DNA of 37,523 nt. It comes from an uncultured Bermanella sp. (GTDB lineage: Bacteria > Pseudomonadota > Gammaproteobacteria > Pseudomonadales > Oceanobacteraceae). A model generated the notes under the pieces. That model was not told where the DNA came from, searched no databases, and worked only from the letters and a program-made list of their open reading frames with translations. The position numbers and the translations under genes were made by a program. The DNA is taken from the NCBI GenBank assembly GCA_913058575.1, contig CAJXRF010000057.1:1-37523 (forward strand), in the 5' to 3' direction. Below are positions 1 through 37,523 of this stretch, one piece after another. Numbering within the stretch: the stretch's first letter is position 1; every line of letters starts with the position of its first letter.

Positions 1-35
1 GACAAAGTGCTTAGTTTTACCATAGCGCCCCATCA

Positions 36-584
36 TTAAAATTTAATTCCTAAAGTTGAAATGATCTCGTAGTATCCAAACAGAACACAAATGAAAAATA
101 TGAAAAGGATAATTTCATGTTTAAACTGATGGCTTAAATAAAAGTTTCGATCTTTATGATGAATCACGTCCATTAGCTCGTCACCAAAGCGAATAGAAAG
201 AAAAGTGCCAATTCCAGACAGCAGGATCACTAACCAATAAGGAATAGGGTTTACTAAGATGGCTTTCATTGCTTGAGTAATAACAGTAGTTTCATACATT
301 TCGCTGAAGAACACTAAAGATACAATGTTTATTAAAATTGCCACAACCCAGACAAAAATCTCTGACAGAACCATACGAATACCAAATAGCACCCTGATAG
401 GAAAATCTAATAAAAATCCGGCATCTGCGATAGGCGTGCAAAGCACGAAGAAGCTCCATGTTATTAAGGATGCAATGCCACCAGTTAAAAAGTCGTATTG
501 ATAAATTAGGTAGAGAAAATAAGAGCATAATACAATGCATAGCAATATAAATTTGAACCATGCTTGATGACTAGGTTTTTTCAT
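36..584 (-). CDS. Polytopic membrane protein of unknown function (182 aa)
   Basis: I do not recognise the family. The protein is very hydrophobic, with likely membrane helices near residues 12-30, 38-58, 75-98, 112-132 and 155-175, and a short charged loop around 135-150 (DELMDVIHHKDRNF). The start has no strong ribosome binding site; an ATG 10 bases upstream is out of frame. It stands alone, followed upstream by about 800 bases without genes. No catalytic motif is visible, so no function is proposed. Confidence rests on the long hydrophobic open frame with evenly spaced helices. Confidence 0.7.
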   Translation of the reverse strand: MKKPSHQAWFKFILLCIVLCSYFLYLIYQYDFLTGGIASLITWSFFVLCTPIADAGFLLDFPIRVLFGIRMVLSEIFVWVVAILINIVSLVFFSEMYETTVITQAMKAILVNPIPYWLVILLSGIGTFLSIRFGDELMDVIHHKDRNFYLSHQFKHEIILFIFFICVLFGYYEIISTLGIKF

Positions 585-1385
585 TGATTTTCATTACCTG
601 AATTTAGAGCCGTTAAATAAAGTGGCGGCATGATGCTGTTTTCTTGAGTTTATCTTATGTAGCTTTTTATTATAGGTTAATTAGTCGATGATTGAATTTA
701 AAGCAGGGGTCGCCTAGTGTGTTTTGATTGGTGCAGGGTGCGTATGGTTAATTGGCGGTAATGGCGAAAGCCACTATGCAAAGTAAGAAATTTAGTGAGG
801 TGGTGAGTGAAAGTACAAGCTGTTATTGTGTGTAGTACTAAAAGTAGGTGCCTTAAGCGAAGGCCCATGGCGCAGCTCTAAAACCCACTGCCTATTTAAT
901 AACAAGAATATCCGTCATTATCTAATGCTTATTAAAATCTGAAGGGCTTTACGTTGCGCGATAGCTGCCCTTAAATTCAATGACTAAATTCAAGAGTGCT
1001 TTAGCATTCTACGTAACACACCCTGTGCACTCTCGAATTCTATGTGTGCATGAAGGGTATTGTGGGGGCTAACGATTAGAAGCCATTGGCTATCCAATTA
1101 GATAGAAATACATTTAGCATCTGGGCAGCAATTTTTATATGATCTATATGAAACAAATATACCAATTATTAGTGTTATGGACGGCGAAAGAATACTCACC
1201 CAGTAAAAATTGTGGCTAAAATTGTTTTAGTAAAATAGTCGCAGCTTAGCTTCTTCGTAGGCGTTGATGCATCAAGATGACAAATTTAATACACTGAAGT
1301 CGCATAAATAAAGCCAATACATAGAGCGGATATTAGCGTTACCATAATTGGTAATAAGAGACTTCTAAGCTAAGGCACTTTAGGT
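585..1385. other. Long intergenic stretch with no recognisable gene
   Basis: About 800 bases without an open frame of convincing length on either strand. The only structure I see is a short palindrome at 1339-1354 (TTACCA, four bases, TGGTAA), close to the 3' end of the Ogt-type gene. No RNA gene could be recognised by eye. It may be decayed coding sequence or hold an unrecognised small RNA; the sequence does not decide between them. Confidence 0.4.
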
Positions 1386-1922
1386 TTATAAACTTAAGCT
1401 AAATTGCTCGCTTTCATCTTCGCTTTTCTCCAATTCCAGTAAACGCTGCTTCACGGGCAGCCCACCTGCGTAACCTACCAGTTTTCCATCACTACCAATA
1501 ATACGATGGCAGGGCACGATTATGCTGATGGCGTTGGCGCCATTGGCCGTTGCCACTGCTCGTACGGCTTGTGCATTACCAATGGTTTTGGCTAATTGCA
1601 AATAAGTTGAGGTAGTACCATAAGGCACTTTAATTAAGCCATCCCAAACACTTTTTTGAAACTCTGTACCTACCATTAATAACGGAATATCGAATTTACT
1701 TCGGGTGCCCTTAAAGTACTCATCTAACTGGTGCTTGGTATTTTCTATGACATCATCATTCTTTTCTACAAACTCAGATTTAAGGCCGTTTTGAATTCTA
1801 TTGTCTATGCTGGTTCTCATTCTTCTGTATTTCCAGTCAAGCATACAGAGCTTGTTCTCAAAAGATCCGGCCGTCAGTTCGCCCATTTTGGTTCTTATAT
1901 GCTGGATATTAATCTGGGGCAT
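1386..1922 (-). CDS. ogt: Methylated-DNA--protein-cysteine methyltransferase (Ogt type)
   Basis: This suicidal repair enzyme transfers alkyl groups from O6-alkylguanine or O4-alkylthymine to its own cysteine. The acceptor motif PCHR is intact with Cys138, followed by the usual I-I-G-S-x-G-x-L-x-G-Y-A-G-G-L segment. The DNA-binding helix and arginine finger region (KVPYGTTSTYLQLA, then AVRAVATANGAN) lies before it. The N-terminal part (MGELTAGSFENKLCMLDW) matches the small ribonuclease-like domain of the family. At 178 aa the protein has the length of a free-standing Ogt rather than of the fused Ada. The annotated start is the first ATG after AGAAG; a later ATG at MGEL is possible. It appears monocistronic. 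Confidence 0.93.
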   Translation of the reverse strand: MPQINIQHIRTKMGELTAGSFENKLCMLDWKYRRMRTSIDNRIQNGLKSEFVEKNDDVIENTKHQLDEYFKGTRSKFDIPLLMVGTEFQKSVWDGLIKVPYGTTSTYLQLAKTIGNAQAVRAVATANGANAISIIVPCHRIIGSDGKLVGYAGGLPVKQRLLELEKSEDESEQFSLSL

Positions 1923-2158
1923 GCATTTCTTCTATCGGTTGCGTGGTTAATTCTTATGGGGTGAGGTAATGATTATATTACAGGATTTTTAGAGTGTGTG
2001 GTGTAATATTAGTTCACCTATCGATTGTATACATATTAAGTAAAGCACTGTGTATTTATGATGATAGATGTTTTTTTATTAGGCAGTATTTTAGTTTAAA
2101 AGACACCCTGGTATTACAGATTTTTCTTAATAGAATATTGCCTTTGGTTAGGTGAGCG

Positions 2159-2866
2159 CTAATTTAAAATCTCTTTATAAAAATGTTTTCTAAGTCGTGC
2201 TAGCTCACCACTTTTTTTCATGGACTGAATGGCTGTATTAATAATAGGAACAAGATTTTTATGTTTCTCATGAAGGTAGTGATAAAGATCGTGGCGCTCT
2301 AGAACAGGTTCTAATTGCTGTACGTTACGCAAGTTATGTTTTGATATATGGTAAAGTCCATTAAATCGCGCACTGACAATGATATCGAGTCTTTTTGCAT
2401 TTAGCATGGCGAACAGTTGGTCACTGCCGTTCACTTTATGCACATTTTTTGAGTTTTTTAAGCCTATTTCGGCAAACTTCATTCCTCTTACCATGCCCAC
2501 TTTATAATTGCGTAATGAATGCCAGTTTTCTATTTTAATATTAGAATTACTGGCAAAGGCAGACGGTTCAAAGTAGGTGAAAGCAGTGGGCACCCTTAAT
2601 AAGGTGGGGTAAGAATCACCCAGCTTGTATATGCGCTGTAGTTCGCCATCAACTTTACCTGTGCTAGATTGAATCAAGGCTCTGGCACTGGGGATGGTGA
2701 CTAATTCTAGTGGGATATGGGCCTTTTTGTAGATTTCCATTAATAGCATTCCCCCTAAAATATGGTCAGGGGTGTTTTCAAGTTTGGCAATTCGAATGGT
2801 TTGGCCAAAAGTGGAAATAGGCAATAACAATATGAGAAACCATAATAACAAAAACGGCTTTTTCAT
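2159..2866 (-). CDS. Periplasmic solute-binding protein, family 3-like (235 aa)
   Basis: A signal peptide covers about residues 1-21 (basic MKK, a Leu/Ile-rich core, then STFGQT). The rest has the fold signature of extracellular solute-binding protein family 3, which binds amino acids or related small molecules, often for ABC uptake or as a sensor. No permease or ATPase gene is nearby, so an orphan or sensory role is as likely as transport. It lies 62 bases downstream of a second solute-binding gene on the same strand, and the two probably form an operon. The divergent, lineage-specific sequence makes the ligand unpredictable. Confidence 0.75.
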   Translation of the reverse strand: MKKPFLLLWFLILLLPISTFGQTIRIAKLENTPDHILGGMLLMEIYKKAHIPLELVTIPSARALIQSSTGKVDGELQRIYKLGDSYPTLLRVPTAFTYFEPSAFASNSNIKIENWHSLRNYKVGMVRGMKFAEIGLKNSKNVHKVNGSDQLFAMLNAKRLDIIVSARFNGLYHISKHNLRNVQQLEPVLERHDLYHYLHEKHKNLVPIINTAIQSMKKSGELARLRKHFYKEILN

Positions 2867-2928
2867 AATTAGCTCTTTAATGAAAATTTTATTAGTCTGT
2901 ATGTTTATGTCAATATCTGGCCAATCAA

Positions 2929-3687
2929 TTATATATACCCCAATTTTAGCAGGTATTTTTCTTCCAAATTCTTAATGAAATTGGATGATTTTAGCTCTTT
3001 AAGCCGTGAATTAATTTTTTTAATGAGATGTGCACAAGGGGATTTTTTAGACATTAAAAAGTAAATGGGCAGTTGCGCTACATTTTTAGTTAAAGGAATA
3101 ATAGATGAGGAATAACCATGCTTATGCGCACTGAATAAACCATCCATCAAAGCCAACACTAAATAATCTTCTTTTCCTTGGTCAATACGTTTCAGGCTCG
3201 ATTCATTATCTGAAAACTCTGCTATGTTAAGGTTGTCTGTTGCAAATTGATCAAAATCATTACCATAGGTTCCACCTAGAGGGCGCAACCCCACCTTTCC
3301 CTTAAGACTGTGTAAATCTTTAAATTCGAAGCTTCGATCTATATGGACGAAAATAGCGATTTTTTCTATGTGGTAGGGCTGTGAATAAAGAAATTTCTTA
3401 GAGCGTTTATCGTTATAATAAGCAGCATTAATAAGGTCAAGGGATCCCTTTTCAAGTCGTAACTGTTGTCGTTTCCAAGGTAAGTCTTTACCAATTATTA
3501 TATTTACCCCCAGTTGCGAGAAGATTCGCTTTGCAACTTCAACGGCAATGCCCACTAATTCTCCATCAGCATTTCGGTACGAAATAGGCTCCCAACCAGT
3601 AGAGCCATTAATCTGAATAGATTGGCACTCTGCTGCGTACAGGTTAATTGGTAGCATAAGCACTAAAAGCATTAGATAGCGGAGCAT
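2929..3687 (-). CDS. Periplasmic solute-binding protein, family 3-like (252 aa)
   Basis: A cleavable signal peptide is clear (MLRYLMLLVLMLPINLYAAE, cleavage likely after LYA-A). The mature part begins like SBP_bac_3 proteins: a WEPISYRNADGELVGIAVEV segment, i.e. the ligand-contacting Y/F-x-x-x-D-G-x-x-x-G motif, then an R-x-x-x-L-x-x-G-x-x-D segment around residues 75-85. It is the first gene of a likely two-gene operon with the solute-binding gene at 2159-2866. No transporter membrane components are linked. A fragment of a GGDEF gene lies just upstream on the other strand, but no functional tie is shown. Confidence 0.82.
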   Translation of the reverse strand: MLRYLMLLVLMLPINLYAAECQSIQINGSTGWEPISYRNADGELVGIAVEVAKRIFSQLGVNIIIGKDLPWKRQQLRLEKGSLDLINAAYYNDKRSKKFLYSQPYHIEKIAIFVHIDRSFEFKDLHSLKGKVGLRPLGGTYGNDFDQFATDNLNIAEFSDNESSLKRIDQGKEDYLVLALMDGLFSAHKHGYSSSIIPLTKNVAQLPIYFLMSKKSPCAHLIKKINSRLKELKSSNFIKNLEEKYLLKLGYI

Positions 3688-3729
3688 AGTATCTGCAATA
3701 TTTAGGGTATCTGTATAAAAATAGCCTAA

Positions 3730-3771
3730 ACGTGGGAGCTTGTCCCGTAGCTAGGGTACGGGTGGCAGCTT
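3730..3771. repeat. REP-like imperfect palindrome
   Basis: The segment contains GTGGGAGCTTGTCCCG and a decayed inverted partner ending GGCAGCTT. The core pairs CCCGTA (3744-3749) with TACGGG (3757-3762), and AGCT flanks on each side pair after a small bulge. The left half resembles the GTGGGAGC...TTGTCCCG motif of Pseudomonas-type REP sequences. It sits between two genes transcribed away from each other, a normal place for REP elements. Only one copy is visible in this window, so the repeat identity is inferred from motif resemblance. Confidence 0.4.
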
Positions 3772-3889
3772 ATTTGTTTGAGAGTATTATCTGATAATTT
3801 GTTCTAAAAAATAACGTTTTAATATCCATTCAAAAACGCCATATCTGCACTAGACTTAATGTATTCCTAGCCGTTATTTGAGCTTTTAA

Positions 3890-4225
3890 GTGCTTACCCT
3901 TAAAGACTTCCTTTTCCTAATATTTTGCAGCTTAATAGTTTCTGAAAGCATTTATGTGGCTCGTTATGGGGGGGAAGAATTTGCAATTATTCTACCAGAT
4001 ACGCCAGCTAAGGATGCATTAGTATTAGCTGAAAAAATATGTAAAGCGGTAACGCTGAACGGCATTGAGCATCAAGCCTCACAGATTTCAAATTTCCTAA
4101 CCATAAGTGTGGGTATGGCTCACGTGCATGCCGAGCAATCAAGTAAGCCACTGGAATTAGTTAAACTAGCGGATGAAGCGCTGTATAAAGCCAAAGATAA
4201 TGGACGTAATTGCGCGCAGGGTTAG
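3890..4225 (+). pseudogene. C-terminal fragment of a GGDEF diguanylate cyclase
   Basis: Residues 24-111 are the second half of a GGDEF domain: RYGGEEF catalytic loop, then TISVGMAH and the closing LADEALYKAKDNGRN helix. The first half of the domain, including the substrate-phosphate and Mg-binding DxxxFKxxND segment, is missing. It is replaced by about 23 unrelated hydrophobic residues read from a GTG. A GGDEF domain lacking this half cannot fold or make cyclic-di-GMP, so this is called a 5'-deleted relic. The lost part is not found elsewhere in the window. Confidence 0.8.
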
Positions 4226-4310
4226 GATTTGAAACTGGCGATGGTGCTGTGTGATTGAATTTAATGACCATGTAGCTGATTTGAGTGACGGTCTTACTCA
4301 TATTAATTTA

Positions 4311-4351
4311 AAAACTGTGTATGGATTAAATTCTAATTCACACACAGTTTT
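4311..4351. terminator. Bidirectional stem-loop terminator
   Basis: AAAACTGTGT (4311-4320) pairs perfectly with ACACAGTTTT (4342-4351) across a 21-base loop. The A-tract and T-tract at the two feet allow termination in both directions. It lies between the GGDEF relic (+) and the convergent small membrane protein gene (-). The long loop lowers confidence a little. A 68-codon open frame overlapping this site (4251-4457) is not believed to be a gene. Confidence 0.6.
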
Positions 4352-4377
4352 GTTTTACACCCTAATAACTATTTCAA

Positions 4378-4752
4378 TTAAGCCCTCTTTTCCTTCAGCA
4401 TTGCCGCACTGGAAAACCCCAGTGCCAGTAACCACAACAAAGGTCCTAAAGCGCTAGGAATAATCGGTAAATAGCCTGGAATCAATATGGTGACAATAAA
4501 GCCAATGTCTCCGGCGCTAATGACAAATAAGCTAAACCAGTAACCTGTGGCATGGTTATGCCAGTTGTATTTGACAGCCATGACCATGCCAAAAATGGCA
4601 AAAAATAGTAAATTCCAAGCATCCTGATAGATGCGCCCTTGTAACATACCTTCCTCTAGAGCTTGCCCAAATATGTACACTTTATAGGCTGCCATTACAT
4701 GCAGTAGCCCCCACAGGAAATACAGTACCGCACCGGTTCTGGCTAATATCAT
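4378..4752 (-). CDS. Small four-helix membrane protein (124 aa)
   Basis: Four hydrophobic helices are visible near residues 5-25, 42-60, 68-92 and 97-115, with a short basic cytoplasmic tail (KEKRA). I cannot name a family; size and spacing recall DoxX-like or DUF-type small inner-membrane proteins. It is the last gene of the minus-strand group that includes the questin-oxidase-like gene, two hydroquinone reductases and DoxX. Its upstream gap to the questin-oxidase-like gene is about 80 bases, so co-transcription is plausible. The ATG is preceded by GGAG at good spacing. Confidence 0.7.
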   Translation of the reverse strand: MILARTGAVLYFLWGLLHVMAAYKVYIFGQALEEGMLQGRIYQDAWNLLFFAIFGMVMAVKYNWHNHATGYWFSLFVISAGDIGFIVTILIPGYLPIIPSALGPLLWLLALGFSSAAMLKEKRA

Positions 4753-4833
4753 TTTTACTCTCCTTTATTTTCTGATTTATGTTCTTTTTAGGCGCTTCTT
4801 TCTAAGAACGGGTTGAATTACACGAGTGTTTAT

Positions 4834-6078
4834 TTACTTGGCTAAACCATAAGGGCTTCTAGGGTGAGCATTACGCTCCTTTAGAATTTTCACCACAGCC
4901 AATTTGTAATAAACGCTTTGTTCAATATTCTCAAAAAACCATTTACAGCTATACACCATTTTAATGAGGTGTACTTCGGGGATATTTCTGGCCGATATCG
5001 CTAGGCTTTTCCAGTCTTTTAATGCTATTTCAGTCTCTAAATTAGCGTCTATTTTTGGCAAGTTCTTTGGGTAGCCTTTTTCAATGTACAGCCCTGTTAA
5101 CCATATCCAGTAATGTTGCCACAATGCAATTAATTGCTTTGAATCTGTTTGCTCTGCTAGGCAGCGCTGGGTGATGTCTGCCAAAGCCTGGCAAGAAGTG
5201 ACCGCATGTAATGTAGTTAAAGCGGGTTGATGCAAATACAGGCGCAATGCACACATGGATATTTCAGCCACGCTTTGCATTAGGATTTCATGGTTTATAT
5301 CTAAACCATTTTCAAATACTAAGGACTGAATAGCGGGTTCGCGACATAATTGTTCGCAAATATGTAACGAGCCACCCTGAATAGTTTGGGTGAACTGTAT
5401 GCTTTGTCCTTGGGTTTCAATAAAGCTATGAATTTTTTTCCAAGCGTTTTCTGCAGTGTTTTCTTCACTTTTTTTCGATAGTGCTTCACTGGACGGTTTA
5501 CTGGTGATTTTATTTTCATTCAATACACCTGAAAAATCAGCGCCGCTATAAAGGTCGCTAAAGCGAATGGCCATGTAGGCTAGGCCATCGGCTATTAAAC
5601 CTTTGTCGCCATGAATCATCGCAAAGCTAATGCGAATAAGCGGGTGAAATAAACCCATGGGTAAGCCGTTTCGCATTTGATACAAGATATTAGCCACGTA
5701 GTTATTTGGGCTTTCACTGTTTTGTAGTTGCGTTAAAAATACACGTCGAAACTCTAGCACGAAATCGGCTTGCCCAAGATATTCTTGCCAGTTTTTTTCA
5801 TTTAGAATCTGCCTATCTTTAAGATTCAGCTGTTGTGTTAAGTGAGCTCTGTGTCTTGGCCACATATCAGTAAAGTGTTGAATTTCTTCGTCGCTGGCCC
5901 CTAACCCTTGTAACGATAAAATGGTCATGGGGTAGTGGTTCGACATACCGCCTTTAGTAACGCCGCCTAAATTAGGATGGAAAGCGCTGTCTTGCTTTAG
6001 CAAGCCATTAACTAAGGCTGACATATCCTTAGATGGCTTAAAGCGGGTGTCTTGTAATGGGGTATTGATGGTGGTCAT
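4834..6078 (-). CDS. Questin oxidase-like protein (DUF4243 family)
   Basis: The N-terminal third carries the family pattern: SNHYPMTILSLQGLGASDEE (about residues 46-65), corresponding to the H-x-P-x-x-L-x-A-L-x-x-L-G-A segment of questin oxidase-like proteins. Further on is HPLIRISFAMIHGDKGLIADGLAYMAIRF, matching the family's second conserved block with its histidine. Fungal members act in oxidative cleavage of anthraquinones; bacterial members are largely uncharacterised. At 414 aa it is near the usual length. There is no signal peptide, so it should be cytoplasmic. Its place behind two glutathionyl-hydroquinone reductases supports a role in processing quinone-like aromatics, but the substrate is inference. 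Confidence 0.72.
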   Translation of the reverse strand: MTTINTPLQDTRFKPSKDMSALVNGLLKQDSAFHPNLGGVTKGGMSNHYPMTILSLQGLGASDEEIQHFTDMWPRHRAHLTQQLNLKDRQILNEKNWQEYLGQADFVLEFRRVFLTQLQNSESPNNYVANILYQMRNGLPMGLFHPLIRISFAMIHGDKGLIADGLAYMAIRFSDLYSGADFSGVLNENKITSKPSSEALSKKSEENTAENAWKKIHSFIETQGQSIQFTQTIQGGSLHICEQLCREPAIQSLVFENGLDINHEILMQSVAEISMCALRLYLHQPALTTLHAVTSCQALADITQRCLAEQTDSKQLIALWQHYWIWLTGLYIEKGYPKNLPKIDANLETEIALKDWKSLAISARNIPEVHLIKMVYSCKWFFENIEQSVYYKLAVVKILKERNAHPRSPYGLAK

Positions 6079-6137
6079 TTTATCTATTCTCTTGTTTAGA
6101 GGGCCCTATAGGTTTTTTAGTAAGTCTTATAAATTGC

Positions 6138-7121
6138 TTAAACAGCCGATGCAAACACAGAATCAAAGCCCATAGGTACTACGCCATGTGGGTTTCTTAA
6201 TGGGCTTTTAGAGTGGTATCCTTTTCTATAAATATCCAAGTCTACGGTTTGTGCTATGCCTGGCTGGCCATATAAATCTTGTAAATACCTTGACAGATGT
6301 GGGTAATCACGCAGGGCTTTTAAGTTGCATTTAAAAGCGCTGAAATAGCCCACATCAAAACGCACTAGGGTGGGGAGCAATCGCCAGTCGGCTTCTGTAA
6401 TACGGTCGCCTAATAAATAGCGGCTTAACCCCAATCTTTCTTCTATTTTCTCAAGGGCATCAAACAAAGTCGTGACCGATTCATTATAAGCTTGCTGTGT
6501 TCTGGCAAAGCCGGTTTTATAAACGCCGTTATTAATGTTGTTAAAAATAAAATCATTCAGCGCGTCAATTTCATCAATTTTATCTTCTGGGCAAAAATCT
6601 TGTGTATCGCCAGTGATGTCGTTAAAGGCGCTATTAAACATGCGAATAATTTCAGAAGATTCATTGCTGACAATGCAGTTGAGTTTTTTGTCCCATAAAA
6701 TAGGCACCGTGGCTCGGCCTGTGTATTGAGGATCACTTTGGGTATACAGGTGATGAATCGCATCTAGATCGAACAGCTCATCACGAAAGCGCGCTTGGTT
6801 TTTATCAAATACCCAGCCTTGATCATTTCTTAAAGGGGCCACCAAAGATAAACCCACGAAATCTTGCAAGCCTTTTACGTTGCGGTAAATCAGGGTGCGG
6901 TGGGCCCAAGGACAATTAATGGCGGCAAATAAATGGTAGCGACCTTTTTCTGCTTTAAAGCCTCCCTTGCCGCTAGGACCGGCTTCTCCATCAATGGTTA
7001 CCCAGTTCCTAAAGCCTGCCGTACCCCGTTGAAAGTGGCCATTGGCTTGCTGGTATTGCTTGCTTTCATACTCTCTTAGCTCATCATCGTTTAGCCACTT
7101 GCCTTCAATTAACTTGCCCAT
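6138..7121 (-). CDS. Glutathionyl-hydroquinone reductase (xenobiotic GST), copy 2
   Basis: This enzyme reduces glutathionyl-hydroquinones to free hydroquinones, using a cysteine and glutathione. The active-site motif is NCPWAHRTL with Cys70, preceded by the typical FRNW...G-x-AGPSG-x-GGFKAE-x-GRYHL block. The C-terminal alpha-helical GST domain contains RYLLGDRITEADWRLLPTLVRFD and the late Tyr-containing segment IYRKGYHSKSP. At 327 aa it matches YqjG/ECM4 length. Its ATG overlaps by one base the TAA of the upstream paralogue (TAATG), indicating translational coupling. Identity with the upstream copy is high over the N-terminal half, so the pair arose by tandem duplication. Confidence 0.93.
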   Translation of the reverse strand: MGKLIEGKWLNDDELREYESKQYQQANGHFQRGTAGFRNWVTIDGEAGPSGKGGFKAEKGRYHLFAAINCPWAHRTLIYRNVKGLQDFVGLSLVAPLRNDQGWVFDKNQARFRDELFDLDAIHHLYTQSDPQYTGRATVPILWDKKLNCIVSNESSEIIRMFNSAFNDITGDTQDFCPEDKIDEIDALNDFIFNNINNGVYKTGFARTQQAYNESVTTLFDALEKIEERLGLSRYLLGDRITEADWRLLPTLVRFDVGYFSAFKCNLKALRDYPHLSRYLQDLYGQPGIAQTVDLDIYRKGYHSKSPLRNPHGVVPMGFDSVFASAV

Positions 7122-8146
7122 TAGCTCACCGCCTGTGCGGCTGATTTTTTGGCGTTTGGGTTCTTAGAAAACAAGCGCTCGCGATCATGGGCCTCGGTGA
7201 AATCAATGATGGGACCCATGGGCACAATTCGAGTGGGGTTAATGGTTTCGTGGCTGCCATAATAATGCTCTTTTATATGCTGCAGTTTCACGGTGTCACT
7301 AATACCTGGAACCTGATACAGCTCGCGTAAATAGCCCCATAAATTGGGGTAATCTACAATACGGCGAATATTGCATTTAAAGTGCCCTACATATACGGCA
7401 TCAAAGCGTACTAGGGTTGTGAACAGGCGCCAGTCGGCTTCGGTAATTTGTGAGCCTACTAAATATCGGTTTTCACCTAGGCGTTTTTCTAAACTATCCA
7501 GCGCACCAAATACTTCTGCCACGGCTTCTTCATAGGCATCTTGTGTGGTGGCAAAGCCAGCACGATATACGCCGTTATTAATGGTCGGGTAAATAAAATC
7601 GTTAAGTTCGTCTATTTGGTTTTGCAATTCTTTAGGATAATAATCACCGGCCTTTGCACCAATATCATCGAAAGCGCTATTCAGCATGCGAATGATTTCG
7701 GGTGACTCGTTACTAACGATGGTATTGAGTTTTTTATCCCACAGTATTGGCACGGTGACACGTCCGCTGTATTCATTTTTTGCTAACGTATAAAGTTCAT
7801 GCACGTAGGTTTTTTGATTGACGCTATCGCCAATGACATCATCACCTTCTTTAAAGGTCCAGCCATCGTCACCCATAAAGGCATTCACCACCGAGATAGA
7901 AATCATATCTTCCAACCCTTTTAACGAGCGAAAAATAAGCGTGCGATGGGCCCAAGGACACGCCATGGAAACATAAAGGTGATAGCGACCCGCTTCAGCT
8001 TTAAAACCAGCATCGCCGCTGGGGCCCGCACGGCCATCCTTGGTAATCCAATTACGAAAGCTTGGGGCTTTACGCACAAAGCGGCCGTTATTTTCTTTAG
8101 TGTCGTACCAGTCGGTGTGCCATTTGCCTTCAACTAATAATCCCAT
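7121..8146 (-). CDS. Glutathionyl-hydroquinone reductase (xenobiotic GST), copy 1
   Basis: Same family as the next gene: MACPWAHRTL with catalytic Cys63, FRNWITKDGRAGPSGDAGFKAE upstream, and the helical domain signature RYLVGSQITEADWRLFTTLVRFD. It is expected to be a cytosolic enzyme deglutathionylating quinol conjugates. The start codon follows AGGAG at good spacing (TTAGGAGCACACCATG), better than average here. It differs from copy 2 mainly in the linker after residue 80 and in a 14-residue longer C-terminus ending in KKSAAQAVS, so the two copies may have different substrates. A stem-loop with a T-tract separates it from the upstream DoxX gene. Confidence 0.93.
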   Translation of the reverse strand: MGLLVEGKWHTDWYDTKENNGRFVRKAPSFRNWITKDGRAGPSGDAGFKAEAGRYHLYVSMACPWAHRTLIFRSLKGLEDMISISVVNAFMGDDGWTFKEGDDVIGDSVNQKTYVHELYTLAKNEYSGRVTVPILWDKKLNTIVSNESPEIIRMLNSAFDDIGAKAGDYYPKELQNQIDELNDFIYPTINNGVYRAGFATTQDAYEEAVAEVFGALDSLEKRLGENRYLVGSQITEADWRLFTTLVRFDAVYVGHFKCNIRRIVDYPNLWGYLRELYQVPGISDTVKLQHIKEHYYGSHETINPTRIVPMGPIIDFTEAHDRERLFSKNPNAKKSAAQAVS

Positions 8147-8182
8147 GGTGTGCTCCTAATTCTTTAATTTTTTAAGTCGTTT

Positions 8183-8210
8183 AAAAAGGCCCAATTTATA
8201 TAGGCCTTTT
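8183..8210 (-). terminator. Stem-loop with T-tract between doxX-like gene and reductase genes
   Basis: AAAAGGCC (8184-8191) pairs with GGCCTTTT (8203-8210) over an 11-base loop. Read on the minus strand the stem is followed by a run of five T. It would end or weaken transcription coming from the DoxX gene before the two reductase genes, so either the reductases have their own promoter or this is a partial attenuator. Confidence 0.65.
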
Positions 8211-8240
8211 CTATAGCTCTTTTTTAATACGGGCGGTTTA

Positions 8241-8642
8241 CTAAACAGCCTTGGCTTGTGCAGCAAGACGGTTATCTAACGAGTAAGCACCGCCCCCATG
8301 GGCAATTAAGAAAAAGAAACCACCGGCAATGGCCACGTTCTTCATAAACAGGGTCATTTGCATTTGGTCGCTAAAGTCAGCGTGAAACAAAACCGCCGAC
8401 ACTAAACTAAAACCGGCTAAACCAAATGCCGCAAGGCGAGTTTTAAAGCCCACAATAATGGCCAGCCCCAATACCACTTCGGTAGCAATGACAAAAGGCA
8501 GCAATGCTCCGGGAACGCCCATGGCTTCCATGTAGCCTAATGTGCCTTGGTAGGCGAAAATCTTGCTAAGCCCAGCCATAAAAAACATCACAGCGATGAA
8601 TAAACGGCCAATGGGTGAAGCGAGGGTTTGTAATTGATTCAT
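8241..8642 (-). CDS. DoxX family membrane protein (133 aa)
   Basis: A four-helix inner-membrane protein of the DoxX family, whose members are often linked to quinone or thiol redox functions. Typical segments are GRLFIAVMFFMAGLSKIFAY at the N-terminus, the GVP followed by a membrane helix, ATEVVLGLAIIVGFKTRLAA, and the late MKNVAIAGGFFFLIAHGGGAYSLD, with the family's N/G-rich end. I chose the ATG at 8642 rather than the one at 8675, because GGAG lies 8 bases before it and the extra 11 residues are not family-like. It is divergent from the LysR gene and is the likely first member of its regulon. Confidence 0.9.
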   Translation of the reverse strand: MNQLQTLASPIGRLFIAVMFFMAGLSKIFAYQGTLGYMEAMGVPGALLPFVIATEVVLGLAIIVGFKTRLAAFGLAGFSLVSAVLFHADFSDQMQMTLFMKNVAIAGGFFFLIAHGGGAYSLDNRLAAQAKAV

Positions 8643-8775
8643 GGTTAACTCCAGTTTTGTAAGGTGTGCTAGCAATTTGGGTAAGGGGCTGAATGGGTCA
8701 TTCGCGCCCCTTTAAGTATGAAGTAAGCTTATCTGTTGATTGAGTCTGAACAAACAGTGCAACTGGCAAATTATA

Positions 8776-8792
8776 GTTCTCGTAATTAGAAC
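8776..8792. promoter_or_regulatory. Candidate LysR-type operator (GTTCT-N7-AGAAC)
   Basis: A perfect 5+5 palindrome, GTTCT CGTAATT AGAAC, lies in the gap between the divergent DoxX and LysR genes. It contains the T-N11-A core (T8778, A8790) expected for LysR-type regulators. Its position, about 54 bases before the LysR start and 134 before the DoxX start, suits both autoregulation and activation. The site is predicted from symmetry only. Confidence 0.55.
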
Positions 8793-8845
8793 AATAAGCG
8801 GCTATAACCAGTGCTACTTAGTTTAAAAGTGGGCAGCTTGGGCTT

Positions 8846-9754
8846 ATGGGTCAGTTAGAAGATATGCAGGTGTTTATTCGCGTGGTGGAGGCGGCCGGTA
8901 TTGGCCGTGCTGCCGAACAGTTGGGCATTGCAAAATCGGCGGTGAGTCGGCGTTTAAGTGAATTAGAGTCTCGTTTAGGCACGCAGCTTATAACCCGCAC
9001 CACACGTACTTCTAGCCTTACAGAGGCTGGGCAGCGTTATTATCAACAGGCATTAAAAGTAGTAGACCAAGTTCATGAAATGAATACCGAGCTGGCTGAT
9101 GCCAAAGCGGCGCTCAGTGGCAGTATTCGTTTAGCGGTACCTTTATCCTTTGGTTTACTGCACATGGGGCCGGCCATTGATTTGTTTATGCGAGAGCATC
9201 CACAGGTGAGTATTCACATGGACTTTAGCGATCGCCAAGTAGATATGGTAGAAGAGGGCTTTGATTTAGCCCTGCGCATTGCTGATTTAAAAGACTCCAG
9301 CATGCAGGCTAAAAGAATTTGCCCATCTCATTATGTATTAGCAGCCAGCCCTGACTATATTTTGCGCCATGGCAGCCCAAAGCAGCCCAGTGATATTATT
9401 AACCATGACTTTTTAAAATACGGTGTGGGCAGCAGTGCCCAGTGGCCCATTATAGATGCTCAAGGAAAAGAGCAACGCTTTAACGTCACCGCTAAAATTA
9501 CCGCAAACAACGGCGACTTCTTATTGCAAATGGCCCGCGCCGGTCATGGCATTGTGGTGTTGCCTACCTTTATAGCTTGGCAGGCCTTAGCGGCAGGAGA
9601 GTTGGTGCAGGTATTGGAGGACTGCACCATTCCTAGTTTAGATGCGTATTTTGTGTACCCTAAAAATCGATTTTTACCACAACGTGCCCGTGCCTTAATA
9701 GAGTTTATGGCGCAACGATTTGGTGATGAACCTTATTGGGATAAAGCCATTTAA
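8846..9754 (+). CDS. LysR family transcriptional regulator (302 aa)
   Basis: The N-terminal winged helix-turn-helix is standard: MQVFIRVVEAAGIGRAAEQLGIAKSAVSRRLSELE-x-R-L-G-x-Q-L-I-x-R-T-T-R (residues 8-60). The remaining ~240 residues form the inducer-binding domain (GSIRLAVPLSFG..., then HDFLKYG and HGIVVLPTFIA). The subgroup looks like the large CrgA/DsdC-style family acting on neighbouring genes. It is transcribed away from the DoxX-reductase group and most likely controls it in response to quinones or related aromatics; inducer identity is inference. Codon use and start (ATG after GGGCAGC-like spacing) are ordinary. Confidence 0.95.
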   Translation: MGQLEDMQVFIRVVEAAGIGRAAEQLGIAKSAVSRRLSELESRLGTQLITRTTRTSSLTEAGQRYYQQALKVVDQVHEMNTELADAKAALSGSIRLAVPLSFGLLHMGPAIDLFMREHPQVSIHMDFSDRQVDMVEEGFDLALRIADLKDSSMQAKRICPSHYVLAASPDYILRHGSPKQPSDIINHDFLKYGVGSSAQWPIIDAQGKEQRFNVTAKITANNGDFLLQMARAGHGIVVLPTFIAWQALAAGELVQVLEDCTIPSLDAYFVYPKNRFLPQRARALIEFMAQRFGDEPYWDKAI

Positions 9755-10362
9755 ATTAATTTATTGAATAGCAGGAAAAGTTCTAATTTTTAACCGTTTG
9801 GCTTTATGATGTGCGACTCCTATCTATTAGTGTAAGTAGCTTAACTTTTATTCGTTGGCTACATTTCGCTTGTTATCTTAATTTTGTTTTCTTAAAACCA
9901 ATGCTTATTGATTCGGCGTCAGAATTTCAATGGGTGTCGTGTTTTATAATTTTTTAAAAGTTTTTCTGCACTTTAGTTTTAAAAAGACTAGTAAAGCCAG
10001 GTCGACACGAAAAACCTCAATGAGAATGCATCACGAGAGATTGTAATTGTTCATTTTATCGGGGATTATTTTCCCATAGCCCCTTACTGCGTGGCTTGCC
10101 GCTGTTTTCTAGGCTGTTAGGTCACTTGATAAACACCTAAGTATCCACTTCTAAGCGAGCCTGGTATTCAATAACTTTTGGCATAACCATATTGTTAAGA
10201 GCTGCCTTAGTTTGCATTCTGTGACAAAAATCGGGCAGGTTGTCGTCATTGAAAAGTCTGTTTGATTGAGTTCATTTTATCTTTAGTGGTAATCTTTATT
10301 ACACGTTTTGCAGTATAGATAAGTGCAAAATGATTACTCATTAAAAAATAAAAAGGTTTAAA
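9755..10362. other. 608-bp intergenic region upstream of the secretion operon
   Basis: No open frame of useful length. It should hold the promoter of the secretion operon. Symmetric elements seen: GACAA-N12-TTGTC at about 10222-10243, GTAAT-CTTT-ATTAC at 10289-10302, and TTTTGCA (10306-10312) paired with TGCAAAA (10324-10330) over 11 bases. A TATAGAT (10314-10320) inside the last hairpin loop could be a -10 box, but no good -35 accompanies it, as often at activator-dependent promoters. Its length and symmetry density suggest regulated expression. Confidence 0.4.
10289..10330 (+). promoter_or_regulatory. Candidate activator-dependent promoter/operators of the secretion operon
   Basis: Two adjacent dyads (GTAAT-N4-ATTAC and TTTTGCA-N11-TGCAAAA) surround a TATAGAT about 43 bases before the first ATG. 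The AraC regulators of the locus are the natural candidates to bind here, but binding is not shown by the sequence. Confidence 0.25.
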
Positions 10363-10659
10363 ATGAGCAAGCAAATTTGTTGTGATGGTGTGGAAGTAAT
10401 TGGTTTTATTAATAACAGCGTGCGAGCAAAATTAATTTCAGTTATACCTGAAAAAAAAGCAGACGACAGCATATCCCGTCAAATAGAAGAGGCGGGAACC
10501 CTTATTATGTCACCAGAAGGATTTATTAATTGTTATCAAGCTTTTAATCAACTCTTTAAAGAGTTGATAGACAAAGGTGTTATTAATACTCAGCAAGCCA
10601 CGCCTTCTGCCACTCCCTCTGTAGCAGAAAAACCGACAGAGTCACCCAATTTTCAATAA
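10363..10659 (+). CDS. Small protein of unknown function heading the type I secretion operon (98 aa)
   Basis: I recognise no family. The N-terminus starts MSKQICCDGVEVIGF with a Cys pair, the middle (residues 30-75) looks alpha/beta and globular, and the tail from about residue 76 is low-complexity Gln/Thr/Pro/Ser-rich (QATPSATPSVAEKPTESP). There is no signal peptide or membrane helix. AAGG lies 7 bases before the ATG. The gene ends about 105 bases before the ABC exporter gene, on the same strand, with a stem-loop in between. Position suggests an accessory factor of export, such as a chaperone or regulator of the cargo, but this is inference from context only. A 22-base perfect palindrome lies in its coding sequence. 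Confidence 0.7.
   Translation: MSKQICCDGVEVIGFINNSVRAKLISVIPEKKADDSISRQIEEAGTLIMSPEGFINCYQAFNQLFKELIDKGVINTQQATPSATPSVAEKPTESPNFQ
10547..10568. repeat. 22-bp perfect palindrome inside the 98-aa gene
   Basis: ATCAACTCTTT is followed directly by its reverse complement AAAGAGTTGAT. It encodes part of FNQLFKELID. Such a perfect 11+11 dyad is not expected by chance in a window of this size. It could be a DNA-binding site or an RNA hairpin; the loopless centre favours a DNA site. Confidence 0.6.
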
Positions 10660-10716
10660 TCATTAGTCAGTAATAATTTATCTCTTACAGGTTTAATTAT
10701 CCTGATCAAGATTGGT

Positions 10717-10737
10717 GGCTGCATTTTTAATGCAGCC
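10717..10737 (+). other. Intercistronic stem-loop before the ABC exporter gene
   Basis: GGCTGCAT (10717-10724) pairs perfectly with ATGCAGCC (10730-10737) over a 5-base loop. No T-run follows, so it is not a standard intrinsic terminator. It stands 27 bases before the exporter start and may act in mRNA processing or in setting the ratio of the 98-aa protein to the exporter. Confidence 0.5.
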
Positions 10738-10764
10738 CTATTATGACATCTATTGGGGTGATGC

Positions 10765-12915
10765 ATGAATACCGGACTAGAATCTCTGTTAATGGTGGCA
10801 CGTTACCATCATATTCAGCCTTCCAAAGAAGCCTTGAACGATACATGGCAAAACAGCAGCACCGACTGCGCAGACCCTATTCAACACCTGCAAAATATCG
10901 CGAGATCCATCGGTCTTAATAGCGGTTTAATAGATGTGACTTGGGATAAATTATTAAAACTCGGCGGCGCTTTCCCCGTTATGGTGGTGCTTAACAACAG
11001 TAAATTTGTGGTGGCGTGTGGCGTTAAACTCAATGAGCAAGGGCAAGCGCTACTATTAGTGCAAGATCCTTTATCTAATAAAGAAAATGAATTACTGCAA
11101 TTACCCCAAACCACATTTTGTAAGGAGTGGGGCGGAAAAGTTATCTTGTTAAAACCCATTAATCAGGAATTGGAAGTTAAAAAACCGTTTGGATTTTCTT
11201 GGTTAATTGAACAAGCCTGTGGGCAAAAGAAACTGATTGCCCAAGTGTTTTTAATTTCTTTTGTGATGCATTTACTCGCCTTTGTGGTTCCCATTTTTAC
11301 CATGACGGTATTTGATAAGGTCATACGTTTCTCAGGGTATTCAACCCTGCATGTTTTATTTGTGGGGGCATTAATGATTCTGGTATTTAATGCTCTGTTC
11401 GGATATATGCGCAGTTTGTTGATACTGCATATGGCTGGTCGTTTAGAAATTATCATGACAGACCGCATCACTAAAAATATATTAGGCTTGCCTCTGTCTT
11501 TCTTCCAAAAAATACCCGCTGGTAAATTGCTTAAAAATATTCAAGACGCCAATCAGGTGCGGGAGTTTATTCAAGGTAACCTGCTTTATACCCTCATCGA
11601 AGCCACCTCATTTATTATCGTATTACCTGTATTATTTCTATTCAGTACAGAACTGACGTTTGTGGTGATTGCGCTTGCCAGCTTGATTGCCTTATCTATT
11701 TTACTGTCCATGAATACCCATAAAAAACGCATGACCAAACTTTATGAAGTGGAGGCGCAACGCCAGTCCATGATAGCCGAATCTATTATGGGGGTAGAAA
11801 CGCTTAAGTCTTTGGCCATTGAAGATGAATACTACAAAAAACTATTAAGTACTTCTGCCAAAGCATCTTACTTGCAAAAAAGTGTGGGGCGTTTATCGGC
11901 GGTACTCAGCGAGTTTAGCGGCTTTATTCAAAAATTAATGTCTCTGGTGATTATATGGTTGGGGGCTCAAATGGTGTTACAAGGGCAACTCACGATTGGA
12001 GCGCTCATTGCATTTAATATTATGGCAGGACGTATCGCAGGGCCATTGGTGCAAATGGTGGGGCTTATTAAAAAATACGAAGAAGTGGCCATCTCTATTA
12101 AGATGCTCTCTAAGGTATTAAATCAGCCTCCTGAAAGATTAAGAGAGGGCGGGATTACGCCCCCTTTAAAAGGTGCGGTTGAATTTCGTGCAGTGGATTT
12201 TTATTACGATAAAACGCAGCCTAAAACACTCGATCAAATTAACTTTCTTATAAAACCTGGCATGAAGGTTGGCATCGTTGGCCCTAGCGGCTCAGGTAAA
12301 AGCACGGTGGCTAAATTGTTACAGGGGTTGTTTAAACCCGATGGCGGTTATGTTCGTTTTGATGGTATGTCTATTAGTGAATTTGATTTAAATTATTTAC
12401 GCAGTAGCCTTGGGGTAGTGTCGCAAGACAGTTATTTATTTAAAGGCAGCGTGCATCAAAACATTGCTAAGGCCAGCCCAGTAAGTAGCCGAGAGAAAGT
12501 GATTGATGTGGCTAAATTAGTCGGCGCCCATGAATTTATCGAAAGCTTACCTCAGGGTTATGACACCGAGTTAGAAGAGCAAGCGGCTAACTTATCGGGG
12601 GGGCAAAGACAGCGACTTTGCTTTGCAAGAGCCTTATTACAAAAACCCAAGATTCTCATTCTAGATGAAGCCACCAGTGGCTTAGACGCACAAAGTGAAC
12701 ATTTAATATATGAGAACCTTAACCGTATTTGCGCCGGTGCTACCTTAATTAATATCAGCCATCGCCTGGCCAGTATGCCTGAAATGGATCTGATATTAGT
12801 TCTTGAATCCGGATCACTAGTGGCCTCTGGTAAGCATCAACAATTGTTGCAACAACCGGGCACCTACCAAGATTTATGGCAGCAACAGTTTTCCAGCGCG
12901 TTAGAGGTGGCCTAA
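10765..12915 (+). CDS. Type I secretion ABC exporter, HlyB/LapB type (716 aa)
   Basis: Fused inner-membrane permease and ATPase that would energise export of the cargo encoded downstream. Order: a C39 peptidase-like domain (about 1-125), a six-helix membrane domain (about 145-430), and the nucleotide-binding domain (about 465-716). The last has Walker A GPSGSGKST (from about residue 506), signature LSGGQRQR (about 610) and Walker B ILILDEATSGLD (about 630). The C39-like domain lacks the catalytic Cys (GLESLLMVARYHH where D-C-G is expected) and the His (SKFVVACG), so it cannot cleave a double-glycine leader. It more likely docks the cargo, as in HlyB. GGGG precedes the ATG by 6 bases. The TAA overlaps the next ATG. 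Confidence 0.95.
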   Translation: MNTGLESLLMVARYHHIQPSKEALNDTWQNSSTDCADPIQHLQNIARSIGLNSGLIDVTWDKLLKLGGAFPVMVVLNNSKFVVACGVKLNEQGQALLLVQDPLSNKENELLQLPQTTFCKEWGGKVILLKPINQELEVKKPFGFSWLIEQACGQKKLIAQVFLISFVMHLLAFVVPIFTMTVFDKVIRFSGYSTLHVLFVGALMILVFNALFGYMRSLLILHMAGRLEIIMTDRITKNILGLPLSFFQKIPAGKLLKNIQDANQVREFIQGNLLYTLIEATSFIIVLPVLFLFSTELTFVVIALASLIALSILLSMNTHKKRMTKLYEVEAQRQSMIAESIMGVETLKSLAIEDEYYKKLLSTSAKASYLQKSVGRLSAVLSEFSGFIQKLMSLVIIWLGAQMVLQGQLTIGALIAFNIMAGRIAGPLVQMVGLIKKYEEVAISIKMLSKVLNQPPERLREGGITPPLKGAVEFRAVDFYYDKTQPKTLDQINFLIKPGMKVGIVGPSGSGKSTVAKLLQGLFKPDGGYVRFDGMSISEFDLNYLRSSLGVVSQDSYLFKGSVHQNIAKASPVSSREKVIDVAKLVGAHEFIESLPQGYDTELEEQAANLSGGQRQRLCFARALLQKPKILILDEATSGLDAQSEHLIYENLNRICAGATLINISHRLASMPEMDLILVLESGSLVASGKHQQLLQQPGTYQDLWQQQFSSALEVA

Positions 12916-14591
12916 TGACTTCATCCTCACTCAATAAAAAAATCGAACAAACGCACAGTGCTAATGAAAATTCAGTGATTAATGAAAAGATCATTAATGT
13001 AGAAGAAGAGGCTGAGAAAGCAGCGTCAGCTGACATGACAAAATTTAGAAAATTAAAACTATTAATAAGCGGTAAAACCCGCTCTTTTTTAATGTCTTTA
13101 TTTTTAAAAATGTCTATTTTAAGTCGGGCAGGTATGGTTTTTAATAAAGGTTTATCAGCCTTTCAATCGCTTAAAAATAGCCCTTTGCTGGTTCGGCTTA
13201 AGTTGAGTCGTTTGATAAAACCTGGTAATCGTCAGTCTTCTGAAAATTCTGAGGATATTAATGATTTTACCAGTGCGGCATTTTTACCCGATTACTTACA
13301 GTTGCAACAGCGGCATGCCAACCGACTGCTATTTATTTTATCAAATGGATTAATGGCCTTTTTTCTCTGTATTTTAATCTGGTCAGCTCTTGCTGAGGTT
13401 GATACCTCTCTGGTGGCCAGTGGTGAAATCGTATCCACTAAACCCAACTCCGTCATTCAACCTATGACCGGTGGAATTGTCCGAGAACTAAAAGTAGAAA
13501 TTGGTGATCAAGTTAAAAAAGGAGAGCTATTACTGGTGTTAGATAGCATTCAGCAAAAAGCAGATTTAGACGCCGCACAATTACAAGCCCAAACCTTACA
13601 GGCGCGAATTATTCGCCTGCGTGCGCAACTGTTGGCAAAGCCAGCTAAGCAATACTCAGCAAGTGTCAGCATTAATATACTTGAAAAACAATTGTATGAG
13701 TCAGATATAAAGCAGCACCAGACGCGACTCGATTATATGGAAAAAGAGATTCAAACGCTTATTCTAAGCCAGCAGCAGCTCGCTGAAGAAAGCCAAATGA
13801 TGGCTAGGGAACTTGATGTGGTGGCACAACTTACTCTTGTTCGAAAAAATCTTTATGAGCGAGAAACTGAAGCCTACAACCGTAACGGGCCTAGAAAAGT
13901 AGAATATCTCACCACTCAACAAGGCCATTTGAGCGGCCAGCGCCAGTTAGCGCAACTCAAAAATCAAATTGCGCGCTTGTCTAAAGAAATAGCATTAAAA
14001 GAAGTGAGTCGTTTAAATTACCTGGCCGATCGAAACCTTACTATTAGTAAAGAGCTGGAAGTGAACTCAACCAGTTATGCAGAACAACTGATTAAAATGG
14101 CCAAATACAAGCAAGCCCATGACGTCGTTAACATATTAGCCCCCCATGACGGCATTGTATTGGCCATGGTAGAAAAAGGTCCGGGCTCGGTGGTGCAAGC
14201 TGGGGAAACGTTATTGCAGTTGGTGCCAACCGATGTGCCTTTAGAAGCGGAAATATTTATTTTGCCCAGTGACATCGCCCATGCCACGCAAGGGGCCCAA
14301 GTGTCACTAAAATTAGACACTCTGCCTTTTAGTCAATATGGCTACTTAACCGGCAAGTTACGCATAATCGGTGAAGACACCATTAAAGAGCCGTTAACGG
14401 GGCAAAATATTTTAAGTTATCGTGGCCGAGTTACTTTGGAAGAGGGTGGGCTGCGCAATCTTCCTGGGCACTTTAAATTAATTCCCGGAATGTCGCTTGA
14501 ATCTAATATTAAAACGGGTCAGCGCCGTTTAATTAGTTATTTCTTTTACCCTGTTTATCGGGCGCTAGATGAAGGGTTCAGAGAGCCATGA
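12915..14591 (+). CDS. Type I secretion membrane-fusion (HlyD family) adaptor (558 aa)
   Basis: Periplasmic adaptor joining exporter and outer-membrane channel. I chose the ATG at 12915, overlapping the exporter stop (TAATG) with GAGG 7 bases before it, over an ATG at 12876. One membrane helix spans about 137-158, followed by the HlyD start EVDTSLVASGEIVST. A split lipoyl domain follows (GGIVRELKVEIGDQVKKGELLLVLDS, later VNILAPHDGIVLAMVEKGPGSVVQAGETLLQLVP), with a long coiled-coil hairpin between. The beta-barrel end contains the family's PGMS-type segment (LIPGMSLESNIKTGQR). The cytoplasmic N-terminus is about 136 residues, more than twice the usual, acidic at 15-40 then basic/hydrophobic at 44-105. 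Its stop overlaps the next start (ATGA). Confidence 0.94.
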   Translation: MTSSSLNKKIEQTHSANENSVINEKIINVEEEAEKAASADMTKFRKLKLLISGKTRSFLMSLFLKMSILSRAGMVFNKGLSAFQSLKNSPLLVRLKLSRLIKPGNRQSSENSEDINDFTSAAFLPDYLQLQQRHANRLLFILSNGLMAFFLCILIWSALAEVDTSLVASGEIVSTKPNSVIQPMTGGIVRELKVEIGDQVKKGELLLVLDSIQQKADLDAAQLQAQTLQARIIRLRAQLLAKPAKQYSASVSINILEKQLYESDIKQHQTRLDYMEKEIQTLILSQQQLAEESQMMARELDVVAQLTLVRKNLYERETEAYNRNGPRKVEYLTTQQGHLSGQRQLAQLKNQIARLSKEIALKEVSRLNYLADRNLTISKELEVNSTSYAEQLIKMAKYKQAHDVVNILAPHDGIVLAMVEKGPGSVVQAGETLLQLVPTDVPLEAEIFILPSDIAHATQGAQVSLKLDTLPFSQYGYLTGKLRIIGEDTIKEPLTGQNILSYRGRVTLEEGGLRNLPGHFKLIPGMSLESNIKTGQRRLISYFFYPVYRALDEGFREP

Positions 14592-16138
14592 GTCACTATC
14601 AGATAAAGAGTCACGGTATTAAATTACTTCTGTCAGTTATTACAATTTTGTTGTTATCGGGCTGTGCCAGTGTCAATCAGCCATTAACATCCCAAGACAT
14701 TCATACCCGTACCCAAAAAGTGAAAATGGCATTGAAGCAGCTGCCACTTACTGAGCCCCTTACTCTTGAAATGGCCTTGGCTCGGGCCATAAAATACAAT
14801 TTAGATGTTGAAATACAACGTTACTCTCAGTTAATCAGCAATAACGATTTAAGCCAGGTGCGTTTGGGTTTATTGCCCGAGCTTAGCGCTTATGGCACCT
14901 ATGCCAAACGAGATAAACTTAATGTGGGCACCGACCCAGATGGTGACCAAAAAGAAAGAAACCAAATTCAGGCGAGTTTAAGTTGGAATTTATTAGATTT
15001 TGGATTGGGTTATCTCAGTGTCCAGCAAGCTAAAAATCAAGTGTGGATTGAACAAGACAACCTGCGCATGGTGTTAAACAAAATGGTGGCGGCGGTACGT
15101 TTGGCTTACTGGCAGGCACAACTTTATGAAAAACGTTTTAATCAAGCTAAGGGGTTACAGCAACGATTTATAGAGGTGGAAAATAAACTGAATCAAACCA
15201 GCCATTTAATGCTGGATGATCCATTAAAGATTTTAACCTTTAGAAAAGAAATTAAAATACTCACCAAACGCTTATTGGAATTTGAAAAGTCGGTTAAAGA
15301 ATCAAAAATTAATTTGGCCAACCTAATTAGTTTAAGCAATATAAATTTTACTCTGAGCCCTGCCTTACCGGAAACGCTCAATTTGGTGTTTGCTAATTTA
15401 ATTTCAAGTAATACCGATTCTCCAAAATTGGATATAGCATCATTAGAAGCCTACGCACAGCAGCACCGCTATGAGTTACGCCAAAATGATTATTTACAGC
15501 GCATTAGTCAGTTGGAGTTAGACGGTGCCTACTGGAGCCTATTACCTGGTTTAGAGATATTCAACGGTTACCATTACAACGATGACGATGATCTAGAGCA
15601 TCAAGAATGGAACCGCTGGGGCAGTACTATTACTCTGGATCTATTAGGTTATCTGCAAGCGCCCGCTGAAATAGAAGGGCACGAGCTGAACATTACTCAG
15701 CAACAAATAAAGGGATTATCCAGCGCGTTAATGGTTAATAAACAAGTCAGGTTAGCCGCATTAAACTTACCCATGTTAGAAAAAAATTATTATATGGCTA
15801 AAGAGTTAGCAAGTATCGATCAAGAAATTTATCGTCTACTTGAGTCTCGTCAGGCCTTTGCTTTATTAGATGAGGTGGAAGCTCATAAAGCAGCCATTAA
15901 TTCCTTGCTGGCCAATGTAGACAAAGACCGAAGCTATTTACAGGCCATAAATGGCGCGCACCAGTTGCAGCAGGCTTTGGGCATTGAGCAATTGCCGTTG
16001 GCCAATTTTGATCTGCCCTTAACAGAGCTAAGCCAAGCTCTAAAGCGTTACCGTTACCCTAAAAATATTGAGGAAAAACTAAAAGATTTTAAATTACAAA
16101 GCGACCAATTTGAAGATGATTCAAAGCCAAACAATTAA
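14588..16138 (+). CDS. TolC family outer-membrane channel, lipoprotein (516 aa)
   Basis: Outer-membrane exit duct of the secretion system. The N-terminus is a lipoprotein signal ending in the lipobox LLSGC (Cys26), unlike E. coli TolC but like many OprM-type or cargo-specific outer-membrane factors. Two TolC-like repeats are visible: LTLEMALARAIKYNLDVEIQ opening the first helical hairpin, NDLSQVRLGLLPELSAYGTY entering the barrel, and DGAYWSLLPGLEIFNGYHYN entering the barrel of the second half. Long amphipathic helices lie between. It overlaps the adaptor gene by four bases, so exporter, adaptor and channel are one translationally coupled unit. A short hydrophilic C-terminal tail is present. 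Confidence 0.93.
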   Translation: MSHYQIKSHGIKLLLSVITILLLSGCASVNQPLTSQDIHTRTQKVKMALKQLPLTEPLTLEMALARAIKYNLDVEIQRYSQLISNNDLSQVRLGLLPELSAYGTYAKRDKLNVGTDPDGDQKERNQIQASLSWNLLDFGLGYLSVQQAKNQVWIEQDNLRMVLNKMVAAVRLAYWQAQLYEKRFNQAKGLQQRFIEVENKLNQTSHLMLDDPLKILTFRKEIKILTKRLLEFEKSVKESKINLANLISLSNINFTLSPALPETLNLVFANLISSNTDSPKLDIASLEAYAQQHRYELRQNDYLQRISQLELDGAYWSLLPGLEIFNGYHYNDDDDLEHQEWNRWGSTITLDLLGYLQAPAEIEGHELNITQQQIKGLSSALMVNKQVRLAALNLPMLEKNYYMAKELASIDQEIYRLLESRQAFALLDEVEAHKAAINSLLANVDKDRSYLQAINGAHQLQQALGIEQLPLANFDLPLTELSQALKRYRYPKNIEEKLKDFKLQSDQFEDDSKPNN

Positions 16139-16180
16139 TCGACTATTGATGCGTCAGTGACAGGCATGCAGGGTAATACA

Positions 16181-17260
16181 ATGTATAACATCCATCAGCA
16201 CACCAATGTTTTACAAATTCGTTTTATTCTTCAGGCTGCAAAATACTTTAAAATTGACCAACAGGAATTACTAGATCACGCGAAAGTCAGTATTGATGAT
16301 ACGCTTTTACCCAATGCCCCAGTGCCAGTGGAGCAGGCTATTCGGCTATGGGATGCTGCTGAACAACTCAGTGGCGATCCTTTAATAGCTTTAAAAAGTG
16401 GCGGCATGACCAATACTTATCAGCAATCACATTTATTTAGTTTGGCTTGTGCCAGTAAAAACTTAATGGATGCTAGCCAGTACATCGTTCGCTATGAAAA
16501 AAACTATACGGGTATCATTCGCCATAACATCACTATTAATAGCGATGCGGTCACCATGGAGCTCATTACACCGGGAGATAATATCGAGGGCTTTCGCTCA
16601 ACGGTAGAGCGCCACATGAGCGTTATGGTTACCGCCTATAAGATTATTATTCCTCCAGAAGAGCAAGTTAACACAAGCCCTGATGTTTATTTTCGTCACC
16701 AAGCAGCGGCTCCTATCAGCGAATATCAAGCCGTACTGGGTAAAAAACTGCATTTCAATCATGATCGTAATATTTTGGTTTTTTCATTAACCACCATGCT
16801 TGTGGATAATCCTTTGTACAACCCGGATATGGAAGAAGTATTGCTTGAAGTGGTGCAGAGAAATGACGAACAAGCCTTAGAGGTTGACAGTTTAATCACT
16901 CAGGTTGAGAAAGTAATATTAAATAATCTTCATAACACAGACCTTAATATACATTTTATCGCCAAGCAGTTTTCCATGGGGCCAAGAACCCTACAGCGGC
17001 GTTTAAGCGAAGAAAATACCAGCTTTAATGTCTTGCTGAATAAAATCCGTAATCAGCGGGCCATGATTTTAATCAGCGATCCGGCACGAAATATGAGCCA
17101 AATCACACAGCTCTTGGGCTTTCAGAAACAATCTGCTCTCAATCAAGCGTTCTCTCGTTGGCACGGCACAACACCCAAAAAATATCGGCAAAAACTGTTT
17201 TCAAAAGAGTCTGAAAACGACCCTTTAAAGCACCAGAATGTATCAGAAGAAGAATGCTAG
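16181..17260 (+). CDS. AraC family regulator with arabinose-binding-like N-terminus (359 aa), copy 1
   Basis: The first ~190 residues match the PF12625-type effector-binding domain (IRLWDAAEQLSGDPLIALKSG block). The C-terminal ~100 residues hold the double helix-turn-helix: LNIHFIAKQFSMGPRTLQRRL...NTSFNVLL, then ISQ-type second helix and the closing LGFQKQSALNQAFSRWHGTTPKKYR. I chose the ATG at 16181: AGGG precedes it by 7 bases and it aligns residue for residue with the start of the paralogue at 23861. A GTG at 16157 and ATG at 16166 are possible. It is 42 bases after the channel gene and upstream of the cargo gene, so it probably controls both; the inducer is unknown. Confidence 0.93.
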   Translation: MYNIHQHTNVLQIRFILQAAKYFKIDQQELLDHAKVSIDDTLLPNAPVPVEQAIRLWDAAEQLSGDPLIALKSGGMTNTYQQSHLFSLACASKNLMDASQYIVRYEKNYTGIIRHNITINSDAVTMELITPGDNIEGFRSTVERHMSVMVTAYKIIIPPEEQVNTSPDVYFRHQAAAPISEYQAVLGKKLHFNHDRNILVFSLTTMLVDNPLYNPDMEEVLLEVVQRNDEQALEVDSLITQVEKVILNNLHNTDLNIHFIAKQFSMGPRTLQRRLSEENTSFNVLLNKIRNQRAMILISDPARNMSQITQLLGFQKQSALNQAFSRWHGTTPKKYRQKLFSKESENDPLKHQNVSEEEC

Positions 17261-17410
17261 GCATGGTTAAAAGTAAAGGGCATTAAGGGGCGTTTAAGGC
17301 TAAGTCGCACCTATGAATTCACTGACGTGATTGGTAAGCCTAGCCCTATTGGAACCCGTTTCAAGTGCGCTTATGATTTACCTCATCAGTCGTATTCCAG
17401 TGCCCTTTTT

Positions 17411-17438
17411 AAAACTGAAAACTGAAAACTAAAAGTGG
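17411..17438 (+). repeat. Tandem 7-base repeats upstream of the cargo gene
   Basis: AAAACTG, AAAACTG, AAAACTA and AAAAGTG follow each other without gap. The first and fourth units are 21 bases apart, a spacing common for AraC-family half-sites. Their role as regulator sites is inference. Confidence 0.45.
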
Positions 17439-17561
17439 TTCGGTCTTATTCAACTAACCAACAGGATGATGCAGGAGTAACCCAGAGAAAATTAAGAGCA
17501 ATCTAAGAGTAAGCAACTTTTAAAATGTTTTTTCAGATCACGACAAACAAATACAAAACGT

Positions 17562-17588
17562 CATTAGCCCAAGGCTAGTGCCTTTTTC
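17562..17588 (+). terminator. Intrinsic terminator or attenuator before the cargo gene
   Basis: CATTAGCC (17562-17569) pairs with GGCTAGTG (17573-17580), eight pairs including one G-U, over the loop CAA, followed by CCTTTTTC. It would separate the transporter/regulator transcript from the cargo, or attenuate a leader. Confidence 0.6.
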
Positions 17589-17651
17589 TCAAGGACGTAG
17601 TTAGAGCCTAAAAATGAAAAATAAAATTAATAATAGTTAAGGAAATAAATT

Positions 17652-20600
17652 ATGGGTTGGTTTAGTAAAAAATATAAAAAGGCCAAAAAGGCGGCTAAAA
17701 AGGCCGCAGAAAAAGCCAAAAAGGCAGCTGAAGCCGCTAAAAAAGCCGCCATTGCAGAAGCGAAAGATGCTGCCAATGCCGCTAACGATGTGGCCAAAGA
17801 CATTGGCATCGATCCTAAAGACATTTTAGAAGGCGCCAAATACCTCGCCTCTGGAAATTGGAATGGCGACAACGGCAATGATAACAAATCATTGGTGCAC
17901 GCTAAGTTAACCATGAACGGTAAAGGGGGCAACGATAACCTAAAAGGGTATGGCGCCTACGCCAAAGTGAATGGCGACAGCGGCAACGATACCGTTAAAG
18001 CTTACGGCGGTTACGCAAAAGCCAATGGCGGGTCAGGTAATGACAAGGTGGTGGCTGAAGGAGGTTATGCCACTGCCAATGGTGACAGTGGTAATGATAA
18101 TGTCAGTGCGAAAGGGGCTCATGCGAAAGCCACTGGCGGCAGCGGTAACGATACCGTAAGTGCCCAAGGGGCCAATGCACAAGCCAGCGGCGGCAGTGGT
18201 AATGACAAGGTCACCGCCAGTGGTGTGTCAGCGCAAGCGTCGGGTGGAGATGGCAATGATACCGTTAAGGCAGAAGGGGTTTATGCAAAAGCCAGCGGTG
18301 ATGGTGGTAATGATCACGTTACGGCTAACGGTGCATCTGCTCAAGCATCTGGCGGCGATGGCAATGATACGGTTATCGCCAACGGCGCTCATGCACAAGC
18401 CAGTGGTGGCGACGGCAACGACACCGTAAAAGTAGATGGTGTTTATGCTCATGGCACCGGTGGTGCCGGAGACGATAAAGTCATCGTAAACGGTGTTTAT
18501 GCCAGTGGCTCGGCCGGCAATGGCGACAACTATTTAGAAGTAAACGGCGCCTATGGTTCAGGCACTTCCGGTTCCGGTGATGATGAGGTGTATGTTAACG
18601 GGGCTTATGCGCAGGTTGATACGGGAGCCGGCAATGACGAAGTACATGTTATTGGTGCGGGGGCGGCCATTGCCAACACAGGTGCCGGTGACGACAAGGT
18701 TTATGTTTACGGCACTTATGCACAAGTGGATGCTGGCTCGGGTTCCAATACCGTTGAAGCCTACGGGGCTGGGGTTAATATTAATACCGGCAACGACCAA
18801 GATAAGATCACCAGCGGTGCCGGTGTTGCTTATATTAATAGTCGCAATGGTGATGATGACATTGCCGCCTATGGTGGTGTGAACTATGTGTTGGCTGGCA
18901 GCGGCGACAACAAAATTATTGTGGGCGGCGGAGCCAACATTGTTCAAGCGGCTGATGGCGACAATGATGTAAAAGCTTACGGCGGAGCCAATGTTTTATT
19001 AATTGGCCACGGCGATAATGACATTGATGCTTATGGCGGTGCCAATTTTGTATTCACTGGTAATGGTCATAATAATATCGAAGCCGGTGGTCGCTTAAAC
19101 ACCTTACTCACAGGTGATGGTAATGACGATATTGTGGCCTTAGGCGGTGACAACATTATTTTTGCCGGAGATGGTAATAACCAAATCATTGCCATTGGTG
19201 GGCTTAATTTAATTACAGCCGGTTCTGGCAACGATTTAATTATTGCCGAAGCAGGTGGTAACGTCATTTTGGCTGGCAATGGCAACAACGATGTTTTCGT
19301 GGCTGGCTTGGCTAACTTAGTGATCACAGGAGACGGCAACGACCAAATTTATTCTGTGGCACTTTACAATGTGTTGTTTGCTGGCGATGGCAACAATACC
19401 GTGGGGGCTTTAGGGCAGTACAATTTATTATGGGCCGGAGATGGCAATGACTTATTAATTGCAGGGGGGCAGGGCAACTTAATTTTGGCCGGTGCCGGCA
19501 ATAACAGCGCGATCATGCTGGGGCAAGTTAATGGCATGATTTCCGGTGATGGCAATGATCTTGCGGTTGCATTAGGCCAGCAAAACTTGGCGACTTTAGG
19601 CGGCGGTAATAATACCTTTATTGGCATTGGCCAAAATAACGGGCTCATTACCGCATCTGGTGATGACTTTGCTTTAAGCATTGGTCAAACCAACGTGTTA
19701 CTGATGGGCAACGGTGATAACTTTGGCGTCACAGTGGGGCAAAATAACCTCATTTGGGGAGGCGATGGTTTTGATACTCAAATTGCTGTGGGGCAAAACA
19801 ATATTTTGCTGGCTGGCAATGGTGAAAATCAATCTGGCATCAGCGCTAACTTACCCAGTGGTGAATTAGATTTACCCTGGTTTGATTTTCAAATTCCAGA
19901 TTTTAGCGAACAACTTAATCACTACACTTCCAATAGTTATTTACCGGTAGACATTGCCAATGTTCAGGTGGGTATCGGGGTTAATAACTTATTTATCTCT
20001 GGTACTGGCAACGACGTGGCCATTGCTGTGGGTAAAAATAATGTGGTGGTCAGTGCTTCTGGCGATGACATTACTATTGCTGCCGGACAAAATAATTTAA
20101 TTGTCTCGGGTGATGGTAACGACATTACCACTACGCTTGGTTTAAACAATATTGTATTCGCGGGCGACGGTGCCATTGATGTTACCGTTGGGGCATTTTT
20201 CAAGTACAACATTTTTCTTGGAGAAGGCGGCACAGATGTCATGGTGGGCGTACTGGGTAAAGCCAATGCGTTCTTTGGTGGCACTGGCAACGATGTGTTA
20301 GTGGCGTCGTTAAGCAAAGATAATATTTTAGTGGGTGGCAGTGGCAGCGATGTGCTAATTACCTTTGGCACCATGAATAACTATTTAGTGGGTGATAATG
20401 AATTCACTATCGACAGTCACATGTATGGCAACTTTGGCGCTGCCAGCAGTAATGCACTTGACTGGTTAGGCACTTATGCGCAGGTGGGCTATTACGGAAA
20501 ATCAATCTTAAAAGGTTGGAGTTCGTTAAACAGCTTATCCAATTCCATTGACACTAATAGCCAAGAAATTGCCGCTGGGGTGTATCAAACCATCAGTGAT

Positions 20601-23558
20601 GAAGTAGAACCTATTGCAGATGGCTATCAGGGTATCAGTGACACCCTTGATACGTTTGGGGTTAACTTTATGGGCGAACAACTGGCCGACATTAGCCTAG
20701 ATGAACTATTAGGCACTGAACTGGGCAGCATTAGCCCCGACAGCGTATTTGGCGAAGACAACTGGTTTTCAACCGTAGTAGACATGCTGAGTTATGCCAC
20801 CGATTACGAGTATGACGATGAAGACTTTACTTACAGCGTTGATGTGAGCGATGTGGTGCCAGATGCCGCCAGTGATGTGGACACCGATGAATACGAAAAC
20901 TACCAAGCAGACGAAGGTGAAGAGGAAGATTCATCTAACCATAATTCAACATCAGGCTGGGATGAGATCGCCACGGGCGTTAACGAAGTTGGCGATGTGT
21001 TAGCCGATGCCCATCTAGACGATTTAATTTTTGGTGCCATGGAATACATGCAAGACAGCGAAGCCATGATGGATTTGGCCACGTATTTTGCTGATTTAGA
21101 TTCCGGTTATAGCGAATGGTTTGGCGACGAAGACGACGAAATTCAAACGTCTACCTTATCGGAAGCGGGCATTCGATTTGATGCTGCGCTGGATTTAGAA
21201 TTTCCAGAAATTCAATTGTCTGCCGAAGACAACACCGACTTTGACGTGCCCTTTACGGGCATTGATGTGGGCTCATACGAATACGATATTCCCACGATTC
21301 CAGCACTGGAAACCAACGATGTGGATTATGAATACGGTGAACTGGCCAGCTATGGCATTCCCGAAATTGATCTGGCAACGCTTTCTTCTCCTTCATTTGA
21401 TGTGCCGCAAATCACCTTGCCTAATATGCAGGTCGACGGTGATTGGGCCAATGGCTTTGATGCCGATTTGGGAGACGTAGATGTTGATATGGGAGCCTAT
21501 GGTTCGTTCTATTCAAACTATTGGATCGAAGATTTAATTAATCAAGGTGTGTGGGAAAACATGTTCACCTATCCTGATGAAATTCTGGAATACGACTTCG
21601 CCGCTGAAGACGCCATCATTGGGCAGTTGTTAGGAGAAGGACTTTTGGCCGCGACCATTGGCGGCAGTATGAATCAGATGGATTCATTAAGCGGTGACTG
21701 GGATTTAATGGCCAGCATACTCGGCAAAGAAAACTACGCCCATGGCGGTGAAGGAGGCGATGTATTTATAGGGCTATTAAACTATAAGAGTGCTTTCTTT
21801 GGTGGTGAGGGTGATGACATGGCCAACATGATTGGCTGGCAAAATCTTGTCTCAGGTGGCGAGGGTGACGATTACGCCTTAACCTTTGGTTTTAGTAATT
21901 ATTTCCTTGGTGGAGAAGGCAACGACATTGCCACCCAAATTGGGGTTAACAACTCGGGTTATGGTGAAGAAGGCAATGACTTATTAACCCAAGTGGGCGT
22001 GAAAAATATTGGCTTAGGGGATGAGGGAGACGACGTAGTTATTTCCATGGGGTTAAACAATTATCTGGGCCAAGATTATTTATATGATACCCCCATGACC
22101 ACCGCACAATCAGGAGACGACATGCTCATTGCGATAGGCATGAACAATGTTTCTTGGGGTGGCGACGATAACGATACGTTAATTTCTTTAGGAAACTGGA
22201 ACCTACTACAAGGGGGCAGCGGTGACGATTTAGCGTTTGCCTTTGGTAGCAGCAATTACCTTTACGGAGATGACTACTCTCTCGCCGCCATTGGTGACGG
22301 TAACCTAGATATTGATTTAAATGTGGGTACAGATCACGTTGACTTTATGGATGACTCTGAAGCAGCCGGCGATATTATTGACGAAGATAGCACCGCCGAA
22401 TTAGGACTAAGCTATAGCCAATCTGCTGACACTGAAAACGCCGGTAACGATCTTTTATTCATGATCGGTGATGACTCATTTGCTTATGGCAATAAGGGCA
22501 ATGATGCGTTGTTAGCAGTGGGTGAAAACAATCAGTTATTTGGTAATAGCGATAACGATTTAGTGCTGAGTGCCGGTACCGATAACCTGCTTGAGCTAGG
22601 TAATGGCAATGACATTGCGTTAAGTTATGGTTACGACAATGAAATCAATGGTGGCAGTGGCCAGGATATTATTGTGGCCTTAGGAGATGGCAGCGATATA
22701 AACGGCGGCAGTGATAACGACTTTATTCTGTATGCCGGAGCAGATGCGCAAGTTTCTGGTGGCGAAGGCTCTGACATTATTATGGGTCTTGGTTGGGGTT
22801 TACTGGATGATAGTTTATATGCAGTAGGCGAAAACCAAATCTTTGGCGACAGCCTTAATGACCTAACGTATTTAGTAGACGCGTTAGATCTTTCTTTGCA
22901 ATCGGCTTACAGCTTAGAACTTTCTTCTTTAGAAGACTTGCTTTTGTACGGCGGCACGCAATTCTTAGAAGGTGGTGACGGTGATGATGTATTAATCGCA
23001 GGTATAGGCTCACAGATTAATCTTGCCGGTGGCGCTGGTGATGATACTTACGTTTACTATCTAGACAGTGGCGTATTAAACATCAGTGATGATCAAGGCA
23101 GTAATGAATTAATGATCTTCACTAACAGTGATCAAAGTGACGTGCTGTTGGATATGTCTAACCTAGTGTTGTCTAGCAATGAGCTAGGGTCACTGCAATT
23201 AGATGTGGTGATTGATGGTCAATCGTTTGGTCAAGTAAACCTAGAAGGGTTTGATGTGAATGCCTCTATTACCGTTGGAGACAGCAGTTTTAGTTTCTCT
23301 ACCACGGTATTTGATCTTTATGATTATGCCAATGATCCTAATAACCTAGTGGAGGACTTACTGGTAGCCTACACACCTGACATAGCTGAGCTGATGGAAA
23401 GCGGTATACGCGAAGCGATTTCATTGTTCGATGGTGATCAAGCTGATACCTCTTTGTTCGAAATGCTGGATGACGGATTTGACGGTGTAGTGGCGTCAAT
23501 TTCAGATGGCTTTAGTGACGCAGCGGTACAAATGGAGTCGGCCTTAGCGGCGGCGTAA
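17652..23558 (+). CDS. Giant RTX-like beta-solenoid protein, predicted type I secretion cargo (1968 aa)
   Basis: I see this order. Residues 1-50: Lys/Ala-rich amphipathic helix after MGWFSKKYKK. Residues 71-719: 36 repeats of 18 residues, pattern x-x-G-x-G-N-D-x-U-x-x-x-G-x-x-(A/N)-U-U (U hydrophobic), one residue inserted near 341. About 772-916: eight more. About 917-1357: acidic, largely non-repetitive region with a Tyr/Asp/Glu-rich stretch. About 1358-1540 and 1597-1719: further repeats. About 1774-1800: a near-canonical RTX turn (EGGDGDDVLIAG, GGAGDDTYVYY). Final ~90 residues: acidic, ending in LAAA, likely secretion signal. The G-x-G-N-D half should bind calcium; the other half should not. 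No enzyme domain seen. AAGGAA precedes the ATG. Function is probably structural or adhesive, unproven. Confidence 0.9.
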   Translation: MGWFSKKYKKAKKAAKKAAEKAKKAAEAAKKAAIAEAKDAANAANDVAKDIGIDPKDILEGAKYLASGNWNGDNGNDNKSLVHAKLTMNGKGGNDNLKGYGAYAKVNGDSGNDTVKAYGGYAKANGGSGNDKVVAEGGYATANGDSGNDNVSAKGAHAKATGGSGNDTVSAQGANAQASGGSGNDKVTASGVSAQASGGDGNDTVKAEGVYAKASGDGGNDHVTANGASAQASGGDGNDTVIANGAHAQASGGDGNDTVKVDGVYAHGTGGAGDDKVIVNGVYASGSAGNGDNYLEVNGAYGSGTSGSGDDEVYVNGAYAQVDTGAGNDEVHVIGAGAAIANTGAGDDKVYVYGTYAQVDAGSGSNTVEAYGAGVNINTGNDQDKITSGAGVAYINSRNGDDDIAAYGGVNYVLAGSGDNKIIVGGGANIVQAADGDNDVKAYGGANVLLIGHGDNDIDAYGGANFVFTGNGHNNIEAGGRLNTLLTGDGNDDIVALGGDNIIFAGDGNNQIIAIGGLNLITAGSGNDLIIAEAGGNVILAGNGNNDVFVAGLANLVITGDGNDQIYSVALYNVLFAGDGNNTVGALGQYNLLWAGDGNDLLIAGGQGNLILAGAGNNSAIMLGQVNGMISGDGNDLAVALGQQNLATLGGGNNTFIGIGQNNGLITASGDDFALSIGQTNVLLMGNGDNFGVTVGQNNLIWGGDGFDTQIAVGQNNILLAGNGENQSGISANLPSGELDLPWFDFQIPDFSEQLNHYTSNSYLPVDIANVQVGIGVNNLFISGTGNDVAIAVGKNNVVVSASGDDITIAAGQNNLIVSGDGNDITTTLGLNNIVFAGDGAIDVTVGAFFKYNIFLGEGGTDVMVGVLGKANAFFGGTGNDVLVASLSKDNILVGGSGSDVLITFGTMNNYLVGDNEFTIDSHMYGNFGAASSNALDWLGTYAQVGYYGKSILKGWSSLNSLSNSIDTNSQEIAAGVYQTISDEVEPIADGYQGISDTLDTFGVNFMGEQLADISLDELLGTELGSISPDSVFGEDNWFSTVVDMLSYATDYEYDDEDFTYSVDVSDVVPDAASDVDTDEYENYQADEGEEEDSSNHNSTSGWDEIATGVNEVGDVLADAHLDDLIFGAMEYMQDSEAMMDLATYFADLDSGYSEWFGDEDDEIQTSTLSEAGIRFDAALDLEFPEIQLSAEDNTDFDVPFTGIDVGSYEYDIPTIPALETNDVDYEYGELASYGIPEIDLATLSSPSFDVPQITLPNMQVDGDWANGFDADLGDVDVDMGAYGSFYSNYWIEDLINQGVWENMFTYPDEILEYDFAAEDAIIGQLLGEGLLAATIGGSMNQMDSLSGDWDLMASILGKENYAHGGEGGDVFIGLLNYKSAFFGGEGDDMANMIGWQNLVSGGEGDDYALTFGFSNYFLGGEGNDIATQIGVNNSGYGEEGNDLLTQVGVKNIGLGDEGDDVVISMGLNNYLGQDYLYDTPMTTAQSGDDMLIAIGMNNVSWGGDDNDTLISLGNWNLLQGGSGDDLAFAFGSSNYLYGDDYSLAAIGDGNLDIDLNVGTDHVDFMDDSEAAGDIIDEDSTAELGLSYSQSADTENAGNDLLFMIGDDSFAYGNKGNDALLAVGENNQLFGNSDNDLVLSAGTDNLLELGNGNDIALSYGYDNEINGGSGQDIIVALGDGSDINGGSDNDFILYAGADAQVSGGEGSDIIMGLGWGLLDDSLYAVGENQIFGDSLNDLTYLVDALDLSLQSAYSLELSSLEDLLLYGGTQFLEGGDGDDVLIAGIGSQINLAGGAGDDTYVYYLDSGVLNISDDQGSNELMIFTNSDQSDVLLDMSNLVLSSNELGSLQLDVVIDGQSFGQVNLEGFDVNASITVGDSSFSFSTTVFDLYDYANDPNNLVEDLLVAYTPDIAELMESGIREAISLFDGDQADTSLFEMLDDGFDGVVASISDGFSDAAVQMESALAAA
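17862..19808 (+). repeat. 36 phased 54-bp coding repeats of the cargo gene
   Basis: The units are in frame and 54 bases long, with one 3-base insertion around repeat 15/16. Repeats 3-11 are the most alike at DNA level (GGCAACGATACCGTTAA-type cores), pointing to recent expansion. Repeats 19-36 are more diverged in DNA but keep Asn at position 16 in every copy. Open frames on other strands here are by-products of this periodicity. Confidence 0.9.
19965..20399 (+). repeat. Second solenoid block, eight repeats
   Basis: About eight degenerate 18-residue turns continue the design, with GVNN, GKNN, GQNN, GLNN, KYN, GKAN, KDN and TMNN at the Asn position, separated from the first block by ~40 non-repeat residues containing a Trp/Phe/Pro-rich segment (LPWFDFQIPDF). 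Confidence 0.75.
21723..22808 (+). repeat. Third and fourth solenoid blocks
   Basis: Repeats with G-G-E-G-D-D cores and GWQN, GFSN, GVNN, GVKN, GLNN, GMNN, GNWN at the Asn position run to about 22270. An acidic spacer follows, and then about seven more turns (GNKGND, GNSDND, GNGND, GGSGQD, GGSDND, GGEGSD) run to about 22800. Confidence 0.75.
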
Positions 23559-23860
23559 TTCAATAAATAATCACTGGGGAATTTTTCCTCAGTGATTTTT
23601 CTAGTCGATTTTATCTAAAAAAACGTCTTGGTAATTTTAAAAGACGAAAAAATTCCAACCATTGTCATTAACAAAGTTTTCTATAAAAACTCATTGTTTA
23701 TAATTAATGGTTTCAATTTATCGCATTTTTCTCATCCTTTTCTCTGTTAACAAAATGATTAAGCTGTAATAATAAAAAACAACAAAAATAAAAATAACAC
23801 CCAAGCAGCACTCATAATGTTCAAAGAATGTTGGACTGGGTATTTGAAAGAGGTTGCTTT
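23559..23860. other. 302-bp gap between the cargo gene and the second AraC gene
   Basis: It begins with a strong terminator (23569-23600). An inverted repeat CGTCTT (23624-23629) with AAGACG (23641-23646) over 11 bases follows, then AT-rich sequence that may hold the promoter of the second AraC gene. Confidence 0.45.
23569..23600 (+). terminator. Rho-independent terminator of the cargo gene
   Basis: ATCACTG (23570-23576) pairs with CAGTGAT (23590-23596). GGGAA (23577-23581) pairs with TTCCT (23585-23589), one pair being G-U. The loop is TTT and a T-tract follows. It is the clearest intrinsic terminator in the window and ends the cargo transcript. Confidence 0.9.
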
Positions 23861-24913
23861 ATGTTTCCTGCCAACACCTGTACCAACGCACTTCAAATTC
23901 GTTTTATTCTACAAGCTGCAAAATATTTCAATCTTTCTACAAAAGATTTATTGTCCTCAGCGAATGTTATTATTGATAATCATTGTTTGCCCAGCGCCCC
24001 CATACCCGTTGAAGTAGCCATCCGGCTTTGGCAGGCAGCTGAGCAACTTAGTCGTGACCCTCTTATTGCATTAAAGAGTGGCACTATGACTCAGACCTAT
24101 CAGCAGTCGCCATTATTTGGGTTAGTGTGTGCCACTAAAAATATGATGAAAGCCTGTAAATACATTATTCGTTACCAAAAAAATAATTTAGGGATGGTTA
24201 ACCATCGCATGGGATTCGAAGGCAATAAGGTGATTGGGGAATTGGTGACCCCAGCTCATCACGATGAAGAGCTTCGTCCATTAATTGAGCGTCAAGCAAG
24301 CGTTATGTTGTCTTTTTTTAAGGTTATTTTTTCGCCAGAAGTTCAAAAAAATGCCATGCCAGAGATATATTTCAAGCACCAACCTAATGGACCTGTGGAG
24401 CATTACGAAAAAATACTGGGTGTAAAAGTTCACTTTGGTCATTCTAAAAATTTATTTGTGGCGCCAAGGCACCTTATGGATATGAACAATCCATTACACA
24501 ACCCTGAAATGGAAGAAGCATTGTTAAGCTTAACCCAGCGACACGATAGAGGCATTACCGAAGGCACTAATTTAATTGTTCAAATTGAAGAATTTATTTT
24601 AAAAAATTTAAATAATCGTTATTTAAATATTGATTTTGTGGCCACCAGTTATGCCATTGGACCAAGAACATTGCAGCGTCGCTTAAAAGAACAAAATACC
24701 AGCTTTAATGTATTGCTAAATAATGTTCGCTATAACCGAGCCATGCAACTGATTGTTGACCCTGATATATCGATTAGTGAAATTGCAACTGACCTTGGCT
24801 TTCAAAATCAGTCTGCGTTAAATCAGGCTTTTACTCGCTGGACCAACATTACCCCTAGGCAATACCGCGATGCTTGTATTGATAATCCAGTCACTCAATA
24901 TGCTTTTAATTAA
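23861..24913 (+). CDS. AraC family regulator with arabinose-binding-like N-terminus (350 aa), copy 2
   Basis: Paralogue of the regulator before the cargo gene: LQIRFILQAAKYF is identical at the same distance from the start, and the DNA-binding end is nearly the same (GPRTLQRRLKEQNTSFNVLLNNVR, then LGFQNQSALNQAFTRWTNITPRQYR). Identity is roughly half over the full length. AGAGG sits 8 bases before the ATG at 23861, preferred over an in-frame ATG at 23828. It follows the cargo terminator and so needs its own promoter. The two copies may answer different signals, or one may antagonise the other; both ideas are inference. Confidence 0.93.
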   Translation: MFPANTCTNALQIRFILQAAKYFNLSTKDLLSSANVIIDNHCLPSAPIPVEVAIRLWQAAEQLSRDPLIALKSGTMTQTYQQSPLFGLVCATKNMMKACKYIIRYQKNNLGMVNHRMGFEGNKVIGELVTPAHHDEELRPLIERQASVMLSFFKVIFSPEVQKNAMPEIYFKHQPNGPVEHYEKILGVKVHFGHSKNLFVAPRHLMDMNNPLHNPEMEEALLSLTQRHDRGITEGTNLIVQIEEFILKNLNNRYLNIDFVATSYAIGPRTLQRRLKEQNTSFNVLLNNVRYNRAMQLIVDPDISISEIATDLGFQNQSALNQAFTRWTNITPRQYRDACIDNPVTQYAFN

Positions 24914-25237
24914 AAAGTATTTTACTGAGAACAATTTTTTAAAAAGCAAAAATTGCTAATGGAAAACCACGGCAATTCTTCATCTTTGGCGGTCTCAATT
25001 CACAGAACTGCACATAACAATAGTTAAAATATCAGTACAAAAAAGTCACTACAAATGATCAAAGAGACAAGACTTCATTTAGCCTACTACAAAGTGTCTA
25101 ACATGATATTACGAAAACGTGCCAATATTGCCCCGTAATGGGAATTATTCTTATCAATCTTAATATTTGTATCTTATGGGTGTGAGGGAGTTCTAGGTAG
25201 CTCAATATGAATTAGGAAGAAATATTAAAGGTTAATA
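24914..25237. other. 324-bp intergenic region, nothing recognised
   Basis: The gap lies between convergent genes (copy 2 AraC on + and the two-helix membrane protein on -). I see no open frame, no strong hairpin with a T-run and no repeat. Confidence 0.4.
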
Positions 25238-25702
25238 TTATTTTTCTTTGTGTTTAGGGGCCACCGCCTCTTGAATTGCGGATTCGTTAATATGATGAAT
25301 GTTCCCTAACGCGCTAATTTGCATGCTTGCTTCGTCAATTATCTCATCATACAAGGCCAACACATCAGGGTTAAATTTAGGCGTGTCTTCTGCGGTTAAT
25401 TTAAAGAGCTGCATCTGATTTAGAAAGTTATTTAAAACGTGTTGCGTTGACGACATCATGGCAGTGTAAATTTTAAGCTTCTCGGAAGACACTTTACTGG
25501 CGCGGTTACGCTTTAAAAGATCCACAAAGGCAAAGATAAGAAAAATGAAAAGCGGAATAATAAGCTCATCTATTTCGTATTCTTCAAGGCTATGTAATAG
25601 GCTTACCAGCTTTTCAAAAAAGTCCACATTAAATATGATGCCTGCCATGAGCAGGAAAAGGGATAATGCCAAACCAATGAGGGTGATTGTGTAGTTCTTC
25701 AT
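25238..25702 (-). CDS. Two-helix membrane protein with a DHp-like cytoplasmic segment (154 aa)
   Basis: Two membrane helices (about residues 5-25 and 46-63) enclose a short acidic loop, with a basic stop KRNRAS. The cytoplasmic part from about 68 to 135 is helical and contains MSSTQHVLNNFLNQMQL, where His and the following LNN recall the phosphoacceptor helix of histidine kinases (H-x-L-N-N). A later helix (YDEIIDEASMQISALGNI) could form the second arm of a four-helix dimer. No ATP-binding domain follows, so it is not a kinase. It might be a phosphotransfer or dimerising membrane protein; this is a resemblance, not an assignment. The preceding GG-rich ribosome site is weak. Confidence 0.7.
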   Translation of the reverse strand: MKNYTITLIGLALSLFLLMAGIIFNVDFFEKLVSLLHSLEEYEIDELIIPLFIFLIFAFVDLLKRNRASKVSSEKLKIYTAMMSSTQHVLNNFLNQMQLFKLTAEDTPKFNPDVLALYDEIIDEASMQISALGNIHHINESAIQEAVAPKHKEK

Positions 25703-25854
25703 GTTTTAAATCGCATTCTTAAATTGGCCTTCTTAAAGAGGACTTAAGAAAGCTCATAAATTATATTCCGCATAGTATAACCTTTATTAATACAGAAATA
25801 CCTAAAGGCTAATTGCCATGTAGGGTTATGAATATTGGTAGGAGTATATTTCTA

Positions 25855-26088
25855 CTATTTCTTATTGGCGAGGTTAATCGCAGCGCTAATAGCCTGTTTT
25901 GCTTGAGGGCTATTTTTCCAACAGCTGGAGTGAAGCATGCTGGCTACTCGCTCTGCAATATCCTGTGCCGTATAGTGTTTTAACTCTTCAAAAGAGCTAA
26001 TGCCAATTTCTTCAAAGCGTTTAATTACGGTGGGGCCTACGCCTTTTAGTTCAAGCAGTGCTGTGCTTTCTTGCTGACTGAATTTCAT
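25855..26088 (-). CDS. Small helix-hairpin-helix protein, Cdd1-like (77 aa)
   Basis: Residues 11-35 read LLELKGVGPTVIKRFEEIGI, a helix-hairpin-helix motif (the G-V-G-P-T hairpin) of the type that binds DNA backbone. The rest (SFEELKHYTAQDIAERVASM..., a Cys-Trp pair, then AKQAISAAINLA) resembles the small Cdd1/pathogenicity-locus family, whose role is unknown. It is a short stand-alone protein between the two-helix membrane protein and the GlxA-type regulator, all on the minus strand. AGAAGAG lies before its ATG. DNA binding is inferred from the motif. Confidence 0.75.
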   Translation of the reverse strand: MKFSQQESTALLELKGVGPTVIKRFEEIGISSFEELKHYTAQDIAERVASMLHSSCWKNSPQAKQAISAAINLANKK

Positions 26089-26111
26089 TTTATATCTCTT
26101 CTTCTAGTATT

Positions 26112-27020
26112 CTAAATTTGTTTTGCAAAGCGTTGACGAAATTGCTTGGGAGTGAGGGTTATGATGCGTACAAATATTTTTCGGCAGGCACTGCTGTCTT
26201 CGTAACCCACTTCAATGGCAATAGCTTCAAAACTTTTTTGAGTTTGCTCCAATTGCTCACAAGCTTTTTGTATACGCAATCTTTGCAGGTATTCAGAGGG
26301 TTTAAAGCCGGTGGCCTGTACAAAGCGTCTTAAAAAACTGCGCTCACTCATGTGGCATAAGTTGGCCAGTATCGGCATTTTAATTTTTTCTGAATAGTGC
26401 TCATCTATAAATAATTGCGCCGCGACAATGCTGTGGTCACCATGATTTCGCTTAGGGATAAATTGTTGATAGTATTTTTGAGAGCGATGCCCAGTGTCGA
26501 CGACTAAGTTTTTTCCTAGCTGAGTCATGACACTGACTCCAGCGTGTTGAGCCACTAATTCCAGTCCTAAATCCAACCAAGACATGACCCCACCTGCGGT
26601 AATGATATTGCCCTGATTGATTAAAATTTTCTGTGTGTCTAATGGAATGTGCGCAAAGCGCGATTGAAATTCACCGGCCAACGCCCAGTGAGTGGTGGTT
26701 TGTCGCCCTTCTAAGACGCCCGCTTTTGCGAGAATAAACGCACCAGAGCATGCCGAGCAGAGTGTGGCTTGATGGGCATGCTGTTGCCTTAACCAATCTA
26801 ATAGCTCATGGCTTGGGTTAAGGTAAAAATCATCCTTTAAAGACGGGGGTAAAATTATCACCTCAAAATGTGGGCTGTCATTCAACTGATCAAGGGTCAA
26901 TATGGTGCACTTAAACAAAGTTGCGGACTGGCACTGAGAATTAGCCATTTCAAACAGCTCGTAAAGCCCAAAAACAGCGGACTGCAGAGCATAAGGGTAG
27001 TTAATAATAGCAATGTTCAT
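26112..27020 (-). CDS. GlxA-type AraC regulator with DJ-1/PfpI-like domain (302 aa)
   Basis: Residues 1-165 form a class I glutamine amidotransferase-like (DJ-1/PfpI) sensor domain, with the nucleophile-elbow segment TLCSACSGAFILAKAGVLEG and the following TTHWALAGEF. The C-terminal ~100 residues are a standard AraC pair of helix-turn-helices (MPILANLCHMSERSFLRRFVQATGFKPSEYLQRLRI..., then GYEDSSACRKIFVRIITLTPKQFRQRF). I prefer the ATG at 27020, where family homology begins, to one at 27104, although neither has a strong ribosome site. It is divergent from the HD-domain gene across about 110 bases and may regulate it. Confidence 0.88.
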   Translation of the reverse strand: MNIAIINYPYALQSAVFGLYELFEMANSQCQSATLFKCTILTLDQLNDSPHFEVIILPPSLKDDFYLNPSHELLDWLRQQHAHQATLCSACSGAFILAKAGVLEGRQTTTHWALAGEFQSRFAHIPLDTQKILINQGNIITAGGVMSWLDLGLELVAQHAGVSVMTQLGKNLVVDTGHRSQKYYQQFIPKRNHGDHSIVAAQLFIDEHYSEKIKMPILANLCHMSERSFLRRFVQATGFKPSEYLQRLRIQKACEQLEQTQKSFEAIAIEVGYEDSSACRKIFVRIITLTPKQFRQRFAKQI

Positions 27021-27128
27021 GTTGGCGGAATCAGACGGCTTTATGTCAATATAGCCACTTATGAGGGGTATCTCAAATGGGCATACTAATAGGCAACATG
27101 TCATAACTGATTATTTTAGGAGCGCCAT

Positions 27129-27695
27129 ATGACTGAAACACTGACTGTAGAGACCCATATTCCTTTTCTTGAGGAGTTGCTTTTACCATGGCGGGGTGTC
27201 ATTAAAGATGACTACCAAGGCTATCGTAATCATGTTTATCGTATGGTGCAGTTCACCTTTGCCATTAAACACATGCAAGGGGGAGACTTGAGTGAAGAGG
27301 ACAAAAAGAAAATTATGATCGCCGCGGTATTTCATGACATAGGTATTTGGGTTAAGGATACTTTGGATTATTTAGAGCCTTCTTTACCTGCAGCCATGAA
27401 ATATTTAGAAGAGCATCAAATGGCCCATGATAAAGATGAAATACGGTTAATGATCACCGAACATCATAAGTTACGAGAATACAAAGGGGATTACCAAAAG
27501 ATGGTGGAGCTGTTTCGTAAAGGAGATTTAGTAGATTTTTCCCTTACTATGGTGAAATTTAATTTACCTAAAAGTTACATTACAGAAATGAAAAATGCTT
27601 TGCCTAATGCGGGGTTTCATTTTGGGTTATTGAAAAAAGGCTTTAAATGGTTTTTAAGGCATCCTATAAACCCTGTGCCAATGATGAAATGGTAG
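27129..27695 (+). CDS. HD-domain phosphohydrolase-like protein (188 aa)
   Basis: Metal-binding HD signature: His in RNHVYRMVQF (about 33), the AAVFHDIGIW pair (about 69-71), EHHKLREY (about 114) and the closing Asp in GDLVDFS. This is a compact single-domain HD hydrolase, so a nucleotide or phosphate ester substrate is likely, but which one is not evident. AGGAG precedes the ATG by 7 bases. It is divergent from the GlxA-type regulator and convergent with a lipoprotein gene 25 bases away. A basic C-terminal stretch (LLKKGFKWFLRHP) could touch membrane or nucleic acid. Confidence 0.87.
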   Translation: MTETLTVETHIPFLEELLLPWRGVIKDDYQGYRNHVYRMVQFTFAIKHMQGGDLSEEDKKKIMIAAVFHDIGIWVKDTLDYLEPSLPAAMKYLEEHQMAHDKDEIRLMITEHHKLREYKGDYQKMVELFRKGDLVDFSLTMVKFNLPKSYITEMKNALPNAGFHFGLLKKGFKWFLRHPINPVPMMKW

Positions 27696-27720
27696 CGATT
27701 AAAAACAACAAAATGCCTAA

Positions 27721-28248
27721 TTAATCTATCCAGTTGGTTAAAACAATGGCTGCTATTTGGTTTTCATTTAGCTCAAATGTCACTTGGTTTTCTGATTCTA
27801 AATCACAAAGGTAGCTGCTGGATGTAGTGGTGGTTTGTGCAGGTTCACCCATTAATTGTGCAAGATACGTTTCATGGCTACCCAGTACAGACTTTAATTC
27901 TTCTGGGCTGAACTTAAGTGTGTATTTTACCGCCTCTAGGTAGCTACGATTATAATTGGGTACTTCAAAAATGGCGATGTAGCCATCTTGATAATGCAAT
28001 GTGATTCTTTGGTTTATGTAATTGTCATTATGGGGGCTGATAAGCGTTTCTGACTTTTCTAAACTGGCCTCACCAAAGCGCTGCTTAACAGAATCCACCG
28101 TATGGCCACTAATGGATTCAAGCTGTTGACAAAAATTCACGGCTTGGTGATTGGTTTGTGTAAATATAATCGATTCTTTTTCTGGGCTTGCACAAGCCAT
28201 TAAGGCTAAAGAAGAACTTATTAATATTAAGGTGAGAGCATTTTTCAT
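27721..28248 (-). CDS. Predicted lipoprotein of unknown function (175 aa)
   Basis: The signal peptide ends in a lipobox, SLALMAC, so the mature protein starts at that Cys and is membrane-anchored in the periplasm. I chose the ATG at 28248 (GAGAT 8 bases before) rather than one at 28269. The mature part has a VDSVKQRFGEASLEKSE segment similar to the start of small outer-membrane lipoproteins that fold as BamE/SmpA-like modules, but the likeness is too weak to claim. It ends a few bases from the HD gene on the other strand. Confidence 0.75.
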   Translation of the reverse strand: MKNALTLILISSSLALMACASPEKESIIFTQTNHQAVNFCQQLESISGHTVDSVKQRFGEASLEKSETLISPHNDNYINQRITLHYQDGYIAIFEVPNYNRSYLEAVKYTLKFSPEELKSVLGSHETYLAQLMGEPAQTTTTSSSYLCDLESENQVTFELNENQIAAIVLTNWID

Positions 28249-28396
28249 TATTATTATCTCACGTGTCACTAATTAAATAGTGAAAACTAAAGTCAAATTT
28301 GAACTAGAAGGCATTTTGTAACATGAAAGAGTATGCCAATAATTCTAATGCCATCACAGAAATGAACACATTTAACTTAATAGTGAGTGATTGGCG

Positions 28397-28963
28397 TTAT
28401 CCACCTGTTTTATTGGCCCATTGGTGTGCTGTGATGCTATATAGCACATGCTCTCTTAATACATGGTTTCTTGGAACGCTAGGGTGTTGAAAATTACGCT
28501 TTAAATTACACATGTTTAAGCGCTCCATCACTGCTATTGATGGCTGGTTAATAACCGAGGTGAATGAATACACTTCATGGAGTTTAAGCGTTTCAAAAGC
28601 AAAATTAAGTACGGCTATTGCGGCCTCTGTTGCATAGCCCTTTCCCCAGTATTGAGTGGCCAGTCGCCAACCTATTTCTACACAGGGGGTTATTGGTAAT
28701 TCACAGGTGGGTTTGTTTAGCCCTGTAAACCCTATAAATTCCCCTGATTCTTTTATCTCTACCGCCCATAAGCCCCAAGATTGTAAAGATATAATATCTT
28801 TCAGTTTTACTGCCAATGCATTGCTGTCATTTTCACTTAAGGTCGCAGGGAAGTACTTCATGACGCTTGGGTCGGCACTCATCTTAGAAAAACCAGCCAG
28901 ATCACTGTCCTTCCATTGGCGTAAGCGAAGTCGTTTGGTTTCTAGTGTGATGGGATTAGTCAT
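28397..28963 (-). CDS. GNAT acetyltransferase, RimJ/RimL type (188 aa)
   Basis: It begins ITLETKRLRLRQWKDSDL, the classic opening of RimJ/RimL-like N-acetyltransferases. The acetyl-CoA pyrophosphate loop is IGWRLATQYWGKGYATEA, followed by the LKLHEVYSFTSVINQPSIAVMERLNM block. Substrate may be a protein N-terminus, an amino acid or an antibiotic; the sequence does not tell. Length is normal for the family. It appears monocistronic. Confidence 0.93.
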   Translation of the reverse strand: MTNPITLETKRLRLRQWKDSDLAGFSKMSADPSVMKYFPATLSENDSNALAVKLKDIISLQSWGLWAVEIKESGEFIGFTGLNKPTCELPITPCVEIGWRLATQYWGKGYATEAAIAVLNFAFETLKLHEVYSFTSVINQPSIAVMERLNMCNLKRNFQHPSVPRNHVLREHVLYSITAHQWANKTGG

Positions 28964-29123
28964 GATCTTTAGGTGTTTTTTAAAGTGTTAGTGGGAAGGG
29001 CATTAGCGCCGAATTAATAGTCTAGTGTGTCTGTCTTTCTCGATTAGTAAACCCTTCAAACTTGAGAAAGAATAGCTGCATGAAGTTTTACATCATATCT
29101 TTTTCTGAAAAATATGATTGGTA

Positions 29124-29167
29124 TTTTCATGCTTTATTATTCTATAGAGACTAGTAAAGCATGAAAA
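29124..29167. repeat. 13-bp perfect inverted repeat
   Basis: TTTTCATGCTTTA (29124-29136) matches the reverse complement TAAAGCATGAAAA (29155-29167) across 18 bases. The feet are T then A, the reverse of an intrinsic terminator, so a protein-binding site or end-of-gene hairpin is more likely. It is just downstream of the membrane-SRPBCC gene. Confidence 0.65.
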
Positions 29168-29180
29168 CTTATTGTGCCTG

Positions 29181-30146
29181 TTAAGCATTAGCTGCTTCAC
29201 TACGGTACTTATATAAGCCCAATATTGTTTGTACAAAATCAACGCCTAGTATTTTTGAAATAGGTATGGCATAAAAATTTATTGCCGAATTAATACGGTA
29301 ATTAGCCGTAATGGTTAATTGAGTTACATTTTTATTTAGCGGCTGCAAAGTGAAAGATGTGTTATGAAGGTCAAAGTACTTTCCTCCAATAGCGACATGG
29401 TCATCCATTGAGCCTTTAGGGAAAGAGTTATCATCAAAAATATAATCCCACTTAATATATTCATTAATAGAACTCTCGGTTACGACGGCTTTAAAATTTA
29501 CTCCTCGCTCCCAAATTGAGTATCGAATTTCTTGAGTGCCTTTCCTTTTGTTTATTCCTTCAAGGGGCTTAGGGACTCCTATTAAATGACTGATACTCAA
29601 TGGCAGCTCTGCAGATTCAATTTCTTTTGCTGTCATTATTTGATTCCAAATTACATCAGGATCAGCTTGAACTACTACTGACTCTACTATCTGAATGTTT
29701 TTTTCTGTAAGAGGGAAGTAACCTTCATAATATAAAACGAGGAAAGGTAATAGTGAAACTGATAATAGCGGTTTAGTCTTTTTAGCTGTTAGATGCAAAC
29801 AGATTCCCATAAGCAGCCCCCCTATGCTGGCGCATAGAAGAAAGAGAGGGGCCATAATGGCAATACATATAGAACCTTCAAGTAGAGTTAGTGCTGACCC
29901 CAAAAGCATTAGGGCTGTTGTTACCCAAGGCATAAATAGCATTTGCTTAATTTTTAATCCCTCTCCTTTGTAGCCGTATACTGTGAGCGCACCAACAACT
30001 ATGGGTGTACAAATTAGAAATGCTAGTGACATAGGCCCTTCAACTGATGAGGGTAATACATCAAACATATATCGTAAGAATAAACCGTAGAGCGCTCCAC
30101 CAATAAACCAAGGTAATTTTTTATTTTGTTTTTTTTGTTCAGTCAC
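29181..30146 (-). CDS. Membrane protein with C-terminal SRPBCC-like domain (321 aa)
   Basis: Residues 12-145 hold four or five membrane helices. From about 150 to 300 the protein looks like an SRPBCC (polyketide-cyclase/START-like) ligand-binding domain: VESVVVQADPDVIWNQIMTAKEIESAELP is its usual opening (a strand, then x-V-W-x-x-I/L). GTQEIRYSIWERG, TFTLQPLNKNVTQLTITANY and the last helix INFYAIPISKILGVDF fit the rest. A membrane-fused version is less common and suggests binding of a hydrophobic ligand at the membrane. The ligand is unknown. It is transcribed alone. Confidence 0.78.
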   Translation of the reverse strand: MTEQKKQNKKLPWFIGGALYGLFLRYMFDVLPSSVEGPMSLAFLICTPIVVGALTVYGYKGEGLKIKQMLFMPWVTTALMLLGSALTLLEGSICIAIMAPLFLLCASIGGLLMGICLHLTAKKTKPLLSVSLLPFLVLYYEGYFPLTEKNIQIVESVVVQADPDVIWNQIMTAKEIESAELPLSISHLIGVPKPLEGINKRKGTQEIRYSIWERGVNFKAVVTESSINEYIKWDYIFDDNSFPKGSMDDHVAIGGKYFDLHNTSFTLQPLNKNVTQLTITANYRINSAINFYAIPISKILGVDFVQTILGLYKYRSEAANA

Positions 30147-30189
30147 AATGCTTCCATATGCTTAGCATTTTATTAAAATTTTTAGGGAA

Positions 30190-30420
30190 CTATAGAAAAC
30201 GCTTAAAATCCTTCGCCCAAATTTTTGTTGCACTATTATGTCTAGATCACTTACTTCGGACACTAACATACTGATTTTATTGGGTTTTAATTTGATGAGC
30301 AGTGTAAAGAGAAGATTGGCGGGAAGCAAACCATCTCGAACGGATGATAAAATCAATTTATGGACCGATTTAGATCAATTTTGCGAATTATAAGAGCCAT
30401 CGTTTTTTAAATTATCCATT
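30190..30420 (+). repeat. Diverged ~232-bp direct repeat, copy A
   Basis: This segment aligns with 31368-31600 in the same direction. Shared blocks include CTATA..G..AAATCCTT, ACTGATTTTATTG, GCAGTGTAAA, GGGAAGCAA and TAAGAGCCATCGTTTTT, ending TATCCATT. A 64-codon minus-strand open frame (30162-30356) runs through it. The equivalent frame in copy B has in-frame stops but keeps several residues, so both may be remains of one coding sequence. Confidence 0.75.
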
Positions 30421-30589
30421 CTAAGTCCTTCCACTCTTGGTTCGACAAACTCTTCAACTTTTGACAATGAATATTGAGAGAACAAAATCAACACCATGAA
30501 TAAGAATCACATATTTAACTAACCGTTATTTGTGAATGTATTAAATTACAACAACGTTACTGCCCGCCACTGGATTATTTAAAGATACT

Positions 30590-31243
30590 TTATTGCATCG
30601 TACATTCAGAGAGGGTGAGGCTTAAAGGTTCACTTTCTATTGGCCCTAACTCTAATGTGGGGGAAGGTGAGCTAATTATAGTAAAGGTATCGCCTAACGT
30701 TATAGAGCCATCAGTTGAAGAGTTATTTTGTAACTCAGACAGGTCACTTGAATAAGTAATTTCAACCAAAGGTGTTTTAAGTATTAAATTACCGCTAGAT
30801 AATTCAATGGTGCCACTTAAATTTAATTGGCTGTAGCAATTAAGAATTAATGTGCCTGTAAATTCAGAAAGAATAATATCACCATGAAAATCGCAGCTGC
30901 CTATTGAATTCAGTTCAATTATAGAGTCTTTACTGGTAGCTGAGGCGGCCAAATGTATTTTAGAATTTTCTTCTGTATATATGCTTAAAAAATTATATGT
31001 TTTGTCTTCTAGTATAAATTCTTGGTCAGCTGATAGATATAACTGACCTTGCGGGTTGTCATCATATTCAATCGTTTTTAATTGATGATTTTTAACGGTA
31101 ATTGCTTCGGATTCTAAGCAGGGTGACGGCGCCAAAAGCGAAGGTTCTGAATCGGTGCTATTTTCAGTTTCATCAGAGCAGCCCATAATGAGCGAGAAAC
31201 TAATTATCTGTAAAATAACACTTTTAAAGTATGAGGTTTTCAT
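30590..31243 (-). CDS. Predicted lipoprotein, beta-rich, unknown function (217 aa)
   Basis: A lipoprotein signal ends SLIMGC, giving an anchored mature protein. A Ser/Thr/Glu-rich linker (SDETENSTDSEPSLLAPSP) follows, then a stretch of alternating polar and hydrophobic strands from about residue 45 to the end. Cys occurs near residues 42, 115, 135 and 213. The family is not recognised. It is more AT-rich than the surrounding genes and stands between two copies of a direct repeat, which may mark an inserted cassette. The ATG has AGGA before it. Confidence 0.72.
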   Translation of the reverse strand: MKTSYFKSVILQIISFSLIMGCSDETENSTDSEPSLLAPSPCLESEAITVKNHQLKTIEYDDNPQGQLYLSADQEFILEDKTYNFLSIYTEENSKIHLAASATSKDSIIELNSIGSCDFHGDIILSEFTGTLILNCYSQLNLSGTIELSSGNLILKTPLVEITYSSDLSELQNNSSTDGSITLGDTFTIISSPSPTLELGPIESEPLSLTLSECTMQ

Positions 31244-31679
31244 GGAGTCCTTTCTAAGTTAATAACTGCTTTTTGCTTAATCGGAAGTCTTAAATTTATA
31301 TAAAGCACGTTTTATTGTCATGTTAGACAATCGCCACAGGCTAATGAGTTTTCAGGTTGGGTAAGGTCTATAGGAAGAAGCTCAAAATCCTTTGAGAATC
31401 TTTTTATTGTAAAAATGGCTCTGGTTCATTAACTAAGAGCTCTAACCCACTGATTTTATTGTATTTTAGTTTGGAGTGCAGTGTAAAACGAAGGCTCGTG
31501 GGAAGCAATCGCTGTTAAGTGGCAGAAGAATCAAAATGAATGTGCTCATATTAACAATTCCCTGAGTTATTAAGAGCCATCGTTTTTAAAACTATCCATT
31601 TAGTATGCACCCTAAATGGGGCTTATCTGGTGCCATCATCTAGACTCAAAACATTGGGACCAATAGATATGCCATTATT
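31244..31679. other. 436-bp gap holding repeat copy B
   Basis: No gene is visible. Most of it is the second copy of the diverged direct repeat (31368-31600), followed by the presumed promoter region of the HDOD gene. Confidence 0.5.
31368..31600 (+). repeat. Diverged ~232-bp direct repeat, copy B
   Basis: Same orientation and layout as 30190-30420. The two starts are about 1.18 kb apart, and the single lipoprotein gene lies between. The last 30 bases (TAAGAGCCATCGTTTTT then TATCCATT) are the best conserved. Confidence 0.75.
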
Positions 31680-32570
31680 ATGATTACGATGGAAGAGATT
31701 GAGCGCAAAGTGGAAGAGTTGCCATTATTACCTTATGTGATGATGGGGTTATTGCAGTTGAAACCCGAAGAGGAGTCGTTTTTAGATAAGGTTTTAAAGC
31801 TGTCTCAGCAAGACCCAACTTTTGCACTGCAGATCATCCGTTTAGCGAACAGCACAGTGCCTAATAAGCAGATCAAATCTTTGCAAGAAGCCGTGGCAAG
31901 CGTGGCAATTCAAGGCATGACAGGGCTAATTGCCTCCATGGCTAGCTTGGGCGTGTTTGTACCCGTGCATCAGGGTGAAAAAGACTTATGGATACATTCC
32001 ATTCAAGTGGCGGTGATTGCCAGTAGAATGGCAAGTTTACTACCTGACCTGAAGATTGACCCTAATCAAGCCTATATGTGTGGGTTATTACATGATATTG
32101 GCCGTTTTGTGATGTTTGATAGCGTACCATCTGAATTACAAAAGGTAGAAGCGAAAAACTGGCAAAATCCTGAAGAATTAGTGGACGCAGAGCTGGATAT
32201 TTGTGGGTTTGATCATTCTAAATTGGGTGGCCGTGTGGGCATAAAATGGGGGCTACCTGAAACAGTGCGCCGCGTGGTGGCGTACCACCATATGTACACA
32301 GAGCAACAACAAAAAGCCATTAGAAATCACGACGTGCATTTGTCGAACCTACTCAATGTAATTCAACTGGCAGACTGCTTGAGTATGCTATTAATTAATG
32401 AGCCTGATATTTTAACTGGCCCTGAACCTGTACTGATTGAGGCTTTGAAAAAATGTAATCACCCCTGTTTGGCCTCTGTGGGTTTAAGTTTAGATAACCT
32501 AAAAAATATGGCAAAAATTGGCAGTGAAGAAACGATTCGTTTGGTACAAGGTATGGGCATAATATTGTGA
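31680..32570 (+). CDS. HDOD-domain signalling protein (296 aa)
   Basis: HDOD domain over most of the length: MEEIERKVEELPLLPYVMMG start, LKLSQQDPTFALQIIRLANS, and the helical core with LWIHSIQVAVIASRMA, GLLHDIGRFVMF and HSKLGGRVGIKWGLPETVRRVVAYHH. It keeps an HD pair (GLLHDIG), unlike most HDOD proteins, which have lost metal binding. HDOD proteins are usually regulatory (chemotaxis, c-di-GMP, stress). No output domain is attached. The ATG at 31680 is followed by another in-frame ATG three codons later, and ribosome sites are weak for both. Confidence 0.9.
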   Translation: MITMEEIERKVEELPLLPYVMMGLLQLKPEEESFLDKVLKLSQQDPTFALQIIRLANSTVPNKQIKSLQEAVASVAIQGMTGLIASMASLGVFVPVHQGEKDLWIHSIQVAVIASRMASLLPDLKIDPNQAYMCGLLHDIGRFVMFDSVPSELQKVEAKNWQNPEELVDAELDICGFDHSKLGGRVGIKWGLPETVRRVVAYHHMYTEQQQKAIRNHDVHLSNLLNVIQLADCLSMLLINEPDILTGPEPVLIEALKKCNHPCLASVGLSLDNLKNMAKIGSEETIRLVQGMGIIL

Positions 32571-32586
32571 ATTCATACCTTATATA

Positions 32587-33180
32587 TTATTTTTCAATAA
32601 GCTTAGTGAGCATTTGAGTCATGTCATGGTTATGCCCTTCACCAAAACCTAACTTTCTTGCCCAGTCGTGACCTAAAATTAAGCACATCATTAAGTAAGC
32701 CATTTTCTGATAATTTTTAACGCCTGAGTCTTTTAATTGTTGGGTGATCATATCCAGTAGGTGCTTATAAACCACCGATACTTTATCGGCAATGTGAGAG
32801 TTTTGATCCCCTGCGCCTATCATGCAGCAAAAAAACACTTCGTTTTGTTTACTCACTTCATGAAACTGCTCAGAGCACACAAAGCCCAACATTTGTTCTA
32901 GGCTGGGCGATGAGTCAGTTGGAGAGTTATTTGTTTGGGGTTGGTTAGAGCGTGAAAAATGATTCAGTGCCTGCATGTAACGAAAAACCACTCTGTCTAA
33001 TAGCGCATCTAGCATGCCATCGCTGCCACTAAAATAGTGATGCAGCATGGGTTGGTTCATATTGGCTTCTTCGGCCACTTTGCGTTGTGAAGCTTGGCCA
33101 AACCCCTCCCGTAAAATGACTTTTTCGTAGGCATCTAAAATGAGTTGCTGCTTCTCTAGTTTTTTACTGGGGCGTCCCAT
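32587..33180 (-). CDS. TetR family transcriptional regulator (197 aa)
   Basis: The start at 33180 (MGRPSKK) is preferred over 33243 since AAGGAAAG lies 8 bases before it and the family begins there. The N-terminal DNA-binding domain reads LILDAYEKVILREGFGQASQRKVAEEANMNQPMLHHYFSG. The rest is helical ligand-binding domain, including a Cys-rich bit (FFCCMIGAG). It is convergent with the HDOD gene. It precedes the secreted propeller-like gene only in the sense of position: both are on the minus strand, and a strong hairpin lies between them. Its target is unknown. Confidence 0.93.
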   Translation of the reverse strand: MGRPSKKLEKQQLILDAYEKVILREGFGQASQRKVAEEANMNQPMLHHYFSGSDGMLDALLDRVVFRYMQALNHFSRSNQPQTNNSPTDSSPSLEQMLGFVCSEQFHEVSKQNEVFFCCMIGAGDQNSHIADKVSVVYKHLLDMITQQLKDSGVKNYQKMAYLMMCLILGHDWARKLGFGEGHNHDMTQMLTKLIEK

Positions 33181-33318
33181 ATTACTGCTTTCCTTAATGG
33201 CTATCACGCTCGGTGAGGCATTATATACACACTTATGGTACATGTCTGAAGGGCTTGTAAGGGGGATGCGGTCAACGGTTTTGGTAGGCGTTTAATGTTA
33301 GATAAGTAAGCGCAATCG

Positions 33319-33355
33319 CCCTTAAACTCAGAGCTCTTAGCCCTGAGTTTAAGGG
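33319..33355. terminator. Strong stem-loop between TetR and the secreted protein gene
   Basis: CCCTTAAACTCAG (33319-33331) pairs perfectly with CTGAGTTTAAGGG (33343-33355) over 11 bases. No long T-run follows on either strand, so factor-assisted termination or an insulating role is likely. It lies 24 bases past the stop of the secreted protein gene. Confidence 0.6.
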
Positions 33356-33378
33356 TGTATAAAAATATTGTACTTGCG

Positions 33379-34866
33379 CTATTTAGGTTGCACTCGCACC
33401 ATGCCACTTACCGTGCCGCCGACGATTTGTCGGTTAGCTACGACCTGTGTGGCCGCATAGGTGCTGTTGTATTTAGGCAGGTAGCCCATGGGGGCTTCTA
33501 CTTTAGTCTCACCGGTATCCCAGTCAAAACCTAAAATCGTCCACTTGCCGCCAATTTGCCCCCAGCAGTAAGCAAGGTTAGAGGCCTCGCTCATGGTGGG
33601 AATGCCATTGGGGCAGCTTTCTTGATTGCTCCAATCGCTTACCACTTCACGGCTGTCTGGTTTCCACGAAAATTTCTCAACACCAATTGGCGCATTAAAC
33701 TTTAAGTTAGAAAACAATACAGTCACCATACCCCACTGAGGATCTTCACCCAGTTGGCTGGTATCCCAGCTGTATTCGTTGTCGACCACCATGGCGCTGT
33801 GGCCGCGTACCATCACCGATTGCTCAGAAATGCTTTTCGTGCGATCGCTTATGCCAAAGGTAATGGGAAACTCAGCGGCAATACGGCGATCTTTACCTTC
33901 GCCAATGGCTTGCCAGTCGGCTGGAATTTCATCACGCCACATTAACACTAGGTTCATTAACTCACCGCCATCAGTAAAGACCACAAATTTATCTTCGTCT
34001 TCTTTACCCATTAACGTCGGTGTCGAACCCGACCCTATGCCTAAGCGACCCGGTAGAGGTGTATCTGGGCCCGCTTCATAATCGGCACGCCATAATAAGC
34101 TTAGAGTTTCACCATTCCATTGAATGCGGTGCATTTGCTTACTGGTCACTACAAAAATGCCACCGTCTTCATCTACGGCAATCGAGTTCGATACTTCTTG
34201 GTTGGCCCCTAAGGAGATAGCTTGGTAAGTGCTGAAATCGCGGCTAATGGTCATTACTAAGCCGGCTGATGTGGCCAAAGCAATATGGCCATCATAGGTC
34301 ATGTTCATGCCCACTATGTGCTCGCCCTCTACGGTTTTTAATTCCAAAGGAATATCAAAAATGGCTTCAGTGACGATATCAGATTTTGGATCTCCCTCTA
34401 CCGCGTCACCATAGCGGGTTAGCGACATGTCCCTTGGAGCAAAAAAATCCCCGTCTTTATCTACCAATGAGTAGGCACCGGAAATACCATCCTCGGGTAG
34501 GCTTTGTAATTTAATGTCTAACTTTTTAATCCAATAGGTACTGGTATCGACTTTGTAAATAGAACCAAAGGTCGATCCCCATGCCACATTGTCACTGGCA
34601 TAAGCCAGCGTAATGGAAGGCAAGGCAATGGTGTAATCCACATCAACTCTATCACCGGGCTCTAATCCTCTTAATGGAGAAGAAGCTTGGTTATAAGAAT
34701 TACGGTGTGACATGGGCCAAGGGGAGTCAGCCAGAAAAGTGTTCCGTGGGGGTTCGGCATCGGCGTATGCTTGAACAGCACCTAAATGTATGCAAGCCAG
34801 CACTGCGCACATTATTGTGTTTTTAATTTTATTAAGGTGTAAGTCGTGGGGGAAGAAGTAGCTCAT
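33379..34866 (-). CDS. Secreted propeller-like protein of unknown function (495 aa)
   Basis: A signal peptide covers about residues 16-36 (NTIMCAVLACIHLGAVQAYADA). The mature part is beta-rich, with repeated W/G-x-(S/T) blades (SITLAYASDNVAWGSTFGSIYKV, YDGHIALATSAGLVMTISRDF, VDEDGGIFVVTSKQMHRIQW, VFTDGGELMNLVL), as in PQQ-like or SMP-30-like propellers. There is a single Cys pair near SCPNG...AYCWG. No catalytic motif is certain. It is divergent from the AraC gene at 35099, which probably regulates it. It may be an exported enzyme or binding protein for lipid-like compounds, but this is inference from its regulator's family. Confidence 0.78.
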   Translation of the reverse strand: MSYFFPHDLHLNKIKNTIMCAVLACIHLGAVQAYADAEPPRNTFLADSPWPMSHRNSYNQASSPLRGLEPGDRVDVDYTIALPSITLAYASDNVAWGSTFGSIYKVDTSTYWIKKLDIKLQSLPEDGISGAYSLVDKDGDFFAPRDMSLTRYGDAVEGDPKSDIVTEAIFDIPLELKTVEGEHIVGMNMTYDGHIALATSAGLVMTISRDFSTYQAISLGANQEVSNSIAVDEDGGIFVVTSKQMHRIQWNGETLSLLWRADYEAGPDTPLPGRLGIGSGSTPTLMGKEDEDKFVVFTDGGELMNLVLMWRDEIPADWQAIGEGKDRRIAAEFPITFGISDRTKSISEQSVMVRGHSAMVVDNEYSWDTSQLGEDPQWGMVTVLFSNLKFNAPIGVEKFSWKPDSREVVSDWSNQESCPNGIPTMSEASNLAYCWGQIGGKWTILGFDWDTGETKVEAPMGYLPKYNSTYAATQVVANRQIVGGTVSGMVRVQPK

Positions 34867-35008
34867 TAATTTTCCTTATTATTATTTTGACTTGAAAGCT
34901 TCATAAGAGACTTCCAGAGGAGCCCCTTAAGAAGGGAAGTCGAGCTTACTTAAATTGGTTAAAAAGGGTTATTCAGAAAATGCCAAAAAAAGATTCAATA
35001 AACGCCAT

Positions 35009-35028
35009 AATATTTGAGAATATTTTGA
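35009..35028 (+). promoter_or_regulatory. Tandem 10-bp motif in the divergent promoter region
   Basis: AATATTTGAG is followed by AATATTTTGA, two nearly identical 10-base units on one helical turn, inside the 232-base gap between the divergent secreted-protein and AraC genes. It is a plausible AraC-family half-site pair, but unproven. Confidence 0.3.
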
Positions 35029-35098
35029 AGGCACGGTAAGGTGCGAATCATAATAATAAAAAATACCTACATTCTAAATAAACAGTTTAAACGGACTT

Positions 35099-36136
35099 AT
35101 GTTAAATAATTGTTCAACCAGCTCACCCATGTGGGTTCGCTCCATATTCCTATGTTTACAGGCTCAAACCGATCAGGCTCGCCATGTATTTAATCAATGT
35201 GGCATCGAATTGGCCGAAAAACCTCACAAACAAAACCGTGTGGCCATAGCAAAAATTACCCAGGTATGGGAAGCCATTATCAAGCTGACCAATAACGATG
35301 CTTTTGGGTTAGAGGTGGGTCAACATTTTGTGAAAAATGCGGGGGGCGTTTTTACACTGGCAGCCATCAGCAGTGATGATTTAATTCAAGCTGCGCAACG
35401 GCTGTCTGTTTTCTATAAAATGGTGTCAACGGGTGTGGTATTAGATGTTAGTACCAAAAAAGGGGTAACGTTAAATTTATCTCTACCAAAAAATACTACG
35501 GGTGTGTGCATCTATGCCATGGATGCCAGTCTAGCCACATTAGTGGAGATAACTAAATCGGTCCTTAAAGAGCATTATCAAGCCCCTAGGCGAGTACAAA
35601 TGTGCCGCCGCGCACCCGAAAATATTAACGTCTTTAATGAATACTTTGGTTGCCAAGTAGAATTCAATAGCACACAAAACAGCCTTTATTTTGATGATGA
35701 AGATGTGTATCTCAGTGATCGTCATAAAAACCCAGATTTGGCCAATCACTTATATAATTATTTGGATGAATCCCTACAAAAGCTCACGGCACTCACCTTA
35801 GCGCAACAAGTATTTAACACCATTGAACATTTGTTTGATAATAATTCTGTTCATGTACGAGACGTAGCGAAAGAATTGGCCATGAGTGAGCGTACCTTGC
35901 AGCGCAAACTGCGCCAAGAGGCCAGCTGTTTTAATGAAATCAACAAGCAGTTTAAATTGCAAAAGGCTCGCCAGTGGCTCATTGAAAAAAAACTTCGCCA
36001 AGGAGAAATTGGTCACCGATTAGGGTTTAGTAGCCAAAGTAATTTTTCACGCTTTTTTAAAATTGAAACAGGTCAAACACCTAACAACTATATTGAGAGT
36101 GCAAGACATTACGAACCGTTTTCTAATGTAAATTGA
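35099..36136 (+). CDS. AraC family regulator with arabinose-binding-like N-terminus (345 aa)
   Basis: Same domain order as the two AraC proteins of the secretion locus: a PF12625-like sensor domain (KITQVWEAIIKLTNNDAFGLEVGQHF...) and a C-terminal HTH pair (VHVRDVAKELAMSERTLQRKLRQEASCFNEI..., then GEIGHRLGFSSQSNFSRFFKIETGQTPNNY). It is a more distant relative, not a recent copy. Members of this subfamily often act on lipid or aromatic catabolic genes next door, which here is the secreted protein gene across a 232-base divergent gap. It is convergent with the GGDEF-EAL gene, the two stops being six bases apart. Confidence 0.93.
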   Translation: MLNNCSTSSPMWVRSIFLCLQAQTDQARHVFNQCGIELAEKPHKQNRVAIAKITQVWEAIIKLTNNDAFGLEVGQHFVKNAGGVFTLAAISSDDLIQAAQRLSVFYKMVSTGVVLDVSTKKGVTLNLSLPKNTTGVCIYAMDASLATLVEITKSVLKEHYQAPRRVQMCRRAPENINVFNEYFGCQVEFNSTQNSLYFDDEDVYLSDRHKNPDLANHLYNYLDESLQKLTALTLAQQVFNTIEHLFDNNSVHVRDVAKELAMSERTLQRKLRQEASCFNEINKQFKLQKARQWLIEKKLRQGEIGHRLGFSSQSNFSRFFKIETGQTPNNYIESARHYEPFSNVN

Positions 36137-36142
36137 GAGTGC

Positions 36143-37523
36143 CTATTGGCCTGATGAATTAGGGAGTTGGCTGGCATGGCCGTTAAAGGCTTCAAAATCA
36201 CTAATATTGAGGGCAGGGGCAAATAAGAAACCCTGAAATACATCGCAGTTATTCTCTAGTAAAAATGCTTTTTTACTTTCGCTATCGACCCCCTCACCTA
36301 TAACGGGTATCCCTAAACTATGGGACATATTGATAATAGCCATCACCAATTTTCTGCCCTTGGTAGAGGCTTGAGCCTGCTCAATAAAGGTATGGTCTAT
36401 TTTGGTAATGGTGATGGGATATTTGACTAAATAAGAAAGTGATGAATAACCGGTTCCAAAGTCATCAAGTGCGATAGCAATACCATAATCTTTTAGTGTT
36501 GTTAGAGACGTTAGGGCGCTCTCAGAATCAGCAATCATAATTGATTCGGTAATTTCAATGCAAAAATTTTCTGGTTCTAGTTCATGCAGCTCTATGGTGT
36601 TAATGATTAACTCTTCAATTTTTTGATTCATGAAGTGCTTGGCAGATAAGTTAACGGAAATTTTGCATTTTTTGGGAATTACGCCACTGTCTAACCATTT
36701 TTTCCATTGGCAACAAGTTTGTTCAATGATCCATTCCGTCACGGGAATAATTAGGCTAGTGTCTTCTAATAAGGGAATAAACACACCAGGTGACACAAAC
36801 CCTGTTTCAGCTTTATGCCAACGTAATAAGGCTTCAGCGCCGGTTAACTCACCACTAATGGCATCTAACTGAGGCTGGTAGTAAACGCTAAATTCTTGAT
36901 TTTGAATCGCGCTGCTTAATGCGCCCGACAACTCGACACGATAGCGATGCAGATAGTTTAATTCAGCCGAATAAAAATAATACTGATTGCGCCCTAGCTC
37001 CTTGGCTTTATACATGGCTAAATCCGATTGCCTAATCATACCGTCGGCATTTTTAGTGTCTTCAGAGCTCAGTGTAATGCCTATGCTTAAAGTAATTGTG
37101 ACCTTCTTGTGCTGAATTTCAAACGGTTCAATAAACTCAGATAAAATTTTCTCGCAGGCATTTTCTACGTCTTTAATATCACCAACATTGTTTAGTATGA
37201 TGGTAAATTCATCACCAGCAAAACGCGAAACGGTGTCGCTGTTGCGTAAACATTTTTGTAGTCTTAATGCCGCCAGTTTTAATAATTCGTCTCCCCACTC
37301 ATGGCCAAATGTGTCATTGATGTCTTTAAAATGGTCTAGGTCAATGAACAGTAGGGCAAATTTGTCTTGGCTTCTGTGGTAATGAATAATGCATTGATCG
37401 AGCCGGTCGCTAAATAATCCTCTATTGGGCAAAGTGGTTAAGCGATCATAATGGGCCGCATAGCGTAATTCATCTTCCATTTCTTTACGCCGAGTAATGT
37501 CGCGCATGATGCAGGTGTAGACC
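36143..37523 (-). CDS. GGDEF-EAL cyclic-di-GMP protein, 5' end outside the window
   Basis: The frame stays open to the window edge (VYTCIMRDITRRK), i.e. the end of a PAS domain, so the start lies outside. Numbered from the first Met in the window, the GGDEF domain spans about 12-175 with FIDLDHFKDINDTFGH, an RNSD I-site and an AGDEF loop (97-101, Ala for the first Gly). The EAL domain from about 195 has GAEALLRW, the Asn in NLSAKHF, CIEITES, LDDFGTGYSSLSYL and KIDHTFI, so phosphodiesterase residues look intact. Cyclase activity is uncertain. The C-terminus is a short polar tail. Confidence 0.95.
   Translation of the reverse strand, partial: VYTCIMRDITRRKEMEDELRYAAHYDRLTTLPNRGLFSDRLDQCIIHYHRSQDKFALLFIDLDHFKDINDTFGHEWGDELLKLAALRLQKCLRNSDTVSRFAGDEFTIILNNVGDIKDVENACEKILSEFIEPFEIQHKKVTITLSIGITLSSEDTKNADGMIRQSDLAMYKAKELGRNQYYFYSAELNYLHRYRVELSGALSSAIQNQEFSVYYQPQLDAISGELTGAEALLRWHKAETGFVSPGVFIPLLEDTSLIIPVTEWIIEQTCCQWKKWLDSGVIPKKCKISVNLSAKHFMNQKIEELIINTIELHELEPENFCIEITESIMIADSESALTSLTTLKDYGIAIALDDFGTGYSSLSYLVKYPITITKIDHTFIEQAQASTKGRKLVMAIINMSHSLGIPVIGEGVDSESKKAFLLENNCDVFQGFLFAPALNISDFEAFNGHASQLPNSSGQ

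Follow-up and report, generated by a model that had tools for sequence, protein, structure and literature searches.

A predicted one-sided, 18-residue RTX solenoid protein with MARTX-type repeats, encoded beside type I secretion genes in an uncultured Bermanella sp.

The window analyzed, a stretch of 37,523 nucleotides from an uncultured Bermanella sp. (assembly GCA_913058575.1, contig CAJXRF010000057.1), carries on its forward strand a single open reading frame (17652..23558) encoding an RTX protein of 1968 aa, which is devoid of cysteine along its whole length. It is closely preceded, in the same orientation, by overlapping genes for HlyB-, HlyD-, and TolC-like proteins (Table 1). The exporter gave 589 bits with the HlyB model TIGR01846, below the cut-off of 725.55, and in the HlyD-like protein 158 residues precede the TIGR01843 match, which begins at residue 159. 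The RTX gene lies between two AraC-family regulators, which look as though one had been copied to the other side. The terminator-like hairpin came from a consensus scan of positions 9700–25300, in which 23 sites were obtained against 14.2 expected. Neither HlyC nor a second ATPase was detected among the 17 window proteins scanned, out of 31 frames of at least 120 aa; HlyC gave no match in a search of the organism's own genome either, but the search control likewise matched nowhere, so that the gene may still be present. Elsewhere in the window, the reverse strand of 4834–8675 holds genes for a questin-oxidase-like protein and for DoxX, together with two similar frames that we take to be glutathione-transferase-like, and a LysR regulator is transcribed away from them; this cluster looks like one for the detoxification of quinones or aromatic compounds.

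Table 1. Features of the RTX locus and of the encoded protein (positions in the window).
Feature	Position	Strand	Basis
Type I secretion ABC exporter, HlyB-like, N-terminal C39-like domain	10765..12915	+	PF00664, PF00005, PF03412
HlyD-family periplasmic adaptor, overlaps ABC gene	12876..14591	+	TIGR01843, 260.5 bits (cut-off 208.65)
TolC-like outer-membrane channel, overlaps hlyD	14588..16138	+	PF02321 OEP, 63.7 bits (cut-off 22)
AraC-family regulator 1	16157..17260	+	PF12625, PF12833
Residues 1–70, Ala/Lys-rich basic head, likely amphipathic helix	17652..17861	+	pI, hydrophobic moment
Zone I, residues 73–343, 15 turns	17868..18680	+	Turn columns
Zone II, residues 344–613, 15 turns, both faces becoming hydrophobic	18681..19490	+	Columns; AF2 model of 416–595
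Zone III, residues 614–721, 6 turns, bulky at columns 8/10, not 7	19491..19814	+	Turn columns
Short non-repeat insertion, residues 723–771	19818..19964	+	Reading of sequence
Second solenoid block, residues 772–916	19965..20399	+	Lag analysis; units 802, 820 above shuffle threshold
Acidic spacer, residues 917–1345	20400..21686	+	Composition
Third block, residues 1346–1541, passes Pfam RtxA_C	21687..22274	+	PF21735, 35.5 bits (cut-off 30)
Acidic insertion, residues 1542–1597	22275..22442	+	Composition
Fourth block, residues 1598–1712	22443..22787	+	Lag-18 identity 0.30 (1560–1720)
RTX C-terminal block, residues 1713–1880	22788..23291	+	NF033943, partial match
Acidic C-terminus, residues 1881–1968, presumed type I secretion signal	23292..23555	+	Position and composition only
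Terminator-like hairpin, 13 pairs, just 3' of the RTX stop codon	23569..23597	+	Consensus scan
AraC-family regulator 2	23828..24913	+	Pfam; 54% identity to regulator 1 over 340 aa

A periodicity of 18 was observed in residues 71–719, the identity being 0.46 at a lag of 18 and 0.15 at a lag of 9. With the columns numbered from the first G of GxGND, 36 turns were delimited, starting at residues 73, 91, and so on to 325 and then from 344 to 704, all steps being of 18 residues except one of 19 (325 to 344). Column 3 was Gly in 35 of the 36 turns, column 5 Asp or Asn in every one (24 D, 12 N), column 11 Gly in 32, and column 14 Asn or Ala in 33. A turn profile, trained on the same 36 turns that it scores, placed all of them above 8.2, the value below which 95% of the best scores fell when the whole protein was shuffled 300 times; the turns at 73 and 380 (15.4 and 15.5) stayed below the top single shuffle (16.3). 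Four units outside the training set, at 802, 820, 1504, and 1686, also exceeded 8.2.

A second calcium-loop motif nine residues further on was found for none of the 50 motifs of the protein, and one 18 residues further on for 27. An ordinary RTX protein encoded in this genome had such partners for 10 and 9 of its 26 motifs. An ordinary two-faced RTX roll was ruled out because no loop had a partner at +9. The one-sided design recurred at about residues 772–916, 1346–1541, and 1598–1712. The preliminary description, made from the sequence alone, had proposed 36 turns of period 18 in residues 71–719 with a single one-residue insertion, a calcium loop on only one half of each turn, and a return of the design in at least three later blocks, and all of this was borne out. 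Tandem DNA copies of 54 or 108 bases, with 72–77% matches, were detected in the first block only; therefore, most turns must have diverged long ago at the DNA level.

The first 50 residues contain 15 Lys and 19 Ala (pI 10), and the hydrophobic moment of residues 5–40 was 1.16 against 0.42 in shuffled sequences, with one of 1000 shuffles as high. Lags of 19 and 18 led in residues 760–900. The spacer has 97 D+E and 3 K+R in 429 residues, and a motif scan found no calcium loop in it; when residues 897–1346 were searched in 390 genomes, only the own genome matched and no relative appeared in the 389 others. The NCBIfam model NF033943 (RTX hemolysin) had its best stretch at 1699–1844 with 85 bits, far below the whole-protein cut-off of 1000. 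Proteins without cysteine and with an RTX-like C-terminus are usual among type I substrates, and the gene order suggests export by the adjacent HlyB-HlyD-TolC system. A search of genome contigs with HlyB returned four loci, and the two examined (L042, L043) lacked a similar substrate; against plasmids, TolC and HlyB retrieved only general type I relatives among the matches listed.

According to a 2010 review (PMC3034196), the C-terminal repeat of MARTX toxins has 18 residues, X(V/I)XXGXXNX(V/I)XXGDGXDX, with the core G-7x-GxxN. This core occurred 53 times in the RTX protein (mean 4.2, maximum 13 in 200 shuffles), 19 windows carried at least six of the eight consensus positions (mean 0.18, maximum 2 in 100 shuffles), and two windows matched all eight. 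The Pfam family RtxA_C (PF21735), a model of 18 positions for the C-terminal repeat from RTX toxins with a curated cut-off of 30 bits, was passed by residues 1345–1545 (35.5 bits in the piecewise scan, and 34.7 when the genome was scanned); taken at full length, the protein scored 15.7, and among the other seven pieces the family was listed only for 769–929, with 16.2. Matches of RtxA_C above its cut-off were confined to this protein in the own genome and occurred in none of 14 control genomes. PF00353, on the other hand, gave 19 matches in the genome scan, all in two other proteins and none in this one; against a cut-off of 23 it reached 23.3 on residues 341–720, remained below on four other pieces, and was unlisted for 71–340 and for the full length. 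NCBIfam models of RTX proteins gave partial matches that fell far short of the cut-offs set for whole proteins, as did MARTX_Nterm (NF012221), a weak match of 17.2 bits on 370–724 with a cut-off of 700.

A new repeat family was rejected because the unit matches the published MARTX repeat and Pfam RtxA_C. The interpretation of the preliminary description was upheld in part: its contrast with a two-faced roll stood, no loop having a partner at +9, and the possible new family did not, a described family being passed on 1345–1545. The protein is a stand-alone use of the MARTX-type one-sided RTX repeat, neither a new fold nor a new repeat family. Sequence comparison makes repeat proteins look more closely related than they are.

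A gradient that was absent from the preliminary description was observed along the turns. All counts given here leave out turn 73, so that 35 turns remain, from residue 91 on. In zone I (91–340, 14 turns), V or L stood at column 7 in all 14, columns 15 and 17 were free of bulky hydrophobics, the outer columns were mostly polar, and column 14 was Ala in 13. In zone II (416–613, 11 turns), column 7 was bulky throughout and columns 8, 10, 15, and 17 were bulky in 64, 55, 91, and 82% of the turns. In zone III (614–721, six turns), 17% of the turns were bulky at column 7 and 100% at columns 8 and 10. Averaged over columns 8, 10, 15, and 17, hydropathy rose along the 35 turns (Spearman 0.86), from −1.85 (91–340) through −1.52 (the four turns 344–415) to +2.45 (416–720). 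The shift of register from columns 7/9 to 6/8/10 gave an r of 0.68, with none of 20000 turn-order shuffles as high. At column 14, the 17 leading turns had A (15), G (1), or V (1), whereas all of the 18 that follow, from 398 on, had N. By our own mapping, column 8 would be the V/I position of the MARTX consensus and column 7 the hydrophobic position of the nonapeptide.

In two two-faced controls (P0004, P0005), the hydrophobic position of the nonapeptide was bulky in 98–100% and its neighbors in 17–41%. A similar rise, from about −1.7 to +3.7 and followed by a drop, was seen over 36 pattern-fitting units of the Acaryochloris relative described below; two one-sided proteins of another genome (G446) had no such rise (means −0.66 and −0.52, five units each). 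The inside or outside position of each column was assumed from the polar-apolar alternation in zone I. The exterior appears to turn hydrophobic along the chain, a reading kept with caution since from residue 614 the bulky residues stand at columns 6/8/10 and not 7/9, and the side chains of zone III may have flipped so that these residues point inward.

An AF2 model of residues 416–595 (10 turns) superposed on region IV of the Marinomonas primoryensis ice-binding protein MpIBP (3P4G) at 1.8 Å over 180 residues, although AF2 is described in PMC11795689 as overpredicting beta-solenoids for repeats. The predicted structure is a one-sided calcium-loop solenoid like that region. MpIBP had been named as the closest analogy; the predicted fold agreed with this and the sequence did not, the unit matching the MARTX repeat and no sequence match to region IV being obtained with E values as high as 10. 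Motif and fold together suggest that calcium would be bound by a single row of loops, and the binding may be weakened in the 12 turns that have Asn and not Asp at column 5.

In eight genomes of the same genus (72–100% complete), neither the RTX protein (E 0.001) nor this HlyD (E 1e-30) found a match, and in 35 other genomes of the family one HlyD passed E 1e-30, with 29% identity. That both are missing from these genomes is consistent with a single accessory module, though its base composition was not outstanding. With P0001 as the query against genome contigs, no relative was found. A tblastn search of 72,556 plasmids with the RTX protein gave 122 records, none of them covering 80%. The best match was WP_012166780 of Acaryochloris marina (P0002; 1365 aa, annotated as a calcium-binding protein), with 34% identity over 670 aa. 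Its gene adjoins two genes for HlyC acyltransferases (133 and 136 bits), and across the origin of the record lies a gene annotated as HlyD; this locus (L037, 2489–8310) lies on plasmid pREC3, typed as conjugative. The list also contained, by its annotation, an rtxA MARTX gene (212 bits) and a C80-peptidase gene (208 bits), in three pieces each, and one-sided stretches were found inside otherwise two-faced RTX proteins, e.g., on a plasmid of Vibrio sp. THAF190c.

The relatives examined comprised five of 12 loci outside the window (L002, L004, L007, L008, L011), five of the eight other genomes of a further search (L016–L019, L021), regions of three of ten other genomes (G446, G712, G701), four of 15 other genomes (L051, L053, L054, L057), and the plasmid records L035–L037. 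By eye they were mostly two-faced; one-sided runs were short in L017, L018, L035, and L053 but long in L037 and in two proteins of G446. The one-sidedness of one G446 protein (P0006) is a reading by eye because the calcium-loop expression, which is strict, gave a +18 partner for only one of its nine motifs. The G446 frame at L039, 5973–9485, combines a one-sided stretch with matches to cadherin-like, Calx-beta, and reprolysin-like metalloprotease domains. In the own genome, contig C49 (L002, 859–3252) encodes an ordinary two-faced RTX protein (797 aa, 15 PF00353 matches), adjoining by eye an ABC-transporter-like frame, and contig C65 carries, at about 15642–16040, four PF00353 matches in a 4900-residue open frame. 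Among the matches listed in open-licence papers on one-sided or 18-residue RTX rolls and on cyanobacterial RTX proteins with acyltransferases, no stand-alone shells were described.

Type I secretion and the one-sided fold, taken as one claim, are in our judgment very probable. Following the gene order, the protein would be exported in an unfolded state through the neighboring HlyB-HlyD-TolC channel; outside, folding would be nucleated by calcium at the C-terminal RTX block, after which the 18-residue turns would coil up into long rods bearing one row of calcium loops. The basic head and the polar first turns could hold one end soluble, and the later turns, with bulky hydrophobic outer columns, could by analogy with MARTX engage a membrane or another hydrophobic surface. 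That the whole is an extracellular, effector-less MARTX-like shell, secreted by the type I route and consisting mostly of MARTX-type one-sided repeats, has in our view an even chance of being right; the engagement of membranes by the hydrophobic turns is put forward more tentatively. The position of the Acaryochloris gene, the closest relative in full architecture, beside two HlyC genes speaks for such a shell, and the Pfam scans, in which no cysteine protease or effector domain was found, speak against it. According to PMC5218395, the MARTX pore is enough to kill cells even when effector domains are lacking; PMC3034196, which describes the V. cholerae MARTX as not disrupting membranes, counts against the membrane reading.

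The main rival of the shell is a type I-secreted adhesin or matrix protein in which the solenoids are stiff spacers and residues 917–1345, 723–771, and 1542–1597 are ligand-binding parts emerging from the rod. The rod is indeed interrupted by insertions, and the analogous MpIBP, an RTX adhesin, anchors its cell to diatoms (PMC6891781). In RTX adhesins, split domains are reported to be the places from which ligand-binding domains project (PMC12077191). Nevertheless, no ligand-binding, retention, or Ig-like domain exceeded its Pfam cut-off in the eight pieces scanned, head and spacer included, and the spacer had no relative in the 389 other genomes searched. We regard an adhesin as a real possibility, though one that we would not favor.

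The same hydrophobic faces could instead pack side by side between adjacent solenoids into a self-assembling, curli-like extracellular fiber or layer, which we consider unlikely. An ice-binding role like that of MpIBP region IV would share the predicted one-sided fold, but at column 2, the ice-face position of x-G-T-G-N-D, Thr occurred in none of the 36 turns. Ice binding was rejected for lack of this Thr row and is extremely improbable, as the preliminary description had anticipated in noting that the ice-face Thr was almost always replaced.

A wider meaning can be suggested, with considerable doubt, as follows. Stand-alone shells of this kind, in this host and in a cyanobacterium, might form an unrecognised class of secreted membrane-active solenoids; one protein might record the passage from an RTX register (polar exterior, Ala core) to a MARTX register (hydrophobic exterior, Asn ladder); and the gradient might be the insertion device of MARTX pores. 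To our knowledge, the structural mechanism by which MARTX repeat regions cross membranes is not known. A protein of 1968 residues that isolates MARTX-type repeats, and in which column 14 switches sharply from Ala to Asn while hydrophobicity changes steadily, offers a small natural test object.

Compared with MARTX holotoxins, the protein likewise has Gly-rich repeats in both halves. However, PMC3034196 gives those toxins 3212–5206 residues and an rtxHCA operon with divergent rtxBDE and TolC elsewhere, whereas here there are 1968 aa without Cys, without a cysteine protease match in Pfam or any effector domain found, and HlyB-HlyD-TolC genes on one strand. The MARTX N-terminal repeats fall into 20- and 19-residue classes, and here the period is 18 from residue 73 with one step of 19, although the weak MARTX_Nterm match on 370–724 points in the opposite direction. 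A MARTX toxin was thus rejected on length, absence of Cys, operon layout, and repeat classes. With the C-terminal MARTX repeats, the period, the core, and the GDGxD loop are shared, and their Pfam model was passed on 1345–1545. Here, however, 36 turns run unbroken, the core Asn is replaced by Ala, Gly, or Val in the first 17 of 35 turns, and zone I retains the ordinary RTX hydrophobic position, zone III being in the MARTX register.

Two-faced PF00353 rolls, such as the CyaA blocks, carry the nonapeptide on both faces, unlike the present loops with their lack of +9 partners. WP_012166780 is built on a common plan, in which a short basic head is followed by a long one-sided solenoid of 18-residue turns, a spacer free of repeats, another solenoid, and an RTX-like C-terminus, all without Cys, but that protein passes PF00353 (259 bits, 28 stretches) and its spacer reads as Pro/Leu-rich where the present one is acidic. 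MpIBP region IV has 19 residues per turn and a Thr row, against 18 residues, no such row, and a GxxN second half here, and the one-sided calcium-loop solenoid, here predicted, is common to both. One chain links the MARTX repeats, the ordinary RTX rolls, and the MpIBP solenoid.
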